Source: Brevundimonas vesicularis
Lineage (GTDB): Bacteria > Pseudomonadota > Alphaproteobacteria > Caulobacterales > Caulobacteraceae
Assembly (NCBI RefSeq): GCF_014204545.1
Contig: NZ_JACHLJ010000001.1
Span: 806,001 to 870,000 of the forward strand
Reading direction: 5' to 3'
DNA length: 64,000 nt
This document shows positions 1-64,000 of the stretch, piece after piece. Each line of letters begins with the position of its first letter. Position 1 is the stretch's first letter. The translations under genes were made by a program, and so were the position numbers. The notes below the pieces were generated by a model. That model saw only the letters and a list, made by a program, of their open reading frames with translations, did no database searches and was not told where the DNA came from.

Positions 1-582
1 CGCCCGCGCGCCCAGTTCCTTGGCCTTCTCGATGGCTCGATCCACGGCGGCCTTCTCGCCTGAGATGACGATGTTGCCGTTGTTGTTGTCATTCGCGACC
101 ACACAGACGCCGACCTCCGACCCGGCCGCCGCGGCCGCTTCTGCCAGCGCGAGGTCGGTCTTGGGTCCGATCAGCGAGGCCATTGCCCCCTGCCCCACCG
201 GCACCGCGCGCTGCATTGCCTGGCCGCGCAGTTTCAGCAGCCGCGCCGTATCCGACAGCGAAATCGCGCCCGCCGCCGCCAGGGCCGAATATTCGCCCAG
301 CGAGTGACCGGCCACATAGGCCGCGCTCGCCACGTCAAAGCCGAACTCGGCTTTCAAAGCCCGGATCGCCGCCACGGACACCGCCATCAGGGCGGGCTGG
401 GCGTTCTCGGTCAGGGTCAGTTGGTCCTCAGGCCCTTCACGCATCAGCACCGACAGCTTCTGGCCCAGGGCCTCGTCCACCTCGGCGAAGACGTCGCGAG
501 CGGATTGGAAGGCGTCCGCCAGCTGCGCGCCCATGCCGACGGCTTGGCTGCCCTGTCCCGGAAACAGAAGTGCGAGGGTCAT
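1..582 (-). CDS. fabD: Malonyl-CoA:ACP transacylase FabD, 3' end off window
   Basis: Cytoplasmic enzyme that loads malonyl groups onto acyl carrier protein for type II fatty acid synthesis. The minus-strand frame is open from ATG 582 to the left edge, so the C-terminus is missing. The family's PGQGSQ motif is at residues 8-13 and the nucleophile elbow GHSLGEY at 92-98, with Ser94 as the acyl-binding serine. A short downstream stretch reads LRGQAMQ, where the family has its substrate-carboxylate arginine. The start is supported by an AGGGAG ribosome site just upstream. No frameshift seen in the visible 194 residues. Confidence 0.95.
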   Translation of the reverse strand, partial: MTLALLFPGQGSQAVGMGAQLADAFQSARDVFAEVDEALGQKLSVLMREGPEDQLTLTENAQPALMAVSVAAIRALKAEFGFDVASAAYVAGHSLGEYSALAAAGAISLSDTARLLKLRGQAMQRAVPVGQGAMASLIGPKTDLALAEAAAAAGSEVGVCVVANDNNNGNIVISGEKAAVDRAIEKAKELGARA

Positions 583-713
583 CGACCGCTCCCTGAATCA
601 TTGATCAAGAGCGCGGACCCGTAAGCCCAGACTTACCCGAGGGCAAGCGGAGGCGATGCGTGCTTTTGCGTCTGATCGTTTCCACGACCGCAGGGATGTT
701 GCCTCAGGAGAGC

Positions 714-1142
714 CTAGCGGCGCCCGGATTTTGTGAGCAGTCGATCACGCGCGGCGTTGACGCGCGTCGCCAGACCCGCCGTGCCGCCCTGATCGGGATG
801 GGCGCGAGCCATGGCGCGTTTCCAGGCGGCTCTTATCTCCGCCTCGGTCGCGGCTGGTCCGACGCCCAGCACGGCGCGGGCGTCCGCTTCGCTGATGTGT
901 TCGGATCGGATGATCGGTCGCTGGCGGGACGACCAGGCCAGATAGAGACCAGCCCCGGCCAGCGCCGCCGCCGTCAGCCATGATCCCCGAAACGCCGCAA
1001 GCGCGCCGCCAGCCAGAAGAGCCGCGCCCAGCAGGGTCGCGGTCACCCGCCAGTGGGCGCGTCCGCGTCGCTCGGTCTGCCGGCCCAGCCGCACCAGCGC
1101 CCAGACGGCGATCGCCGCCAGGGCCAGCCAGATCAACCCCAT
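714..1142 (-). CDS. Membrane-anchored J-domain (DnaJ-like) protein
   Basis: 142 aa. Two or three hydrophobic segments at about residues 2-16, 33-50 and 55-70 put the N-terminus in the inner membrane. The C-terminal 60 residues are a J domain with the HPD tripeptide at 115-117, needed in this family to stimulate DnaK ATPase, followed by a short helix. It resembles the compact TIM14/DjlA-type co-chaperones of alphaproteobacteria. It lies just downstream of mipZ (7-nt gap), so it is probably co-transcribed. Client and location are inferred from family. Confidence 0.85.
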   Translation of the reverse strand: MGLIWLALAAIAVWALVRLGRQTERRGRAHWRVTATLLGAALLAGGALAAFRGSWLTAAALAGAGLYLAWSSRQRPIIRSEHISEADARAVLGVGPAATEAEIRAAWKRAMARAHPDQGGTAGLATRVNAARDRLLTKSGRR

Positions 1143-1149
1143 CAGGCGA

Positions 1150-1986
1150 TCAGGCCGCCACGTCCAAAGGGCTGAGAACCTGCTCCAGGCCCATTGCCAT
1201 CATCAGATTGCGCATCTCCTGGCGCGCAGCGACGTGGGCCAGGGACACCGCGACAGGCCGAATGTCGTTCGACAGGTCGGCCACCGTCAGGCCGAACGGG
1301 AACAGCTCGCGATAGATGACCCGGTCACGCAGGCCCGGACCGACGCGGAAGCCGACGCGCTTGGCCAGCTTGGTCATCCGTTCTTCCAGACGCTTGCGGT
1401 TGCGGGCCTCCGCGACGGCGAGGCGGTTGGTGACCACCAGCCAGTCGATCGTGGCGTGACGGCCCTGGGCGATGGCGCGCTGCTTACGTGCCTCCCAGAC
1501 GCTCTCGGAATAGATGGAGGGTTTCAGCAGATCCAGGGTGACCGGATCAACGTCGCCCAGCAGGTCGAAGTCGACGAAGCTGTCGTTCATCGGCGTCACG
1601 ATCTGATCGGCGCGGGCGTGAGCGGCGTTCGACACCGCCGTGTCGCCGCCGGGCGTGTCGATCAGGATGCAATCGACGCCCCGCGCCGCCGCCTCATCGA
1701 AAGCGCGCTCGAAGGTGGCGATCTGTTCGGCGACGTCCGACTTGGCCAGGGCCTTGCCGTCGCCCATGTCGGGAATGAACGGCTGGGGCAGATCGTGCCC
1801 GTTAGCCGCCAGCCAGGCCAGACGGTTGTGGAAGAAGCGCTGCATCGAGCGCTGGCGCAGGTCCAGATCGATGATCGCCACCGAGCGCCCGGCGTGCAGC
1901 AGCCCGGTCACAATGTGGATGGCCAGGGTGGACTTGCCCGCCCCGCCCTTTTCGTTGCCGAGGACGATCACATGCGGCTGCGTCAT
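1150..1986 (-). CDS. mipZ: MipZ, ParA-family inhibitor of FtsZ positioning
   Basis: P-loop ATPase that, in Caulobacter, binds ParB and forms a bipolar gradient that keeps FtsZ away from the poles. The deviant Walker A motif KGGAGKST is at residues 13-20, followed by DLDLRQRSMQRFF, then DTPGGD. The segments TPMNDSFVDFD and KRVGFRVGPGLRDR are near-diagnostic for MipZ compared with ordinary ParA. I chose ATG 1986 over a longer frame starting at 2073 because MTQPHVIVLGNEKGG matches the family start and GAGG lies upstream. 278 aa, normal length. Supports an alphaproteobacterial host. Confidence 0.95.
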   Translation of the reverse strand: MTQPHVIVLGNEKGGAGKSTLAIHIVTGLLHAGRSVAIIDLDLRQRSMQRFFHNRLAWLAANGHDLPQPFIPDMGDGKALAKSDVAEQIATFERAFDEAAARGVDCILIDTPGGDTAVSNAAHARADQIVTPMNDSFVDFDLLGDVDPVTLDLLKPSIYSESVWEARKQRAIAQGRHATIDWLVVTNRLAVAEARNRKRLEERMTKLAKRVGFRVGPGLRDRVIYRELFPFGLTVADLSNDIRPVAVSLAHVAARQEMRNLMMAMGLEQVLSPLDVAA

Positions 1987-2115
1987 TCGAGGGAATCCTC
2001 TGTGCCGACCGCGCGACTCAGACTGCGCGGTCCTAGGTCCGGCCAGACTCGGCCTCAACGGGCCAAACGTCAACGGAACCTTAACGCAGACCTGTGGACG
2101 GCGAACGGGGGTCGA

Positions 2116-2781
2116 TCAGCTGTTGCGTGCGCACCAGGCGTCGGCGACAGCGGCGGAGCGGCATACCGCAGCGGCGGTTTCGGTCGAGACCGGTCCGACC
2201 TTCAGCCGCGTGAGCCGACGGCCGTCCACCTCGACCTCCTGATAGATCGGCGACAACCCCGACAGGTCTGATGTCGTCTTGACCCGATCCCAGGCCTGGC
2301 GAGCGCCGGCCGCACTGGAATAGGCGCCCAGTTGGATCGTTCGCCCGGTTTCCGGCGCCGTCGTGAGGCTGGCGGGACGCAACACAGGCGCCTGAATCCG
2401 CGAGACCGCTTCGTCCGCCACGGCCTTGACAACCGCGGGCGAAGCAGCCCGAATGACCGCATCGCGCAGGCCCGGCGCGTCGCCGACGGGGCGAAGGCCC
2501 GCCTGAACGTCTCGGGCGTCCCACATGGCGTGGGGATCCATGACGGCCACCTTGACCGGCGTGAAGCGCACAGGCCGCAGTCCGGCCTTTTCAGCCACGG
2601 CATGCCGGGTTTCGCGATCACCGGCCGAGAGCGGAATGTCGATCGCCGCGACGTTATCGGCCATCGCGCTGAATCGATGAGGATCGCTGTCCACCGCGCC
2701 GCAGCCGGCGACGGCAAGGCTGCTGGCGAAGGCCAGGGCGATCAGAACTGGACGGGTCGCTTCTGCGGGCGTCATAAGCAC
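2116..2781 (-). CDS. SPOR-domain lipoprotein
   Basis: 221 aa with a lipoprotein signal peptide (hydrophobic stretch then LAVAGC, lipidated Cys27). The last 75 residues form a SPOR fold beginning TIQLGAYSSAAGARQAW; SPOR domains bind denuded glycan strands at the septum. The middle region is not recognised. The neighbour on the same strand is mipZ, so a cell-division or envelope role fits, but that is inference from context. Either Met1 or Met3 could be the start. Confidence 0.8.
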   Translation of the reverse strand: MLMTPAEATRPVLIALAFASSLAVAGCGAVDSDPHRFSAMADNVAAIDIPLSAGDRETRHAVAEKAGLRPVRFTPVKVAVMDPHAMWDARDVQAGLRPVGDAPGLRDAVIRAASPAVVKAVADEAVSRIQAPVLRPASLTTAPETGRTIQLGAYSSAAGARQAWDRVKTTSDLSGLSPIYQEVEVDGRRLTRLKVGPVSTETAAAVCRSAAVADAWCARNS

Positions 2782-2850
2782 GACCCTAGAGCCCAGACTT
2801 TGCGGTCTGGTGCATCAACAGGCTTAAGCGGAAAGGTTAATCCCTTCATC

Positions 2851-3723
2851 ATGATAGACGCCGCCCCCCCGTTTACCCCTTTGGCCGTCGTCCGCACCGT
2901 CGCCGACCTGCGGGCGATCGTCCGGGACTGGAAACGTCAAGGCCTGAGCGTCGGCATGGTTCCGACGATGGGCGCCCTGCATGAAGGCCACCTGACGCTG
3001 GTGCGCGAAGCCGCACGCCGCGCCGACCGCGTCGTCGCCTCCAACTTCGTCAATCCGACCCAGTTCGCGGCGCATGAGGATCTGGGCAAATATCCCCGCC
3101 AGCAGGAGGAAGACGCCCGCCTGCTGGCCGGCGCAGGCTGCCACCTGATGTTCGCGCCCTCAGCCGACGAAATGTATCCAGAAGGCTTTGCAACCAGCGT
3201 CGCCGTCGCCGGCCCGGCGTTGGGTCTCGAGGGCGATTTCCGGCCGCAAATGTTCGGCGGGGTCGCCTTGGTCGTCACCAAACTGTTCAACCAAGTCCAG
3301 CCTGATGTCGCGGTCTTCGGCGAGAAGGACTACCAACAGCTGATGGTCGTTCGTCGGTTCGTGCGCGATCTGGACCTGCCGGTCGAGATCGTCGGGGCGC
3401 CGACGGAGCGGGATGGCTGGGGCCTGGCCCTGTCGTCACGCAACGCCTACCTGTCAGAGACCGAGCTTAAGACCGCCCGCCGGCTGAACGGCATTCTGGC
3501 GGAGGCGGGCGTCCAAGCTTCCAGCGGCCGCCCCCTGCCCGGTGTCGAACGTGAAGCCTATGCCGCCCTTCTGAAAGCCGGGTTTGATCGGGTCGATTAC
3601 GTCGCCATCCGCCACGCCAAGGACCTGACGCCGTTCCGCAACGACATCTTCGACGCCCCCGCCCGCATCCTGGTGGCCGCTTGGCTGGGCAAGACGCGCC
3701 TGATCGACAACATGGCCGTCTGA
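2851..3723 (+). CDS. panC: Pantothenate synthetase PanC
   Basis: Condenses pantoate and beta-alanine with ATP to give pantothenate (coenzyme A pathway). 290 aa. The nucleotidyltransferase HxGH signature HEGH is at residues 44-47 inside VPTMGALHEGH, followed by NPTQFAAHEDL, FGEKDYQQL and the KMSKS-like ALSSRN. The start is ATG 2851, preceded by AAAGG; a much longer in-frame extension to 2332 only overlaps the SPOR gene antisense and is not coding. It is divergent from the SPOR lipoprotein gene across a 69-bp gap. Confidence 0.96.
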   Translation: MIDAAPPFTPLAVVRTVADLRAIVRDWKRQGLSVGMVPTMGALHEGHLTLVREAARRADRVVASNFVNPTQFAAHEDLGKYPRQQEEDARLLAGAGCHLMFAPSADEMYPEGFATSVAVAGPALGLEGDFRPQMFGGVALVVTKLFNQVQPDVAVFGEKDYQQLMVVRRFVRDLDLPVEIVGAPTERDGWGLALSSRNAYLSETELKTARRLNGILAEAGVQASSGRPLPGVEREAYAALLKAGFDRVDYVAIRHAKDLTPFRNDIFDAPARILVAAWLGKTRLIDNMAV

Positions 3724-3762
3724 AAAGAAGGGCCGCATCCGGTTCTGGACATAGGGCGGCGA

Positions 3763-3798
3763 ATTGCACGTGTGAAAAGTAGTGCAATGGCGTGCAAT
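3763..3798. repeat. GTGCAAT cluster A
   Basis: ATTGCAC at 3763-3769 faces GTGCAAT at 3782-3788, a perfect 7-bp inverted repeat with a 12-bp spacer. A second GTGCAAT at 3792-3798 lies exactly 10 bp (one helical turn) after the first. The site could bind a protein or form RNA structure; the factor is unknown. Confidence 0.7.
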
Positions 3799-3813
3799 TG
3801 AAGGAACGGATCC

Positions 3814-3835
3814 TTGTTTTCGTTCAAGAAAACAA
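3814..3835. repeat. Perfect 8-bp dyad TTGTTTTC / GAAAACAA
   Basis: Arms at 3814-3821 and 3828-3835 with a 6-nt loop, located midway between the two GTGCAAT clusters. No T-run follows, so a terminator is not indicated. Confidence 0.6.
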
Positions 3836-3845
3836 CAGCACCCGA

Positions 3846-3870
3846 ATTGCACAGTGCAACGAAGTGCAAT
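3846..3870. repeat. GTGCAAT cluster B
   Basis: ATTGCAC at 3846-3852 abuts GTGCAA at 3854-3859, an almost perfect palindrome with a 1-nt centre. GTGCAAT follows at 3864-3870, again 10 bp after the previous copy, so the geometry repeats that of cluster A. Confidence 0.7.
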
Positions 3871-4118
3871 CCGGGCCTGAAAGTTGGACCGGGGAAATAG
3901 TCCAAAGAGCCTAACAAGCCCAAGTCTTGTCGAGGGATGGCGATGTCAAAGACCGAGCCGGCATCATAATGGCGTTTGACGTCGGACTCAGGACAAAGCC
4001 GATCCCCGCCCTTCAAGCCGCTGAAAAGATGCTGTTTCGCCCAGGCGAAAAGGATGGCTGGCGGCCGCGACATAGCAGCCGCCAGTCCGGAACCGCCATT
4101 CCTCAAATACTGACCGAT

Positions 4119-4877
4119 CTAACCGATCGCGCCGACGCAGCCCTCGGCGTCGCCCGGCGCCAGATCGGCGTCGGTCAGGGCGATGGTCCAGCCGTGATGC
4201 GTGTTCAGGCCCCAGCGCCGCGCGCCGCCGCCGTCGCCCGCGTCCCCACCAGCAGTGACCACCACGCGTCGGCCTTTGGGCAGAGCCGGCGGATCGATCT
4301 TGCCGACCGCCAGAGACGTCGGCGTCTCGCCGCCATAGCCGTCGAACACGCTCAACATCGACCATTCGCGACGCAGGCCCATCCACCAGGCGTCCTCGGT
4401 ATTGATCGCCAGCACGGCGATCCCGTGGCCTTCGGCGGCGAAGGCCAGGGCCTTTTGCGGGTCGCGCACCATCTTGATGTCGGCGGCGGCCCCGAAACGC
4501 AGGCGCGCGCCGTCATAGGCGCGGGTCGGTTCGATCGGGGCCCAGACCTGGACCTGAAGCCGACCCTGGCGCGCCAGCCCCCAGCCGACAATCTCGCGCC
4601 ACAGATGTTCGACCGCCTCGGCGTTCTCGGGCTTGGCCTGCTTGAGCATGCGCGAGAGGACGGTCTGCTCGCGATCGGGACGCAGCTTGGTGTGCGGTCC
4701 CGTGGGCGCGTCCTTGGCGCGGCCGACGGTGGCGGCGATGGCCAGGCGCTGCTCGAAGAGCGCCAGGATCTGGTCGTCGATGCCGTCGATCTCGGCGCGC
4801 AGGGCGGCCAGCGCCTGCTGTTCGGGGGTCAGGTCGGCCACGTCAGGCCAGACTTGCTGGATTTTGGAATTGGGCAT
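4119..4877 (-). CDS. Chorismate mutase (AroQ-type) with C-terminal extension
   Basis: 252 aa. Residues about 20-105 form an AroQ helical chorismate mutase domain (LRAEIDGIDDQILALFEQRL, then the second and third helices), which converts chorismate to prephenate. The remaining 145 residues are not an ACT or prephenate dehydratase domain that I recognise; they contain alternating hydrophobic strands. Downstream of DAHP synthase and prephenate dehydratase on the same strand, it completes a phenylalanine/tyrosine branch cluster. A leader peptide and hairpin lie directly upstream, so expression is probably tuned by aromatic amino acid supply. Confidence 0.85.
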   Translation of the reverse strand: MPNSKIQQVWPDVADLTPEQQALAALRAEIDGIDDQILALFEQRLAIAATVGRAKDAPTGPHTKLRPDREQTVLSRMLKQAKPENAEAVEHLWREIVGWGLARQGRLQVQVWAPIEPTRAYDGARLRFGAAADIKMVRDPQKALAFAAEGHGIAVLAINTEDAWWMGLRREWSMLSVFDGYGGETPTSLAVGKIDPPALPKGRRVVVTAGGDAGDGGGARRWGLNTHHGWTIALTDADLAPGDAEGCVGAIG

Positions 4878-4915
4878 GGGAAAAGGCTTTCGGCATTCTG
4901 GATTTCAATATGTGC

Positions 4916-4951
4916 AAAGGCGAACAGCCGCTCTGGTCCAGAGCGGTCGCC
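4916..4951 (-). terminator. Attenuator hairpin before chorismate mutase
   Basis: Read on the minus strand: GGCGA, then CCGCTCTG, a 3-nt loop, CAGAGCGG, a 4-nt bulge and TCGCC, followed by TTT. The 8-bp inner and 5-bp outer stems are both perfect. It sits between the aromatic leader peptide and the chorismate mutase start, which is the classic place for a transcription attenuator. The T-run is short. Confidence 0.7.
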
Positions 4952-4986
4952 GGTGAAGCAGTCAGGGACGGATTGCGCCCGACGCC

Positions 4987-5088
4987 TCAGCCGGCGTATC
5001 GAAAGCCGTAAAAGCCGTAGCCGAAATAGAGGCCGGAAACCGCGCGCGAACGGTCGAAAGAAACAGAAAGAGCGCGCAGGCGGGACAT
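4987..5088 (-). CDS. Tyr/Phe-rich leader peptide
   Basis: 33 codons from ATG 5088 to TGA. The end of the peptide reads LYFGYGFYGFRYAG: seven Tyr or Phe residues in 12 codons (Y,F,Y,F,Y,F,Y), with two of the Phe codons TTT. A strong hairpin follows 36 nt after the stop and then the chorismate mutase gene. This is the layout of ribosome-mediated attenuation as known for enterobacterial pheA. No clear ribosome site is visible, so translation is inferred from the composition and position. Confidence 0.75.
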   Translation of the reverse strand: MSRLRALSVSFDRSRAVSGLYFGYGFYGFRYAG

Positions 5089-5159
5089 GGTCCGGTTCCG
5101 GTTTGTGCGGATCGTGTTGCGACCCGTGGGTGACTTAAGGACGCAAAGACCTTGCGCCG

Positions 5160-5735
5160 TCAAGCCTCAGGGAAGCTCAACAGGACAAAACGCGTCTGAT
5201 TATCGCCGGAATCCTGCAAGTCGTTGCGCAGGATCGACAGGCCGTACACCTCCGCCGCGCCGACTGGGGCGATGGCCGCCCGTGTCGGATCGCCCGCTTC
5301 GGCGACATCGCGCGCCGCGCCTGCGGTATCGAAATGCTCGATGACCTCGACATTCAAACCGGCCAGCGTGCCCTTGCACTGGGCCAGGGCGATGGGGTGG
5401 CTCTCGACCGTGCGGATATCGGACAGGCGCGCGCCGTCGATCGCCATCAGCGCATGACGGATCGGCCGCCAGACCTGGGCGACCGGCTCCACGCCAAGCC
5501 CGCCTACCAGCGTCGCCGCCGGCTCGACCACGCCGATGGTCGAGTTCTCGACCGGGATCAGGGCGCAACCGCAGTCGCCGGCGCGCAGCGCCTCCAGGGC
5601 CTGGGCGAAGGTTTCGAACGCCACCGCCTCGTCCCACGGACGCAGGGCCAGACAGGCCTCATGGCTGAACGATCCGGGCGCGCCCTGATAGGCGACCCGG
5701 CCGGGCTTTTCCTCAGTTGGAGCCGCTGATTGCAT
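5160..5735 (-). CDS. pheA: Prephenate dehydratase, catalytic domain only
   Basis: 191 aa. Prephenate to phenylpyruvate, the committed step to phenylalanine. The whole protein is the periplasmic-binding-like catalytic domain: YQGAPGSFSHEA, PVENSTIGVV, ESHPIALAQC and the catalytic TRF motif in QTRFVLL ten residues from the end. The usual C-terminal ACT regulatory domain (about 80 aa, ESRP motif) is absent, and only 70 nt separate the stop from the next leader peptide, so it is not merely frameshifted away. The enzyme is therefore expected to lack allosteric feedback by phenylalanine. The ATG start has a GAGGGAG ribosome site. Confidence 0.9.
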   Translation of the reverse strand: MQSAAPTEEKPGRVAYQGAPGSFSHEACLALRPWDEAVAFETFAQALEALRAGDCGCALIPVENSTIGVVEPAATLVGGLGVEPVAQVWRPIRHALMAIDGARLSDIRTVESHPIALAQCKGTLAGLNVEVIEHFDTAGAARDVAEAGDPTRAAIAPVGAAEVYGLSILRNDLQDSGDNQTRFVLLSFPEA

Positions 5736-5824
5736 CGATCACTCCCTCGGTCTCGGAACGATCTGGCGCTGCTCAGTGGCGGCACCGTGACCGGATCGGC
5801 CCGCATTTGGGGCGCTGACGACGG

Positions 5825-7195
5825 TTAGGCCGCCGCCGACTGCGCCACCCGCCCGGCCTTCAGCCGCTCCGCGACCAGGAAGGCCAGCTCCAGCGCCTGG
5901 TCGGCGTTCAGGCGCGGGTCGCAGTGGGTGTGATAGCGGTTGGACAGGTCGTCTTCCGTCACGGCCTGGGCGCCGCCGATGCATTCGGTGACGTTCTGGC
6001 CGGTCATTTCCAGATGGACGCCGCCGGGGTGGACGCCTTCCGCCTCGGCCACATCGATGAAGGTCCGCACCTCGCCCAGAATCCGGTCGAACGGCCGGGT
6101 CTTGTAGCCGTTGCCGGCCTTCAGCGTATTGCCGTGCATCGGGTCGATGGACCAGATCACCTTGCGGCCCGAGGCCTTCACTTCGCGCATCAGCTTGGGC
6201 AAGCGTTCGCCGACCTTGTCGTGACCGAAACGTCCGATCAGCGTCAGACGACCGGAGACGTTGTCCGGGTTCAGGGCGTCGATCAGCGGCAGCAGGTCGT
6301 CGGCCGTCATCGTCGGTCCGCACTTCACGCCGATGGGGTTCTTGATCCCCTTCATGAACTCGACGTGGGCGCCGTCCAGCTGACGCGTGCGCTCGCCGAT
6401 CCACAGCATGTGGGCCGAGGTGTCGAACCATTCGCCAGAACCGCCATCCAGACGCGTCAGGGCGCTTTCGACGTTGAGCAGCAGGGCCTCGTGACTGGTG
6501 AAGACCTCGACCCGGCTCAGGTCCGGATGGGTCTCGGGCGTGACGCCGACCGCCTCCATGAAGGCCAGGGCCTCGGTGATCTTGTCGGCCAGCTCACGGT
6601 ACTGGGCGCCGGCGGCGTTGTCTCCGGCGAAGCCCAGGGTCCAGCGATGGATGTTGTACAGGTCGGCATAGCCGCCGCCGGCGAAGGCGCGCAGCAGGTT
6701 CAGCGTCGAGGCCGACTGGTTATAGGCGCGGATCAAACGCTGCGGATCGGGCGCGCGCTCCTCCGGTGTAAAGCCCATGCCGTTGATGATGTCGCCGCGA
6801 TAGCTGGGCAGTTCGACGCCGTCGATCTCCTCCAGCGGCGACGAGCGGGGCTTGGCGAACTGACCTGCGATCCGCCCCACCTTCACCACCGGCTTGCGTC
6901 CAGCGAAGGTCAGCACGACCGCCATCTGCAGGATCAGGCGGAAGGTATCGCGGATATTGTCGGTCGAGAACTCCTTGAAACTCTCGGCGCAGTCGCCGCC
7001 CTGGAGCAGGAAGGCGTCACCCCGCTCGACCTGCGCCAGCTTCGACGTCAGGCGCCGCGCCTCGCCGGCGAAAACCAGCGGCGGCAAGGCGCGCAACTCG
7101 TCTTCTACTCGCGCAAGAGCGGCAGGATCCGGATAGTCCGCCGGCATATGCAGGGCGGTCTTGGTTCTCCAGCTTTCGGGGGTCCAGCGTGTCAT
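5825..7195 (-). CDS. aroG: Class II DAHP synthase
   Basis: 456 aa. Condenses phosphoenolpyruvate with erythrose-4-phosphate, the first step of the shikimate pathway. It belongs to the type II (plant/mycobacterial) family: [41 protein letters not shown] and a C-terminal [15 protein letters not shown]. Length is normal for the family. First gene of the minus-strand aromatic cluster; prephenate dehydratase follows after 89 nt. The symbol follows the usual class II naming, and I am sure of the function rather than the letter. Confidence 0.95.
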
Positions 7196-7261
7196 CGCGC
7201 AAGAATAGGACTTCGCGCCTATTCAAACAACGAAAAGCCAGGAGGATTTTGCCGCGAAATG

Positions 7262-7402
7262 TCAGTCTTCCGAAGAAGGCGACTTTTCCGCCGCAGCTTC
7301 AGCCTTACGTTCGGCCTTGGCCGCCGCCTTCTCGGCCGCTTTCAGCGCTGCGGCGCGCTCACGTTCCTGACGCTCAAAGCTGTAGTTGGGTTTGCGAGCC
7401 AT
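7262..7402 (-). CDS. Small conserved Lys/Ala-rich protein
   Basis: 46 aa from ATG 7402. It begins MARKPNYSFERQERER and continues as a charged Ala/Lys/Glu helix ending SPSSED. The opening motif (PNY.FER.ER) recurs in very short alphaproteobacterial proteins of unknown function that I know from similar genomes. Codon third positions are GC-rich, as expected of a real gene. Too short for automatic callers. It sits between DAHP synthase and the fructokinase with no shared operon on its strand. Confidence 0.65.
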   Translation of the reverse strand: MARKPNYSFERQERERAAALKAAEKAAAKAERKAEAAAEKSPSSED

Positions 7403-7645
7403 CGGCGTCCTCGTCTCTTATCGTGATCTTGCGGTGAAAGTGGCGATGCAATCGGTCGGACGCAATCGCCAAATCCAGCACCGTGCAAAAGCGGCTCACA
7501 GCAGTCTCTCCTTACGCGTCAAAATCTTGGCTGCGGCGTCGAAGGCGATGAACAGGCGAGCTAGAAGGGTCATGGGCTCTAAACGCTTGGCCCTATTCGA
7601 TGTTCAGTCCAGCGAACCTTCGTCGCACCCGAAAGGCAGGCGCTC

Positions 7646-8641
7646 ATGTCGACCCAACCCATCCTCCTCGGCGGTGTCGAAGCTGGCGGCACCAAGTTTA
7701 TCTGTGGTGTCGCCACCGCCGACGGCGTGATTGTCGACCAGATGCGCATCCCGACGACGTCGCCCGACGAGACGCTCGATGCGGTCGCGGCCTTCTTCGT
7801 CCACGCACAATCGAACTACGGCCGGCTTTGTGCACTGGCGATCGTCAGCTTCGGCCCTTTGTCATTGAAGCCCGACGCGCCGGATTTCGGCGCCATCACC
7901 AGCACGCCCAAGCCAGGATGGAGCGACGTCAACCTGTTGGCCCGTCTACGCCGCCGCCTCGATGTTCCAATGACGCTGGACACCGATGTGAACGGCGCGG
8001 CCGTGGGCGAACGCCTGTTCGGCAGCGGGCAAGGACTGGAAAGCTTCTGCTACGTCACGGTCGGCACCGGCGTGGGGGTCGGGGTGATGATCGACGGCGC
8101 GCCGCATGGCGGGGCGAACCATCCCGAAGCCGGTCATATCCGACTGCCTCGCGCCAAGGGCGACGAGACCTTCTCGGGCGTCTGCCCCTTCCACGGCGAC
8201 TGCCTGGAAGGCCTGGCGAGCGGGCCGGCGCTGCAAGCGCGCTGGGGCGCGGCCGCCGAGACGTTTTCTCACGATCATCCGGCCTGGCCGATGGCGGCGG
8301 AGTATATCGCCGGGCTGTGCACCAACCTGACCTACACGCTGCGGCCGGAGCGAATCATCATCGGCGGCGGCGTGATGCAGCCGCACATGCATGATCTGGT
8401 CAGGCAGGCGCTAATGAGACAGCTCGGCGGCTATGACGCGAGCCTGCGGGGTCTGGATATGAAAACCTACATCGTGGCGCCGACCGCGGGCGTATCCGCC
8501 GGCCTGATGGGCGCATTGGCCCTCGCCTACCGTTCTGGCACGGGCGAGTGGCCCAAGGACTGGGCGACGCAAGGCCAGGGTCAAAATAGAGTGGAGATGG
8601 TGGACGCGACAGGGATTGAACCTGTGACCCCCTCGGTGTGA
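7646..8641 (+). CDS. ROK-family fructokinase; 3' end overlaps attL
   Basis: 331 aa. ATP-dependent sugar kinase of the ROK family, most like fructokinase. It shows GGVEAGGTKF at the N-terminus (phosphate loop), DTDVNGAAVGE, the TVGTGVGVG loop, GHIRLPR and the zinc site CPFHGDCLEG. The last 16 codons (...VDATGIEPVTPSV) read through the antisense tRNA-Val remnant that is attL. Since the TGA lies inside the duplicated 50-bp core, the same C-terminus would be made with or without the prophage. Confidence 0.9.
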   Translation: MSTQPILLGGVEAGGTKFICGVATADGVIVDQMRIPTTSPDETLDAVAAFFVHAQSNYGRLCALAIVSFGPLSLKPDAPDFGAITSTPKPGWSDVNLLARLRRRLDVPMTLDTDVNGAAVGERLFGSGQGLESFCYVTVGTGVGVGVMIDGAPHGGANHPEAGHIRLPRAKGDETFSGVCPFHGDCLEGLASGPALQARWGAAAETFSHDHPAWPMAAEYIAGLCTNLTYTLRPERIIIGGGVMQPHMHDLVRQALMRQLGGYDASLRGLDMKTYIVAPTAGVSAGLMGALALAYRSGTGEWPKDWATQGQGQNRVEMVDATGIEPVTPSV

Positions 8642-8645
8642 ACGA
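8596..8645. other. attL, 50-bp core of tRNA-Val 3' part
   Basis: Identical to 56412-56461. It contains the T arm, variable loop and anticodon-loop side of tRNA-Val; the mismatch at 8646 versus 56462 marks where chromosome and phage diverge. Here the tRNA is a 3' fragment only. Confidence 0.95.
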
Positions 8646-8750
8646 AGCGTGTTCCGCCTGAAAGGCCCTTACCGCTTGGATTGGGTCTTCGCTACTTTCC
8701 GGTTTCGTTCACGGTGTTTTCGACCATTTGCGGGAAGTAACTGGGAAGCA

Positions 8751-9884
8751 TCAGCGCATCGCGCGCCGCGCGGCGGATTGGTGATCCGGCCTGTGGTGCC
8801 CGTAATGGCTCTCCAGGGTCGCTGTCGTCATGCCGAGATATCCCGCCGCTTCCCAGCCATCGACGTTTTGTTCCATCAGCCAAGTCGCCGCCGTGTGTCG
8901 GAGCCAATGCGGCGTAACGCCCGAAAGCCCGGCCGCCTTGGCGCATGCGGCGAACCCCGTCCGCACCGATCCGATCTGCTCCCCGCCATGATGGATGACG
9001 ATCGCCAAGCCCCTCTTCTCGTCGATGCTGCGCCAACGCCGGAGGTGCGCCAGAAGCCGGGGCGGCAACTTCACCAGAGGCCGCTTCTTGTTCGCTGCGA
9101 CACTTTCATTCCGGCCGCGCCGATAGATGATGCCGCGCTCCAGATCGACCCAGGGGTTGTTCAGGCTTTCCAACCACGACAGACGCTTGATCGCTGTCGA
9201 GCGGGTACCGGTGTAAAGCCCGATCAGAATGAAGCGACGAAGGTGCGCCCGGTTCTCCCGGCCGGATGACGAATCGCCCCTTTGCATGGTCGCGCGCAGA
9301 AGGGCTGCCGCCTGCGATCGCGTGAGGGCGTCCCGGTTGCTTTCCGCCTTCTCTGGGAGGACGACCATCGGCCGGCGCGTCAGGTGATGCTCTGCATCCC
9401 AGAAGCCGATCGCCGCCGATAGAACCTCCAGCTCGCGCCGCGCTGTCTGCGCAGACACCTTTCGCCCGGTCGAGCCGGTGCGGATGACCTGGGACGTCCT
9501 GTGGCGGACATAGGCATTGCAGGAAGACCGCTTGACGTCCGAGAGCGTCTGCTCGCCCCAGAAGGCATTCAGGTGGTCGACAAACCCCTTCATGGTCGCG
9601 GGATCCGCCTTGAGCTGAGGGCCGCGCTCCATGCTGTAGAGCGCGAGGGCGTCAGCTACGAGGACTTGAGCGGGATCACTGTTGCCGACTGGCTTGGCCC
9701 ATTTTTCCGCGATGAACGCGGCGAGTTGTCGTTCCGCGTCGTCCAGGCGCTCGACGCTGCAGCCTGTGCCAACCTCACTCTTTCCGTCACGGATGAACCA
9801 ACGGTCGGGGAGCTGCTGGCCCGTCCGGTTGTCGATCCGGCCTTTGCGGAGGTAGAGGCGCGGGCCTTTGGACTGACGGGGCAT
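8751..9884 (-). CDS. int: Tyrosine recombinase integrase
   Basis: 377 aa site-specific recombinase that integrates and excises the prophage at tRNA-Val. Catalytic residues visible: Arg228 in YTGTRSTA, His326 and Arg329 in PHWLRHTAATWL, and the nucleophile Tyr361 in LESHYGHH. The N-terminal part (KGPRLYLRKGR, then a core-binding helical domain near 70-165) is typical of alphaproteobacterial phage integrases. The gene is adjacent to attL, and its 5' end overlaps the excisionase gene by 229 nt in another frame. Last gene of the leftward early operon. Confidence 0.95.
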   Translation of the reverse strand: MPRQSKGPRLYLRKGRIDNRTGQQLPDRWFIRDGKSEVGTGCSVERLDDAERQLAAFIAEKWAKPVGNSDPAQVLVADALALYSMERGPQLKADPATMKGFVDHLNAFWGEQTLSDVKRSSCNAYVRHRTSQVIRTGSTGRKVSAQTARRELEVLSAAIGFWDAEHHLTRRPMVVLPEKAESNRDALTRSQAAALLRATMQRGDSSSGRENRAHLRRFILIGLYTGTRSTAIKRLSWLESLNNPWVDLERGIIYRRGRNESVAANKKRPLVKLPPRLLAHLRRWRSIDEKRGLAIVIHHGGEQIGSVRTGFAACAKAAGLSGVTPHWLRHTAATWLMEQNVDGWEAAGYLGMTTATLESHYGHHRPDHQSAARRAMR

Positions 9885-10111
9885 CGAAAGAGGGCTTTCA
9901 CAGCAGCGGGGGTGACGAAGTAGGAGCCCCCAACTCGGGAGGCCGTCAAGCGCCCGCGGGCGATCTCCGTCCGCATGGCCGAAACCGTTATAGGGAGCAC
10001 TGCGCCAAAAACGGACACAAACTCGGCCAGCGTCATCGGATCATCGTCGGTCCAATCTTCCGGCGCCGGCCGGTCAGCGGTGCGGCATTTGAGGTTCGCG
10101 CTCATCTCCAC
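9656..10111 (-). CDS. Excisionase-like DNA-binding protein
   Basis: 151 aa. The N-terminal 75 residues contain a winged-helix/MerR-like fold, MTLAEFVSVFGAVLPITVSAMRTEIARGRL followed by RVGGSYFVTPAAVKAL, as in small phage excisionases that bend att DNA. The C-terminal half is Ser/Ala-rich and is encoded in a frame that overlaps the start of int by 229 nt. Its tail (TERVRLAQAAAS) resembles that of other alphaproteobacterial excisionases, so the overlap is probably real. Confidence 0.75.
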   Translation of the reverse strand: MEMSANLKCRTADRPAPEDWTDDDPMTLAEFVSVFGAVLPITVSAMRTEIARGRLTASRVGGSYFVTPAAVKALFRCPVSPKARASTSAKAGSTTGRASSSPTVGSSVTERVRLAQAAASSAWTTRNDNSPRSSRKNGPSQSATVIPLKSS

Positions 10112-10521
10112 ACTCCCCTGCGTTCTCTCCGGGCTGCGTTCTCATCGCGCCGGTATGGATCTCCGAAGTTCGTCTCGCTGATGGCCAGCCCCTCGCGGAC
10201 CAGCTGGGCGCCCAGATCGCGCCCCCTGGCCGTGCAGACCGCGACGTTGCGGCGATACCGATCTGTGTCGGTGATCGTGCAGCGGGCGCTGGCGCTGGCC
10301 AACTGACGGGCGCGGGCAGCCGCGGCCGAAGCCGTGGACCGGGCGACGGGCGAGCAAGCCCAGACATCCGGCCGCTGGCGGCAGCGGGTGAAGGGCGCGA
10401 CTTCCCCGGTATCAATCCCAGCCAAACGCAACCGGTGGCGCTCGCCGTCGGCGGTGACGCACCAGCCGCTGTCGCCATCGCTCATGAGTAGGGTCGCGCA
10501 GATCAGTACGACGGCGCTCAT
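10102..10521 (-). CDS. Thermonuclease-family (SNase-like) secreted nuclease
   Basis: 139 aa from ATG 10521, chosen because it overlaps the upstream stop as ATGA and follows GGGGGAGGG. A short hydrophobic N-terminus could export it. The SNase fold is suggested by SDGDSGWCVTADGERHRLRLAGIDTGEV and, 70 residues later, DRYRRNVAVC..GRDLGAQLVREGLA. In this family the GD and GID regions hold metal-binding and catalytic residues; here Glu follows as GEV. Activity is likely but not certain. In the leftward early operon. Confidence 0.7.
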   Translation of the reverse strand: MSAVVLICATLLMSDGDSGWCVTADGERHRLRLAGIDTGEVAPFTRCRQRPDVWACSPVARSTASAAAARARQLASASARCTITDTDRYRRNVAVCTARGRDLGAQLVREGLAISETNFGDPYRRDENAARRERRGVWR

Positions 10522-10883
10522 CCCTCCCCCTTCCCATTGCGGGCGAGGAAGGCGCGGATATTGGATAGGCAAGACCTGATGGCGACCATTTCCGCGTAAT
10601 CGACCCCCTTGCCTTCGAAGGTGTCCATAAGCTTATCAATGCCGTTCTCTTGCAGGTCCTTGGCTGCAACCTCGGCCGCCCACATCGCCTCACAACGGTC
10701 CTTCAGTTCAGCAATCAGGGCTTTGATGGTGGAGGGGTTGGCGGCTTCCGAAAACTGGCGTTGGCGATTGAACCATGACCGACGACGCCTATCAGGCATC
10801 GGCAACAGCGCCTCATCCGCCAGCTTCTCCAGCGCGTCTAGGTCGATGACCTTTTTGGTGGCCTCACCGATATGGTCTGTCAT
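10518..10883 (-). CDS. Phage protein of unknown function
   Basis: 121 aa, mostly alpha-helical and charged, no domain recognised. ATGA overlaps with both neighbours show it is translated within the leftward operon. Resembles in style the short accessory proteins of early phage operons. Confidence 0.7.
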   Translation of the reverse strand: MTDHIGEATKKVIDLDALEKLADEALLPMPDRRRRSWFNRQRQFSEAANPSTIKALIAELKDRCEAMWAAEVAAKDLQENGIDKLMDTFEGKGVDYAEMVAIRSCLSNIRAFLARNGKGEG

Positions 10884-11266
10884 GCGTCACCTGTCGGGGC
10901 GGCGGGAAACGGCATCCAGTGGGTGGGCTTTTCAGAGGGGATCATCCTGACGGTATGAGAACCGCGCCACTCATGTCGCCCCCAGCCGGTCGGTCCCCAC
11001 GTCGCATCTGTGAGACGACCCCTTTCTGGATAGAACAAGTCAACGACCGTCCCATCCTTCGGAGCGGTGCTGATGTCCTGCCACCCGCCCCGTGGCAGCG
11101 GCGATGCGGGGGCGGCTTTTGCTGCCAGTAAGAGCGCATAGAGGTCGTCAAGATCAACCATCATGGCTGTGGCCTTATCGACGTTACGCGCCCAAGCCGC
11201 ATCTGTTGCAAGCTGAACGAAGCGATCTGGCAGGCGCAGCGCATCGTTGGCGGCTTCATTGCTCAC
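10880..11266 (-). CDS. DUF551-like phage protein
   Basis: 128 aa. The C-terminal half has the DUF551 hallmark WQDISTAPKDGTVVDLF and ends THWMPFPAAP. These are common in phage early operons and have no known biochemical role. An N-terminal helical region of about 60 aa precedes it. Overlaps its upstream and downstream genes by 4 nt. Confidence 0.75.
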   Translation of the reverse strand: MSNEAANDALRLPDRFVQLATDAAWARNVDKATAMMVDLDDLYALLLAAKAAPASPLPRGGWQDISTAPKDGTVVDLFYPERGRLTDATWGPTGWGRHEWRGSHTVRMIPSEKPTHWMPFPAAPTGDA

Positions 11267-11598
11267 GGCTGTGTCTCCTGCTGTAGGGCGGCGCGGGTCC
11301 GAATGCGGATTTGCCCGGCGAGAAGGTCGGCTGAATCGTCGCAGAAGCTGTCCGCTACGTTCTCGATGTCCTCCAACGCCTTCGCCAGCCTATCCGCTCG
11401 GGCTTCTGCTGCGTCGATCCTGGCTTGAGCGGATGCGGCGGTGACAAAAACCTCGCGGATGTCAGCGGCGAGGGTCACAGCGCCTTCCTCACGGAAATGG
11501 ATTCCGTTTCCCGGGCCGAACTCGACAGCCGCTGCGATTGCTTTCAGCCGCTTTTCAGCCTCCAGCCCCGACGTGTTCGCGTTAGAGGGGGCGGTCAT
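11263..11598 (-). CDS. Phage protein, coiled-coil
   Basis: 111 aa from ATG 11598. I prefer this to the longer frame starting at 11781 because 11598 overlaps the preceding stop as ATGA and the extension is Arg/Pro-rich shadow. Residues about 45-90 (QARIDAAEARADRLAKALEDIE) are a likely coiled coil. Function unknown. Confidence 0.65.
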   Translation of the reverse strand: MTAPSNANTSGLEAEKRLKAIAAAVEFGPGNGIHFREEGAVTLAADIREVFVTAASAQARIDAAEARADRLAKALEDIENVADSFCDDSADLLAGQIRIRTRAALQQETQP

Positions 11599-11876
11599 TG
11601 GTCGGACACCTTGATTGCGAACACCTCGACCGGTTCTGTGCCGAAGTGCGGATGAGTGAGGGTGATTTCGCGATAGCCGCGCCATGGCAGGACTAGTCGT
11701 CGCGCGTGGTCGTCTCGGGCCGGATAGCCACGCGTCAGGACGATCCGGTCGTAGGACCGGCCTTCCAGCCGTTTTCGCCAATAGTCCGTGCGAAGGCGGA
11801 ACTCTTCGACCTTCAAGCCATCACGGATCGCGTCGAAATACTCGCCGTTCAGGGCTAGGGTCAGATCACCCATCAC
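11595..11876 (-). CDS. ASCH/PUA-like domain protein
   Basis: 93 aa. Matches the short ASCH-type proteins of phages: LALNGEYFDAIRDGLKVEEF, then YWRKRLEGRSYDRIVLTRGYP and a terminal strand PVEVFAIKV. The fold is RNA- or nucleotide-binding in characterised relatives; some act on modified nucleosides. The target here is unknown. Overlaps both neighbours. Confidence 0.75.
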   Translation of the reverse strand: MMGDLTLALNGEYFDAIRDGLKVEEFRLRTDYWRKRLEGRSYDRIVLTRGYPARDDHARRLVLPWRGYREITLTHPHFGTEPVEVFAIKVSDQ

Positions 11877-12079
11877 TCTCCCCCTTCCTTCGCGGCGGTC
11901 GATTTCAGGGCGGCTTCCACCGCGTCAGCAGCTGCACGCAGGCATTCAGCCGCACCGTCAATGCGACAATGCTGAAATGAGGCAAGCGGAGGGCTGTTGT
12001 TAATCCTCACCACATAATCGCTGGGATGCTTGTCTGGTGTGAACGGATCGGCCGTGACGTTCTGTATCCAAAGAGCCAT
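11873..12079 (-). CDS. Small phage protein
   Basis: 68 aa, no recognised domain. The N-terminal half has beta-rich character and the C-terminal half is an Ala-rich helix (ECLRAAADAVEAALKS). Directly follows the stop of the 553-aa mosaic gene and overlaps the ASCH gene by 4 nt. Confidence 0.6.
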   Translation of the reverse strand: MALWIQNVTADPFTPDKHPSDYVVRINNSPPLASFQHCRIDGAAECLRAAADAVEAALKSTAAKEGGE

Positions 12080-13741
12080 CTACTTCCCCTCCGATTTCAG
12101 GGCGGCGAGGGCTTGACGGGCCTTTTTGAAATCACCGATTGCATGGCTTGTTTCGGCGCGGTCAGAGCCGCCTTTACCGTTGACCTGTTCCCAATAGTCG
12201 GCTCGCCGCGCGAACGGCTCCAACGCCTCCACCGCGATCCGCATCCTGTCGGCATCGGCGGCGGGGGTCGGGGATGGGTGGGCTGAATCCTTGCCTGCCA
12301 AATATACCTTGTTGCGCATCTGAGTGATACGGCAGCAAATGTCGTTCAAGCCTAACTCGTCACCGTTCAGGACGGAGCCGCCTGTGGCGTGTGCGACCAC
12401 GTTGCGCAGAATCGTGCGCAAGTCCCCCGCCGCCCCTTCGTCTTGGGCCTCGGCTTCCTGACACGAACACCGCCGTTCCGTTTGATGGGTGACGCCGGTG
12501 TCTCCGCAATCAGTGCAGGGCGTGTCCTCGTCCTGGGCCTCGGCTCGGGCGGGGGTGGTGGAGAGGGCGGACACGAGCGCGTCGGTGGCGTTCTGCGTGA
12601 TCTCGAACCGCATGGCGGCGCGATCAGCAAACTTCTCAGGCACATCGACCGAAGCCGCAATGACCGCTTCTCGCACAATCGCCTCTATGCGCCCCCGATC
12701 ATTCCCTTGCTGGCCTCCCAAGGCGAGGGGGCGGGCGGATAGGAGGGCGGGCTTGGAACCATGCAGCGCGTCGCCCATGGTCTGACACAGGGTCACGAGA
12801 GGGTGTAGCGCCCATGATCCGAGCGGACGTAGCGAGCGGGCATCTAGGGCGACGCCGGGCGAAACGACAAACACCGGGACGCCAGCCGCCAAGGCCATGC
12901 CGACTTCGATAAACGCGCCTTTCAGCGGAAAGTCGTCAGGCTCGACATAGAGGATCAGGCGTTCGGCCGAGTTGACCTCGCGCAAGATGCGCTCCCACAG
13001 TTCGCCTAGGTCGTGGCTCTGGCCTTCGCCGTCCTCGTCAATCCACGTCGAGATGATCGGAGCGCCGCCAGCGCGAAGAGTGCGCCACATTTCGCCCCGC
13101 GCCGGGACGCTTGCACGGCTGGCCACATAGACGCCCGACCGCGTCTCTCCGCTCGGTTGGGGGCGGAGGGCGGCCGGAAGGTCCGCGATCAGGACTTCGG
13201 CGTGGCAATGAGCGGTGAGCAGATTATCGTTCATCAGCCAGTCCGGCACACGCTCAATCGCTATGGCTAGGGCCTGAGCGGTCTGCACCAAATCATGCGC
13301 CTCGCCATCGAAGACGGTCTCCCGCTCCGGCCCGCTCGCTTCGACCGGAGAGGTGGGGGCGAGGCGGAAGGCTTCGACCATGACGCCACCTTTGCGCCAC
13401 GAAACGATGTCGCTGTAGTATTGCTCGACAAGACCATTGGTCCAGCGAACCTCCACCATCCGCCCCGGCACCGGGTTCTCGCCGCCAGACCACGGCATCC
13501 AGCCGGATTCGTCAGGGCGGCCGATGAAGTTGAAATCTCCGTAGTGCGTGTCTCGGATCAGTGTTTCTTTGCCGCTATCGCCTGACAGCCAAACACCGGC
13601 CTTGTCGTGGTAATCGTAAGGCTCGTAAACGCGGCAGAACCGCAAAACATGCTGGCGGTTTGGGGACATCAACAAATCGCCCTTCACGAGCAGCTTCACG
13701 TCATCCCCGCTCAGCGGGCCGGGTGTGGGGGCTTGGGTCAC
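12080..13741 (-). CDS. Mosaic phage protein with deoxyribosyltransferase-like domain
   Basis: 553 aa from GTG 13741, which overlaps the methyltransferase stop as GTGA; the longer frame to 13903 is antisense noise. Parts visible: residues 1-130, a conserved phage segment with many aromatic residues; about 203-295, a nucleoside 2-deoxyribosyltransferase-like Rossmann domain (GVYVASRASVPARGEM, STWIDEDGEG, SAERLILYVEPDDFPLKGAFIEVGMALAAG); about 409-427, four Cys in a CxxC...CxC cluster; and a C-terminal helical module (ADADRMRIAVEALEPFARRADYW) found alone in other phages. It looks like several early-gene cassettes fused together. Substrate unknown. Confidence 0.75.
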   Translation of the reverse strand: MTQAPTPGPLSGDDVKLLVKGDLLMSPNRQHVLRFCRVYEPYDYHDKAGVWLSGDSGKETLIRDTHYGDFNFIGRPDESGWMPWSGGENPVPGRMVEVRWTNGLVEQYYSDIVSWRKGGVMVEAFRLAPTSPVEASGPERETVFDGEAHDLVQTAQALAIAIERVPDWLMNDNLLTAHCHAEVLIADLPAALRPQPSGETRSGVYVASRASVPARGEMWRTLRAGGAPIISTWIDEDGEGQSHDLGELWERILREVNSAERLILYVEPDDFPLKGAFIEVGMALAAGVPVFVVSPGVALDARSLRPLGSWALHPLVTLCQTMGDALHGSKPALLSARPLALGGQQGNDRGRIEAIVREAVIAASVDVPEKFADRAAMRFEITQNATDALVSALSTTPARAEAQDEDTPCTDCGDTGVTHQTERRCSCQEAEAQDEGAAGDLRTILRNVVAHATGGSVLNGDELGLNDICCRITQMRNKVYLAGKDSAHPSPTPAADADRMRIAVEALEPFARRADYWEQVNGKGGSDRAETSHAIGDFKKARQALAALKSEGK

Positions 13742-14433
13742 GAGCGATGCTCCCGGGGCTGGCGAGAGGATTGGATGTGGGCCAGCAGTTGGCGGCCCAG
13801 CTGTTCGGTGAAGGCGGGCGGGATGGCCTCTGACATTTCGGCGCAGGTGGCCCAGGTCATACCCATGGCCTCCGACATCGCGGCACGGTGTCCGCCTTCC
13901 CAAACGTCGCGGGTTCCACGTCCGCCGGCCGATGCGGCGCGGCGCCGGGCATGTCCGCCATAGACGCCGATTACCGGACGGGCGTCGTGCTGACAGGGGG
14001 ATGGCGGGCTGATCGCGATGTTGCTTTCGAACAGCCTATGCCGCCGAAGCTGGCACCCTTGGGCGCCGAGGCCGAACATAGAGCCGCAGAGGGTGATCGG
14101 ATCGACCATCGCCCATCGCGCCTCCTCAACGTTCTCGATGATCCAGGGCACGCCGGCTGCTTTCAAGATCGCACGCGTCTGTTCGATCAACAGCGGCGCT
14201 CCCTTGGCCCCAGGGGCGTGGCGCATCGGTGTATAGCCCTGGCAGGGCGGCGAGGCGTGGATGGCGTCGAAGGACCGCAGGAAACGTCGATCAAGCGTCA
14301 GAGCGTCGTGCTGGATGAAGGCAAACGGATAGTTGCGCTGCGGCTCCAGATCGACGCCGACGACCTCGAACCCGGCACGGTGATAGCCCATGCCAGCGCC
14401 GCCCGCGTTACAGAACAGGTCGAGCACCCTCAC
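13738..14433 (-). CDS. C5-cytosine DNA methyltransferase-like protein
   Basis: 231 aa. SAM-binding motif I (VLDLFCNAGGAGMG) at residues 3-16 and the catalytic PPCQGY with Cys64; ENV motif IIENVEEA near 100. The target-recognition region is short compared with bacterial restriction methylases, as is common in phage orphan enzymes. No cognate endonuclease is adjacent. Likely modifies phage DNA against host restriction (inference). Confidence 0.85.
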   Translation of the reverse strand: MRVLDLFCNAGGAGMGYHRAGFEVVGVDLEPQRNYPFAFIQHDALTLDRRFLRSFDAIHASPPCQGYTPMRHAPGAKGAPLLIEQTRAILKAAGVPWIIENVEEARWAMVDPITLCGSMFGLGAQGCQLRRHRLFESNIAISPPSPCQHDARPVIGVYGGHARRRAASAGGRGTRDVWEGGHRAAMSEAMGMTWATCAEMSEAIPPAFTEQLGRQLLAHIQSSRQPREHRS

Positions 14434-14813
14434 GACGCGCCCTCCCCCTCATTTGCGGGGCTGTCTTCTCCGGTGGCGAGGGAAATGGCGTCACGCAGCG
14501 CCATGGTGAGATCGGCTTCATCGGCGCCGTAGAGGCAGCGGATGTCCTCCTCGTCGAGGCCGACATACGGTTGGTGGCTCTTGATCGCGACTGCCAGCAG
14601 ATCAGGCGCCGCGGCGATCAGGCGGGCGTTGGCTTCCACCTCTTCGTCATTGCCGTATGCGCTCGGCTCAACAGCGAAACAGACTGGCTGCGGACGGGCG
14701 CCGCAGATGGTCATGTAGGTGGACGAAGGGCCGTCGTAATCGACCGACCAGTCCTCGGAGCCGTTGACGTCTATCCGCCAAGGCCCCGGCGTATGTCCCT
14801 GCTTCTCCCCCAT
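14430..14813 (-). CDS. Common phage early protein (HTPGPW family)
   Basis: 127 aa. Begins with HTPGPWRID and contains EANARLIAAAPDLLA, a combination seen in a very widespread family of short phage proteins of unknown role. Overlaps the methyltransferase gene by 4 nt. Confidence 0.75.
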   Translation of the reverse strand: MGEKQGHTPGPWRIDVNGSEDWSVDYDGPSSTYMTICGARPQPVCFAVEPSAYGNDEEVEANARLIAAAPDLLAVAIKSHQPYVGLDEEDIRCLYGADEADLTMALRDAISLATGEDSPANEGEGAS

Positions 14814-15232
14814 CAGACGCGGGCCTCCGATTGGGCGCGGAGGATAGGATGTCCGTCAGGTGCGATGACGTAGATCGGCGGGTTGCCGATAGCAGCAGCG
14901 TCCCATTGTGCATGGCAGCCATCGCGGATTGGGTCGTCGAACCAATACTGTCCGTCACGATCCATGCACGGCGTTCGGCCATTTGAGCCGCGCACGGTCG
15001 GCCCTTTCATGGGCACAACCAGCTCCTCGACCTCCCCGACTTGCTCGCCGTCCTTGTAGATTTCGCGCCGGATGTCGTGCTCGCCGAGCGGCAAGACCAG
15101 CTCGTAATGGCAGTTCCAGGAAAGCTCTCCGTCCCAATCCATGTCGTGGGGATCGGCGCGACGTTCCCACCTCATTTGCAGGCGCGGCGCGGGCAGCTTC
15201 TCGGTCAGCGATGTGATGGTCTGGTCAGACAT
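14813..15232 (-). CDS. Phage protein of unknown function
   Basis: 139 aa, Trp- and Asp-rich (MRWERRADPHDMDWDGELSW), beta-rich, no domain recognised. Shares one nucleotide with the next start (TGATG), so it is co-translated with its neighbours. Confidence 0.65.
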   Translation of the reverse strand: MSDQTITSLTEKLPAPRLQMRWERRADPHDMDWDGELSWNCHYELVLPLGEHDIRREIYKDGEQVGEVEELVVPMKGPTVRGSNGRTPCMDRDGQYWFDDPIRDGCHAQWDAAAIGNPPIYVIAPDGHPILRAQSEARV

Positions 15233-15807
15233 CAGGCGGCTGCTCCAAATTTGGCGGTTTCATTGCCCCACACGGTCCAGCCTGGACGCGGCTCGCGGGC
15301 GAACATTTCGAGGTAGGGACCGGCGACCAGCGCCTCGATCCGGGCGTGGGTCTCGTCGGGCTTGCGGCTGTGCTCGCGGCGTGGAGCCTCGATGATCTGG
15401 CGGACGCCCTTGCCGAGCCGCTTTGGCCGGCCGCGCGTGAACAGCAAGCACGTCTCCGCTTCCTTGCGGGTCCAGTATCCCATGCCCATGCTGTGCTGCT
15501 GCCGAAACAGATCGGGCGTGTCGCCGCGCATCTTCGTCCAGATGAAGGCGTCGGTTTTGTAGGCGAAGCCCCAGGCACCCGCGAGGTCGATGGCTTCAAG
15601 AAGATGGGCGCCCACGATCCACATGAAGAGCGCGCAGTCGGGCGCCGCGACCTCAGAAACCGGCAATGCCTTCATGTCCGCGATCGACATCGTGGCGTAG
15701 GGATCTGGCGCGACCGTCGGCACAGCCGACTTGCCGTCGTAGGTCCGAAACGACCACGGCGGGTCAGCCAGGATGCAGCCGAATGGTCCAGCGGGAAGCT
15801 CGCCCAT
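15232..15807 (-). CDS. MT-A70 family N6-adenine methyltransferase
   Basis: 191 aa. The DPPW catalytic motif is at residues 15-18 (ILADPPWSF). It is followed by the family pattern of a WTK segment (FIWTKM), the GYWTRKEAETCLLFTRG region and a C-terminal EMFAREPRPGWTVWGNE. Transfers methyl groups to adenine N6 in DNA. It is an orphan enzyme within the phage early operon, three genes from the cytosine methylase. Confidence 0.88.
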   Translation of the reverse strand: MGELPAGPFGCILADPPWSFRTYDGKSAVPTVAPDPYATMSIADMKALPVSEVAAPDCALFMWIVGAHLLEAIDLAGAWGFAYKTDAFIWTKMRGDTPDLFRQQHSMGMGYWTRKEAETCLLFTRGRPKRLGKGVRQIIEAPRREHSRKPDETHARIEALVAGPYLEMFAREPRPGWTVWGNETAKFGAAA

Positions 15808-15810
15808 CCT

Positions 15811-16257
15811 CTAGCCCTCCCTGTTGGAGGAAGGGGCGGCGCCCTGATATTCGGCGTAGTACTGAGCGGCGGACGCGTAGGCATCGAGGCCGGCAGCAGC
15901 CCAGAAGGCGCGCTCATTCCGCTTGTGCTGGTCGTGCTGGTGGTGGTGGTGGCAGAGCGGGTTGCAGTGACGGTCGTGATTGCGCCGCTGCATGCCCGGG
16001 TTCACTGATCCAGCCGCCGCGTCGCTATAGCGGACATGCGCAGCCTCCACCGGGCCGTCACAGCCGCCCATGTGGCGCACGGCGCACGGCTGGCGGCGCA
16101 GGAAGGCGAGGAACCCCGTGTCGGTCTCGCGACCGCGCGTGGCGGTTCCTCGGGCTTTGCGTTCACCCTTGATCTTGGCTTTGGCCTCTTTCCGCTGGGC
16201 CGACTTGATGCGGGCGGCGGCGCGGATGATGTCGCGCTCTTGAGCGGTGACCATCAT
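15811..16257 (-). CDS. DUF968/HNH-like recombination nuclease
   Basis: 148 aa from ATG 16257, which overlaps the upstream stop as ATGA. After a basic N-terminus it has CAVRHMGGCDGPVEAAHVRYSD, then a His-rich metal site, LCHHHHQHDQH, encoded by a GTG-triplet run visible on the plus strand near 15935-15955. This arrangement matches phage Rap/DUF968-type HNH nucleases, which nick recombination intermediates. It sits beside NinB and ERF, supporting a recombination role. Confidence 0.75.
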   Translation of the reverse strand: MMVTAQERDIIRAAARIKSAQRKEAKAKIKGERKARGTATRGRETDTGFLAFLRRQPCAVRHMGGCDGPVEAAHVRYSDAAAGSVNPGMQRRNHDRHCNPLCHHHHQHDQHKRNERAFWAAAGLDAYASAAQYYAEYQGAAPSSNREG

Positions 16258-16736
16258 GCGGCCTCCCCGATGTGACGCCACGACCGGCCGTCTGCGATGG
16301 ATTGGATGGTGGCCGGGTGAACGCCAAACTTGGCGGCCAGCCCTCGCTGCGTGCTGCCATGAAGGAGTTGAGCCTTGATCGAGCGGACCTGAGCGTCGGT
16401 CAGCCGCGCCTTGCCACTCTTTTCACCACGAGCGACGACACCGCGCCCCTTGGCGGTCATGTCGGCCATGTTGTCTTTCTGCGTCCCGAGGAAGAGGTGA
16501 TCTGGGTTGCAGCAAAGGCGAACATCGCACTTGTGACAGACCATCAGGCCGTCCGGGATGGGGCCCTTAAAGGCCATCCATGCGGCTCTGCTAGCCGCGA
16601 CGCTCTTCCCGCGAATGGGCAAGTTGCCGTAGCCGGCATTTGCGATGATCGCGCCTGACCACAGCCAACAGCCGCCCACGGTGTCGTATTCGACGCGGCG
16701 CAGTATCCGATCAGCGAGAGGGTGCTCCTTGATCAT
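16254..16736 (-). CDS. HNH endonuclease (homing type)
   Basis: 160 aa. The HNH core reads VCHKCDVRLCCNPDHLFLGTQKDNM (residues about 65-90), followed by a NUMOD-like linker and a C-terminal helix-turn-helix (LTDAQVRSIKAQLLHGSTQRGLAAKFGVHPATIQSI). This is the architecture of free-standing homing endonucleases. It lies between two recombination genes and overlaps both by 4 nt. Confidence 0.85.
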   Translation of the reverse strand: MIKEHPLADRILRRVEYDTVGGCWLWSGAIIANAGYGNLPIRGKSVAASRAAWMAFKGPIPDGLMVCHKCDVRLCCNPDHLFLGTQKDNMADMTAKGRGVVARGEKSGKARLTDAQVRSIKAQLLHGSTQRGLAAKFGVHPATIQSIADGRSWRHIGEAA

Positions 16737-17155
16737 GCCGCCCTCCGCAAGTCTGCATCGGCGTCGAAGTGCTCGATTGTCAGATTGTTCTGCGCGGACC
16801 AGGCCAAGATCAGCTCAATGAGATCCGAAAACTCGGACTTGGTGAGCTTGGACGACTGAAGCCCGAGCGGGAGCATGGAGGTGCCGTCAAGGGTCGGCAC
16901 AAAGCGCACCTCACGCCCAAGCGCCGCCAAGAACAAAGCCTTGTACGTTTCGGCATCCATCTGGACGCCGTTGTGCTCGGGGCGCTGTTTGACGATCTGG
17001 CCCAGCAGTGACCAGAGGGCGGCGTTCTGAGCGTCCGAGCGCTTCCCGTCGCGGACCTCCATCACCATGCCGAGACCTTCGCGGCAGGCCTTTTCGACCC
17101 AGGCGTGGGCGCGTTCGCGGGTGAAGGCGTTCAGGGGGATGGCGAACCGGCTCAC
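16733..17155 (-). CDS. ninB: NinB-family recombination protein
   Basis: 140 aa. Corresponds to lambda NinB/Orf, a recombination mediator that loads on SSB-coated DNA. Recognised by KRSDAQNAALWSLLGQI, the middle YKALFLAALGREVRFVPTLDG, and SKLTKSEFSDLIELILAW. Normal family length. Its neighbours ERF, HNH and DUF968 proteins make up a phage recombination module. Confidence 0.88.
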   Translation of the reverse strand: MSRFAIPLNAFTRERAHAWVEKACREGLGMVMEVRDGKRSDAQNAALWSLLGQIVKQRPEHNGVQMDAETYKALFLAALGREVRFVPTLDGTSMLPLGLQSSKLTKSEFSDLIELILAWSAQNNLTIEHFDADADLRRAA

Positions 17156-17892
17156 AGCACGCGCTCTTCAGTGATCGCCACGCCAGGGATCATCGAACCG
17201 CGGCGGCCTGCGCGGACGTCAGCGTCGACCATGCTCTGGACCAGACGGCGGAACGGGCCATCGTCCTGGCGCCAGTAGAACTTCACCGCCTCGTTCAGGT
17301 CGATGATGGTCCCGACGTGCTTGGTGCGCAGGCCCATGGCCCGTTCACCACCCGTCGCGTGGGCGCGGTCGTTCGCTGCGATCTTCGCCGCCCGCTGAGC
17401 GTCTTCGGCCTCGCGGATCTTATCTTCGGCGGCCTCGCGGGCTTCCAGGTTGGCCGCGTCGGCGTTGCGGATGGCCTCAGCGGCGGCACGGGCGGCCTTC
17501 TCCGCTTCCTCGCGGGCGATGCGTTCCTTCTCGCGCTTCTCGTCGTCCAGCTTGCGCAGATACGGCGCCAAGGCGGCCTTGAGCGCGGCGACAGCCTTGT
17601 GGACTTTGCCGGGCGTCTTGTTCGTCGCCGGAGCGAAGAGCGGCGCATACTTGTCCTGCACCGCCGCCTTGGCGTCATCGAACGGCTTCACCTCGACCTT
17701 GCGCTGCTTCTCGGCGGCGTCGGCCGACTTACGCAGGGCGTCGATCACAGCCGACACGGCGTCAGCCTGCTTTTGGGTTTCGATGGTCGCTCCGTCGGCC
17801 CAGTTGCGGGCTTCTTCCAGCCACGACTCCGCGTCCTCGGCGATCAGGTCGAAGGGTGTCGAGTTCGACAGGTGGATGGGCTCGGCGCTCAT
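17152..17892 (-). CDS. Coiled-coil phage protein near ERF
   Basis: 246 aa. Residues about 110-175 are an uninterrupted charged coiled coil (KLDDEKREKERIAREEAEKAARAAAEA). The flanks are conserved in phage recombination operons: an N-terminal helical domain, then a C-terminal domain with VKFYWRQDDGPFRRLVQSMVDADVRAG. Function unknown; recombination accessory by context. Overlaps neighbours by 4 nt on both sides. Confidence 0.7.
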   Translation of the reverse strand: MSAEPIHLSNSTPFDLIAEDAESWLEEARNWADGATIETQKQADAVSAVIDALRKSADAAEKQRKVEVKPFDDAKAAVQDKYAPLFAPATNKTPGKVHKAVAALKAALAPYLRKLDDEKREKERIAREEAEKAARAAAEAIRNADAANLEAREAAEDKIREAEDAQRAAKIAANDRAHATGGERAMGLRTKHVGTIIDLNEAVKFYWRQDDGPFRRLVQSMVDADVRAGRRGSMIPGVAITEERVL

Positions 17893-18092
17893 GCCGCATC
17901 CTCCGACTGAGCAGCTTGCTCAGCGGCGAAGGCGTCGTCCCGGCGCTGCAGTTCTGCAGCCATGGCGTCGATCTCGGCCTGGCGCAGGCCGTCACGCTGT
18001 TCGCGGACCAGCTTGGCGTGGGCGCTGGCCAGGTGCGGATACGCCATGTCAGCGATCACGACGTCTTGGCCCTTGGAGTTCACGTAGAACAT
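17889..18092 (-). CDS. Small phage protein
   Basis: 67 aa, helical, no domain recognised. Starts at the stop codon of ERF (TGATG), so it is translated with it. Confidence 0.65.
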   Translation of the reverse strand: MFYVNSKGQDVVIADMAYPHLASAHAKLVREQRDGLRQAEIDAMAAELQRRDDAFAAEQAAQSEDAA

Positions 18093-18916
18093 CAGGCGGC
18101 TTCCTTTTGATCGAAGGGGGTTTCTTCGGAGGCGGGCTTCTCAGTCGGAGCCTCGGCGAAGCGCTTGGCCTCGGTGCGCATCACGCCGATGACGTGGGCG
18201 AAGTTGCCGTCGTCCAGCGTTTCGCGAAGGCCGCTCTTCTGGCCCTCCCAGAAGTGGGTGAACTCTTCCTTCGTCTTGGCTTGGCGCAGTTGGTCGGCGG
18301 CGTATTGAGCGGCGGCGCTGGGGAAGTCCGGTTCGCGCTGCTGCTGCTGATGCTGATGGTTTCCAGCCGGGCGTTGCGGCGACGCGGCATTCGCGCCGTC
18401 ATCGTCATCCTCTGCCGCAACACCGATCATCGCCGTCAGTGCGTAGCGACGGGCATAGGTGAGCGCTGATCCCATCTGCTGATGGTCAGCAGCGATTTGG
18501 CAGACCGGGTAGTCGCCCTCGATCCACTGACCTGCGTGAGACAGGCGCGTGACCAACATCATCATGTTGGTGCGCGGCATCGGCACTTGCGTGATGGAGA
18601 TGCCGTGCTTGGCGAGGATTGGGCGCGAGGAAGCCAGCACGTCGCCTATGTCGGCATACGTGTAGGACATCTCGAAGTCCTTGCCGGTCTTCTTGGAAAC
18701 GCCCTTTACTTTGGCTGTCTTGGTCTTCGCCGGGTTTTCCAGCTCGACCTGAGCCTTTGCCAAGGCGACATCGAACTTGTCGGTATGAACCGAAGTGCGG
18801 AGGGCGCTGCTAGGCGACGATTGCTCAGTCATGGATTGCTCCGAAGGTTCGGCAGCATCCCGGAGGGCTTCTTGGGCCTCTCCGGTCTCTGCTGCGGGGA
18901 AAAGGGTGTCGGTCAC
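18092..18916 (-). CDS. ERF-family single-strand annealing protein
   Basis: 274 aa from GTG 18916, which overlaps the upstream stop as GTGA. The ERF core spans about residues 35-150: an N-terminal helix, YTYADIGDVLASSRPILAKHGISITQ, GDYPVCQIAADHQQMGSALTYARRYALTAMIGVAAEDDDD. The linker is Gln/His-rich and the C-terminus acidic. ERF proteins anneal complementary strands during phage recombination and circularisation. Confidence 0.9.
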   Translation of the reverse strand: MTDTLFPAAETGEAQEALRDAAEPSEQSMTEQSSPSSALRTSVHTDKFDVALAKAQVELENPAKTKTAKVKGVSKKTGKDFEMSYTYADIGDVLASSRPILAKHGISITQVPMPRTNMMMLVTRLSHAGQWIEGDYPVCQIAADHQQMGSALTYARRYALTAMIGVAAEDDDDGANAASPQRPAGNHQHQQQQREPDFPSAAAQYAADQLRQAKTKEEFTHFWEGQKSGLRETLDDGNFAHVIGVMRTEAKRFAEAPTEKPASEETPFDQKEAA

Positions 18917-19155
18917 GGCAGGCGGCTCCACAGCAGGGCCAGCGCGGCGACGGGCGCCATGCAGGCCAGCAGAGCGGGAACGAGGGCCAGCAGCCGGAAC
19001 GGCGTGGCGCGGGCGTCGAACGGCGCGGTGCGCGGGTCGCCCCAATGCCCGACCGGATCAGCAGACCCGACGACCGACATGGAGCGGTCACGGTTGCCGG
19101 TGGCGCGGGCGGCGGGGAACAGCGGATCGGCCGGGATGATGCGGAGGTCGGTCAC
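18913..19155 (-). CDS. Small single-pass membrane protein
   Basis: 80 aa with one C-terminal hydrophobic segment (LLALVPALLACMAPVAALALL). No family recognised. Held in the early operon by 4-nt overlaps. Confidence 0.6.
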   Translation of the reverse strand: MTDLRIIPADPLFPAARATGNRDRSMSVVGSADPVGHWGDPRTAPFDARATPFRLLALVPALLACMAPVAALALLWSRLP

Positions 19156-19358
19156 GCTGCGGCCTCCACGGGGCTGTAATCCAGCTCTTTCGGGTGGCAG
19201 GGCGTCGAGAACTTCATGCCGTCGAACACGACGTGGACGTAGTTGTCGTAAGCCTTCTTGCCCGCGATCTTACCGAACTTGCCGGTCACCGTGTGCCGGA
19301 CGCGCGCACCGGGAACCGGGTTCACGCCGTACGCTTGTTTCACATATTCGTAGGCCAT
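19152..19358 (-). CDS. Small phage protein
   Basis: 68 aa, beta-rich: VPGARVRHTVTGKFGKIAGKKAYDNYVHVVFDG looks like a small SH3-like barrel. The role is unknown. TGATG-type or 4-nt junctions with its neighbours. Confidence 0.65.
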   Translation of the reverse strand: MAYEYVKQAYGVNPVPGARVRHTVTGKFGKIAGKKAYDNYVHVVFDGMKFSTPCHPKELDYSPVEAAA

Positions 19359-19672
19359 TAGGCTGCGGCTCCCATGCTCACCGGAACAGCCAGGGCCGAA
19401 CCGGAAGGGTCTGTGTCAGGGGTGGTGGGGTCAGCATCGTTCGCGGCGTTCAGGCGGCGGCTCATGGCCTCGCCCAGCCGGACGGCCCTCGTGACGGAGC
19501 GGACCTGAAGGTCGATCAGCGTCCCGAGGATTTCGCGGGTCAGCGCGTCCTCTTCGGGCTCGCAGGTCGGACCCCAGCGTTCGCGGAAGTCGCGGATCGC
19601 CTCGATGGCGGCGTCAACGGCTGTAGGGCCTACGCTGTCCTTGAGGGCGGTGATGGCGCGTATGCGGTTCAC
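19358..19672 (-). CDS. Phage protein of unknown function
   Basis: 104 aa, GTG start overlapping the upstream stop as GTGA. Helical N-terminus, then a Thr/Pro/Asp tail. No domain recognised. Confidence 0.6.
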   Translation of the reverse strand: MNRIRAITALKDSVGPTAVDAAIEAIRDFRERWGPTCEPEEDALTREILGTLIDLQVRSVTRAVRLGEAMSRRLNAANDADPTTPDTDPSGSALAVPVSMGAAA

Positions 19673-19818
19673 AGGTCACCACCCTGTTCGAAGTAGGCCG
19701 TGACTTCCTCTGGGGTCATAACGTCGATGACCTGTTCCGCCTCGCGGTCCCAGATGACCGAGATACCTTCGGCCTCCGGCGCTTCGCACGGCACGATGAT
19801 GAAACGGTCGCCGATCAT
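19669..19818 (-). CDS. 49-aa acidic phage protein
   Basis: Begins MIGDRFIIVPCEAPEAEGIS and ends in a helix with TPEEVTAYFEQGGDL. The ATG overlaps the preceding stop as ATGA and its own stop overlaps the next GTG, so both ends fit the operon. Too short for automatic calling but well supported by coupling. Confidence 0.7.
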   Translation of the reverse strand: MIGDRFIIVPCEAPEAEGISVIWDREAEQVIDVMTPEEVTAYFEQGGDL

Positions 19819-20225
19819 GCCGCCACCGCCGAGAACATCGCCGCCTTCGCCACGGTCAGCTCACGGCGCCATTCAGCAGCCTTGCGCTCTCCGATTTCCT
19901 TGCGGGCGAGGTAGGCGGTCAGGGCGTCGCCCTTAGCGACCGAGATCAGATAGTCGAGGTCGGCGTTCGCCCTGCCCTCTTCCATGGCTTGAAAGTCGTA
20001 GAGGGCGGCGCGGATGGCGCTGTCGCCTTCGTCATTCCGGTGCGGGCCGAAGTCGCGCAGGGCGGCGGCGGACGATCCGGCGTGAAGCGCCATCTGGCGG
20101 GCGGTCGCAGCGGCCTCGCTGGGCGAACCGGCCCAGACCTGATCGGCAATCTGTGCGCCTTCCGGCAGCAGACGAAGCGCGGCTTCGTGCTTTCCGGGGC
20201 GGCGTTGGGTGGAGGCGGCCATCAC
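19815..20225 (-). CDS. Helical phage early protein
   Basis: 136 aa, alpha-helical throughout, no domain recognised. Second gene of the leftward operon, overlapping the HTH regulator gene by 4 nt. Confidence 0.65.
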   Translation of the reverse strand: MMAASTQRRPGKHEAALRLLPEGAQIADQVWAGSPSEAAATARQMALHAGSSAAALRDFGPHRNDEGDSAIRAALYDFQAMEEGRANADLDYLISVAKGDALTAYLARKEIGERKAAEWRRELTVAKAAMFSAVAA

Positions 20226-20536
20226 GCGGCCTCACGTTCGGCGATGGCGACAGCGCAGGCGGCGCGGCCCGCTTCAGCGCGCAGCAGCTTGCGGACGGCG
20301 GGGCCATCGACGGGCGGTTCATAGCGCATGGCGATCCGCCACAGGTCCGCCTTGCTGGCGACGTTGGCGAAGACGGCGCCGGTGGACATGCCCATCTCGT
20401 CGGCGATCTCGCGGATGCCGATGGCTTCATAGGTGCCGGGCTCAGCCCAAAGCTTGCGGGCGGCGGCGATCAGCTTGGCGCGGGTCGCGGCTTTGGCGAG
20501 CTGGCGCTTGTTCGGGGTGGTGGCTTGGGTCTGCAT
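20222..20536 (-). CDS. TetR-type HTH protein without ligand domain
   Basis: 104 aa. Residues 16-70 match the TetR/AcrR DNA-binding domain: ATRAKLIAAARKLWAEPGTYEAIGIREIADEMGMSTGAVFANVASKADLW. Normal TetR proteins are about 200 aa with a C-terminal ligand and dimerisation domain; here only 34 residues follow. As first gene of the leftward operon, directly behind two operators, it may be an early transcription regulator. Target unknown. Confidence 0.8.
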   Translation of the reverse strand: MQTQATTPNKRQLAKAATRAKLIAAARKLWAEPGTYEAIGIREIADEMGMSTGAVFANVASKADLWRIAMRYEPPVDGPAVRKLLRAEAGRAACAVAIAEREAA

Positions 20537-20561
20537 GAGTGCGGCTCCGTTGTTGAAGCCA

Positions 20562-20578
20562 TCCTACACATCGTAGGG
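20562..20578. promoter_or_regulatory. Left immunity operator OL1
   Basis: TCCTACACATCGTAGGG differs at two positions from the perfect 17-bp palindrome at 22987-23003. It lies 26 bp upstream of the leftward operon's first start codon. Confidence 0.7.
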
Positions 20579-20596
20579 ATTGCGTCTAGCCCCTAT

Positions 20597-20613
20597 TCCT
20601 ACTTTTTGTAGGC
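20597..20613. promoter_or_regulatory. Left immunity operator OL2
   Basis: TCCTACTTTTTGTAGGC has perfect CCTAC/GTAGG arms in the same 17-bp frame, 35 bp from OL1 centre to centre. It could control both the leftward operon and the plus-strand gene at 20709. Confidence 0.65.
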
Positions 20614-20708
20614 ATGGATACGCCAAATCCGGACGTAGCCTCTCGCGCTAGGACTCGACTTGGCTGCAAAACCGGCGATTCGTTAACGGGAGAGAGAGGA
20701 GACGGTAG

Positions 20709-20954
20709 ATGGCCAGAAAGACGATCTATTGCGCTCAGGCGTTCTGGCGCCGGGGCGGCCGGTTGGTCGGCGGTGAGGTGCGACAGTTCTTGAACGAGGA
20801 TCGGGCGCGCGCCGGGGCGGACATTCTGCTGACCGGGGCGGACGGCGTTGCAGTCTTCAGCCTGGAGGGCCATCCAGACGAAGATCTTTGGGATGAACCA
20901 AAGATGATCGCGCTTATGGGCGACACGCCCCGCCACGACGTGCTGGCGGCCTAG
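20709..20954 (+). CDS. Phage protein of unknown function
   Basis: 81 aa behind a strong ribosome site (GAGAGAGGAGACGG). Beta-rich start (ARKTIYCAQAFWRRGGRLVGGEVRQF) and an acidic end. It is on the plus strand between the left operators and the toxin-antitoxin genes. No family recognised; perhaps expressed in the lysogen. Confidence 0.6.
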   Translation: MARKTIYCAQAFWRRGGRLVGGEVRQFLNEDRARAGADILLTGADGVAVFSLEGHPDEDLWDEPKMIALMGDTPRHDVLAA

Positions 20955-21019
20955 ACACCCGCACTGGCTGTGATACGCAAGATGATCAAGAGCGGCAGGG
21001 GGCCGCTAGGGGGAAGCAT

Positions 21020-21310
21020 TTGGAAATCCTGATTATAGCCGCCTTCATCGGCCTCATCCCGGCGGCCGTTGCTAAGAACAAGGGTCATGGGCCATTCTTC
21101 TTGTGGTGGATCTACGGCGCTGCGATCTTCATCGTGGCCATCATTCACGCCATCATGCTCAAGCCCCAGGGAGAGGCGGCGCGACGCATGACGGCCCCTC
21201 CTCCCGGCTTCAGCCATGCCGATGAAATCGCCAAGTTGAGCGACCTGAAAGAGAAGGGCATCCTCACTGAGGCCGAGTTCCAAGCGAAGAAAGCACAGCT
21301 TCTCAGCTAA
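21020..21310 (+). CDS. Membrane protein with SHOCT domain
   Basis: 96 aa from TTG 21020, with GGGGG nearby upstream. Two hydrophobic segments (about residues 2-18 and 26-46). The C-terminal 30 residues form a SHOCT motif (EIAKLSDLKEKGILTEAEFQAKKAQLL), a short oligomerisation domain common in membrane proteins and prophages. Ends 24 bp before a strong terminator. Confidence 0.7.
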   Translation: MEILIIAAFIGLIPAAVAKNKGHGPFFLWWIYGAAIFIVAIIHAIMLKPQGEAARRMTAPPPGFSHADEIAKLSDLKEKGILTEAEFQAKKAQLLS

Positions 21311-21333
21311 CTCGCAGCCATCCTGGAACGACC

Positions 21334-21363
21334 AACGGCGGCTCCATAAGGGGCCGCCGTTTT
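21334..21363 (+). terminator. Rho-independent terminator
   Basis: Stem ACGGCGGCTCC (21335-21345) with GGGGCCGCCGT (21350-21360), loop ATAA, one G-U pair, then TTTT. It separates the short plus-strand unit from the convergent toxin gene. Confidence 0.85.
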
Positions 21364-21367
21364 GCTG

Positions 21368-21739
21368 TCAGAGCCAGTTTCCGAGGCCGTCGAGTATCTG
21401 GTCCCGTTCCTCATCAGCGATCACGTCGCTGGATTCCACGAACTCTACAATCTTCATCAGCACATCAGCGCCAACCACTCCCTTCACCTCCATGCGCCGG
21501 CCCTTTAGGTCGGCAGGCGTAGGAGCAAGCACGAGGGTGCAGCAAACGATGGATTGCCCCGAAGGCGTGGGATCAAGAAATGGGAAGTCCGTGCATGGAA
21601 GCGACAAGTCGCCCTCGTAGACGCGCACCTTTGGCGAGTTGAGATAGAGGTACCGGCCGGCAAGACTGACGCAGAGGTGGAACTTCTCTTTCCCGGCGCT
21701 CCCGCTCCAGAACAGCACCACCTCTCCCGGCTTGTGCAT
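21368..21739 (-). CDS. Putative toxin of a Panacea toxin-antitoxin pair
   Basis: 123 aa. Its start codon shares one nucleotide with the antitoxin stop (TGATG). The first 75 residues are beta-rich, beginning KPGEVVLFWSGS with later YLYLNSP and FPFLDPTPSGQSIVCCTLVL, reminiscent of the MazF/PemK SH3-like barrel, followed by two helices. No catalytic residues can be assigned. The toxin role rests on coupling to a Panacea-domain gene; the biochemical activity is unknown. By hand count, two sampled 60-base lines in this pair are 52-53% GC, lower than most of the prophage. Confidence 0.6.
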   Translation of the reverse strand: MHKPGEVVLFWSGSAGKEKFHLCVSLAGRYLYLNSPKVRVYEGDLSLPCTDFPFLDPTPSGQSIVCCTLVLAPTPADLKGRRMEVKGVVGADVLMKIVEFVESSDVIADEERDQILDGLGNWL

Positions 21740-22302
21740 CAGGCGTAACGCGATGCCTCAGCGAGATCTGCTGCGAGCTCTTCGTCGGGCTCAGACATCA
21801 CTCGCGCGTAGTTCATAGGCGCGGAGCCCTTTTCACCACGGCTATTCCAAGCCTCTGTGTACGCAGGGTTCCTATGCGTCTTATCAACGACGCCGCCGAA
21901 GCGCAGGCTCTTCACTTCATCTAGCGCGGCAGATAGCGCCGCCGTATCCGTTTTCGACAGCACGCGAAGGTTAGGATCACGGCGGGGTCCGCGATAGAAG
22001 TAGGCGCGATTGTGAGCGTGCTCTCGACGCCAAGGCGGCCATGCTTCATCAGCGAAGTAGTGGTTTGGATTGTAGTTCGGCTTCAGCATGTCATATGCCG
22101 CTTCGGGCACAGGGCCGAACTCCAACGCAGCGTAGTTGTCGAAAGTAATAGGCCGGCCGTAGCGCTCCAAATGGGCGACATCGGCCAGAAACAAAGACTT
22201 CACGATTTCATATTGCGTGACAGGCGCGCGCCTGCGCTCGCCCTCCTGCACAAGATACAGGGTGGCCTCCAATATGCGTTTATGGTTTGGCGTCAGCCTC
22301 AC
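21739..22302 (-). CDS. Panacea (DUF4065, SocA-like) antitoxin
   Basis: 187 aa from GTG 22302, chosen because GGAGGGA lies 5 nt upstream; a TTG at 22422 would overlap the lipoprotein gene. The Panacea core is clear: ILEATLYLVQ, then APVTQYEIVKSLFLADVAHL, ERYGRPITFDNYAALEFGPVP and AAYDMLKP. These domains neutralise diverse toxins, and SocA of Caulobacter also delivers its toxin to ClpXP. Read in the same direction as the repressor, so it is expected to be expressed in the lysogen. Confidence 0.85.
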   Translation of the reverse strand: MRLTPNHKRILEATLYLVQEGERRRAPVTQYEIVKSLFLADVAHLERYGRPITFDNYAALEFGPVPEAAYDMLKPNYNPNHYFADEAWPPWRREHAHNRAYFYRGPRRDPNLRVLSKTDTAALSAALDEVKSLRFGGVVDKTHRNPAYTEAWNSRGEKGSAPMNYARVMSEPDEELAADLAEASRYA

Positions 22303-22330
22303 CGATTCCCTCCGTACCGCCACGTTATCC

Positions 22331-22359
22331 AGTATGATTCCTGAAGGATGCCTTGACAA
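22331..22359 (-). promoter_or_regulatory. Possible sigma-70 promoter of the toxin-antitoxin pair
   Basis: On the minus strand TTGTCA (22359-22354), a 17-bp spacer and CATACT (22336-22331), about 30 bp before the antitoxin GTG. Matches are 5/6 and 4/6 to consensus. Suggestive only. Confidence 0.4.
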
Positions 22360-22405
22360 CGGCGCATTTTGAGGGCGGTCGCGCCCTCCCAGAACTAGAC
22401 TAGCG

Positions 22406-22603
22406 TCAGCGGTATTGCTCAAGGCGCTCTAGGCGTCTCTCAAGGTCGTCAACCCGCAGCCGCTCCTCGTCAGACACGGCATAGGCGGCGTCGGCTCGTG
22501 CCTGGGCCTCGTCGGCCGCGTCTCTGGCTTCTTGATCTGCACAGCCCATGACGATCACACACGCTGCGACGGCAGCAACGCTGCGACCGAGCCGTCGCTT
22601 CAT
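22406..22603 (-). CDS. Small lipoprotein in the repressor operon
   Basis: 65 aa. Signal peptide ending in the lipobox VMGC (Cys21), then a charged coiled-coil helix (EARDAADEAQARADAAY..LERRLERLEQ), like a miniature Lpp. The ATG overlaps the repressor stop as ATGA, so it is co-expressed with the repressor in the lysogen. Could alter the envelope, for example superinfection exclusion; this is inference. Confidence 0.75.
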   Translation of the reverse strand: MKRRLGRSVAAVAACVIVMGCADQEARDAADEAQARADAAYAVSDEERLRVDDLERRLERLEQYR

Positions 22604-22917
22604 CCTTCGGTCCCTGTCCGCTTGAAGCTCTCCAGCACGCGAAGAGCCTGAGGCCTGCTTTCCTCGGGGATGTCAGCCCAAACGTCGAGGATGGCGGTCG
22701 GAAGGTCGTTGGGATCGTGGTCCAGCAGATAGCCGGGCGACGTGCTGAGGACCTTTGCGATTGGGTGCGCCCACTTGTCGGACAACCTGCGAACGCCGGT
22801 TTCGATGTGTCCAATAGTGGCAGTCGAACATCCTACAGCCTCCGCCAGCTCTTCCTGCGTGAGGTGGCGAAACATTCGCCAAGCGCGGACATGGTTCGGG
22901 AACGGAGCGTCTGCCAT
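22600..22917 (-). CDS. XRE-family prophage repressor (CI-like, no protease domain)
   Basis: 105 aa from ATG 22917. The helix-turn-helix is at residues 20-46 (LTQEELAEAVGCSTATIGHIETGVRRLS). The C-terminal 50 residues are short and helical, with no S24/LexA-type autoprotease domain, so RecA-stimulated self-cleavage is not possible. Divergent from the Cro-like gene across the operator region. Presumed to hold the lytic promoters off by binding the CCCTACA palindromes. Confidence 0.85.
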   Translation of the reverse strand: MADAPFPNHVRAWRMFRHLTQEELAEAVGCSTATIGHIETGVRRLSDKWAHPIAKVLSTSPGYLLDHDPNDLPTAILDVWADIPEESRPQALRVLESFKRTGTEG

Positions 22918-22934
22918 CTCTACATTATGAAGGG
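22918..22934. promoter_or_regulatory. Right immunity operator OR3 (degenerate)
   Basis: CTCTACATTATGAAGGG matches 5 of 7 bases per arm pair of the operator palindrome and directly abuts the repressor start codon, a position suited to autorepression. Confidence 0.45.
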
Positions 22935-22950
22935 GCGGCCGCGCCGTGTC

Positions 22951-22967
22951 CTTGCATGGAATGTAGG
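22951..22967. promoter_or_regulatory. Right immunity operator OR2 (weak half-site)
   Basis: Only the right arm (TGTAGG) is well conserved. It lies 36 bp from the perfect site and 33 bp from the degenerate one, which is why I list it at all. Confidence 0.35.
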
Positions 22968-22986
22968 ATCGGGGCTTGTCGCGTGA

Positions 22987-23003
22987 CCCTACACATTGTA
23001 GGG
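22987..23003. promoter_or_regulatory. Right immunity operator OR1, perfect palindrome
   Basis: CCCTACACATTGTAGGG: two perfect 7-bp arms around CAT, located 8 bp before the Cro-like start codon. The same motif recurs at the left operon (20562, 20597). Confidence 0.85.
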
Positions 23004-23010
23004 TTTGGTT

Positions 23011-23283
23011 ATGACCCAGCAAATCACCTCTGCCGATCTTCGCCGGGCAGGCCTCTCCCGTAGCTTCGCTGATCATGTGATCGCGGGAACGAGAAATATC
23101 GGCGTCCCGCTCGCGCTCTGGCTCTTGGACAACCACAAGATCGTCTCCGGGCCGTTGGTCGGGAAGTCGCGGGCTGAGGTGCGGCTGTTGCGGTCCATCT
23201 ATGAACCGCGCGCGCCGAAAAGCATCGAGCGCCGTGTCGCCGCCAACGACACCGACACCCCTCCCCAAGAGGCGGCGGCATGA
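23011..23283 (+). CDS. Cro-like HTH protein
   Basis: 90 aa from ATG 23011. Short helix-turn-helix-like N-terminus (ITSADLRRAGLSRSFADHVIAGTRNIGVPLALWLL). First gene rightward of the operator region, opposite the repressor, as Cro is in lambdoid phages. Function by position. Confidence 0.65.
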   Translation: MTQQITSADLRRAGLSRSFADHVIAGTRNIGVPLALWLLDNHKIVSGPLVGKSRAEVRLLRSIYEPRAPKSIERRVAANDTDTPPQEAAA

Positions 23284-23540
23284 AGCCCATGGTCATTATG
23301 CACTATGACGAGAAGGGTTGGCTCGACGTTCGTATCTCGGGCGAGGTCACGGTTTTGACCGTCGATGACCGAGTTCCCGCTGATCGGGTTTACGAGCACA
23401 CCATCCAGGAAGACCGCGACGAACTGCTGGCTTTCGCTGACGGTCCTTGGGGCAACATCAACGACCAGCGCTCCGACCAGCTTCGTGTGAAGCTGCATCG
23501 GTTGGAGCATGGTCTCGCCGTTGTTGGCGAGGGCGCCTGA
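23280..23540 (+). CDS. Phage protein of unknown function
   Basis: 86 aa overlapping the Cro-like stop as ATGA. Beta-rich N-terminus (MVIMHYDEKGWLDVRISGEVTVLTVDDRVP) and helical end. No family recognised. Confidence 0.6.
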   Translation: MKPMVIMHYDEKGWLDVRISGEVTVLTVDDRVPADRVYEHTIQEDRDELLAFADGPWGNINDQRSDQLRVKLHRLEHGLAVVGEGA

Positions 23541-23619
23541 GATGCGCGCTCCCTCACAAATTTCGCGCTGCGCTGGGCTTGCACTTACCGGACGGGAGCC
23601 CGGGGGCTGCGGCGCGAAA

Positions 23620-23661
23620 GCTCCGGCGGGGGCCGCCCTCCCCCCAGGTCCCCGCCGGAGC
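23620..23661 (+). promoter_or_regulatory. Hairpin sequestering the ribosome site of the next gene
   Basis: Perfect 12-bp inverted repeat GCTCCGGCGGGG (23620-23631) and CCCCGCCGGAGC (23650-23661). The 3' arm contains GGAG, the only ribosome site for ATG 23667. No T-run, so translation control is more likely than termination. Confidence 0.65.
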
Positions 23662-23666
23662 ACCCC

Positions 23667-23852
23667 ATGCTGAGCAGCGACGATCTCCAGATGATCCGCG
23701 CCGTCGTCCGCCAGGAACTGAACGGCGCCCTGCATCCAAGCATCCGCCGCGTCGTGCCCGACCCTGCGTCGTTCGACGCCTACGTGGCCACCGCCACCTC
23801 TCCACCAGCCAACGACACTCAACCCGATCAACCTCCGCCTGATGCCGCCTGA
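23667..23852 (+). CDS. Small phage protein
   Basis: 61 aa, helical N-terminus (LSSDDLQMIRAVVRQELNGAL) and Pro/Ala-rich tail. It lies behind the GC-rich hairpin above. No family recognised. Confidence 0.5.
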   Translation: MLSSDDLQMIRAVVRQELNGALHPSIRRVVPDPASFDAYVATATSPPANDTQPDQPPPDAA

Positions 23853-23908
23853 GTAAGCGCACGAAGCGGAGCCGTCATGACGAAACCGAACGAGAACAGA
23901 GCAAGCAC

Positions 23909-24352
23909 ATGGACCGGCTCACACCTCTAGAACATGCAAACCTCGCCCGGCGGCTCATTGAGCATGTCGGCGGGTTGGACAAGGCGGCGAAACTCTGCCG
24001 CGTCGGCGTCAGCGACCTGTCGCTCTATCAAAATCCCAATCGCCCCGACCGGATCATGCCTGCGGACGTCATGAGCGCCCTTCAGGTCAATGGCGGGACG
24101 ACGCTCTACTCCGACGCCCAGCTGGCCGAAGTGGATGCGCCGAGAACCGTCGTCGCCGATCCCATGCACCACGCCTGTGGGCTGGTGAAGGAAGCGGCCG
24201 ACGTGCTGGGCGCGGTTCAAGCCTCGCTGTCCGACGGGACGGTGTCCGCCGCTGACTTCTCCAACTGCGACCGCGAACTGGCTGACCTTGAAGAGCGCAT
24301 TATGGTGCTTCGGGCTGGTCTGCGCGGCGCTCATCTGCGGGCGGTGTCGTGA
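23909..24352 (+). CDS. Phage HTH protein (CII-like position)
   Basis: 147 aa. N-terminal helices ANLARRLIEHVGGLDKAAKLCRVGVSDLSLYQNP resemble an HTH found in many alphaproteobacterial phage early genes. The second half is a helical bundle (ACGLVKEAADVLGAVQASLSDG). Could be a transcription or replication regulator; not assigned further. GTGA overlap with the next gene. Confidence 0.65.
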   Translation: MDRLTPLEHANLARRLIEHVGGLDKAAKLCRVGVSDLSLYQNPNRPDRIMPADVMSALQVNGGTTLYSDAQLAEVDAPRTVVADPMHHACGLVKEAADVLGAVQASLSDGTVSAADFSNCDRELADLEERIMVLRAGLRGAHLRAVS

Positions 24353-24588
24353 TCGGTTACCTCTTCCTCCGCGCCCACGCCGCCTTCCAGGCCGCGACAG
24401 CGCCGATCCGAGAACGGAAGGTTGAGAGAGCCTTCGCCGCGCAACGCGATCTTTCTGACGCCAAGGATATGCTTCGTCGCGCGAAGCTTCGGAAAGACAC
24501 CCGCTCGATCCACCACGCCGAAGCTGAGGTCCATCGTGCCCGCACCGCTCAACTGTCCGCTGAGCGGGCGATGGGGTGGCGGCTATGA
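24349..24588 (+). CDS. Small basic helical phage protein
   Basis: 79 aa, GTG start in a GTGA overlap. Strongly basic coiled-coil (ERKVERAFAAQRDLSDAKDMLRRAK). No family recognised. Confidence 0.55.
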   Translation: MIGYLFLRAHAAFQAATAPIRERKVERAFAAQRDLSDAKDMLRRAKLRKDTRSIHHAEAEVHRARTAQLSAERAMGWRL

Positions 24589-24746
24589 GCGCGCCCCAGA
24601 CCCACATCGTTGATCGCGTCTATCATGCCGATAGCGGCAAGTTCTGCACCCTGATTGGAAAGCCCGGCGTCTTCCGTTGCGATGACGACGTTGCGCCCGG
24701 CCTTTCAGTGATCGTGCGCGGAAACCGCGCGGAGAAGGCGCGATGA
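24585..24746 (+). CDS. 53-aa phage protein
   Basis: Starts MSAPQTHIVDRVYHADSGKF, beta-rich, ending VIVRGNRAEKAR. ATGA overlaps at both ends place it in the operon. No family recognised. Confidence 0.65.
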   Translation: MSAPQTHIVDRVYHADSGKFCTLIGKPGVFRCDDDVAPGLSVIVRGNRAEKAR

Positions 24747-25426
24747 CCGTGCCGACCAATCATGGGGCCATCGGCTCGGCCGGCCTTTTCGCGACCACTC
24801 GGCGCGGCGGCCTGACGGCTGACGAGATCCGGCAAGCGAAGGACATGCGCGCCAAGCGCTGGGGCATTCAAAACATCGCCAATGTCTTGGGGCGTTGCCG
24901 TGAGGACGTGCAGCGGGCGCTGGAGCCTGTCGCGCTTGAGGCCATTCCCGGCCCTACGTCGCCGCGCTCTGCTGACGAGCGGTTGAAGGCGGCGGAAGGT
25001 TATCGCGACAAGCGCTTTGCAGAGATGTGGGCCGGTTCGGCTTCTATTGCCGAAATAGCCGACCATTTCTCGGTCAGCACGAACACCATTCACAGCTGGC
25101 GCATCCGCCTCCGTCTTCCGACCCGGCAAGCGCCAGGGCTGGAACCGAAACAAACGGGATCGTCGAAGACATGCGGGCCGGAGGCTGAGCGCGTCGCTGA
25201 CGCCATAGCCGGCATCTACGGCCTTCGGCTCAAGGATCTCGCGCCGCCGCCCTCGAAAGCCAACCGGTACGCCCACCCGCGCCAGCACATCATGGCCGCG
25301 CTCATGGATTGCGGCTACTCCGCGAAAAGCATTGGCGACCTTCTCCACACCGACAACGGCACCGTCAGCTACGGCGCCAAGGCGCACCGCCTGCGGCAGC
25401 GTCGGGCCGATGAGGTTGCGGCATGA
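24743..25426 (+). CDS. DNA-binding protein with DnaA domain IV-like C-terminus
   Basis: 227 aa. Two HTH regions in the first 130 residues (TADEIRQAKDMRAKRWGIQNIANVLG and SASIAEIADHFSVSTNTIHSWR). The C-terminal 50 residues, HPRQHIMAALMDCGYSAKSIGDLLHTDNGTVSYGAKA, follow the DnaA domain IV pattern (RQ...L..... GDHTTV), which reads DnaA boxes. No AAA+ domain. Candidate phage replication initiator or adaptor, given the helicase and primase downstream. Confidence 0.75.
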   Translation: MTVPTNHGAIGSAGLFATTRRGGLTADEIRQAKDMRAKRWGIQNIANVLGRCREDVQRALEPVALEAIPGPTSPRSADERLKAAEGYRDKRFAEMWAGSASIAEIADHFSVSTNTIHSWRIRLRLPTRQAPGLEPKQTGSSKTCGPEAERVADAIAGIYGLRLKDLAPPPSKANRYAHPRQHIMAALMDCGYSAKSIGDLLHTDNGTVSYGAKAHRLRQRRADEVAA

Positions 25427-25662
25427 ACGCCATCATCCCCTTTCCCGATCGCGCTGGCCACGATCTGCTCAAGGACACGTCGGTCGGCGTCGCCTCCATC
25501 AGCCGCAAGGTTGATCGGATCATCGAGGACCACACACCTCATGCCCAAGCTGCGCGCCTGACGGTCCGGTTCGCCGTTCTGGCGGCCCGTGACCGAATGA
25601 CGAAATCCGAACTGCTGAACGCCCTGCGTGACCTGACCGAAGAAGTCGAGGCCCAGCCATGA
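25423..25662 (+). CDS. Small phage protein
   Basis: 79 aa, helical C-terminus (ARDRMTKSELLNALRDLTEEVEAQP). Coupled by ATGA overlaps to both neighbours. No family recognised. Confidence 0.6.
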   Translation: MNAIIPFPDRAGHDLLKDTSVGVASISRKVDRIIEDHTPHAQAARLTVRFAVLAARDRMTKSELLNALRDLTEEVEAQP

Positions 25663-26642
25663 ACATCCCCATCGACCAAATCACGACTTTTGATCGCGTC
25701 CGTCAGGCTTCCCGACCGCAGGTTGATGCCCTCGTCGCCAGCATTCGTGAAGTTGGCCTGCTGAACCCAATCACCGTGGCGCCGACCGACGGCGGTTTCG
25801 CCCTGGTCGCCGGCATGCACCGTCTGGAGGCCTGCCGCGTCTTGGGGATGACGGCAGTGCCAGCGATCACGCTCGACCTCGACGCCAATCAGCGGATCAT
25901 CGCCGAGTGCGACGAAAATCTGTGCGCGCCGACGTTGACCGCGTCGGAGCGGGCCGAGTTCACCCGCCGGCGGAAGGCGGCCTATGAGGCGCTGCACCCC
26001 GAGACGCGGGCGGATGCACCTAAGGGCAACCAGTATGCTTCTCGCCAAGTTGGCGACAAGCAACCTGCCCCACGGTTCACTGCCGACACTGCCGCCTCGA
26101 CGGGCCAGTCTGAGCGGGCCGTGCAGCGCGATGCCGAGCGAGGCGAGAAGGTCTCCGACGATGCCCTGGGCATGATCAAGGGCACCCGTCTCGACACCGG
26201 CAAGTACCTCGACAGCATCAAGAACCTCGCGCCCGAGGATCAGGTCGCTAAGGTCGAGGCCGACCTCGCGCCCTCAGAGCCTGACGAAAAACGGGACACT
26301 GCTCCACAAGCAGCGGTCGATCCCGAACGCCGCAAGCTGGCGAAGCTGACGACGGACGCCTTGATCGACGAGGTATTGGGTCTGCGCGCCGACCTTGCTG
26401 ACGAAAAGACGAAGACCCTCAGTTTGAAGAACGAGCGTGAAGACCTTTCCGCCAGGCTGGCCGAGGCCACCTCCGGCGAACAGGGAAAGGTGATAGGCAA
26501 CCTCCAGCGCCAGCTGCATCAGCTCAAGGGACGCATCGCAGAGCATCAGACTGCAGCCAAGCGATGGGAGCGAAAGGCCGTGAAGGCTGAGGCGCGCGTC
26601 AAGGAACTGGAGAACCTGCCGATCGACATGGGTGCGCTGTGA
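25659..26642 (+). CDS. ParB/Srx-domain protein with coiled coil
   Basis: 327 aa. Residues 1-95 form a ParB-like nuclease/CTPase domain: QITTFDRVRQASRPQVDALVASIREVGLLNPITV, then GFALVAGMHRLEACRVLG and the IIAECDENL helix. The central region is variable, and residues about 235-320 are a long coiled coil. It has no ParA partner, so partition is unlikely. Phage ParB-like proteins are often transcription or modification factors. Placed in the replication operon. Confidence 0.8.
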   Translation: MNIPIDQITTFDRVRQASRPQVDALVASIREVGLLNPITVAPTDGGFALVAGMHRLEACRVLGMTAVPAITLDLDANQRIIAECDENLCAPTLTASERAEFTRRRKAAYEALHPETRADAPKGNQYASRQVGDKQPAPRFTADTAASTGQSERAVQRDAERGEKVSDDALGMIKGTRLDTGKYLDSIKNLAPEDQVAKVEADLAPSEPDEKRDTAPQAAVDPERRKLAKLTTDALIDEVLGLRADLADEKTKTLSLKNEREDLSARLAEATSGEQGKVIGNLQRQLHQLKGRIAEHQTAAKRWERKAVKAEARVKELENLPIDMGAL

Positions 26643-26890
26643 GCATCCTCGCCCGCATCCAAGCCCATGGCGGTCAGGTCGTCCGCGCCGAATGGAGGTT
26701 CACGCTCAAGCCCGGCCGTCTGTCGCCTGCCGCCCTCGCATGGCTGAAGGCGCACTGGCGCGCGGCGTGCGCTGAGGCATGGCCAGCGCTGGACCATTGG
26801 GAAGAGCGCGCGGCTATCCGCGAATACATGGGCGGGCAGTCTCGCGCCGAGGCTGAGGCCAGCGCCTATGCGGAGGTCGCCGGATGCTGA
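26639..26890 (+). CDS. Small phage protein
   Basis: 83 aa, GTG start at the ParB-like stop. Trp-rich helical protein (ALAWLKAHWRAACAEAWPALDHWEE). Its end overlaps the helicase start by 7 nt. No family recognised. Confidence 0.6.
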   Translation: MSILARIQAHGGQVVRAEWRFTLKPGRLSPAALAWLKAHWRAACAEAWPALDHWEERAAIREYMGGQSRAEAEASAYAEVAGC

Positions 26891-28455
26891 CCTTCCGAGA
26901 CCCAAAGGACATCGTTCTGCGCCCCTACCAGGATGCAGCGGTCGAAGGATTGCGCGACGGTCTTCGTGAGGGCCGCAAGCGTCTAATCCTGTGCGCCCCG
27001 ACCGGTGCGGGCAAGACAGTCTTGGCGGCCCACCTTCTGAAGCAAGCTGATGAGAAGGGCAGCTACGCCTTGTTCCTCGTGGACCGCGTGGCCCTAGTGA
27101 ACCAGACGAGCGAGACGCTCGACGAATATGGCGTCAACCACGGCATCGTGCAGGGCATCAACCGCCGCTGGGCTCCCCGCGAGAACGTGCAGGTCTGCTC
27201 GGTCCAGACGCTGGCTCGCCGGTCTCTGCCCCGGCGTCCGTCGCTGATCGTCTACGACGAAGCGCACTGCCAATACGCGGCGACCCTGAAGTTCATCGCC
27301 GACCATCCTGACGCCGTGGCCATCGGCCTGACCGCCACGCCATTCACCGCCGGCATGGCGGACCATTGGGAGGGTATGGTCAACGTCACGACGACGCGGA
27401 CGCTGATTGACGACGGCTTCCTGATGGAGCCGAAGGTCTATATCGCCAGATCGCCGGATGAGAGCGAGTATGGTCGTAACAGCTTCGGCGAGTTCTCGGA
27501 TGAGAGCGCAGCTTCGGCCGGCATCAAGATCGTCGGCGATGTGGTGGCCGAGTGGATCGCCAAGACAAACGAGCATTTTGGCGGCCCAGCCAAGACCATC
27601 GTTTTCAGCCCGACCGTCGAACATGGGCGCGAGCTATGCGCTGCCTTCGCAGCGGCTGGGTTTAACTTCCAGCAGATCAGCTACCAGGACCGCGACGACA
27701 ACGAGCGCGCCGAAAAGATCGCTGAGTTCCGCCGCCCTGACAGCCTCATTCATGGGCTGGTCTCTTGCGGCGTGCTGACCAAGGGCTTTGACGTGCCAGA
27801 CGTCCTGGTCGGGATCTCGTGCAAGCCTTACCGAAAGAGCCTGTCGAGCCACATCCAAGAGATAGGCCGCGTCATGCGGACCCATCCTTCGAAGACTAAG
27901 GCCCTCTGGCTCGATCATTGCGGCAACTTCGAACGCTTCGCCGTCGACATGTATGACGTCTGGGACAACGGCGCGGGTGAGCTGTCGTCAGCGACGAAGC
28001 GCGACAGCATCGCCCGTGAGCGCGAAGTTAAAAACCGCGAGCCGGTCAAGTGCGTCGAGTGCGGCGGAGGGATGCGAGGCAATACCTGCACAGCATGCGG
28101 GTGGGAGCGTCCGGCGCGCTCTGACATCCAGTCGGTCGCAGGTGAGTTGCGCGAGTTCGATCCGGCTGCCTTCGGCATGCAGGCGCGCGGCGGTCTGAGG
28201 GCGGACTGTTTGAAGCGGCCGAAGGACATCTGGCGTGCCGCTCTCAACTATTGCGCCGCCCACACCCGCCAGGGCGAAGATCATGCCCGGCGCTGGGCTT
28301 ATGGCGTGTTCCGGGGCGTCTATCCCGGCGCCAAGGTGCCGAGCGGCTGGTATCATGCTCGCATCCCTGCCGTCGTGGACCCGGCAGCATACGGCTTGGT
28401 CGAACGCGAGACGGCTCGCTTCCGCAAGAAGTCGCCAATGAAGAGGGCAGCATGA
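26884..28455 (+). CDS. Superfamily II DEAD/DEAH-box helicase with zinc ribbon
   Basis: 523 aa. Q-motif-like LRPYQ, Walker A APTGAGKT at 38-45, Walker B DEAH at 125-128, motif III TATP, motif VI QEIGRVMR. Residues 390-405 hold a four-Cys zinc ribbon (C390, C393, C402, C405). The C-terminal domain (DIWRAALNYCAAHTRQGEDHARRWAYGVFRGVYPG) is typical of phage replicative helicases of this class. Expected to unwind phage DNA at the origin, with the adjacent primase. Confidence 0.92.
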   Translation: MLTFRDPKDIVLRPYQDAAVEGLRDGLREGRKRLILCAPTGAGKTVLAAHLLKQADEKGSYALFLVDRVALVNQTSETLDEYGVNHGIVQGINRRWAPRENVQVCSVQTLARRSLPRRPSLIVYDEAHCQYAATLKFIADHPDAVAIGLTATPFTAGMADHWEGMVNVTTTRTLIDDGFLMEPKVYIARSPDESEYGRNSFGEFSDESAASAGIKIVGDVVAEWIAKTNEHFGGPAKTIVFSPTVEHGRELCAAFAAAGFNFQQISYQDRDDNERAEKIAEFRRPDSLIHGLVSCGVLTKGFDVPDVLVGISCKPYRKSLSSHIQEIGRVMRTHPSKTKALWLDHCGNFERFAVDMYDVWDNGAGELSSATKRDSIAREREVKNREPVKCVECGGGMRGNTCTACGWERPARSDIQSVAGELREFDPAAFGMQARGGLRADCLKRPKDIWRAALNYCAAHTRQGEDHARRWAYGVFRGVYPGAKVPSGWYHARIPAVVDPAAYGLVERETARFRKKSPMKRAA

Positions 28456-29384
28456 ACGCCCTTTCGCTGGATGAAGCCATGCGCCGGGCATGTGATGCCG
28501 TGAGGGTGTCGCCGCCCAAACGCCGATGCGCGCCCGGTCGATGGACCCGAACCGATTCCCTCGGGAAGAACGGAAAGAACGACGCGGCGGTGTTGATCGA
28601 TGACGATCAGCAAGGCGGCTTCGTCTACAACTACCAGACGGCCCAAGGGCAGAAGTTCCGCGTCGATGGCGCGAACGATAACCGCCCGGCGGACCCGATG
28701 ATCGAGATTCGCCGGCGGCAGCGGGACGCTGAACGTGAGACCGAGCGTCGAGACGTGGAGCGCATCTGTGCGGACTTGGTGCATGGGTGCAGGACGGACG
28801 TTCACCCCTACCTGAAGGCCAAAGGCTTCCCGGATGAGCTGGGGCTGGTCTGCGACGACCCTCGCCAGTTCTTCCCGTCCGGCCGGTTCGGCGACATGCT
28901 GGCCCACGCCTTGCCCGAGGGCCAGGGCCCGTTCCTGATCATCCCCGGCCGCGTCGGCAAGGCAATCACGACGGTTCAGTTCATCACGCCCGACGGCGCC
29001 AAGAAGAACATCCTTCGAGGCGTCATGTCTGGTGCCGCCCATCGGATCGCCACGGGGCGCGACACATGGGTTTGTGAGGGCATCGGAACCGCCATGACCA
29101 TCAGGGCCGCCCTGCGCCTACTGGGGGCCTCGGCGACTGTCCTTTCGGCCTTCTCGGCATCCAATGTCGGTCAGGTGGCAGAATCCATCGCAGGATCGCG
29201 CATCGCAGCTGACCACGACAAGCCCGTCGAGACGCTAGACTGGAAGGGCGCGGGAGAGTTCTACGCCCGCCGCTCAGGTCGCCAGTGGACGATGCCCAAG
29301 CAGATGGGCGACGACTTCAACGACCTTCACCAGCGGGAGGGCCTTCGGGCCGTGGCGCTGCACCTTAGGGAGGCGCTGGGATGA
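28452..29384 (+). CDS. Phage primase with Toprim domain
   Basis: 310 aa from ATG 28452 (ATGA overlap with the helicase). The N-terminal 170 residues hold a zinc-free primase-associated region, then the Toprim fold: TWVCEGIGTAMTIRAALRLLGASATVLSAFSASNV with the catalytic Glu, and the IAADHDKP acidic motif. Similar to the P4/DUF7146 class of phage primases. It makes primers for the helicase upstream. Confidence 0.85.
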   Translation: MNALSLDEAMRRACDAVRVSPPKRRCAPGRWTRTDSLGKNGKNDAAVLIDDDQQGGFVYNYQTAQGQKFRVDGANDNRPADPMIEIRRRQRDAERETERRDVERICADLVHGCRTDVHPYLKAKGFPDELGLVCDDPRQFFPSGRFGDMLAHALPEGQGPFLIIPGRVGKAITTVQFITPDGAKKNILRGVMSGAAHRIATGRDTWVCEGIGTAMTIRAALRLLGASATVLSAFSASNVGQVAESIAGSRIAADHDKPVETLDWKGAGEFYARRSGRQWTMPKQMGDDFNDLHQREGLRAVALHLREALG

Positions 29385-29791
29385 TGAAGAGACCCCGCGC
29401 TCTTGAGGAACGCGGGGCCGGCCTGGCGGACGGTTTGAAGACAGTGGCGCCAGAGACCGGAAGCCTACCACGGGGCGGAACCCCAGGCGAAGCGCAGTCC
29501 GAAAGAGTGAAGCGCGGTTCCCGGCACGATGACCAAGGTGTCGCAAGTAGCACTCGACGATCCGGCGATAGTCACTCGACCAGATCGGCCAAGACGACGG
29601 CTCGGCTCCGGCCAGCAAGATCGTGGAGGCATGGGGACCAACCTGGGAGGCCGCGAGGCCCCTGGGCTGGTCGTCCTATGCCTTCGCTCAGGCTCTCTCC
29701 TACCAGCAATACAAATCTGACCGAGGAAATTCAGACAGTGACCCGCGCCGATTTTTCCGCCAACCGCCACCACCAGGGAGCCGCAGCATAA
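29381..29791 (+). pseudogene. Doubtful 136-codon frame, possibly a frameshifted gene
   Basis: The frame starts in an ATGA overlap with the primase and ends in TAATG with the next gene, so both borders look coupled. But its product is Arg/Ser/Pro-rich and unlike a folded protein. From 29572 to about 29707 another frame reads QIGQDDGSAPASKI, then EAWGPTWEAARPLGWSSYAF, with the GC-rich third positions of coding DNA. Two frameshifts would join the pieces. It could be a decayed gene, or noncoding. An inverted repeat CCCCGCG/CGCGGGG sits at about 29394-29418. Confidence 0.35.
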
Positions 29792-30558
29792 TGGCCAAGC
29801 GCAACTCTATCCCGCTGACCTTTGCGGAACAGCAAGAGCGAACTCGCGCCGCCAACGAGGCGCGGGCGATCAAACGCGCCCAGAAAGAGGCCGAGGCCCA
29901 GGGCGTCGCCCAAAAAGAGCAGCCCGAAACCAACGCTCTTCTGCGAGAGCGGCGAGCCGAAGTCGCGCGGTTGAAGGCCCAAGGCGCCGACGTGAACGTG
30001 GACAAGAACACGAATGAGGTCCTTGGAGCTTGGCGCCGGGACGTTTTTACGATCCTGCGCAACCGTCACGGAAAGCCGACCAACGGCTATCCCAAGGGCC
30101 GGCCCGCCCTTTCACAGCGCGCTTATGAGGCGTTTCGGGGCCACGAGACGGACATTCACCTGTCGGAGGGGGCGTCAGGTGGCGAACGCCGGCCCGACTT
30201 CATCCGCGCGACGTGCGAAGGCGCGCCGGGCCAGAACGTCACCCAGGAAGCGATAGACGCGGCCGGCCGGGTAAAGAAGACGCTGCTGGGCCTGTCGCCG
30301 ACTGACGCTCGCCTGCTGACCGCCCTGATGACCGGAGAGAAGGCGCTGGCGCGAAACTGGCGCCAGACCGTGGAGGCGGAGACGGGAGAGACGGCTGACG
30401 AAAGCCAGGCGGCCCGGATCCGGGCCTTAGGTGAAAATCTGATCCACGCGCGCGGCGTCGCGACTGCCAAGGCCATCATCCCCGCCAACGACCGACCTGC
30501 CCTCGAGCCTCATCAGCAGAAGGTGACATGGTTCAGGGGCGCTGATTTCGGAAGATAA
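29791..30558 (+). CDS. Phage protein upstream of the packaging genes
   Basis: 255 aa from ATG 29791, with AGGGAG upstream; a GTG at 29623 would add 56 residues but lacks a ribosome site. Basic helical N-terminus (AEQQERTRAANEARAIKRAQKEAEAQ), then a conserved core with GAWRRDVFTILRNRHGKP and a helical end GLSPTDARLLTALMTGEKALARNW. Function not recognised. Last gene before the late-region terminator. Confidence 0.7.
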   Translation: MAKRNSIPLTFAEQQERTRAANEARAIKRAQKEAEAQGVAQKEQPETNALLRERRAEVARLKAQGADVNVDKNTNEVLGAWRRDVFTILRNRHGKPTNGYPKGRPALSQRAYEAFRGHETDIHLSEGASGGERRPDFIRATCEGAPGQNVTQEAIDAAGRVKKTLLGLSPTDARLLTALMTGEKALARNWRQTVEAETGETADESQAARIRALGENLIHARGVATAKAIIPANDRPALEPHQQKVTWFRGADFGR

Positions 30559-30627
30559 CTCAGGGCTTTTCCGACCGGTCGAAGCAGGGTACACAAAGGC
30601 AAGGTCGCTTCGCGCGTCCAGAAGATC

Positions 30628-30657
30628 AGCCCCGCCTCTTTTGAGCGCGGGGCTTTT
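30628..30657 (+). terminator. Rho-independent terminator of the rightward early operon
   Basis: Stem AGCCCCGC (30628-30635) with GCGGGGCT (30647-30654), followed by TTTT. It divides replication genes from packaging genes. Confidence 0.85.
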
Positions 30658-30686
30658 CGTTGCGCGTCAGATTTGACCAAGCGGCC

Positions 30687-30953
30687 TCAGCGCTGATCCA
30701 TCGTGATCGGTGTCCACACGAGCTGAGCGCCGTCGACCGTAGTGTACGACCCCATTGGATTGCCGATTATCGCGCCTGTGTTCGGCACGGCAGCAAAGCT
30801 TTTACCGGTGACGGTGTCGAGCAACACCATGTCTCGCAGGTTACCCTGGTTGTAGATCATCCACCTGCCGACGTTTGATTGTTCGACGGGCTCTGGCTGC
30901 GGATTGCAGGCACCCAAAATCAGTAGAGCCGAAGCTACAAGAAACCTCTTCAT
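30687..30953 (-). CDS. Antisense small lipoprotein
   Basis: 88 aa on the minus strand inside the rightward genes. Signal peptide with lipobox ILGAC (Cys16), then a compact beta-rich domain (VGRWMIYNQGNLRDMVLLDTVTGKSF) resembling small phage lipoproteins that copy host outer-membrane proteins. Opposite orientation between a terminator and the terminase suggests independent expression, perhaps in the lysogen. Confidence 0.75.
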   Translation of the reverse strand: MKRFLVASALLILGACNPQPEPVEQSNVGRWMIYNQGNLRDMVLLDTVTGKSFAAVPNTGAIIGNPMGSYTTVDGAQLVWTPITMDQR

Positions 30954-31026
30954 CGATCCCCCCTATAAAAAACAACCTGCGGGATATTTCGATTCCCCGA
31001 TTGAAAACAATCAAAGGAAATCAAAC

Positions 31027-31302
31027 ATGGCCCGAGGCGGTGCGCGCCCCGGCGCTGGGCGTAAGAAAGGCGCGATCACGACCAAGACGCGTGAGATCGC
31101 AGAAGCGGCTCTAGGCTCAGGTCTGACGCCTCTCGACTATATGCTCGGCATCCTTCGGGACGACCAGAAGCCGGAAGCCATGCGCTTCGAGGCAGCTAAG
31201 GCGGCGGCGCCATTCGTCCATGCTAGGCTGGCGGCCGTCGACGCCAACGTGAACCACGGCGGCATCAGCATCAACATCTCGCCGGACGACGCCGAGCTGT
31301 AG
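31027..31302 (+). CDS. Terminase small subunit-like protein
   Basis: 91 aa from ATG 31027 (AAAGGAAA upstream). Begins ARGGARPGAGRKKGAITTKT, a basic DNA-binding tail, then a short helical domain with LDYMLGILRD and AAAPFVHARLAAVD. This family lies directly before terL in many alphaproteobacterial phages. The AT-rich 73-bp gap upstream, with TATAAAA near 30963, may hold promoters for both this gene and the divergent lipoprotein gene. Confidence 0.75.
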   Translation: MARGGARPGAGRKKGAITTKTREIAEAALGSGLTPLDYMLGILRDDQKPEAMRFEAAKAAAPFVHARLAAVDANVNHGGISINISPDDAEL

Positions 31303-31303
31303 G

Positions 31304-32599
31304 GTGGCCTTTTCCCTGACGCCTAAGCAGCGAGAGGCGAACAGGCTTCTCGCCAGCGCGGCGACAAACATCATGCTTCGGGGCGGATCCCGATCGGGCA
31401 AGACGTTTCTGATCATTCGCGCCATGTGCGTCAGGGCGATGAAGGCGTCGAACTCGAAGCACGCCGTGTTCCGCTTTCGGTTCAATCACGCGAAGGCCTC
31501 TATCTGGCGAGACACCCTGCCGAAGGTCATGCGGCTATGTTTTCCGGGCGTGCCGCTGGAGCTGAACGAAACCGACCTGGTCGCCACCTTCCCAAACGGT
31601 TCGCAGTTGATCCTTGGCGGACTGGACGACAAGGCGAGGGTCGAGAAGATCCTCGGCGGCGAGTACTCGACCATCTACTTCAACGAGAGCAGCCAGATAC
31701 CCTGGTCCTCGATCGAAGTGGCGATGTCGCGCCTAGCTGAGAACAGCGGCCTCGCCCTCAAGGCCTATTACGACTGCAACCCGCCATCGAAGCTGCACTG
31801 GTCGTTCCAACTCTTCCGGCTGAAACTGAAGCCCGGCACCAAGGAGGCGGTCTCCGATCCCGACGACTATGTCGAGATGCTGGTCAACCCGTCAGACAAC
31901 CGAGCCAACCTGCCATCGAAGTATTTCGACATCCTGGGCGGAATGTCGGCCGCCAAGCGCCAGCGTTTCGAAAAGGGCGAATGGGCGTCCGAGGTCAACG
32001 GTGCCCTCTGGTCGCTTGACGATCGCGAGGCGCCCGATGGCCGGGTAATCCCCGGCATCGACAGCACGCGGATCGCGACGCCAGCCTTGCCCCAGATGGT
32101 GCGGGTCGTGATCGCAGTTGATCCATCCGGCACCAAAGGCGACGGCGGCGGGGACGACATCGGCATCGTTGCCGCCGGCAAGGGCATCGACGGCCGGGCC
32201 TACGTCCTGGCTGACAGAACCTGCCAACTGTCCCCCGATGGATGGGGGCGAATGGCCGTTCAGGCCTATCACGACTTCCAGGCCGACCGGGTCATCGGGG
32301 AGTCGAACTTCGGCGGCGACATGGTCCGCTTCGTCGTCCAGACGGCCGACAAGCGCGTCCCCTACGCTGAGGTCAAGGCCAGCCGGGGCAAGACCGTTCG
32401 GGCTGAGCCTGTGTCCGCCCTCTACGAACAGGGCCTAGTGTCGCACGTCGGCGACTTCCCGGATCTGGAGGACCAGATGGTCAACTTCACCCAAGCCGGA
32501 TTTGTCGGCGAGGGCTCACCAGACCGCGCCGACGCACTGGTCTGGGCCCTGACTGAGCTGATGCTTAGCGGCACGAACTACAGCCTGGCCAACGTCTGA
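31304..32599 (+). CDS. terL: Terminase large subunit
   Basis: 431 aa, GTG start 2 nt after the small-subunit stop. Packaging motor: Walker A GGSRSGKT at 27-34, Walker B region TIYFNESSQI, and RNase H-like nuclease with VDPSGTKGDGGGDDIG and a terminal DRADALVWAL. Cuts and pumps phage DNA into the prohead through the portal encoded next. Confidence 0.95.
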   Translation: MAFSLTPKQREANRLLASAATNIMLRGGSRSGKTFLIIRAMCVRAMKASNSKHAVFRFRFNHAKASIWRDTLPKVMRLCFPGVPLELNETDLVATFPNGSQLILGGLDDKARVEKILGGEYSTIYFNESSQIPWSSIEVAMSRLAENSGLALKAYYDCNPPSKLHWSFQLFRLKLKPGTKEAVSDPDDYVEMLVNPSDNRANLPSKYFDILGGMSAAKRQRFEKGEWASEVNGALWSLDDREAPDGRVIPGIDSTRIATPALPQMVRVVIAVDPSGTKGDGGGDDIGIVAAGKGIDGRAYVLADRTCQLSPDGWGRMAVQAYHDFQADRVIGESNFGGDMVRFVVQTADKRVPYAEVKASRGKTVRAEPVSALYEQGLVSHVGDFPDLEDQMVNFTQAGFVGEGSPDRADALVWALTELMLSGTNYSLANV

Positions 32600-34446
32600 T
32601 GCGCCTGTTCGCCGCCGACCGCCTCGTCAACCTCGTCACCGCCATGGGGACGCAGAAGGACAAGGCTTCGGCTGCGGCCTACTCGATGGCCTATCTCAGT
32701 CCCGAGCAGGCAAACACCGCCTATCGAACCGACTGGATATGCCGCAAGGCCGTGGACATCCCGGCCTTCGACATGATCCGCGAAGGCCGGAACTGGCAGG
32801 CCGAGGCCACCGCAATCGAGAAGCTGGAAGCCGAAGAGGCCCGGCTACAAGTCTGGCCCAAGCTGGCCCGCGTGCTGAAAATGGCCCGCCTGCATGGTGG
32901 CGCCGCGCTAATCCTGGGAACCGGGGAGACGACCCTCGGTCAACCGCTTCGCCTCGACAGCGTCGGCGCCGGCGGGCTGAAGTTCATCCACGTCGCCAGC
33001 AAGTACGAGATCAGCGCAGGCCTGATCGATAAAGACCCCGCCTCCCCCGGTTGGGGCGAGCCGATCAAGTACACGATGAGCGGGAACGGCGGCCGGCAGG
33101 TCGATCTGCACCCCTCGCGCGTCATCCGTTTCGTCGGCGCCGAACTGCCCGACCTCGCCACCGGGAGCGACGGTTGGGGCGACAGCATCCTTCAGGCCCT
33201 GGACGAGGCGATCAAGAACGCGGGCCTCGCCGCTGCCGGCATCGCCCAGCTGCTCCAAGAGGCCAAGGTCGACGTCTTCAAGCTGCCGAACTTCATGGCG
33301 AACGTCGGCGACGAATCCTACCGCCAGAAGGTGCTGGACCGCATCAGCCTGGCCAACACCGCCAAGTCGATCAGCAACGGCTTGGTGATGGATGCCGAGG
33401 AAGACTACCAGCAGAAGCAGGTCAGCTTCTCGCAGCTGCCCGAGGTGCTGCAGCTATATCTTCAGATCGCCGCCGGCGCCGCAGACATCCCCGCAACCCG
33501 CCTGCTGGGTCAGTCGCCATCGGGCATGAACAGCACCGGCGAGAGCGACCTCCGCAACTACTATGACCGGCTCGCCGCCGAGCAGCAGGTCTATCTTCGC
33601 CCCCGGCTGGAACGCCTCGACGAACTGCTGATCCGCTCGGCCTTGGGCTCACGTCCCCCGGAGGTCCACTTCACCTTCGCCCCCCTGTGGCAGATCAGCG
33701 AAAAAGAGAAGGCGGACATTTTCAAGACCACGGCCGACGCAGCGCGCACCATCGCGGGCAATGGCGGCACGTCCGAACCGCTGATGCCGCTTGAGGCTCT
33801 GTCCGACGCCCTGGTCAATCGTCTGGTCGAGGACGGTCACTTGCCCGGCCTTGAGGCCGCCATGGACGAATACGGGCGTCTCAGCGAGCAGGACGATGAC
33901 ACTGGTGCTGACGAAGAAGCGCTGGCTCTGGTCACCCCCCAGATTGCGCCTCCCGTCGTCGCTGTAGACGCCGCGCCCCGCAGCCTCTACGTCCAGCGCA
34001 AGCTGTTGAACGCCGCCGAGTTCATTGCCTGGGCCAAGGCGCAGGGCTTCGAGACAACGACCCCTGCCGACGATCTGCACGTCACGATCGCCTTCAGCCG
34101 TGTCGCGGTGGACTGGATGAAGGCGGGTCAGCCCTGGAGCAACGACAAGAACGGACACCTGCTTGTTGAACCCGGCGGCGCCCGTCTGGTCGAGAAGCTG
34201 GGCGACAAGGGCGCGGTCGTGCTGCTCTTCAACTCATCCGAACTGGCTTGGCGCCACGAAGCGATCCGCCGCGACGCCGGCGCATCGTGGGACTATCCCG
34301 AGTACCAGCCGCACGTGACGATCACCTATGCCGGCGGCACCATCGATCTGACGAAGGTCGAGCCTTATCGCGGCAAGCTGCTCTTCGGCCCGGAAATCTT
34401 CCAGGAGCTGGACGAAGACTGGTCCTCGCGGCTCACCGAAGCCTGA
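32599..34446 (+). CDS. Portal protein fused to Acb1-like 2H phosphoesterase
   Basis: 615 aa, overlapping terL as TGATG. Residues about 10-430 are a DUF1073-type portal (YRTDWICRKAVDIPAFDMIREGRNW, then LARVLKMARLHGGAALILG, and LLGQSPSGMNSTGESDLRNYYD). Residues about 465-610 are a 2H phosphoesterase with two HxT motifs, H494-V-T496 (DDLHVTIAFS) and H572-V-T574 (YQPHVTITY). This is the active-site signature of Acb1, the phage enzyme that cleaves CBASS cyclic nucleotides. A linker rich in Asp/Glu separates the domains. Anti-CBASS activity is inferred from family and motifs. Confidence 0.88.
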   Translation: MRLFAADRLVNLVTAMGTQKDKASAAAYSMAYLSPEQANTAYRTDWICRKAVDIPAFDMIREGRNWQAEATAIEKLEAEEARLQVWPKLARVLKMARLHGGAALILGTGETTLGQPLRLDSVGAGGLKFIHVASKYEISAGLIDKDPASPGWGEPIKYTMSGNGGRQVDLHPSRVIRFVGAELPDLATGSDGWGDSILQALDEAIKNAGLAAAGIAQLLQEAKVDVFKLPNFMANVGDESYRQKVLDRISLANTAKSISNGLVMDAEEDYQQKQVSFSQLPEVLQLYLQIAAGAADIPATRLLGQSPSGMNSTGESDLRNYYDRLAAEQQVYLRPRLERLDELLIRSALGSRPPEVHFTFAPLWQISEKEKADIFKTTADAARTIAGNGGTSEPLMPLEALSDALVNRLVEDGHLPGLEAAMDEYGRLSEQDDDTGADEEALALVTPQIAPPVVAVDAAPRSLYVQRKLLNAAEFIAWAKAQGFETTTPADDLHVTIAFSRVAVDWMKAGQPWSNDKNGHLLVEPGGARLVEKLGDKGAVVLLFNSSELAWRHEAIRRDAGASWDYPEYQPHVTITYAGGTIDLTKVEPYRGKLLFGPEIFQELDEDWSSRLTEA

Positions 34447-34461
34447 TCCCAGGAGACCGCT

Positions 34462-35571
34462 ATGCAGTTCACGGACGCCGCGCCGATCGCAGGGGTGCGC
34501 CTGACGCGTGACGGCTACGCCGTCGCCGAAGTTCGCGCCGCGCGCACCGGCATTCAGCAATACGCCGGTTCCGAAGTCGGCCGGCCCGACCTCGCCGTGG
34601 TCAATGTCTACCGCCCGCCCGAGAGCGTTTTCGCCAACGACAGCATGGCGAGCTACGGCTTCAAGCCGGTCACCATCAACCATCCGGCGGAGGGCGTGAC
34701 CGCCGATAGCTGGAAGGCCCTGGCTGTGGGCGTCGTCGGCGGCGATGTCGTCCGAGACGGCGGGTTCGTGAAGGTGCCGCTGGCCCTGATGGATTCCGCC
34801 GCAATCAAGGCCGTGCAGGACGGCACGCGCGAAATCTCGATGGGCTACGTCTGCGATCTCGCTTTCGAGGACGGGGTGACGCCGGAGGGCGAGCCCTATC
34901 AGGCGATCCAGAAGGACATCCGCATCAATCACCTCGCGCTCGTGCCGAAGGGCCGCGCGGGTCCGCAATGCCGTCTCGGGGATCAGGGCGCCCCTAAGAC
35001 AGCTCCGACCAAAGCGCCCCTCAACCATGGAGACCGTCTCATGACGCTCAAGACCATCACCGTGGACGGCCTCCCGGTCGAGACCACGGACGCCGGCGCC
35101 ATCGCCATCGACCTGCTGCGGGGCAAGCTGTCCCAGGCCGCCGATGCGATGTCCGCCGCCAAGACCACCCACGACGCCGCCCTCGCCGCCAAGGATGCCG
35201 AAATGGCAGCCAAGGACGCCCAGATCGCGGACCTGAAGACCAAGGTGCTGGACGGCGCCGCCCTCGACGCTCTGGTCGCTGAGCGCTCGACCATCGTGGC
35301 GAAGGCCAAGGCGCTGGACGCCAAGGTCGTGACCGACGGCAAGTCGAACGCCGAGATCAAGCGGGCCGTTCTGGGCGACGCCGCCAAGGACAAATCCGAC
35401 GCCTACGTCGATGCCGCCTTCGACCTGAAGACGGCCGACATCAAGACGCCGGACCCCCTGCGCGAGGTCATCACCGACGGCGTCAACGTCGCCGACGCGC
35501 TGGCCCAGCGCGACGCCGCCAAGGAGGCGCGACTGAACCGCCTCAACGGCATCATCGAAGCCGCGGCTTAA
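34462..35571 (+). CDS. DUF2213 prohead protein: protease plus scaffold
   Basis: 369 aa, ribosome site AGGAGA. Residues 1-180 form a DUF2213 domain (NVYRPPESVFANDSMASYGFKPVTINHPAEGV, GTREISMGYVCD, HLALVPKGRAGP), a predicted prohead maturation protease fold. Residues about 194-369 are a helical scaffold-like segment with a coiled coil of repeated AAKDAEMAAKDAQIADLKTK. A second start inside the gene (35041) would give the scaffold alone. Confidence 0.8.
   Translation: MQFTDAAPIAGVRLTRDGYAVAEVRAARTGIQQYAGSEVGRPDLAVVNVYRPPESVFANDSMASYGFKPVTINHPAEGVTADSWKALAVGVVGGDVVRDGGFVKVPLALMDSAAIKAVQDGTREISMGYVCDLAFEDGVTPEGEPYQAIQKDIRINHLALVPKGRAGPQCRLGDQGAPKTAPTKAPLNHGDRLMTLKTITVDGLPVETTDAGAIAIDLLRGKLSQAADAMSAAKTTHDAALAAKDAEMAAKDAQIADLKTKVLDGAALDALVAERSTIVAKAKALDAKVVTDGKSNAEIKRAVLGDAAKDKSDAYVDAAFDLKTADIKTPDPLREVITDGVNVADALAQRDAAKEARLNRLNGIIEAAA
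35041..35571 (+). CDS. Nested scaffold protein, internal start
   Basis: 176 aa, same frame as the preceding gene, starting at codon 194. ATG 35041 is preceded by GGAG at 8 nt, and the sequence change from protease to coiled-coil scaffold happens exactly here. Lambda makes Nu3 from within gene C in the same way. Use of this start is inference. Confidence 0.5.
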   Translation: MTLKTITVDGLPVETTDAGAIAIDLLRGKLSQAADAMSAAKTTHDAALAAKDAEMAAKDAQIADLKTKVLDGAALDALVAERSTIVAKAKALDAKVVTDGKSNAEIKRAVLGDAAKDKSDAYVDAAFDLKTADIKTPDPLREVITDGVNVADALAQRDAAKEARLNRLNGIIEAAA

Positions 35572-35583
35572 GGAGCACCTGAC

Positions 35584-36060
35584 ATGGCTGTTGTTCAATC
35601 CACCTACGCCAACGACATCCCGGTCGGCTATCCCGGCATGGTCGCCAATGGCGAAACGTCGAACCGCATCTCGCGCACCTGCGAAGACGCGGGCGGCATC
35701 CCCTTCGGTGCGCCGGTCTGGCGTGGAGCCGGCGACCGTGGCTGCACCGCCACCGTCGGCACCGCCGCCAACTTCCTCGGCTTCGCCATCGCTGACCACG
35801 GCGTCCAGGCGTTGCCGGGCGGCGTCGCGGCCGACGTCTATCCGCGCTACGCCAGCGTCGGGATCATGACGGACGGTGTCATCTGGGTCACCGCCACGGG
35901 CGCCAATGTTGACGGCGCTGCCGTGACGATCGGCACCGGTGCGGGCGCCGCTGACGCCATCGGCGACGTCGCCGCCGACGCCACCCACATCGCCACCGGC
36001 GGCTGGGTCTTCGACGACACCACCACGGCGACGGGCCTCGCCCGCATCGCCAAGCGCTAA
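35584..36060 (+). CDS. Capsid decoration/cement protein
   Basis: 158 aa, Gly/Ala/Thr-rich beta protein. Pattern (NDIPVGYPGMVANGE, then GAPVWRGAGDRGCTATVG) matches DUF2190-type or gp24-type cement proteins that lie just before DUF2184 capsid genes. Twelve bp after the scaffold stop. Confidence 0.7.
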   Translation: MAVVQSTYANDIPVGYPGMVANGETSNRISRTCEDAGGIPFGAPVWRGAGDRGCTATVGTAANFLGFAIADHGVQALPGGVAADVYPRYASVGIMTDGVIWVTATGANVDGAAVTIGTGAGAADAIGDVAADATHIATGGWVFDDTTTATGLARIAKR

Positions 36061-36075
36061 AGGAGCGTCATCACC

Positions 36076-37020
36076 ATGCGTGAGATCAACTTCGCCGACG
36101 CTCAACAGGCGCTCGGCTTCATCACCCCGCAGCTTCTGCGGATCGAGACCCAGGTCTATCAGACCAAGTACCCGAGCTTCGATTATTCCCGCCTGATGAC
36201 CGTCAACACCGACGGCGACATGTGGGACATCGGGTCGGTCTTCTACTCGGGCGACTTCGCCGGTAAGGCCGAGTTTCTGTCCGGCAAGGGCTTCGACATG
36301 CCCTTCGCCGACATCAGCCAGTCGCAGTTCCTGCAACAGAACCACCTTGCCGGCATCGGCTATGAGTGGTCGCTGCAAGAGCTGCAACGGGCCGCCAAGC
36401 TCGGTCGCAACCTGTCGTCCGACAAGGCCATGGCCGCCTCCAAGGTCGCCGAGAGCTTCTGCTACGGCATCGCCATTCGCGGCAATGTCGAGAAGGGCCT
36501 CACCGGTCTGGTCAACGATCCGAACGTCCCGACTGCTACTGTGGCAGCCGACGGCTCCGGTTCGGGCACGGCGTTCACCACCAAGAACCCCGACCTGATC
36601 CTGCGGGACATCAACGCGGCCCTGAACGCGCCGTATAACGCGACCAACGAGACCCAGGTCGCCAATACGCTGCTGCTGCCGACTTCGCGTCTGCAGTACA
36701 TCGCCGGCCTGCGGATCGGTGACGGCGCCGACACCCTGATGAAGTACATCCGGGAGAACAACGCCTACACCCTGGCTACCGGGCAAGAGCTGACCATCAT
36801 CGGCACCCGTGAGCTGGAAACCGCCGGCGCGGGCAACTCGGCCCGGATGATCGCCTACGACAACAGCCGGGACGTGGCCCAATTCCACCTGCCCGGCCCG
36901 CATGAGTTCCTGCCTGCCTTCCAGAAGTCTTCGATGACCTGGGAAGTCGGCGGCATCATGAACGTCGGCGGCGTCGAAATCCGCCTGCCCAAGGGCATTG
37001 CCTATCGGGACGGGATCTGA
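36076..37020 (+). CDS. Major capsid protein (DUF2184 type)
   Basis: 314 aa. HK97-fold family recognised by FADAQQALGFITPQLLRIETQVYQTKYP near the start, ISQSQFLQQNHLAGIGYEWSLQELQRA, and LPTSRLQYIAGLRIGDGADTLMKYIRENN. Strong codon bias toward C/G third positions, as for a highly expressed late gene. Forms the icosahedral shell. Confidence 0.85.
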   Translation: MREINFADAQQALGFITPQLLRIETQVYQTKYPSFDYSRLMTVNTDGDMWDIGSVFYSGDFAGKAEFLSGKGFDMPFADISQSQFLQQNHLAGIGYEWSLQELQRAAKLGRNLSSDKAMAASKVAESFCYGIAIRGNVEKGLTGLVNDPNVPTATVAADGSGSGTAFTTKNPDLILRDINAALNAPYNATNETQVANTLLLPTSRLQYIAGLRIGDGADTLMKYIRENNAYTLATGQELTIIGTRELETAGAGNSARMIAYDNSRDVAQFHLPGPHEFLPAFQKSSMTWEVGGIMNVGGVEIRLPKGIAYRDGI

Positions 37021-37022
37021 TC

Positions 37023-37316
37023 ATGGCCAAGTTCACCAACTACACCCAAGGCCCCAAAGGCCTGAACACCGAGACCGGCCTCGTCTACGTCGAGGCTGGT
37101 CAGACGGTGGACGTCGAAATCAGCAAGGACGAGGCGGCATCCGCCAAGAAGACCGGCTGGTTCTCGGCACCGAAGCATCAGGCCGAGGCGGCTCCCCCGT
37201 CGGAGCCGACCGATGCGGAGATCATCGACGCCCTGAGCGCCGATGACAAAGCCGCCTATGACAAGCTGGACGACGCCGGGAAGGCGAAGTTCCTGGCTGA
37301 CAAGAAGGCCGCCTGA
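37023..37316 (+). CDS. Small head-associated protein
   Basis: 97 aa. N-terminal beta domain (AKFTNYTQGPKGLNTETGLVYVEAGQTVDVEIS) and a charged helical tail. Located between capsid and connector genes. Structural by context only. Confidence 0.6.
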   Translation: MAKFTNYTQGPKGLNTETGLVYVEAGQTVDVEISKDEAASAKKTGWFSAPKHQAEAAPPSEPTDAEIIDALSADDKAAYDKLDDAGKAKFLADKKAA

Positions 37317-37318
37317 TC

Positions 37319-37801
37319 GTGGCGGGCTACGGCAGCGACCAACGCTTCACCGACTGGATGGCCGACAACGGCTATTCCACGTCGGGTGATGGCGTGCTGA
37401 CCGTAGCCCAGCTGCGTCAACGTGGGTCCGCATACATCGACGCCCTCTATGAGCCAAAGTTCCCCGGTCAGCGCACCGGCGGCTTGGAGCAAGAGCGCGC
37501 CTTCCCTCGTACCGGCGCATCGGCCTATGGCCAGACCATCGGCTCCGACGTCATCCCTCTCGCTGTCGAGCACGCCAGCTATCATGCGGCACTCCAAGAG
37601 GACGTGACCCCCGGCAGCCTGTCGGTCGGCGTCACAGCCGCCGGCGCCGTGAAGCGCGAGCGCATCGAGGGCGCGGTCGATATCGAATACTTCGAAGGCT
37701 CTGGCGATGCCGCAGCCGACGCAACAATCCGGCTGAGCGCTGTGGAAGGTTTGCTCGCCCCATTCTTCTCTCGGCCGATGCCGGCGATCTTTGTGGTCTG
37801 A
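37319..37801 (+). CDS. Head-tail connector (DnaT-like family)
   Basis: 160 aa, GTG start. Matches a phage family labelled DnaT-like ssDNA-binding protein, which in practice is the adaptor between portal and tail: DQRFTDWMADNGYSTSG, YIDALYEPKFPGQRTGG, then EHASYHAALQ. Expected at this position after the capsid gene. Confidence 0.75.
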   Translation: MAGYGSDQRFTDWMADNGYSTSGDGVLTVAQLRQRGSAYIDALYEPKFPGQRTGGLEQERAFPRTGASAYGQTIGSDVIPLAVEHASYHAALQEDVTPGSLSVGVTAAGAVKRERIEGAVDIEYFEGSGDAAADATIRLSAVEGLLAPFFSRPMPAIFVV

Positions 37802-38169
37802 TGCCCAAGTTCGACTACAGCCGTCCGCTGGCGACGGCGAACCGGCTGTTTGATCGCTATGGCCAGCGCGGCGCGATCCGACGCACCACCCCCGGCACCC
37901 GCCCATCATACGACCCCGGCCCTTCCACATATTCCGACGACCCGACCGACATGGTCGTCACCGACTTCAGCAGCCGCGAGATCGACGGCACCCGCATTCT
38001 GGCGACCGACAAGAAGATCATGGTCGCGCCCGGCGCGCTGACCGCGCCCCCCGCCCTCTCCGACAAGGTGGTCGAGGCTGACGGAACGGTCTACAACATC
38101 GTTCCGCCGATCCAGACGAAGCGCCCGGCAGGCACGACGCTGGTCTACATCCTCCAGGGCCGCCGATGA
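37801..38169 (+). CDS. Head closure/stopper protein
   Basis: 122 aa, beta-rich; contains DRYGQRGAIRRTTPG and DKVVEADGTVYNIV like other phage stopper proteins. One-nt overlap with its upstream neighbour and 4-nt overlap with the next. Confidence 0.6.
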   Translation: MPKFDYSRPLATANRLFDRYGQRGAIRRTTPGTRPSYDPGPSTYSDDPTDMVVTDFSSREIDGTRILATDKKIMVAPGALTAPPALSDKVVEADGTVYNIVPPIQTKRPAGTTLVYILQGRR

Positions 38170-38372
38170 CCACGAAGAACTCTGTGATGCTGGCCACCGC
38201 CACGCTGCAGGACATCATCAGCAAGGGTAAGGCGATGAGCGCGTGCGCCATGCGCCAGGACGGCGCCGGCCCCCGCGAGGCCCTCCGCAACGACGCCCAC
38301 GCCCTGCTGGACGCCTATCTCGACCACATGGCTGACGCGGGCACCCACGCCCGAGCCATCATCCCGGATTGA
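38166..38372 (+). CDS. Small helical phage protein
   Basis: 68 aa, no family recognised. ATGA overlap with the stopper gene and 3 nt before the head morphogenesis gene. Confidence 0.55.
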   Translation: MTTKNSVMLATATLQDIISKGKAMSACAMRQDGAGPREALRNDAHALLDAYLDHMADAGTHARAIIPD

Positions 38373-38375
38373 TCC

Positions 38376-39416
38376 ATGGCCACCACCCGCGCGAACCGGC
38401 AGGTCTATGCCGACCTGCTGGCTCGCTATGGTGTGGCGGTCGCTGACGCGTTCTTCCGAGCGCTGGACAGCCTTCGGGCCGGGGTTGAGCTGCAACGGGT
38501 CACAGCTGCCCTCCAGAACGGCGACATCGACGCGGCGCTGGAAGCCCTGCACATCGACCCCGAGGTCTTCAACGAAGTCGCCGAGCGCGCCAAGCAAGCC
38601 CACGATGAGGCGGGCAAAGTCACTGCATCGGCCATGCCGAAGCGCGGCGCTGACGGCACCGCCCTGATTGTCCGGTTTGACGGCCGTAACCCTGAAGCCG
38701 AGGCCTGGCTCTCGCGCCGGTCTTCGGATCTGATCACCCGCCTGACGACTGAGCAGCGCCAGCTGGTTCGTGACACCCTCTCCGACAGCATGCGCCGGGG
38801 CGTGAACCCGCGTCAGGCCGCGCTAGATATTGTAGGCCGCATCAGCCGCGTCACTGGCAAGCGTGAGGGCGGTATTCTCGGGCTTTCCGCGCCCCAGGCC
38901 GAATACGTCGCTACCGCGCGCGGTGAACTCGACAGCGATGACCCGGCCGCCCTGAAGCACTATCTGACGCGCATCCGGCGCGACAAGCGCTTTGATCGAT
39001 CGGTCATCAAGGCGATCCGCGAAGGCACACCCGTCGACCCCGCCATCGCCGCCAAGGCTGTCACCGCCTACGAGCGCCGGCTTCTGAAGTTGAGGGGCGA
39101 GACCATCGGCCGGGTCGAGACACTGACCTCGATGCAGCGCGCCAAGTTCGAAGCTTATCGACAGGCCATTGCATCGGGGAAGGTCGCCGAGAACGTCGTC
39201 ACGAAGGTCTGGCGCTCCGCTGGCGACTTGCGGGTCCGCCATACGCACCAAGCGCTGAACGCCGAGAGCGTGCGGTTCAATGAGGCATTCCGCAGCCCGT
39301 CGGGTGCCTTGATGCGCTTCCCGATGGACACCGCGCTCGGGGCCGGCCCGCAAGAGATCGTCGGCTGTCGGTGCGACTGTGAATACCGGATCGACTTCCT
39401 GGCGAACCTGAGGTGA
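38376..39416 (+). CDS. Phage head morphogenesis protein (Mu F / SPP1 gp7-like)
   Basis: 346 aa. The C-terminal 120 residues are a Phage_Mu_F domain: GRVETLTSMQRAKFEAYRQA, VTKVWRSAGDLRVRHTHQALN, and a final GAGPQEIVGCRCDCEYR. In relatives this minor capsid protein is ejected or holds the portal. Unusually it lies after the connector genes rather than next to the portal. Confidence 0.85.
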   Translation: MATTRANRQVYADLLARYGVAVADAFFRALDSLRAGVELQRVTAALQNGDIDAALEALHIDPEVFNEVAERAKQAHDEAGKVTASAMPKRGADGTALIVRFDGRNPEAEAWLSRRSSDLITRLTTEQRQLVRDTLSDSMRRGVNPRQAALDIVGRISRVTGKREGGILGLSAPQAEYVATARGELDSDDPAALKHYLTRIRRDKRFDRSVIKAIREGTPVDPAIAAKAVTAYERRLLKLRGETIGRVETLTSMQRAKFEAYRQAIASGKVAENVVTKVWRSAGDLRVRHTHQALNAESVRFNEAFRSPSGALMRFPMDTALGAGPQEIVGCRCDCEYRIDFLANLR

Positions 39417-39420
39417 TGCA

Positions 39421-40032
39421 ATGGCCAACGTCACCTTCAAGGAACAGGTGACGGCTTGGACCACTCGGACGAAAGAGCGGATGCTCGCGGTTCGAAATGA
39501 AAGCGTTCAGCGCGTGATCGAGGTCATGCAAGAGCCTGGCCCATCAAAGGCCGGCACCAAGCGTGCAATCGCCGCTGGCGCTGGCCTCGGCAAGCTGAAG
39601 AAAGACGGCTCGCGAGGCGTCAGCAAGAAAGCATTCGGGCCGGTCGCGCCCGGCGGTACGGGCAACATGCCTGTCGATACCGGCTTCCTGCGGGCGTCGC
39701 TCCGGGTCGGAAAGGCGCCACTATCGGTCGCGGTCAGGCAGCCGCCCGAAAATCCAGGCTCCTATAGCTGGAACGCGTCGAGCGTGAGCCTCGTGCTCAC
39801 CCGGCTCACGATAGAAGACCCCATCGAGGCCAAGTACACGGCCGTCTATGCGCGGGTCGCGGAGTACGGCGCCGGCGGCCGACCAGCGCGTCGGTTCGTT
39901 TCACTGGCTGCGCAACAGTGGCCCCAGATCGTCCAGCAGGTCTGCATTGAGGCCCGCGCTCGCACAGGCGGCGGTTTCGATCAGATGCAGCCACGAGCCG
40001 CTAACGGTCGCTTCGTATCGGACAGAGGGTAA
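39421..40032 (+). CDS. Neck/tail completion protein (HK97 gp10-like)
   Basis: 203 aa. Contains NMPVDTGFLRASLRVGKAP, the hallmark of gp10-type neck proteins, and TAVYARVAEYGAGGRPARRFVS. Ends four bp before the tail terminator gene. Confidence 0.75.
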   Translation: MANVTFKEQVTAWTTRTKERMLAVRNESVQRVIEVMQEPGPSKAGTKRAIAAGAGLGKLKKDGSRGVSKKAFGPVAPGGTGNMPVDTGFLRASLRVGKAPLSVAVRQPPENPGSYSWNASSVSLVLTRLTIEDPIEAKYTAVYARVAEYGAGGRPARRFVSLAAQQWPQIVQQVCIEARARTGGGFDQMQPRAANGRFVSDRG

Positions 40033-40035
40033 CCC

Positions 40036-40458
40036 ATGGCCGATCCCGCCATCGTCGCCGACCTGCTGCTGGCTCGCGCCGCGCTGATGGAAACCCAAGG
40101 CCCAGCCCTGCCGGTCGCCATGCCCGACGTGGCCTTTCAGCCCCCAGTCGACAGCCAAGGCGAGGCCCTGCCCTACATTCGCGTCGACCTCTTCTCCAAT
40201 GCGCCGCTCTGGGAAGGCCTGGCGTCGGGCCGCATCGACCAGGGGCTTCTGCAGGTTACCGTCGTCTGGCCCGAAGGCGAAGGCATCGTCGCCGCCCGTC
40301 GCATTGCCTCACACGTCATGGCCCACTTCCAAAAGGGGTTGCGCCTTTTCGGCCCAGCCACCCGCGTCACCGTCAACAAAGAGCCTTGGGCCGCATCGCC
40401 GATCACAGAGCCTGCTGAGACGCTGACGCCCATCACCATCAGCTGGACGGCCGTCTGA
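40036..40458 (+). CDS. Tail terminator (DUF4128)
   Basis: 140 aa. LPYIRVDLFSNAPLWEGLASGRIDQGLLQVTVVWPEGEG and the terminal strand TPITISWTAV match the small tail terminator family. Caps the tail tube and joins it to the neck. Confidence 0.75.
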   Translation: MADPAIVADLLLARAALMETQGPALPVAMPDVAFQPPVDSQGEALPYIRVDLFSNAPLWEGLASGRIDQGLLQVTVVWPEGEGIVAARRIASHVMAHFQKGLRLFGPATRVTVNKEPWAASPITEPAETLTPITISWTAV

Positions 40459-40520
40459 GCCCTCCCTGACCGCCCTCACTCGCCGAGATGGGCTCCGGCT
40501 TCAAACCAAAGGAGCCACCC

Positions 40521-40994
40521 ATGGCAATCGGCACCTCCGAAGGCTCGACCGTGTTCATCGGTCCGGTCACCAACGTCACCACCCTCGCTGCTCTGAAGGC
40601 CCTGACCGGCTGGGTCGAGATTGGCGACGTCGAAAGCATCGGCGAGTTCGGCCCCCAGAAGCAGGACGTCAGCTTCACGCCACTCAAGGGACCGAGCGTT
40701 CAGCACCTGGTCGGCGCCGTCGATAACGGCATGCTGCCGATCGTCTACGCCCACAACCCGCTGGATGCTGGTCAGATCGCTCTGCGCGCCGCCGCTGGCA
40801 CGAAGTTCGAATACGCGGTCAAGATCGTCTTGGCTGATGAGGCCGACGAGAACGACACGCCGACGACCTTCTATGCGCGCGGCCCGGTCTTCGGGAACCG
40901 CATCAACGTCGGCGGCGCCAACGACGTCCGCAAGCGCACCTCCAACATCGGCTTGAACGTCTTCGAAGAAGAGCCGGGCGCCGCCGTCACCTGA
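40521..40994 (+). CDS. Major tail tube protein
   Basis: 157 aa from ATG 40521 (AAAGGAG upstream). Beta-sandwich tail tube family: TLAALKALTGWVEIGDVESIGEFGPQ and KRTSNIGLNVFEEEPG at the end. Abundant structural protein; a hairpin downstream may lower readthrough to the chaperones. Confidence 0.8.
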   Translation: MAIGTSEGSTVFIGPVTNVTTLAALKALTGWVEIGDVESIGEFGPQKQDVSFTPLKGPSVQHLVGAVDNGMLPIVYAHNPLDAGQIALRAAAGTKFEYAVKIVLADEADENDTPTTFYARGPVFGNRINVGGANDVRKRTSNIGLNVFEEEPGAAVT

Positions 40995-41019
40995 TTTCGA
41001 CCTCCCCCCCCCAAACTCA

Positions 41020-41049
41020 ACGGCCGGGTCGCGCCCGCGCCGTCCTTTT
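41020..41049 (+). terminator. Hairpin between tail tube and chaperone genes
   Basis: Nine-bp stem with one bulge (ACGGCCGGG with CCCG-C-GCCGT), then CCTTTTG. Probably a partial terminator setting the ratio of tube to chaperone, since essential tail genes follow. Confidence 0.55.
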
Positions 41050-41062
41050 GAAGGACACCCCT

Positions 41063-41476
41063 ATGGACCTCTCCACCCTCGACACCTCAGCCTTGGCCAA
41101 CGAAGGCGCGGTGCTGGAGCTTCGCGGCCCCGACGGCAATCCGGTGCTGCAGGAAGACAACTCGCCGGTTTCGATCACCCTGCTTGGCGAGGACTCCGAC
41201 GTCGTCACCAAGCACAACAACGGCATCGCCAACCAGTTTTTGCGCTCAGCCACTGGCGGCCCGGCCATCACCGCCGAGGCCAGCAAGGACAACGAGATCG
41301 CCAAGTTCGCCAAAGCCACGGTGTCGTGGAACGGGATCGTGCTTGATGGTGAGGCGCTGGCCTGCAACGAGGCGAACGCCAAGCTGATCTATCGCCGCTT
41401 CAGCTGGATCCGTGATCAGGTCCGCGCCTTTATGGGTGACCGCGCCCGTTTTCTGCCGACCTCGCCGAAGACCTGA
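41063..41476 (+). CDS. Tail assembly chaperone (gpG-like)
   Basis: 137 aa from ATG 41063. Position between tail tube and tape measure, plus overlap with a second frame, identifies it as the zero-frame product of a tail chaperone pair. Acidic start, then DSPVSITLLGEDSDVV-like beta segments and a helical end. Binds the tape measure protein during tail assembly. Confidence 0.8.
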   Translation: MDLSTLDTSALANEGAVLELRGPDGNPVLQEDNSPVSITLLGEDSDVVTKHNNGIANQFLRSATGGPAITAEASKDNEIAKFAKATVSWNGIVLDGEALACNEANAKLIYRRFSWIRDQVRAFMGDRARFLPTSPKT

Positions 41477-41823
41477 TCGCCTTCGCTGAGGCCGTCGCCG
41501 GCGGGACGCCACAGACCAAGCTCCCGCCGCTTCCCCAGGCGATCACCCACCTCTGGCTAGCTCTCGTCGATCTTCAAGCCACGCGCGACAGAGGCATGGC
41601 GGTCGGGCCGATCACATGGGCCGAAATCAACGCCTACGACGCAGCCACGCTCGCCGGCCTGTCCGCTTGGGACAAGCGCCTGATCCGCCGCGCCGACGAC
41701 GTCTATGAGGCCGTGCGGCTGGGCGTGAAGCCGAAGCCAACGAGCGTCGCCGGGATCAAGGCCAGCCTCAGGGCCGCCATCGCAGCGCGCAAAGCCCGCC
41801 AGCCTCAGGAGCCGCCAGCATGA
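41437..41823 (+). CDS. Frameshift extension of tail chaperone (gpT-like)
   Basis: No good independent start: the frame opens at 41437, inside the upstream gene, in the -1 frame. It reads LAEDLIAFAEAVAGGTPQTK, then HLWLALVDLQATRDRGMAVG, up to 41823, and overlaps the tape measure by 4 nt. The internal ATG 41596 lies mid-domain. Expected product is a G-T fusion from 41063 made by -1 slippage at TTTT (41449-41452). Confidence 0.75.
41446..41455 (+). other. Putative -1 ribosomal frameshift site
   Basis: CCGTTTTCTG: in zero frame CGT TTT CTG. The TTT codon can re-pair perfectly one base back. This is the only homopolymer of four in the 38-nt window where both frames are open. Confidence 0.6.
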
Positions 41824-43880
41824 CCGACCTGGCGACCCTGGGCATCCGCGTCGAAAGCCAAGAGGCGGATGTCGCCGAAAAGCGCCTCGACAACCTGTCA
41901 GCTTCTGCTGCCAAGGCCGAGAAGAGCGTCGACGCTCTAGCTGTTGCAGCCCGTCGGGCCGACGGCGCTACCTCGACCATGAACACGGCAGTGCGCGAGC
42001 AGGGCCGGGTTATGACGGCGGCCCGGAACAGCATCGGTCTGACGGCTGCTGAAGGCCTGAACCTGTCGCGCCAGTTCGCCGACATCGGCGTCACCGCCGC
42101 CATGGGCATGAACCCGCTCATGATCGCCCTTCAGCAGGGGCCGCAGCTGCTGGACATCTTCCAGATGGCGGCGATGCGGACGGGCGTCACAGTTCGGGCC
42201 GCGATGCTGACTGCGGCAAGCGGGGCCTGGGCCGCAGCTGCTCCCTTCGTCCCTCTGGTTGCTGCTGCAACGGCTGCTGTGGCGGTCATCGGCGGTGGCC
42301 TGGCTTTGGCGGCACGCGGCGCCAACAAGGAGTTCGGTGACCTCGAAAAGGGCCTTGGCCTGACCGACGAGCAGCTGAAGAAGGTCACCGACACGTCGAT
42401 CGGCATGGGTGACATCGTCATCGCAACCTTCCAGGAAGCGGGTGAGGCCATCATGGACGCCTTCGACGGGCCGCTGAAGGCCGCGAAGCAGGCGACCAAT
42501 CAGTTCCTCGATGAGTTGGCGACGAACACAGTCAAGGAGTTGAAGGTCGTCGTCGGCGCGTTCGTCGGGGCGTTCGGTGCGATCAAGGCCACGTGGAGCC
42601 TTCTGCCCGGCGCAATCGGCGACGCCGCCTACACGGCCGCCCAGGCCGCGATCAATGCGGTGAACTGGCTGATCCAGAAGTCGGTCGACGGCATCAACAG
42701 CCTGCGGAACCAGTTCAACGCCCTACCCGCCTGGATGCGCGGAGGCGAGACGGCTCCGACCCTGGCGGCTCCGCGCATCGCGGCGCTGGCCAATCCCTAT
42801 GCTGGGCAGATGCGCAATGTCGGAGAGGTCGGCTCGGCTGCCTTCAACCGCGACTTCGCCCGCGGCGGTGCCTACGTCGATCAGGCGTTCGACGCCATCG
42901 GCCGGCGCGCACGAGACAACCAGATCGCATCCATTCGCCGACAAGCCGGCGACGCAGATGAAAGCGGCGCCGGCCGCGCCGCCCGTGAAGCCGCGAAACT
43001 GCGCGAGGTGCTGGACCCCCTGCCCCGCATCGACCTTCAACCGCTTCGGGTGCAGTTCATCGAGCTGGTCGAGCCGCTGAAGCTGATAGCTGATGAGCTG
43101 CGTCTTATCGACGGCCTGGCCCAAGAGACAGCCCAGGGGCTGGCGTCTGCTTTCGGCGAGACTGGCCGAGCGATGGGCGATCTGCTGACCTCGATGACGC
43201 GCTATCAGTCGCGGGTCGCGGAAATCAATCTCGCCGAGAAGGAATATCACCTCAGCGCTGCCCAGGCTGAGCGAGAGCGTGCCTACGCCCAGATCGCCAA
43301 CTACGGTGACATGCTGGCGGCCGCCAAGGGCTTCTTCCAAGAGGGCAGCGACGGTTACCGCGTCCTCCAAGCCGCTGAGGCCGCCTATCGCGTGTTCCAG
43401 TTCGCCATGTCGGTCCAGGCGATGGCCCAGAACGCCGCAGAGACGAGCGCCAGTGTCGCCGGATCCGCCGCAAAGGGCACAGCATCGGCCGCCGCCGGTG
43501 CCGCCAAGATGTTTGAGGCTTTGGGGCCGTTTGGCTTCCCCGTCGTCGCAGCGATGATCGCCTTGCTGGCTTCGCTCGGCCTCAAAGGCAAAGGCGGCGG
43601 TGGCGGATCGGCCTCACCGTCTCTGGACGGATCGGTGGCGAAGTCGCAGGGCTACAGCCAACAGGCCGACGCCACGCAATCCTCTTTCGCCGCATCGCTG
43701 GCCCAGAAGGTCGAGGTGCGCGTCACCGCCGACCGCGACGGCCTGAACGCCTATGTAGCGCAGACCGCCCGCGAGGAAGCCACGCCTTTAGTCATGCAGG
43801 GCATGGCGGCGGCCTCGGGCGCAACCCGGGCCCAGGTAATGTCGGACCTCGACAAGGGCCGCACCTATAGCCGAGGCTGA
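41820..43880 (+). CDS. Tail tape measure protein
   Basis: 686 aa. Helical and Ala-rich, with hydrophobic stretches near residues 115-170 and 545-590, as expected of a tape measure that inserts in the membrane during ejection. Follows the frameshifted chaperone with an ATGA overlap. Using the general rule of about 1.5 angstrom per residue, the tail would be around 100 nm; this is an estimate. Confidence 0.88.
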   Translation: MTDLATLGIRVESQEADVAEKRLDNLSASAAKAEKSVDALAVAARRADGATSTMNTAVREQGRVMTAARNSIGLTAAEGLNLSRQFADIGVTAAMGMNPLMIALQQGPQLLDIFQMAAMRTGVTVRAAMLTAASGAWAAAAPFVPLVAAATAAVAVIGGGLALAARGANKEFGDLEKGLGLTDEQLKKVTDTSIGMGDIVIATFQEAGEAIMDAFDGPLKAAKQATNQFLDELATNTVKELKVVVGAFVGAFGAIKATWSLLPGAIGDAAYTAAQAAINAVNWLIQKSVDGINSLRNQFNALPAWMRGGETAPTLAAPRIAALANPYAGQMRNVGEVGSAAFNRDFARGGAYVDQAFDAIGRRARDNQIASIRRQAGDADESGAGRAAREAAKLREVLDPLPRIDLQPLRVQFIELVEPLKLIADELRLIDGLAQETAQGLASAFGETGRAMGDLLTSMTRYQSRVAEINLAEKEYHLSAAQAERERAYAQIANYGDMLAAAKGFFQEGSDGYRVLQAAEAAYRVFQFAMSVQAMAQNAAETSASVAGSAAKGTASAAAGAAKMFEALGPFGFPVVAAMIALLASLGLKGKGGGGGSASPSLDGSVAKSQGYSQQADATQSSFAASLAQKVEVRVTADRDGLNAYVAQTAREEATPLVMQGMAAASGATRAQVMSDLDKGRTYSRG

Positions 43881-43918
43881 CACTCGACCGCGGGGCAGGC
43901 CCGTGGCAGGATCGAGCG

Positions 43919-44281
43919 ATGATCTCAGCACTCTTCGCCCTTCTGGTCGCCGCAACGCCTGCGCAGGCCGCGCCGCCACTTCAAAACGCAGCCCAGATCA
44001 AGGATGCGCTCGACACGCGCCTGACCGACTATCCGTCGGCACGCTTCCGGCGCGTCCAGGTCAGCGAGGACGGCTCGATGATCTGCGGCGAGGTGAACAG
44101 CAAGAGCCCCGCCGGCGGATATGAAGGCTGGAAACCCATGATCATCGTCAACGCGCAGTCCGCGCCTGACGTCCAAATCGCGCAGGCGCCGGCGCCCGCT
44201 CGTGATTTCCAGGCTCGGTGCAGTTCACGCTCGGACTGGCGATCTGCCGATTATGCAGCCGCGCTCGTCCACACCGACTGA
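43919..44281 (+). CDS. Secreted small protein between tail genes
   Basis: 120 aa with a Sec signal peptide (MISALFALLVAATPAQAA, cleavage near residue 17). The mature part has two Cys (ICGEV and ARCSS) that could form a disulfide in the periplasm. Not a tail family I know. The start is 39 nt after the tape measure stop and a terminator follows, so it may be a moron. Confidence 0.7.
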   Translation: MISALFALLVAATPAQAAPPLQNAAQIKDALDTRLTDYPSARFRRVQVSEDGSMICGEVNSKSPAGGYEGWKPMIIVNAQSAPDVQIAQAPAPARDFQARCSSRSDWRSADYAAALVHTD

Positions 44282-44310
44282 AGGCACACGCCACAGCCTG
44301 AAGCCTACCA

Positions 44311-44337
44311 AGGGGCAGTTCTTCGGAGCTGCCCTTT
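44311..44337 (+). terminator. Hairpin with UUCG tetraloop
   Basis: GGGCAGTTC (44313-44321), loop TTCG, GAGCTGCCC (44326-44334), then TTT. Nine-bp stem with one G-U pair. Lies between the secreted protein and the distal tail genes. Confidence 0.7.
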
Positions 44338-44355
44338 CTGATTCCGGGAGCCAAG

Positions 44356-44940
44356 ATGCCAAAGCAGCTTCCGACCCCGCGCTTCATCAGCGCCGAGCCG
44401 ACTATCGTGTCGTCCAGCATCGATCAGCGCAGCGCCACTGGGTCCAATCGTCAGAAGGGCATGCGGAAGGGCAGCCACTATTCGTTCGAAATGGCCTTGG
44501 AGCCTATGAGCCACGCCGAGGCCCTGACTTGGCTGGACCTCCGCAACGAGGCCGACACCGTCATCATCGACGTTCCACAGATGGGCCTGGAGATCGGAAC
44601 GCCCGGAACCACGCTGGTCAACGGCTCGGGTCATGCCGGTGCCAACCTCCCCATCAAGGGCTTCACGCCCGGCTACGTCGTCCGCAAGGGCCAGGCCTTC
44701 AACCACATCGGCAGCGATGGCGTGCGCCGCATCTATGTCGCCGCCTCGGCCGTGACCGCCACCGACGGCACCGCGACCGTCCCGCTTGAGACCATGCTGA
44801 ACTGGCCCGTCACGAATAATGAGGTCGTGACCTTCTCCGATGTCCGCATCGAGGGCTTTGCCGCTGTCGAGCGCGGGTCGTTCCTGCAAGACGGCGATGG
44901 CTGGCACCACATCCGCTTCACGGTCGAAGAACCCGGCTGA
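44356..44940 (+). CDS. Distal tail protein
   Basis: 194 aa. Beta-rich, with VRKGQAFNHIGSDGVRRIYVAASAVTATDG, a segment common in tail-tip proteins upstream of DUF2163 genes. The exact family is not certain. Confidence 0.65.
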   Translation: MPKQLPTPRFISAEPTIVSSSIDQRSATGSNRQKGMRKGSHYSFEMALEPMSHAEALTWLDLRNEADTVIIDVPQMGLEIGTPGTTLVNGSGHAGANLPIKGFTPGYVVRKGQAFNHIGSDGVRRIYVAASAVTATDGTATVPLETMLNWPVTNNEVVTFSDVRIEGFAAVERGSFLQDGDGWHHIRFTVEEPG

Positions 44941-45506
44941 TGGATCCCGCCACCTCTGCCGCCTATAGCCAGCGGGTATGGACGCGGGCGCTATTGGTGC
45001 GCCTGGACCTCCCCGGCGGCACCTACTGCCTGACCGATGGCGGCTTCGTCTTCTACGACGGCTTCTACTATCTCGGCGCTGAGCCAACGCTCGGCCTGTT
45101 CCAAGGCATTTCCGGCCTGACCAGCGGCATGGGCAATCAGACGACGCGGGTTGACCTGCGCGTCCTGCCCAAGAGCAACGCAGCCGCCTCGATCCTGGGA
45201 TCGCCCAACACACAGGGCAGCCGGGTCCGCGTCTGGCGTGGCGCCATTGATCGGCAGACCGGACTGTTGGTCGGCGCGCCCGTCCTCCGCTTCGACGGCG
45301 AGATCGATCAGCCCAGGTTCGCCATCAGCTCCGACCGATCGCTGACCATCGCCTGCGGCACCCAATCGGCTCGCCAGTTGGAAGAGAACGCCGATTGGCG
45401 CGGCAACCACAGCTTCCACACCACTCGGTGGCCCGGCGAGGCCGGAATGGTCCGCGTCGCCGGCATTTCGAAGATCACGCAAGATTTGGGGACGTGGCGC
45501 ACATGA
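44940..45506 (+). CDS. Tail tip protein (DUF2163-like)
   Basis: 188 aa. VRLDLPGGTYCLTDGGFVFYDGFYYLGA and GAPVLRFDGEIDQPRFAI match tail-hub proteins that precede NlpC/P60 and J-like genes. Overlaps both neighbours. Confidence 0.75.
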   Translation: MDPATSAAYSQRVWTRALLVRLDLPGGTYCLTDGGFVFYDGFYYLGAEPTLGLFQGISGLTSGMGNQTTRVDLRVLPKSNAAASILGSPNTQGSRVRVWRGAIDRQTGLLVGAPVLRFDGEIDQPRFAISSDRSLTIACGTQSARQLEENADWRGNHSFHTTRWPGEAGMVRVAGISKITQDLGTWRT

Positions 45507-45925
45507 TCGACGAACGCATCCGCCGCGCCGCCGCTGCCGAAGCCTGCTGGAAGCGCTTCTATGGCAAGGCCTACGACCCCGGCAAACGCGACTGCGTGAA
45601 GCTGGCGACCCATGCGCTGATCAAGATGGGCCACGGCTCCGGCCCGATGAAGGGGCTCGTTTATGCAAGCGAAGCGCAGGGCCTGAAGCTGCTTCGCAAG
45701 GCTGGCTTTAAGTCCCTGCCGGAAGCGCTGGATGCGCGAGGCCTGCCGCGGATTGCGCCGGCCGCCGCCATGCAGGGCGACTTGATCGCCCTCGACGCGG
45801 GCGAAGAGAACCCCTTCGGCGCCGCGCTCACTGTCGCAATGGCTGACGGCATCGTCCTCGGCTTTAGCCAGGGCATCTGCTCGACGTGGCGCCCCCTCGC
45901 CTATCAAGCGGCTTGGCGCTTGTAA
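45503..45925 (+). CDS. Tail-tip NlpC/P60-like protein (DUF6950 type)
   Basis: 140 aa from ATG 45503, overlapping the upstream stop as ATGA. YDPGKRDCVKLATHALIKMGHG gives the catalytic-type Cys region, and MQGDLIALDAGEENPFG follows as in cell-wall peptidase-like tail tip proteins. A matching catalytic His is not obvious. Probably opens peptidoglycan locally during injection, if active. Confidence 0.7.
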   Translation: MIDERIRRAAAAEACWKRFYGKAYDPGKRDCVKLATHALIKMGHGSGPMKGLVYASEAQGLKLLRKAGFKSLPEALDARGLPRIAPAAAMQGDLIALDAGEENPFGAALTVAMADGIVLGFSQGICSTWRPLAYQAAWRL

Positions 45926-48900
45926 TGCCGGAGATCGCCGCCGCCGTTGTAACGGCCATCGCCTATGTCGGAACCGCGACCACTGCCGTCGTCGCGGGCA
46001 CCGCAACCTTGGCTCAGATCGCCACTGTCGCTGCGGTCGGCATCGGCGCCGGTGTCGGGAGCATGGCCGCCGCCAAGGCGCTGACGCCCGAGATCGGCAG
46101 CCAGGGCGCCGCCGTGCGCTGGGAGGCCAACCCCGACGCGCCACTGCGCTTCGCCTTCGGTCGTGTCGGCGTTAAGGGCAACATCGTCGACGCCGCCATC
46201 TACGGCCCCGACCGGATGTACGTGTCGTTCGCCTGCACGGTCTCGGCGGCTGGGCCCATCAAGCGCTTCGTCAGCTTCCGAGCCGGCGACTACTACATGT
46301 CGTTCGACGGTGCAGGCGCGGCGATCAACGAGCCCTATCGCGGCGAGATGTGGCTTTCGACTCGGTTGGGCACCCAGCCAGACACAGCCCTATCTCTGCC
46401 CTCGGGCCTCAAGAACGGCGTCAGCTTCCCCGGATGGGACGCTAGCCGGAAGATGTCGGGGTCGGCAGGCTATCTCGTCACCCTCGGCGAGAACTCCAAG
46501 CGATCGGCCTACGAGGGCAAAATCCCGGCCTTCGTGACCACCATCGAAGGCCTGTTCTGCTACGATCCGCGCCAGGACAGCACCTATCCGGGCGGCGCCG
46601 GCTCCTGCCGACTTAACGATCCCTCGACGTGGGTTTGGACGCAGAACCCCATCCTGTTCGCCCTGAAGTGGGCGCTCGGCCTCTGGGAAGGACCGAACGG
46701 CAAGGGCGCGCCTCAGGTCGACTATCAGGTCGGCGGCATCGGTGCGAAGGTCGAGAGCATCCGCCTGACGACCGTCGTGGAAGCCGCCAACATCGCGGAT
46801 GCGAACGGCTGGACTTCGGCGGCTTGGCCTTCGACCGACGACGACAAGGCCCAGGTGCTGGACGGCTTCCTGAAGGCGGCTGGGGGCCGCTACGCCGAGA
46901 TTGCCGGTCAGATCGCCTTCATCCACCGCGCCGCGCCGCGCGCGCCGGTCTTCACTGTCCGCGCCAGAGACACAGCCGGCCCGGTCGAAATCGACACTGC
47001 TTCGTCCAAGCTGAACCGCTTCAACACCGTCAGGCCTCGCTTCTGGTCCGAGGCCAACGAATGGGAAATGACGGCGCTGCCGGAGGTCACGGCGACCGAA
47101 TGGCAGATCGAGGATGGCCAGGGTGTCGCGGTGAAGCGGACGCGCGGCGCCGACTACACCTTCGTGGTCGATCCGAAGCAGACCCGCGAGCTGGCCAGCC
47201 TGGAGATTTCGAATAGCCGGGAGGGTATCAAGGGCCGAGTGCCGCTGCGGCCCTACATGGACCCCGAGCCGGGCAACACCTTCATCTTCGATGAGCCCGA
47301 CTTTGCTCTGTCGAATCTGAAGTGCTTCGTCCTCGACGTTGAAGACGACACCGAGAACGACACGGTTGTCGTCACCTTCGAAACCGAGACCGACGGCAAA
47401 TACCCCTACGCCTACGGCCAGACCGGCAGTCCGCCGCCAGCCCAAGAGCTCGATCCCATCGACCCGTTCTTCGTCACGCCACCCGGCGCCGGCGATTGGA
47501 CCATTACCCCGCGTCCGCCCTCGAACGGTGCGCAGCTCCCCGGTTTTGATCTGACGGGCTTCGTGTCGAACTCGACCGCCACGGCCATCATCGTGGAGAC
47601 CGGCCCGAGCGCGAACGGCCCATGGAAGCAGGCCTATCAGGGACCGCCGACGGTCACGAACATCCCGATCGATGGGCTGCAACCCGGCGCGACCTATTTC
47701 ATCGCGATCCAGTATCAGCGTAACCAGAACTATTCGGAGCGCGAGGTCTTCGGGCCATTCACGGCGCCGGATTTGATCGCTGGCGACCTGTCGCCGGAAA
47801 GCCCGGTGCGGATCGCGGTCACCGAGATCACCGATAGGCTCGTTGGCGTCGAGCAGATTTCGGCGACGAACGCGGCGGCCGTCGCGGATCTGGAAGAGGT
47901 CTTTGGAGACACCGTCAGCGCGGCAGCCAGCGCGGCCCAAGCCGCTGAACAGGCTGCTGTCGCCACGCAAGCCAAAGCCGATGCCCTGATCTCTTCCGCT
48001 GCAGCCAGTGAACAGGCAGCAGTTGCGATTCAACAAGCCCTCAACGCTGAAACGCAGGCCGGAAACGCTCAAATCTGGGCGGATCAATCGGCGGGTTCCG
48101 CGACGACAGCATCGAGTGCTGCGGCGACTTCGACGGAACAGGCCGGCCTCTCCGCCACGGCTCGCGGTGAGGCCGAAGGATTTGCCGGCGCGGCCTTCAA
48201 CTATCGAAATCAGGCTTCCGGCTTTGTCACTGACGCGGAAGCGGCGGCGGCCGTCTCGACCGCGCAAAAACTGGAAGCGATTGCTGCCCGCGACATAGCG
48301 ACGGAAAAGGCGACGGCCTCGGCGCAGTCGGCATCGAACGCCAGCGCGTCAGAAACGGCGGCCAGTCAGCAGGCCGCTGCCGCGACACAACAAGCCCTCA
48401 ACGCCCAAACTCAGGCCGGAAACGCCGAAGTGTGGGCGAGCCAAGCTTCGGCCTCATCTTCTAGCGCGGCGGCGTCAGAGAGCAATGCAGCCGGGTCGGC
48501 TTCGACCGCTGCAAGTCAGGCGGTTTTGTCGGCGTCGTCCGCGTTCGGTGCGGCGTCATCGGCCAACTCGCCGCTGGCGACCTCTCCTGCCCTGTCGCCG
48601 GATGCGTTTTCGGTAAACGACCTTTCGACGCTGAACGGCGCCCCGAACCTGCGCCAAGTCCTCTCCGACAATCCAGGGAAGATTTATCCGATCAACTCGA
48701 CCGTTGAGGTCAACAACTTCGGATCAGCCGTCCATATCAACACCGCAAAGGCGCTGGCTCGACCGGTAGGACACCGTTTCCGGTATTCGGCCCGCATCAA
48801 GCGCATGGCCGAGGGCGGCGACGCATCGCAGAACCTCGTTTCGCTCTTCGCGTGGTATTGGGACGAATCTGGAAACCCCCTGGGCGGCGAAGAGCTCGCT

Positions 48901-50532
48901 GGCGTCAACCCATCGGGTTCGGACGGTGTCGTGCTGCTTTCCGTGGATCACCCGCCGCCCGCCGAGGCCGCTTGGACGCGGACGCTTTTGCGTGTGATCT
49001 CCCGTGTCGGTGTCACGGCGATCCTCTCGCTGGACACCCAAGACATCGAGTCCGAGAAGACCGCGTCGGCGGCGGCGACCGCCTCTGTCGCGTCGGCTGC
49101 TGTTGCGTCAACCAGGGCGGATGAAGCGGGTCAAAGCGCGTCTGCGGCGACTGCGGAGAAACTGGCGGCTGAACTTGCCCGCGACGGCGCAAGCGCAGCG
49201 GCTTCGGCATCAGCGACAAATGCGGCCCAAGCCCTTGCCTCTAGAAATCAGGCTGGCGAGTTTGCGTCGTCGTCCAGCGGGTCCGCCAATACTGCTGAAA
49301 CCGCCGCCGGGCACGCGCTGGCCTATCGAGATCAGAGCGCCAGTTCAGCCGCCACTGCGAACGCTGCATCCGTAAGTTCCGGTGTCAGCGCCTCGACGGC
49401 GGAGGCGGCGAAGCAGGACGCGGAAGCGGCTCGGGATGTATCGATTTCCCAAGCCGCCGCCGCGCTTACCCAAGCCGCCAACGCCGGCGCGTCAGCTTCG
49501 TCAGCGTCGATCAGCGCGAACCTCGCCGCCTCGCTTGGAGCGAACGCCAGCGTCATCAACAATGGTAGGTTCCTGAACTGGCCCGCGGGACAGGATCGAC
49601 CAACCGGCTGGGACGATTGGACCAACGCTACCGGATCGACCAACATTCAATCCGGCAGCGGATGGAACGGGCGACGCTTCACCCGCATGAACTACGTCCC
49701 CAGCATGGGCAGCCTGGGGATGAAGCAAGTCATCAGCGGCTTCAGGGGCGCTGGGGCGTATAACCTAGAGGTCGAAATCGCCATCCCGAACGGCGGTGCT
49801 ACCGGAACCGGCTTTCAAGGTGCAGGCGTCCTCATCCAGTGCATGGATGGGAACGGCGGCTATATCGCCGATGGGGGCATTCTGCGCTTCGCCACCGATC
49901 CTGACACGGGCGGAAACGTCGCGGGCAGCGGCTCCGGCGACGGTCGGATCTATCGTTTCACAAAGCGGATCGATTTGGCCCCAAACACCGCCAGCATTCA
50001 GCTTTACCTCATGTCTCGGTGGGCTGAAGGTTTCGGGCCGCAGGGCGCCAACGAAACCAAGTCGCTGGATTGGTATAGCACCGCTCTGACGTCTATGTCG
50101 GAAGGTGATCGGGCGGTCCCAGCCTTGGCGGCGCAGCTCAACGTCACCGCCGCCGTCGCTGCCGATGTGGCGACCCGGATGGCATCGGTCGAGTTCAGCG
50201 TCACCGGCGGCGCGGGCGGTGATCCGTTTGATATCTCGCTGAAAGCGGGGCCGACCGGCTCAGACGCCTCGATCACGGCGACGAAAGTGCGGCTGCGGAA
50301 CATCGTTAACGGCGAGGCGGTCGAGGCGCTGCGGATTGAAAACGGCAAGTCCAAGTTCTTCGGCGATGTCGAGGTCAATGGCGGAAGCATGAACTTCAAT
50401 AACCGGTTCATCGTCGCGCAGGACGGCACGACCACCATCCGCAGTGGTCAGACCGGCGAACGGATGTGGATCGAGGGCAAGACGATCCGGGGCTGGTACG
50501 CCAATGGCCAGCAAGCCTATCAGCTGGGGTGA
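45925..50532 (+). CDS. Large receptor-binding/host specificity protein (gpJ-like)
   Basis: 1535 aa from ATG 45925 (TAATG overlap). Residues 1-60 include a hydrophobic Ala/Gly-rich segment; 60-500 are the tail hub; about 525-610 form a fibronectin type III domain. About 665-1208 is an Ala/Ser/Gln coiled stalk with imperfect repeats (QQALNAETQAGNAQIW and QQALNAQTQAGNAEVW), interrupted near 888-1038 by a beta domain. From 1212 on, NGRFLNWPAGQDRPTGWDDW begins a carbohydrate-binding-like module, and a DUF1983-like end follows. Recognises the cell surface; receptor unknown. Confidence 0.85.
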   Translation: MPEIAAAVVTAIAYVGTATTAVVAGTATLAQIATVAAVGIGAGVGSMAAAKALTPEIGSQGAAVRWEANPDAPLRFAFGRVGVKGNIVDAAIYGPDRMYVSFACTVSAAGPIKRFVSFRAGDYYMSFDGAGAAINEPYRGEMWLSTRLGTQPDTALSLPSGLKNGVSFPGWDASRKMSGSAGYLVTLGENSKRSAYEGKIPAFVTTIEGLFCYDPRQDSTYPGGAGSCRLNDPSTWVWTQNPILFALKWALGLWEGPNGKGAPQVDYQVGGIGAKVESIRLTTVVEAANIADANGWTSAAWPSTDDDKAQVLDGFLKAAGGRYAEIAGQIAFIHRAAPRAPVFTVRARDTAGPVEIDTASSKLNRFNTVRPRFWSEANEWEMTALPEVTATEWQIEDGQGVAVKRTRGADYTFVVDPKQTRELASLEISNSREGIKGRVPLRPYMDPEPGNTFIFDEPDFALSNLKCFVLDVEDDTENDTVVVTFETETDGKYPYAYGQTGSPPPAQELDPIDPFFVTPPGAGDWTITPRPPSNGAQLPGFDLTGFVSNSTATAIIVETGPSANGPWKQAYQGPPTVTNIPIDGLQPGATYFIAIQYQRNQNYSEREVFGPFTAPDLIAGDLSPESPVRIAVTEITDRLVGVEQISATNAAAVADLEEVFGDTVSAAASAAQAAEQAAVATQAKADALISSAAASEQAAVAIQQALNAETQAGNAQIWADQSAGSATTASSAAATSTEQAGLSATARGEAEGFAGAAFNYRNQASGFVTDAEAAAAVSTAQKLEAIAARDIATEKATASAQSASNASASETAASQQAAAATQQALNAQTQAGNAEVWASQASASSSSAAASESNAAGSASTAASQAVLSASSAFGAASSANSPLATSPALSPDAFSVNDLSTLNGAPNLRQVLSDNPGKIYPINSTVEVNNFGSAVHINTAKALARPVGHRFRYSARIKRMAEGGDASQNLVSLFAWYWDESGNPLGGEELAGVNPSGSDGVVLLSVDHPPPAEAAWTRTLLRVISRVGVTAILSLDTQDIESEKTASAAATASVASAAVASTRADEAGQSASAATAEKLAAELARDGASAAASASATNAAQALASRNQAGEFASSSSGSANTAETAAGHALAYRDQSASSAATANAASVSSGVSASTAEAAKQDAEAARDVSISQAAAALTQAANAGASASSASISANLAASLGANASVINNGRFLNWPAGQDRPTGWDDWTNATGSTNIQSGSGWNGRRFTRMNYVPSMGSLGMKQVISGFRGAGAYNLEVEIAIPNGGATGTGFQGAGVLIQCMDGNGGYIADGGILRFATDPDTGGNVAGSGSGDGRIYRFTKRIDLAPNTASIQLYLMSRWAEGFGPQGANETKSLDWYSTALTSMSEGDRAVPALAAQLNVTAAVAADVATRMASVEFSVTGGAGGDPFDISLKAGPTGSDASITATKVRLRNIVNGEAVEALRIENGKSKFFGDVEVNGGSMNFNNRFIVAQDGTTTIRSGQTGERMWIEGKTIRGWYANGQQAYQLG

Positions 50533-50535
50533 CGG

Positions 50536-50808
50536 ATGGGCCTGCGTATCTGGCGTCCGGACGGCTCGGTGTTATTCGACACCACCAGCCGTCCCGGCCG
50601 CATCACGGGCACGGCCGCACATAGCGGACCGGGAACCGTCACCCAGACCATCGGGGTGCCAACTGGTCCAGGCAAGCGGTCGTGGATGTCCGCCTTCCCC
50701 TGGGGTGATGTGCGCGGCGGTTGTTTCGACAATGGTGACGGCACCTGGACTTACAGCCTGACGCTGGCGGCCGGAGCGACGGTCCAGGTCTATTGGGGCG
50801 ACCGCTGA
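50536..50808 (+). CDS. Small tail-associated protein
   Basis: 90 aa, beta-rich (RIWRPDGSVLFDTTSRPGRITG). Three bp after the gpJ-like gene. Probably a tail fibre accessory; no family recognised. Confidence 0.6.
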   Translation: MGLRIWRPDGSVLFDTTSRPGRITGTAAHSGPGTVTQTIGVPTGPGKRSWMSAFPWGDVRGGCFDNGDGTWTYSLTLAAGATVQVYWGDR

Positions 50809-51515
50809 TGGCCGGCTTCTTCTTCAACACGCCGGACGGCGTGCGCCAGTTCGACAGCAATGGCTGGCCAGTGATCGGCCATACGGCCCGCGCCTCGGTG
50901 CCGTCCTCAGCGCTCGATTTCGGGCTTGAGTTCCCATTCTTCACCGCCAAGTTTATCGACATCACCATAAACGGCCGTTCGCCCATGATCGCCGTTCGCG
51001 TTCCCTCGACGCTGCACCCCGTCACTGGCAATCCGTACAAGCTGGGGGGCATCTTCAGCACGCGGCGGAACGGCGATGCCTTCACCTTTCGGATCTACGT
51101 CTTCTCGACCAACAATGACTGGGCGTTCGACTATTTCGTGATCGACCGGATGCAGATCGCGCACGACGGCATGGGCCTGACGTTCTGGGACGAAGCGCAA
51201 CAGGTGGTCGTTTTCTCGACCGCGACACCGTTCGTCAACATTCCAGCCGCCCAGGCGTCCGGCCGTCGCCATGCCGTCGTTGGCTTCGTGTCCTCAACGA
51301 TGAGCGAGAACTTCAACGACGACTTCAACAATCCCTCGACCCAATACGAGGTCACCGGGAACGGCTTCTACTACGCCGACGGAAAGGTGTTCGCCGCGTC
51401 CAAGGTGATCGACGGAGGGGTCGTCACGGGCGCGTCAGGTCCGCCCTACAGCGGCCGAGACATCGGTATCGCCCAGCCGCCCCTGATCATCGACGTCACC
51501 GATGTCGGCGGCTGA
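50808..51515 (+). CDS. Putative tail fibre protein
   Basis: 235 aa from ATG 50808. Beta-rich with many aromatic residues (FFFNTPDGVRQFDSNGW, FRIYVFSTNNDWAFDYFVIDR). No enzyme motif. Downstream of the receptor-binding gene, so a fibre or cap role is likely. Confidence 0.6.
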   Translation: MAGFFFNTPDGVRQFDSNGWPVIGHTARASVPSSALDFGLEFPFFTAKFIDITINGRSPMIAVRVPSTLHPVTGNPYKLGGIFSTRRNGDAFTFRIYVFSTNNDWAFDYFVIDRMQIAHDGMGLTFWDEAQQVVVFSTATPFVNIPAAQASGRRHAVVGFVSSTMSENFNDDFNNPSTQYEVTGNGFYYADGKVFAASKVIDGGVVTGASGPPYSGRDIGIAQPPLIIDVTDVGG

Positions 51516-51545
51516 ACCCCACCCCAACAGCGAAAAGGAACCTCC

Positions 51546-51989
51546 ATGGCGAACGCGTCCCTCATCAAGTCCGACGATATGGCGCTGAACCTGCCGGCCG
51601 GGTCGGTCGTCGTCCTTGCGCCGCACTCAGCTGGCGAGGATGGCGCGCTCAGCTACATCGTGTCGCGTCACCGCACCTCCAGCTATTTCGACCTGGCGCA
51701 ATCGACCGAAGATGTGCGGGCAGAGCTGTTCCGCGCCGGCCGATCCGCTGAAACCTTCGTGCAGTTGTCCTCCAGCGGCCAACCCGTTCTGGTCGAGCCC
51801 GGCTCGCTGGAAGGCTTCGAGGGTCGCAAGGGTGATGACGATTCTCGCTGGATCGTCGTCGATGTCCGCGCGCCCAACGACAATCTGTTTCAGGTCACGG
51901 TCGATCACACGCCCGATCACCTGATCCTGCTTCAAACCACCCTCACCGAAAAGGAGGCCGGACATGGCCAAGACCCAACCCACGCCTGA
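51546..51989 (+). CDS. Phage structural protein of unknown function
   Basis: 147 aa, beta-rich, ribosome site AAAAGGAA. SLIKSDDMALNLPAGSVVVLAPHSAGEDG. Its end overlaps the next gene by 26 nt. Confidence 0.6.
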   Translation: MANASLIKSDDMALNLPAGSVVVLAPHSAGEDGALSYIVSRHRTSSYFDLAQSTEDVRAELFRAGRSAETFVQLSSSGQPVLVEPGSLEGFEGRKGDDDSRWIVVDVRAPNDNLFQVTVDHTPDHLILLQTTLTEKEAGHGQDPTHA

Positions 51990-52287
51990 AGACATCGCCG
52001 CCGCCCGCCAGATGGTGGCCGAAGCGGACGCCGCCGCCGCCGCCGAACGCAAAGCGTCGGTGCGCGCCACACTGACTCCGTTCACCGACGCCGGCCTGGG
52101 ATCGACGGCGGAAGACGGCAGGGTTGCCGCCCTGATCAGCGTCCTGCGCGCCAACTACACCACCCTGGCGGAGATCGATCCCAGCCTGCCCAACCTCGCC
52201 TTCAGCACGGCTCGAGTGCTGCAAACCCTGGACGATCGCGTCCGCAGTCTTGCGGCCATGAATGCGCCAGCAGCTGCGCAGCCCTGA
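51964..52287 (+). CDS. Phage protein of unknown function
   Basis: 107 aa, helical (PTPEDIAAARQMVAEADAAAAAERKA). Preceded by AAGGAGG inside the previous gene, a strong ribosome site. No family recognised. Confidence 0.6.
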   Translation: MAKTQPTPEDIAAARQMVAEADAAAAAERKASVRATLTPFTDAGLGSTAEDGRVAALISVLRANYTTLAEIDPSLPNLAFSTARVLQTLDDRVRSLAAMNAPAAAQP

Positions 52288-52343
52288 CTTCGTCAAAGCC
52301 GCCCAACGGCTGTTCGACCACGGCCTGACATTCGGAGACCTCC

Positions 52344-52823
52344 ATGGCTCGTTTCATCCGCTGGGTGGCGGAACCCTTCACCGTGTTCGGGATCGGCGCG
52401 CTGCTGAACCTGATCCTGAGCGCAGCGGCCTATGCCGGCGTCATCGGGGCGGACCGGATCGACCCCGACTGGATTTTTCTGGCGGGCGCGGCGGGCGGCA
52501 TCGTCTCCGCCCTGGTCCACGTCGGGGTGGTGTCGCTGGGTTCCGAACCGGCGACCTCGCGCGAGATCATGCGCGCGGTGATCGAGGGCGTGTTCGCCGT
52601 CGTCGTCGGCGCGTTGGTCGCCCGGTTCTGGGCCGCGCCCATCGCCCTGCGACTGGCGCCAGACATCAACCCGTCCGACCTCAGAGCCATCGGCTTCGGG
52701 ATCGGGATGGGGGCGTGGCGCTTCGCGCCTGGTCTGTTTGGGGCCGTCAAACTGCTGTCCAACCCCGCCACCCTTCGCGATCTGGCCCTGCGCTGGTTGG
52801 GCGGCACGAGGGCCAACCCATGA
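52344..52823 (+). CDS. Multi-pass membrane protein, holin candidate 1
   Basis: 159 aa with about four hydrophobic segments (near 12-33, 42-66, 76-96 and 115-130). The position ahead of endolysin and spanins suggests holin or pinholin, but no family is recognised. ATGA overlap with the next membrane gene suggests the two work together. Confidence 0.65.
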   Translation: MARFIRWVAEPFTVFGIGALLNLILSAAAYAGVIGADRIDPDWIFLAGAAGGIVSALVHVGVVSLGSEPATSREIMRAVIEGVFAVVVGALVARFWAAPIALRLAPDINPSDLRAIGFGIGMGAWRFAPGLFGAVKLLSNPATLRDLALRWLGGTRANP

Positions 52824-53293
52824 CCCCTGTCGATATCGTCACCGTCATCGCCGCTGGCGTGGTCGGGCTGACCGTCTTCGCCCGCGCTGAGATCGTCTCG
52901 CCGCGCGTGCGCAGTTCCTACGCCAGCAACTGGATCGTGCGACGACTGATGGATGTCGTGGCGCTTGTGACGGTGTTCGTCATCCTCGAAATCTATGGCG
53001 GCGCGCATGTGCCGGATGCGGTCGCCTGGTTCTTCGTGTTCGCCGCCGTCACCTCGACCGCCATGCTGATCAGCATGTTCGTCCACGACGGGCGCGAGGT
53101 GCTGGAGGTGCGGCGGGCAGAGACGCGGGCCGCCGACGTTCAGGACATGAAGGAAGCGGTGGCGGAGACGGTCCCGCCGGTCGTGGAGCGCTCTCTGGAG
53201 AAGGTGGTCTCGGGTTTCGCCGAACCTGCGCCCGATTACGACCGACTGATCCGCATCGACCCGGTCCCGCCTGCCTCGCCGTCCGCCGACTGA
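52820..53293 (+). CDS. Membrane protein, holin candidate 2
   Basis: 157 aa from ATG 52820. Three hydrophobic segments (about 4-22, 43-62, 68-90) and a charged cytoplasmic tail (LEVRRAETRAADVQDMKEAVAET). Paired with the previous gene. Either could be holin or antiholin. Confidence 0.65.
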   Translation: MTPVDIVTVIAAGVVGLTVFARAEIVSPRVRSSYASNWIVRRLMDVVALVTVFVILEIYGGAHVPDAVAWFFVFAAVTSTAMLISMFVHDGREVLEVRRAETRAADVQDMKEAVAETVPPVVERSLEKVVSGFAEPAPDYDRLIRIDPVPPASPSAD

Positions 53294-53422
53294 CGAACCG
53301 GGTTCGCGAACGCCGTTCGCCTCATCTTTCCACGCGAGTAATCATCATGACAACTCTAGCACAGACGTCGTCTGCCTGCGGCTGCTCTTCGGCCGACTGC
53401 CGCATCAACGGCTGCGCCTCTC

Positions 53423-53968
53423 TCAGGCAGGCATCGCAACATGGACGATCGCACTGGCGTCCATGGGAAGCGGGAACTGCTGCACAGACGTCGCAATACC
53501 AAGCGTCAGGGCCTCCTGCGGGAGGAGCCGCCGATCTTCTGTTCCAAAATAGTGATCGATCTGCTGATCACCCCACCCAAGAATTTCCCTGAAGGGCGCG
53601 CCGATCAGGTCCGTATTGGGGGCGCGTTGCCCGATTTTTGGGCCATCCGAATAGGTTGCCCCGTGGAGCACAAAGGCGCTGATCGGCAGACAAGTCCGCG
53701 CGGCGCCTGCCATGAACACCGTCGCTGCTATAGAGTCGCATGGCCCGAAAGCGTGGGTATCAACACGCCACGGCAAGCTTCGAATGAAGTTGTAGAGCCC
53801 GACGCCGGCGACGACATCACCGCCTCCGCTGCAAATGTGAAGCACGATGCGGGTCGCGCCTTCGCGGAGGGCGCCCACCATCAAGATTTGCGTATTTCGA
53901 GCAGCGACTGGCGTCATTGCTCCATGGAAGATCAAGTGACGGTCCATGCTGATATCGTCTCCTGTCAC
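53423..53968 (-). CDS. ClpP/SDH-family serine protease-like protein, antisense
   Basis: 181 aa on the minus strand among plus-strand lysis genes. ClpP-like crotonase fold: IVLHICSGGGDVVAGVGLYNFIRSLP (oxyanion region), then the nucleophile Ser79 in FGPCDSIAATVFMAGA, and His102 in FVLHGATYSDG. The last acid could lie in the following helix. Not in the head-protease position, so it may act on host or phage regulators. Strand and place suggest a moron. Confidence 0.8.
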   Translation of the reverse strand: MTGDDISMDRHLIFHGAMTPVAARNTQILMVGALREGATRIVLHICSGGGDVVAGVGLYNFIRSLPWRVDTHAFGPCDSIAATVFMAGAARTCLPISAFVLHGATYSDGPKIGQRAPNTDLIGAPFREILGWGDQQIDHYFGTEDRRLLPQEALTLGIATSVQQFPLPMDASAIVHVAMPA

Positions 53969-54022
53969 GATGATTTTGGCGCTGTTGCTCGTCGATCAGG
54001 CCCGGCGCGGCCCGAGCCTCGA

Positions 54023-54214
54023 TCAGGCGAAAGTCTGCGTGATCAGCTGATCCGTCAGGTCCAGGTGCACTTCCAGCGCCGCAATAGCCTCGGTTCGGGC
54101 ACGCTCTGCGGCCGATCGATCACCCGCCGTCAGGTGGGCCGCGAACTCGGTGATCTTCGCCGTCATCAGCTGTTCCGCGCCCATGGCGCGCCGCTCCAGC
54201 GTCCCGTCATCCAT
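54023..54214 (-). CDS. Small helical protein upstream of the ClpP-like gene
   Basis: 63 aa, helical (GAEQLMTAKITEFAAHLTAGDRSAAERARTEAIAALEVHLD). Fifty-four nt before the ClpP-like gene on the same strand, so perhaps one transcript. Function unknown. Confidence 0.55.
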   Translation of the reverse strand: MDDGTLERRAMGAEQLMTAKITEFAAHLTAGDRSAAERARTEAIAALEVHLDLTDQLITQTFA

Positions 54215-54349
54215 TCCGTGTTCCCTATAGCTTTGCGGCCCGGCCGTTGATGTCCTCGCCCAGCCGGGCCGCCTGACGCAGTTCGGGCACGAGCCGCGAC
54301 GGCTTCGCCTTAGCCGCGAAATCTCACTCTCACAATCTGGAGACTGACC

Positions 54350-54952
54350 ATGCTCGACGCCCGTCGATTGCAGACGAACCAGCGTGTCCCGGTTGACGGG
54401 ATCATAGGCGCCGGCACCCTGACTGCTCTCTTCTCACGGATGGGCGCCGCGCCTGCCATCGCTGCCGAACTCGGCCTCGCCGCCAACGTCCACTTTCGAA
54501 CCTACGGCATCTTAGAAAGCGGCCTGCGCCTAGCGCACTTCATGGGTCAATGCGCGCACGAGAGCGGCAGCTTCCGATACATGGAGGAGATCGCCAGCGG
54601 CGCGGACTATGAGGGACGCGCCGACCTGGGCAACACCCAACCGGGCGACGGAAAGCGCTATAAGGGACGCGGACCCATTCAGACCACGGGCCGCGCCAAC
54701 TATCGGCGGGACGGCCGGGCCCTTGGCATTGATCTGGAGAGCAATCCGCATCTGCTGTCGATTCCGTCTCTCGGGTTGATGGCTAGCACCTTGTTCTGGT
54801 CACGCATGGGGCTGAACACCTATGCAGATCGGGACGACGCCGTGGCCTGCTCTCGCGGGGTGAACCGGGGCAATCCGAAGTCCGACAAACCCTCCAACCA
54901 TGAAGCCGACCGGATCGCTCTGACGGCGAAGGCCAAGGCGTTGATCCTGTGA
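54350..54952 (+). CDS. Endolysin, glycoside hydrolase family 19
   Basis: 200 aa, muramidase/chitinase-fold lysin. Catalytic Glu71 in GQCAHESGSF and second Glu80, then YKGRGPIQTTGRANYRRDG. The N-terminal 30 residues resemble the end of a peptidoglycan-binding motif (PVDGIIGAGTLTAL). No signal peptide, so release needs the holin. Confidence 0.9.
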   Translation: MLDARRLQTNQRVPVDGIIGAGTLTALFSRMGAAPAIAAELGLAANVHFRTYGILESGLRLAHFMGQCAHESGSFRYMEEIASGADYEGRADLGNTQPGDGKRYKGRGPIQTTGRANYRRDGRALGIDLESNPHLLSIPSLGLMASTLFWSRMGLNTYADRDDAVACSRGVNRGNPKSDKPSNHEADRIALTAKAKALIL

Positions 54953-55341
54953 TCGACACCCTCGCCTTCCTCCGCTCCATCCCGCGCCTGCTCAGCCCGA
55001 CCGGCTGGCTGATCGTCGCCATCATCGCCGCCTTCGTCGTGACCGGAGCCTATTGCTCCCACAGGGGCGCACAGGGCGAACGGGACCGTCAGGCTGTCCA
55101 GACCCAGAAGACCGAGGCGAAGGCTTCAGGCGCGCGGGAAACCGCTGCTATCGAGCGCGAAGCCGACACGACCACCATCCGCAACCGGCAAGAGGAGAGA
55201 GACCATGCCGCTGAAGCGATCCCTGACAGCCGCCCTGATGATCGCGAGCTTAGGCGCCGCTGTCGCCAGTTGCGCGAAGCCGGTCGGAGCCTTCCCGACT
55301 GCGACGGATTTGATCGTCCAGCCCAAGCCGGTCCCGCCTGA
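54949..55341 (+). CDS. Inner-membrane spanin (Rz-like)
   Basis: 130 aa, GTG start in a GTGA overlap with the endolysin. One N-terminal transmembrane segment (about 18-36) and a long periplasmic charged coiled coil (ERDRQAVQTQKTEAKASGARETAAIE), as in Rz. Joins with the lipoprotein below to fuse the membranes. Confidence 0.85.
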   Translation: MIDTLAFLRSIPRLLSPTGWLIVAIIAAFVVTGAYCSHRGAQGERDRQAVQTQKTEAKASGARETAAIEREADTTTIRNRQEERDHAAEAIPDSRPDDRELRRRCRQLREAGRSLPDCDGFDRPAQAGPA

Positions 55342-55498
55342 CGACGTGCTGAGCAGCCGCATCGCGGGCGAGCAATACGACAACGCCGTAGAAGCCTGGG
55401 GCGAGGAAGGGTGGGCGCGGGTGTCGCGGCTCTGCCGATTCTTCGACACGATGGGGATGCGAGGGCTGGATTGTCCGCCGCCTCCGCGACCGGGCTAA
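55205..55498 (+). CDS. Outer-membrane spanin lipoprotein (Rz1-like), nested
   Basis: 97 aa, starting inside Rz in another frame (137-nt overlap), GGAG upstream. Signal peptide with lipobox AVASC (Cys23); Pro-rich mature part. This overlapping architecture is typical of Rz/Rz1 pairs. Confidence 0.85.
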   Translation: MPLKRSLTAALMIASLGAAVASCAKPVGAFPTATDLIVQPKPVPPDDVLSSRIAGEQYDNAVEAWGEEGWARVSRLCRFFDTMGMRGLDCPPPPRPG

Positions 55499-55525
55499 AC
55501 CTCCGAATAATCCGGGGGTATCAGC

Positions 55526-55554
55526 AATGACTATCGGTCAGAGCGATAGTCATT
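55526..55554. repeat. Perfect 11-bp inverted repeat
   Basis: AATGACTATCG (55526-55536) and CGATAGTCATT (55544-55554), loop GTCAGAG. No T-run. Might be a protein-binding dyad or RNA stem. Confidence 0.75.
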
Positions 55555-55639
55555 CGGTCGGAGGAAATCACCCCCAAATCCAATAAGGGCGGGGGGTTCA
55601 GCCGCTTTACCCCTTGATTGGAAATCAGCAGAGCGTCGA

Positions 55640-55661
55640 GCCTCGGCTCCGCTATCGAGGC
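55640..55661 (+). repeat. Hairpin competing with the terminator stem
   Basis: GCCTCG (55640-55645) pairs with CGAGGC (55656-55661). The last two bases also begin the terminator stem, so the two folds exclude each other at their junction. Confidence 0.5.
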
Positions 55662-55686
55662 CGCTCCGGGAGACCGGGGCGGCTTT
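55660..55686 (+). terminator. Late-operon terminator with GAGA tetraloop
   Basis: GCCGCTCCGG (55660-55669), GAGA loop, CCGGGGCGGC (55674-55683), then TTT. Ten-bp stem with one G-U pair, 160 nt after Rz1. Confidence 0.75.
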
Positions 55687-55800
55687 CGTCTTATTCCGCT
55701 CACAGGAACCGATGGTCACTGCTGGAGTTAACCGCAGCAGAGCCGGCTTATGAGGGTGGTGGCCCGGCAATATGCGCCACCCCGCTCGGTGGGCGGTCTA

Positions 55801-56229
55801 TTACGTTCCCAGGGTGAGGCCGCCCGCCACAGACGCCCTCGGTTTAACTGCCGGGGGCGTTTTGCCGTTGAGGCCCTGCCCATAGACCGGTTTCGGCGGC
55901 GGCCGCCATTTCCCCATCTCAAGCCACCATCCCAGAGCCTTGAGCCGCTCATTCTCTGCTGCGGTGTAGTCCCACCAGATCCGATCCATGTCGGTGATCG
56001 TGTCCACTTGGCGGGGCCAGGTGCTCGTCTTGTCCATGAACCGAACTCGACCGGGGCAGCCCTCGACGCGGCAGGCGGGCCGCCTGTTCGCTAGGGTGAA
56101 GTCTTCGCCTTTGGCGCTCGCCACAGCAGCAAGATCGACGGGGCCGCCGTGACCGATCTGGACGACTTCACACTCCCATATGATCTTCGCGCCCCGCTCG
56201 ATCATGGAGCCGACGGTTTCGGCGGTCAT
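55801..56229 (-). CDS. Protein behind an SOS box; possible antirepressor
   Basis: 142 aa on the minus strand near attR. Has CRVEGCPGRVRF (two Cys, possible metal site) and a Trp-rich C-terminal half (DRIWWDYTAAENERLKALGWWLEMGKWRPP). No family recognised. It is coupled by ATGA to a 19-codon frame which itself lies just below a perfect LexA box, so it should be induced by DNA damage. The role as antirepressor is inference from regulation and the lack of a cleavable repressor. Confidence 0.65.
   Translation of the reverse strand: MTAETVGSMIERGAKIIWECEVVQIGHGGPVDLAAVASAKGEDFTLANRRPACRVEGCPGRVRFMDKTSTWPRQVDTITDMDRIWWDYTAAENERLKALGWWLEMGKWRPPPKPVYGQGLNGKTPPAVKPRASVAGGLTLGT
55833..55863 (+). terminator. 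Second plus-strand terminator
   Basis: ACGCCCTCGG (55833-55842) with CCGGGGGCGT (55851-55860), one G-U pair, followed by TTTT. Lies inside the 3' end of the minus-strand 142-aa gene and would protect it from late-operon readthrough. Confidence 0.75.
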
Positions 56230-56285
56230 GGCGCCTGGAAGCGGCCGAGGCGCATCAGTTCTTCGGTTGATAGGGGCTGGCCCAT
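56226..56285 (-). CDS. 19-codon SOS-controlled small frame
   Basis: MGQPLSTEELMRLGRFQAP from ATG 56285, with a perfect GGAGG ribosome site (56295-56291) and an ATGA junction to the 142-aa gene. It could be a real microprotein or a translational leader. An ATG further up (56330) would start right next to the LexA box and is unlikely. Confidence 0.5.
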   Translation of the reverse strand: MGQPLSTEELMRLGRFQAP

Positions 56286-56330
56286 GATGTCCTCCGTCGC
56301 GCCATCGACGAGAGAGCCATAGCTTACCAT

Positions 56331-56345
56331 GAACAGAATGAGAAC
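56331..56345 (-). promoter_or_regulatory. LexA (SOS) box, alphaproteobacterial GTTCN7GTTC
   Basis: Plus strand GAACAGAATGAGAAC, i.e. GTTC-N7-GTTC on the minus strand, a perfect match to the alphaproteobacterial LexA consensus. Located 46 bp upstream of the 19-codon frame. A possible -10 (CATTCT) overlaps it. Confidence 0.85.
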
Positions 56346-56411
56346 ATCTGCTGTTTATGGGAAGTCAGGCGGGGAGTGAGACGCAAGGCTTCAAGCTAAG
56401 TACTTGAAAAG

Positions 56412-56461
56412 GATGGTGGACGCGACAGGGATTGAACCTGTGACCCCCTCGGTGTGAACGA
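56412..56461. other. attR, 50-bp core
   Basis: Identical to 8596-8645. Here the phage-supplied copy restores the 3' end of tRNA-Val, so the tRNA stays functional after integration. Confidence 0.95.
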
Positions 56462-56488
56462 GGTGCTCTCCCGCTGAGCTACGCGTCC
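56414..56488 (-). tRNA. tRNA-Val(CAC)
   Basis: 75 nt including the encoded CCA. GGACGCG acceptor stem, D-arm GCTCAGCGGGAGAGC, anticodon stem CCTCG/CGAGG with loop TTCACAC (anticodon CAC), and T-arm ACAGGTTCAATCCCTGT. The 5' 27 nt are chromosomal and the rest comes from the prophage core. Confidence 0.96.
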
Positions 56489-56544
56489 TTGCCTTGCGGA
56501 GGCGGCGACATAGCCCGGTCGCCGGCCCCGCGCAAGCGCCTGTT

Positions 56545-57834
56545 TCAGATTCCGGCGGCGCGAACGCCTTCGGGCGTATCGGCTTCCGGATCACCCGGCA
56601 GCCAGGCGACGTGACCGTTATAGATGTCCTGGTTCAGGATGCCCTCTTCCTTGGCCACCAGCACCGGCACCAGCATCTGGCCGGTCACATTGGTCGCGGT
56701 CCGCATCATGTCGATGATCCGGTCGATGGCGACGATATAGCCGATGCCCTCGAGCGGCAGGCCGGCGGTCGACAGGGTCAGGGTCAGCATGACGATGCTG
56801 GTCCCCGGCACGCCGGCCGTCCCCAGCGACCCGAGCACCGCCGTCAGGCCGATCAAGATGTACTGCGTCAGCGTCAGATCAATCTTGAAATACTGGGCGA
56901 TGAAGATCGAGGCGATGGCCGGATAGATAGCCCCGCACCCGTCCATCTTCACATTGGCCCCCAGGGGCACAGCGAAGGCGGCGTAGGCCTGGGGCACGCC
57001 CAGCCGCTCGACCGTCTGGCGAAGGGTGATGGGCAACGTCCCCAGCGAGGACGAAGTCGCAAACGCGGTCTGCTGGGCCGCGAAGGCGCCGCGGAAGAAG
57101 CTGGTCACCTTCAGCCCGTGAACCTTCAGCAGGCCCGAATAGACGATCAGGATGTGGAACAGGCAGGCGGCGTAGATGGCCAGGATGAACTTCACCAGGG
57201 GCAGCAGCGCCTCCCAGCCATAGCCGCCGACGACCGAGCCGATCAGGCCGAACACGCCGATGGGCGTCAGCTGGATCACCCAGCGGGTGATGCGGAAGAT
57301 GACGGCCGCGCCCTCATCCACCAGACGCCGCACCCCTTGCGCCCGATCACCCAGCGCCACCAGCGCCATCCCGACCAGTGCCGAGAAGAAGATGATCTGC
57401 AGCACCTTGCCTTCGGCCAGGGCGGCGAACGGATTGGTCGGCACGACGCCGATCAGAACTTCCAACGGCGTCGGGATCACCCGTTCCTTGACCTCGCCCA
57501 GCGGCAGGTTCGACAGGCCCACGCCCGGATTGATGATGTGGCCGAACGCGAACCCGACCAGCACGGCCAGCAATGAGGTGATGGCGAACCAGACGATGGT
57601 CCGCACCCCCAGCCGCACGGCCCCCGCCCCCTCACCCAACTTTGCGATCGAGCTGGCGATGGTGAACAGCACGAGCGGCGCCACCACCATGCGGATCAGG
57701 TTCAGATAGACGTCGCCGATCGGCTGAAGCCAGGTCTCGGCCCGCTCGCGCAGGATCAGCCCGGCGATGATGCCAAGGATGAAGCCGGCGGCGGTCCGCT
57801 GCCACAGCGGGATCTTGAAAAAGCGAGCGAGCAT
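56545..57834 (-). CDS. Dicarboxylate/amino acid:cation symporter
   Basis: 429 aa inner-membrane transporter of the DctA/GltP (DAACS) family. Eight or so transmembrane segments, the serine-rich hairpin FATSSSLGTLPITL, and the family motifs GANVKMDGCG and TAGVPGTSIVMLTLTL. Takes up C4-dicarboxylates or glutamate/aspartate with sodium or protons; substrate not decidable here. Confidence 0.92.
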   Translation of the reverse strand: MLARFFKIPLWQRTAAGFILGIIAGLILRERAETWLQPIGDVYLNLIRMVVAPLVLFTIASSIAKLGEGAGAVRLGVRTIVWFAITSLLAVLVGFAFGHIINPGVGLSNLPLGEVKERVIPTPLEVLIGVVPTNPFAALAEGKVLQIIFFSALVGMALVALGDRAQGVRRLVDEGAAVIFRITRWVIQLTPIGVFGLIGSVVGGYGWEALLPLVKFILAIYAACLFHILIVYSGLLKVHGLKVTSFFRGAFAAQQTAFATSSSLGTLPITLRQTVERLGVPQAYAAFAVPLGANVKMDGCGAIYPAIASIFIAQYFKIDLTLTQYILIGLTAVLGSLGTAGVPGTSIVMLTLTLSTAGLPLEGIGYIVAIDRIIDMMRTATNVTGQMLVPVLVAKEEGILNQDIYNGHVAWLPGDPEADTPEGVRAAGI

Positions 57835-57934
57835 GACGGCACTTTCAACAGGGGTGCGCCAATCTGTCCATCGCCATGGCGATCCGCAACCGCAGCAGCG
57901 ATCATTCAGCCGACAGATTTCCTCTCGGCCGGTA

Positions 57935-58648
57935 TCAGAATTTCAGCGCTCGCCTCACGTAGAAGTCGGAGAGGATGCCGTCGATCGCCTCTTCCACGTC
58001 CTCGAAAGCATCGATCAGGACGTCCCCGCCCAGGTCTTCAACGGGCGTCGGCGTAAAGCCGAAGGTCGTCAGAATGCAGGGCATGCCGGCGTCTTTGGCG
58101 GCGTCCGCATCCGGTGCGGCGTCTCCCACCATGATGGCCCGTTCGGGATCGCCGCCTGCGATGGCGACGGCCTCCTTCAGATGGGCGCCTGAGGGCTTGC
58201 GCGCGCTGACCCGATCCGGGCCGACGATGGCGGCGAAATGTCGGGTCAGGTCCAGCTTGCCCAACAACAGCTCCGACAGGTCCGAACGCTTGTTGGTGGC
58301 GACGACCAGAACTGCGCCCCGCTCGGTCAGACGCTCCAGCGTTTCGACCACGCCCTCGAAAGGCTGGGAGCCATCGGCGATATGGGCGGCGTAATCGACC
58401 AGGAAGCGTTCGAACAGCTCGTCGGACTTGGCCCGCTCGACCGGCGCGCCGGCGGCTTCGAAGCCGTGCACCAGCAGCGCCCGCGCGCCCGTTCCGATCA
58501 GGGTCGAGGCGGACTCCATCGGCACGGGCGGCAGCCCCTCCTCGACCAGCATCCGGTTCAGCGTTCCGATCAGGTCCGGGGCGGAATCGACCAACGTCCC
58601 ATCCAGATCGAAGGCGATGGTCCAGCCTTCCAGGTCGCGATCGCTCAT
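57935..58648 (-). CDS. gph: Phosphoglycolate phosphatase (HAD superfamily)
   Basis: 237 aa from ATG 58648, chosen over ATG 58654 because GGGAG has proper spacing. HAD motif I FDLDGTLVDS with nucleophile Asp14, motif II VVATNKR, motif III Lys in ARKPSGAHL, motif IV VGDAAPDADAAKDAG. The cap domain is helical. Salvages 2-phosphoglycolate; the name is family-level. Confidence 0.88.
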   Translation of the reverse strand: MSDRDLEGWTIAFDLDGTLVDSAPDLIGTLNRMLVEEGLPPVPMESASTLIGTGARALLVHGFEAAGAPVERAKSDELFERFLVDYAAHIADGSQPFEGVVETLERLTERGAVLVVATNKRSDLSELLLGKLDLTRHFAAIVGPDRVSARKPSGAHLKEAVAIAGGDPERAIMVGDAAPDADAAKDAGMPCILTTFGFTPTPVEDLGGDVLIDAFEDVEEAIDGILSDFYVRRALKF

Positions 58649-58712
58649 CCACATCTCCCGCTGGCCCGCATGATGGGCTAGATCGCAGGACGACTAGACT
58701 GCGAGACGATTC

Positions 58713-60065
58713 ATGACCAGCCAGACGCGCGCCCGCGCCGCCATCATTCTCGCCGCCGGCCAGGGCACGCGGATGAAGTCGCCCCTGCCCAAGGTGCTGC
58801 ACCCCGTCGCCCACCGCGCCATGCTGGACCACGCCATCGATGCGGCGGAAGGGCTAGGTTGCGAACGCATCGTGGTCGTGGTCGGCAATCACTCGCCGGA
58901 GGTCCGGGCCCATGTCGTCAGCAGGCTGGGCGAGGCCGCCATTGCGGTCCAGGACCCGCCGCTCGGCACCGGCCACGCCGTGCGCGCCGCCGAACAGGCG
59001 CTGGCCGGCTTCGACGGCGAGGTGGTCGTCACCTATGGCGATGTACCCCTGCTGAAAGCCGCCGACATCGAGCCCGTGTTCAATGCGGACGGCGTCACCG
59101 TCATCGGGTTCGAGGCTCGCGATCCGGGCGCCTATGGCCGTCTGATCGTCGAAGGCGACACCCTGACCGCCATAACCGAGGCCAAGGAGGCGTCGCCAGA
59201 CGTTCTCGCCATCACCGCCTGCAACTCCGGCGTCATGGCCGCGCCGGCGGCTTTGCTCTTCTCGCTGCTGGCCGAGGTGAAGAACGAGAACGCCAAGGGC
59301 GAATACTATCTGACGGATGTCGTCGCTCTGGCGCGCCAGGGCGGCCACCCGACCCGCGCCGTCTTCGCGGCAGAGGACGCCGTGATGGGCGTCAACTGCC
59401 AGGCCGAGCTGGCTGAGGCCGAAGCCTTGTTCCAGAGCGTGCAGCGCGACGCCTTCCTGGCGGCGGGCGTGACGATGGCGGCGCCAGAGACCGTCCATTT
59501 CGCCTGGGACACCCAAATCGGCGGCGGGACCGTCGTCGAACCCTTCGTGGTCTTCGGCCCTGGTGCGGTGATTGATGCCGGCGCACGCATTCGCAGCTTC
59601 AGCCATATCGAGGGCGCGCGGGTCGCGGCCGGCGCCGAGGTCGGTCCCTATGCGCGCCTGCGTCCCGGCGCGGACCTGGCGACAGGGGTCAAGGTCGGCA
59701 ACTTCGTCGAGGTCAAGAACGTCAAGATGGCGGAGGGCGCCAAGGCCAATCATCTGGCCTATCTGGGCGACGGGTCGGTCGGTGCGGGCGCCAACGTCGG
59801 CGCCGGGACCATCTTCTGCAATTACGACGGCTTCAACAAAGCCCAGACCCAGGTCGGCGCCGGCGCCTTCGTCGGGTCGAACTCAAGCCTGGTGGCCCCC
59901 GTGGTCATAGGCGACGGCGCCCTGATCGCCTCCGGCTCTGTCATCACCGAGGATGTGCCCGCCGACGCCCTGGCCTTCGGCCGCGCGCGCCAGACCGTCA
60001 AACCCGAAGCGGCCGCGGCCTTCCGTGTCGAAGCCAAGGCGAAGAAGGCTGCGAAATCCAAATGA
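58713..60065 (+). CDS. glmU: GlmU, bifunctional UDP-GlcNAc synthesis enzyme
   Basis: 450 aa. N-terminal uridylyltransferase with [15 protein letters not shown] at 13-27 and [10 protein letters not shown]-terminal left-handed beta helix acetyltransferase with hexapeptide repeats ([40 protein letters not shown]). Makes UDP-GlcNAc for peptidoglycan and LPS. Overlaps rpiA by 4 nt. Confidence 0.96.
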
Positions 60066-60745
60066 GCGACCTCCAGAAGAAGAACGCCGGCGAGGCCGCC
60101 GCCGCTCATGTCGAGGCCGGAATGATCGTCGGCCTGGGCACGGGCTCGACGGCCGCCTGGTTCGTGAAGGCGTTGGCGGCGCGGGGCCTGCCCGGTCTGC
60201 GCTGCGTGCCCACCTCCGAAAAGACCGCCGATCTGGCGCGCGAACTTGGGCTGACGTTATCGACGCTGGAGGACACGCCGCGCATCGACCTGACCGTGGA
60301 CGGCGCCGACGAGATCGGGCCGGGCCTGGCGTTGATCAAGGGCGGCGGCGCGGCTCTGCTGCGCGAAAAGCTGGTTTGGGAGGCCTCGGCTCGCTGCATC
60401 GTCATCGCCGATGCGGCCAAGGTCGTGCCTGTGCTGGGAAACTTCCCCCTGCCCATCGAGGTCGTCGCCTTTGGTCACAAGACGACGGCCAACCGCATCG
60501 CTGATGTCCTGATCGACCACGATATCAACCAGCCGGCACGGGTGCGTCAGGCCGATCGCGGCCTGGTCCGCACCGACGGCGGCAATCTGATCTATGACGC
60601 GGGCTGCAAGGCGATCCACGATCCGGTCCGTCTGGCCGACGATCTGAAACTGATCACCGGCGTGGTGGAGCACGGGCTGTTCCTGGATCTCGCGGACCTC
60701 GCCATCATCGGCACGGACGAGGGCTTCGAGGAGCGTCTTCCCTAG
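60062..60745 (+). CDS. rpiA: Ribose-5-phosphate isomerase A
   Basis: 227 aa. Interconverts ribose-5-P and ribulose-5-[26 protein letters not shown] and [11 protein letters not shown] (catalytic Asp and Lys) are all present. ATGA coupled to glmU; convergent with the sugar transferase, overlapping by 4 nt. Confidence 0.96.
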
Positions 60746-61404
60746 GACACGCCCCGGCGGCTCAGCACCGCCGGGATCGTGCGCACCAGGATCGCGAGAT
60801 AAACCCTGATGCTCCGGTTTCTGACCAGCCAGACATCCATCGCCACACGGCGCGGATAAGGCACGGCGTTGCGGCCCGACACCTGCCACAGCCCCGTCAG
60901 GCCCGGCCGCACCGCACAGTACTCAGCCAGCCGCCGGCCGTATCGCGCAGCCTCGTCGATCACGATCGGTCGGGGGCCGACCAGCGCCATCTCGCCCCTC
61001 AACACATTGATCAACTGAGGCAGTTCATCCAGGCTGGACCGGCGCAACAGGCGTCCCAGCGGCGTAACGCGCGGGTCGTGTGTCAGCTTTCGCATCGCCT
61101 GCCATTCCGGATCAGATGCTGACGGCAAGGTTTGCTCCGCGCCCATCCTCATCGAGCGAAACTTGAGACAGTCGAACATTCGGCCGTCGCGTCCGATGCG
61201 CTGCTGGCGAAAGATCGCGCCCCCCCCGTCCTGCGCCCTGACGCCCAGGGCGATGAAAACGAAGAGCGGCCAGGTCAGAAGCAGGCCTATTAAGGCGAAC
61301 ACGACATCCATGGCGCGGGTCGGGTCGGGACGAACGCGGCGCCGATGCGCACCGACACCGCGTGTCGGCGTGACATCGCACTCGGCCAAATCCGATATCG
61401 ACAT
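60742..61404 (-). CDS. Polyprenyl-phosphate sugar-1-phosphate transferase
   Basis: 220 aa of the bacterial sugar transferase family (WbaP/PglC type). One membrane segment near 33-55, then QQRIGRDGRMFDCLKFRSMR, LRRSSLDELPQLINVLRGEMALVGPRP and YCAVRPGLTGLWQVSGRN. Starts assembly of exopolysaccharide or O-antigen units on undecaprenyl phosphate. Confidence 0.92.
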   Translation of the reverse strand: MSISDLAECDVTPTRGVGAHRRRVRPDPTRAMDVVFALIGLLLTWPLFVFIALGVRAQDGGGAIFRQQRIGRDGRMFDCLKFRSMRMGAEQTLPSASDPEWQAMRKLTHDPRVTPLGRLLRRSSLDELPQLINVLRGEMALVGPRPIVIDEAARYGRRLAEYCAVRPGLTGLWQVSGRNAVPYPRRVAMDVWLVRNRSIRVYLAILVRTIPAVLSRRGVS

Positions 61405-61483
61405 TCAACGCCCCCAAGTGTGATCATGACCTGGGATTGCGTGATTGGCAATCTTGACGAGCTGTCAGCGCAGGTTGGTTAGA

Positions 61484-61977
61484 TCAGTCGCCGCCCCACC
61501 AACTCAGCGTGAACGACGTGCGACGGCCGCTCACCGAAACCGTCCCGGCGACAACAGGCGTATGATCTCCGAGATTGCGCCGCGCCGTCGCCAACGCGCC
61601 CTGATCAATCTGCGCCGACAACTCCACCAAGCCCATGCCAGGCGCCGAGCCGCGCATCTGGACCCGATCGTCGGTGACGACATAGGCGTCCGGCAGAACT
61701 CTTACCTCGCCTTGCGGCCCGTTCAGCGACAGGATCAGCGGTGGCGAAGCGCGGGACCCACCTTCCCAGGCGGCGAAGGCGTCATCCTGTCCGATAAACA
61801 GCGAAGCCACGGGCTGAATGGATTCCTCACCTATCGGGCGATAGTCGCCCGAGGTATCGCCGCTCAGACGATGCTGGAACGTGGCTTCCGGCGTCGACGT
61901 CGATGTCGCGGCGTCGCGCCGCTCGCATGCCGCCAGGCTCAACAAGCCCGCGACCGCAACGACCACCCATGAGGACT

Positions 61978-61981
<4 letters not shown>
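61484..61981 (-). CDS. Lipoprotein of unknown function
   Basis: 165 aa. Lipobox LSLAAC (Cys19). The mature part is beta-rich (SPPLILSLNGPQGEVRVLPDAYVVTDDRVQMRG). ATGA overlap with the M28 peptidase gene shows an operon. No family recognised. Confidence 0.7.

Positions 61982-64000
<2,019 letters not shown>

What the first reader, a model, noticed from the sequence alone, without database searches (positions are those of the whole stretch)
32599..34446. Portal protein fused to an Acb1-like anti-CBASS phosphoesterase
Seen: a DUF1073-type portal is continuous with a C-terminal 2H phosphoesterase domain carrying both HxT motifs (H494-T496 and H572-T574). Known: phage Acb1 uses this pair to cleave cyclic oligonucleotide signals of CBASS immunity. 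Inference: the phage may carry its immune evasion enzyme on the virion portal, delivering it at the vertex or making it late with the head. How a portal-tethered enzyme would reach cytosolic cyclic nucleotides is an open and interesting question.
Basis: partly seen in the sequence, partly recalled or inferred. Interest (0 to 1): 0.75.

Follow-up and report, generated by a model that had tools for sequence, protein, structure and literature searches.

The report
Phage portal carrying an Acb1-like enzyme
A resident phage's DNA-gateway protein carries at its end an enzyme domain built like one that other phages use to destroy bacterial alarm molecules; such fusions are widespread and already described, but here they appear to be exchanged between portals like interchangeable cassettes.

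Summary
Confirmed: ORF 32599-34446 (+, 615 aa) is a Phage_portal_3 (DUF1073) portal joined by a predicted disordered linker (435-457) to a 2H phosphoesterase domain that Pfam names Acb1 (E=5e-43). Its predicted fold matches Acb1 with cGAMP (7t27) at Z 16.8, 1.9 A over 135 residues; LigT reaches 10.7.

It is not unique: a capped collection held 122 distinct fused proteins (window included), and 121 keep H, T, H and T/S. The Pam3 virion portal is a relative; 442 of its 621 residues are modelled, apparently without this domain. Published surveys of 2017 and 2022 already describe portal-2H fusions and propose that they degrade immune nucleotides.

Added here: cassette behaviour. A portal tree needs 13 gains or losses, 12 forced. 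Of 109 fused pairs with portals 90-99.99% identical, 21, from four groups of loci, carry domains under 70% identical.

Best reading: an accessory cyclic-nucleotide phosphodiesterase for counter-defence, riding on the portal. Whether it acts in the cytosol before assembly or after release from the head is open. No activity was or could be shown.

The parts
32599..33900 (+). Portal core, residues 1-434 (Phage_portal_3, DUF1073)
   Evidence: Pfam PF06381 E=6.5e-107; TIGR01555; Pam3 portal 8hds Z 29.4 over 410 residues
33901..33969 (+). Predicted disordered linker, residues 435-457
   Evidence: AlphaFold2 pLDDT under 50 at 435-457
33970..34443 (+). 2H phosphoesterase (Acb1-like) domain, residues 458-615
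   Evidence: Pfam PF23474 E=5.2e-43; 7t27 Z 16.8, 1.9 A over 135 residues
34078..34086 (+). First HxT motif, H494-V495-T496
   Evidence: H 121/122, T 122/122 of distinct fused proteins; aligned with T4 Acb1 H44/T46
34312..34320 (+). Second HxT/S motif, H572-V573-T574
   Evidence: H 122/122; T 93, S 29 of 122; aligned with T4 Acb1 H113/T115
33988..33990 (+). Y464, equivalent of base-stacking Y12 of Acb1
   Evidence: 122/122; role of Y12 from PMC9117128
34402..34422 (+). C-terminal lid region: Q602 (column of T4 E141) to W608 (column of T4 W147)
   Evidence: roles from PMC9117128
31304..32599 (+). Terminase large subunit, overlaps the portal start by one base
   Evidence: Pfam Terminase_6C, Terminase_3, Terminase_6N
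34462..35571 (+). DUF2213 head maturation protease with a long C-terminal extension that looks scaffold-like
   Evidence: PF09979; PHROG_530 head maturation protease E=3.2e-99; the scaffold reading is inference
36076..37020 (+). Major capsid protein
   Evidence: PF09950 E=2.7e-76
38376..39416 (+). MuF-like head morphogenesis protein (separate gene)
   Evidence: PF04233; PHROG_3517
8596..56477 (.). Provirus bounded by 66-nt direct repeats (89% alike); the right-hand copy overlaps tRNA-Val
   Evidence: integrase 8751-9884; a 47,479-base IMG/VR provirus carries the identical portal (L005)

Best explanation
The gene makes a portal subunit with an accessory 2H nuclease on a flexible tether. Shown by sequence or prediction: the portal, the tether (predicted disordered), the 2H/Acb1 fold and the intact, conserved catalytic residues. 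Inferred: the domain opens small cyclic oligonucleotides (3'-5' linked di- or trinucleotides of CBASS type) by the two-histidine mechanism and so blunts a host alarm. It is made with the head proteins. Each portal chain is free in the cytosol before it joins a dodecamer, so the domain can act there; after assembly it should lie on the inner face of the portal, inside the head. A second route, not excluded, is release by the neighbouring head protease and ejection with the DNA. The domain is dispensable to the portal and is exchanged as a cassette, which would let a phage change the signal it can destroy.
For: Fold and family: PF23474 E=5e-43. The predicted domain (pLDDT 91) has two sets of Acb1 structures on top (7t27 Z 16.8, 7t26 15.8, 9q2y 14.1, 9q2g 13.1), then LigT and another phosphoesterase at 10.7; a profile of 81 fused domains finds in the PDB only the Pam3 portal and entries named Acb1 (E up to 10). 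Activity under selection: 121 of 122 distinct fused domains keep H, T, H, T/S; median dN/dS (NG86) is 0.19 in the domain and 0.09 in the portal core over 190 non-independent pairs. Accessory behaviour: 13 changes of fused/unfused on the portal tree of 91 labelled rows, 12 forced by starred branches; 21 of 109 near-identical portal pairs, in four groups of loci, carry domains under 70% alike, the DNA identity falling near codons 450-480 and recovering after the gene; domains 96% alike on portals 43% alike. Tether: 435-457 pLDDT under 50. Inner face: the related E217 portal has a C-terminal barrel projecting into the head (PMC10329688 passages). SMODS cyclases occur in 11 of the 101 genomes searched, 10 above the cut-off.
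Against: No enzymatic or infection data. Two of the five T4 Acb1 pocket residues named are not kept in the window protein (E141 to Q602, W74 column to E532), so the substrate may differ. 48 of 122 fused proteins have no W in the C-terminal stretch counted (one of them, L099, is cut by its contig end). The LigT_PEase model also passes its own cut-off (30.8 bits against 23.3) over a short stretch, 548-579. The host has no SMODS hit, and the Acb1 family was found in only 3 of 101 genomes searched, the own one included. Pfam's name Acb1 is given by similarity and its seed may itself hold portal fusions (not checked). Fused and unfused labels are mildly clustered on the tree (4 of 500 shuffles as low), the tree has doubtful long branches, and the relatives were fetched with patterns that partly select fusions.
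Confidence: 0.6

Rival explanations
1. Head-delivered effector (a variant of the best reading, not exclusive of it): the 2H domain is packed inside the head on the portal's inner face, cut off by the head maturation protease encoded next door, and ejected with the DNA, so that signals are destroyed from the start of infection. Packaging and injection are proposed in PMC9503650; the protease step is my inference.
For: Portal C-terminus faces the head lumen in the related E217 portal; a DUF2213 head maturation protease is the next gene; the linker is predicted disordered; the Pam3 portal has 621 residues in sequence but 442 in the virion model, aligned 12..432, as expected if the domain is cut off or loose; other enzymes (PBECR, InPase, Nudix) are described on portals (PMC5512222, PMC9503650 passages).
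Against: Nothing shows cleavage or ejection; an unmodelled domain may simply be flexible; at most 12 copies per virion would be carried if only the portal ring supplies it.
Confidence: 0.35
2. RNA end repair or another 2',3'-cyclic phosphate chemistry (LigT-like): the domain repairs RNA ends cut by host ribonucleases, or acts as an RNase, rather than on CBASS signals.
For: 2H enzymes commonly do this, and PMC5512222 names an RNase role as one option for the portal fusions (passages); PHROG_755 that matches the domain is labelled RNA ligase; LigT_PEase passes its own cut-off over 548-579.
Against: Acb1 structures fit better than LigT (Z 16.8 and 1.9 A against 10.7 and 3.6 A); Y464, the stacking tyrosine of Acb1, is in 122/122; PMC5512222 reports never seeing these 2H domains beside RNA ligases.
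Confidence: 0.2
3. Structural domain: the 2H fold has become part of the portal or scaffold interaction and its chemistry is vestigial.
For: It is physically part of a structural protein; the Q602 change and one H494R relative (L068) show some drift.
Against: Catalytic residues intact in 121 of 122; close sister portals lack the domain altogether; domains 52-61% alike sit on portals over 96% alike in two groups of loci.
Confidence: 0.08

Closest known systems
Portal-2H and MuF-2H fusions of the 2017 polyvalent-protein survey (PMC5512222) and the 2022 NAD/ADPr survey (PMC9503650); first author Iyer recalled
   Same: Same architecture class, 2H domain fused to a portal, with the same proposal that it degrades immune nucleotides and (2022) is packed in the head and injected (passages).
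   Different: This protein is not named in the passages seen; cassette exchange, counts of gain and loss, and residue conservation were worked out here.
Acb1 of phages T4 and FBB1 (PMC9117128, 2022; first author Hobbs recalled)
   Same: 2H fold, two HxT motifs, Y12 and F107 equivalents aromatic, W147 lid equivalent present.
   Different: Free-standing there (T4 152 aa; FBB1 chain 144 aa); here a C-terminal domain of a portal. E141 is Q602, W74 aligns with E532; activity unknown.
Pseudanabaena phage Pam3 portal (PDB 8hds; genome ON014755)
   Same: Portal plus Acb1-like domain in one 621-aa chain, about 40% identical over the whole length.
   Different: Second motif is HxS; 442 residues modelled in the virion structure. 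The Pam3 structure paper is not held, so what its authors say of the domain is unknown to me; the main text of the Pam3 genome paper (PMC9382816, term counts) does not use the words ligase or phosphoesterase.
Burkholderia phage BCSR5 Acb1 (PDB 9q2y, 9q2g)
   Same: 2H fold with lid, Z 14.1 and 13.1; named Acb1.
   Different: 165-aa chain; only 17-18% identical over the fold; no paper found in the library with BCSR5 and phosphodiesterase.

Membership tests
Phage_portal_3 / HI1409-type portal | Match above the curated cut-off over the portal domain | tested here: met
   357.8 bits against 33.8; TIGR01555 281 against 196.25
Phage_portal_3 / HI1409-type portal | Place between large terminase and head genes, portal fold | tested here: met
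   Terminase at 31304-32599, DUF2213 protease at 34462, capsid at 36076; 8hds Z 29.4 on a predicted model
Acb1 (PF23474) | Profile match above curated cut-off | tested here: met
   146.7 bits against 27
Acb1 (PF23474) | 2H fold as in FBB1 Acb1 | tested here: met
   Predicted model only: 7t27 Z 16.8, 1.9 A, 135 residues
Acb1 (PF23474) | Two HxT/S catalytic motifs | tested here: met
   H494-V-T496 and H572-V-T574; 121 of 122 fused proteins
Acb1 (PF23474) | Base-stacking and adenine-contact residues Y12, W74, F107, W147, E141 of T4 Acb1 | tested here: inconclusive
   Y464, Y566, W608 agree; W74 column is E532 (W513 nearby is W in 117/121 but its role is untested); E141 column is Q602
Acb1 (PF23474) | Cleaves 3'3'-cGAMP and other cyclic di/trinucleotides; defeats CBASS in cells | not testable with these tools
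   No assay possible
LigT / 2',3'-cyclic phosphodiesterase | Profile match above curated cut-off | tested here: met
   LigT_PEase 30.8 bits against 23.3, but only over 548-579 (profile 13-43 of 87)
LigT / 2',3'-cyclic phosphodiesterase | LigT rather than another 2H family is the closest by profile and fold | tested here: not met
   LigT best Z 10.7, 3.6 A, against Acb1 16.8, 1.9 A; LigT_PEase 30.8 bits against Acb1 146.7
Portal-2H fusions of PMC5512222 and PMC9503650 | 2H domain in one chain with a portal | tested here: met
Portal-2H fusions of PMC5512222 and PMC9503650 | Packaged in the head and injected | not testable with these tools
   A proposal in PMC9503650; only indirect hints here

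The most novel reading that the evidence does not exclude
The C-terminus of this portal family is an exchangeable slot for nucleotide-degrading enzymes of different specificity (HxT with a W lid, or HxS without), traded between near-identical portals to match the host's signal, and carried inside the head on the portal to be released by the head protease and ejected with the genome. The slot can also take other cargo: sister phage L020 has a PBECR3 nuclease frame there, and the gap before the protease gene may hold defence-like genes.
Probability: 0.2. Interest if true: 0.7.

Novelty: new member of a known kind. Interest (0 to 1): 0.42.

Why it matters
If the domain is active, it would tie a counter-defence enzyme to an essential head protein. 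The exchanges give natural matched pairs, portals 93-99% identical with different 2H domains, which would let one compare what each domain does on almost the same portal. The Pam3 virion, with a solved portal, is a ready system for asking where such a domain goes in a mature particle.

Tried and rejected
An internal start that would make the domain on its own: in-frame ATG, GTG or TTG codons between residues 395 and 489 are at 396, 415, 422 and 470. None sits just before the domain behind a clear ribosome-binding site (codon 422 has a weak GAGG-like stretch); not supported, not excluded.

Host CBASS as direct support: no SMODS hit in the window's genome even at E 10, so the resident host gives none; 11 of the 101 genomes searched have one. 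SMODS is only one marker of CBASS, and no other was searched.

Defence genes elsewhere: of 10 window ORFs scanned with PADLOC, 5 of them inside the provirus, only one matched, a methyltransferase inside the provirus. The remaining ORFs were not scanned with PADLOC.

Co-inheritance of portal and domain: rejected as a general rule; identities correlate only weakly (Spearman 0.20 over pairs of 129 complete fused ORFs).

Literature: searches for Acb1 with portal and CBASS, 2H phosphoesterase with portal protein, Acb1 with portal protein and fused, and portal protein with anti-CBASS gave no experimental test of a portal-fused Acb1 in the titles, abstract openings and passages that I looked at; the library lacks most subscription papers. 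Passages were seen of PMC9117128, PMC9382816, PMC7824862, PMC9503650, PMC5512222, PMC10329688 and PMC11249213; every other paper was seen as a listing only.

One search used 122 distinct of 134 fused ORFs. One search dropped 11 of 173 portal ORFs (5 short, 3 very distant, 2 duplicates, and the window's own copy L005), then went from 162 to 92 rows at 85% identity, one of them (L019, split gene) unlabelled. Searches used 129 ORFs complete at both ends. In one search, 11 of the 21 exchanged pairs and 77 of the 88 others could be typed; the rest had a member removed as an identical duplicate. A2 took 85 sequences (window plus 84 of the 86 chosen; L005 and L166 left out). A3 took 81 of the 85 references printed (L067, L023 and L082 left out because the computed domain start was wrong, L032 left out by omission).
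Full report
WHAT IS THERE. ORF 32599-34446 on the + strand is 615 aa with no internal stop. Pfam finds Phage_portal_3 (PF06381) at 37-382 with E=6.5e-107 and Acb1 (PF23474) at 462-610 with E=5.2e-43. LigT_PEase matches a short stretch of the same domain (548-579, 30.8 bits, above its cut-off of 23.3) and 2_5_RNA_ligase2 matches below its cut-off. A related phage gene (psageB2) is annotated DUF1073. NCBIfam gives TIGR01555 over 8-400 and PHROGs gives portal family 146 over 4-609, that is, both parts together.

WHERE IT LIES. The gene overlaps the end of the large terminase gene by one base and is followed, after 15 bases, by a DUF2213 head maturation protease; a virion structural protein, the major capsid protein, a MuF-like protein, a tail tape measure protein and a tail fibre protein lie downstream. 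An integrase lies at 8751-9884 on the minus strand. A 66-nt direct repeat, 89% alike, at 8596-8661 and 56412-56477 overlaps a tRNA-Val gene at its right-hand copy, so the window holds an integrated provirus of about 48 kb. An IMG/VR provirus carries the identical portal (L005).

STRUCTURE. AlphaFold2 with 85 fused sequences gives mean pLDDT 85; residues 435-457 fall below 50, and most of the C-terminal domain lies near 90. The portal part best matches the Pam3 portal 8hds (Z 29.4, 410 residues), and the C-terminal part matches FBB1 Acb1 with cGAMP 7t27 (Z 16.4, rmsd 2.0 A, 135 residues, model 461-612). Predicted alone (pLDDT 91.2, pTM 0.85), the domain ranks 7t27 (Z 16.8, 1.9 A), 7t26 (15.8), and the Burkholderia phage BCSR5 enzyme 9q2y/9q2g (14.1, 13.1; named Acb1 in the PDB) above E. 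coli LigT and another phosphoesterase (10.7) and the other 2H proteins listed. A sequence profile of 81 fused domains finds in the PDB only the Pam3 portal, FBB1 Acb1 and the BCSR5 Acb1.

CONSERVATION. Among 134 fused ORFs (122 distinct, the window's included) from the fetched loci, H494 is H in 121 (one R, L068), T496 is T in 122, H572 is H in 122, position 574 is T in 93 and S in 29; 121 of 122 keep the whole set. The equivalents of T4 Acb1 residues, whose roles are taken from passages of PMC9117128, fare as follows: Y12 is Y464 in 122/122; F107 is position 566, with W46 H27 Y25 F22 as the commonest letters; W147 is position 608, W in 74 of the 80 with a residue; E141 is position 602, E in 88 of 121 but Q in the window; the W74 column holds E in 102 of 122. 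So the chemistry is kept, while the base pocket is partly rebuilt; specificity may differ from T4 Acb1. NG86 dN/dS medians are 0.091 for the portal core and 0.190 for the domain over 190 usable, non-independent pairs, some of which carry exchanged domains; both are well below 1.

A MOBILE CASSETTE. Near relatives of the window portal lack the domain: L007 (73%), L008 (71%), L009 (69%) and L049 (69%) end shortly after the portal core. On a tree of portal cores (92 rows: 73 fused, 18 unfused, one split gene unlabelled) the fused/unfused label changes at least 13 times, 12 of them forced by starred branches; shuffled labels need 16.7 on average and 4 of 500 shuffles go as low, so the label is only mildly clustered. 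Sister pairs such as L016 (fused) and L020 (unfused) are clear cases. The tree cannot tell gain from loss, and several long branches in it are doubtful. Of 109 fused pairs with portal cores 90-99.99% identical, 21 have domains under 70% identical, involving 18 loci; from the listed pairs these fall into four groups (L089 against L091/L092; L032/L033 against L034/L035/L096/L149; L110 against L117; L038/L039/L044/L047/L107 against L040/L041), so the independent events may be as few as four. The cleanest is L033 against L096: portals 97.4% and domains 58% identical, with DNA identity of 77-96% along the portal to about codon 480, 53-67% across the domain, low in the gap behind it and 88-97% from the protease on, and 83-94% upstream save one window at 60%. 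In L089/L091 (portal 99.3%, domain 53%) the DNA behind the gene is again 90-100% alike, but the DNA before the portal is only 25-51% alike, and it is similarly unlike (10-62%) in L038/L041; there the portal gene, not the whole phage, is shared. The reverse also occurs: L110 and L122 share 96% of the domain and 43% of the portal. Of 11 exchanged pairs that could be typed, 7, from two of the four groups, exchange an HxT domain with a C-terminal W for an HxS domain without; of 77 typed pairs that were not exchanged, none differs in this way. The sample is not neutral: the search patterns partly select fusions, and both fetches were capped, so the fused share says nothing about frequency. Less biased views: which used the window protein alone, 3 of 10 loci were fused, one of them the window's own provirus; in the phage collection 32 of 1084 records with any match cover at least 80% of the protein; in 101 genomes, own included, the Acb1 family occurs in 3.

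THE NEIGHBOURHOOD OF THE SLOT. The gap between portal and DUF2213 gene exceeds 150 bases behind 64 of 116 fused and 20 of 36 unfused portal ORFs for which the protease was found; it was not found for 17 and 3 more. Of 9 gap ORFs scanned (plus one stand-alone domain, L003), two are HNH endonucleases (L008, L030), one is a PBECR3 nuclease frame that overlaps the unfused portal's end in another frame (L020), one a SLATT_5 protein (L136), one a putAbiC protein (L085), one a MuF protein (L093), and three have no Pfam match.

WHERE THE DOMAIN WOULD SIT. In the related E217 portal the C-terminal barrel projects into the head and residues 97-528 of 765 were built (PMC10329688, passages). For Pam3 the deposited portal sequence has 621 residues and the 2H domain maps to 464-619, but the modelled chain has 442 residues and aligns over 12..432. 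I infer that the domain is not seen in the virion model, either because it is loose or because it has been removed. The Pam3 structure paper is not held, so I could not read what its authors say.

MECHANISM. Most likely the domain is an accessory 2H phosphodiesterase against cyclic oligonucleotide alarm signals (0.6). Head packaging with proteolytic release and ejection is the main variant (0.35 as a route; it is not exclusive of the first). RNA chemistry is less likely (0.2) and a purely structural role unlikely (0.08). None of these was tested in the laboratory sense. The window's own host shows no SMODS cyclase; 11 of the 101 genomes searched do, 10 above the cut-off.

WHAT IS KNOWN. PMC5512222 (2017; first author Iyer recalled; passages of section 20) says that 2H domains are fused to MuF or portal domains, that they may be RNases, and that they could also degrade nucleotides of nucleotide-activated counter-invader systems. 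PMC9503650 (2022; [quoted passage not shown] PMC9117128 (2022; first author Hobbs recalled) does not use the word portal in the main text. The cassette exchange and the counts of gain and loss I did not see in the passages read.

VERDICT. Observation confirmed; interpretation plausible, partly supported and not new. Interest 0.42, mainly for the natural allele exchanges and the testable question of where the domain goes in the virion.

Noticed in passing
L020 4358-4879 against portal 2983-4428: In a Rhizobium phage whose portal is the sister of a fused one (L016), the place of the 2H domain holds a PBECR3 nuclease frame overlapping the portal's end in another frame.
   Followed up: partly
L019 (Synechococcus phage Yong-M3-232) 158-1618 and 1593-2144: Portal and Acb1-like domain are two overlapping ORFs in different frames, so the domain may be made free there, or the gene is split by a frame change.
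   Followed up: partly
L136 4320-5045 (-), L085 4862-5773 (-): Defence-like genes (SLATT_5; putAbiC) sit on the opposite strand at or behind the portal's end and before the head protease in related proviruses, which suggests an accessory spot inside the head operon.
   Followed up: partly
L008 4421-5029, L030 4846-5451: HNH endonuclease genes lie directly after the portal; they might drive the loss or exchange of the domain.
   Followed up: no
L003 1483-1887 (-): A stand-alone, divergent Acb1-like protein of 134 aa in another genome of the same genus as the host.
   Followed up: no
L068, residue aligned with H494: One metagenomic fused domain has arginine in place of the first catalytic histidine.
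   Followed up: no
window 12080-13903 (-): A 607-aa ORF in the provirus with no Pfam match at E 0.01 and only a marginal match to a PHROG of unknown function.
   Followed up: no
window 15232-15807 (-): Type II DNA methyltransferase-like gene in the provirus (PADLOC MTase_II).
   Followed up: no
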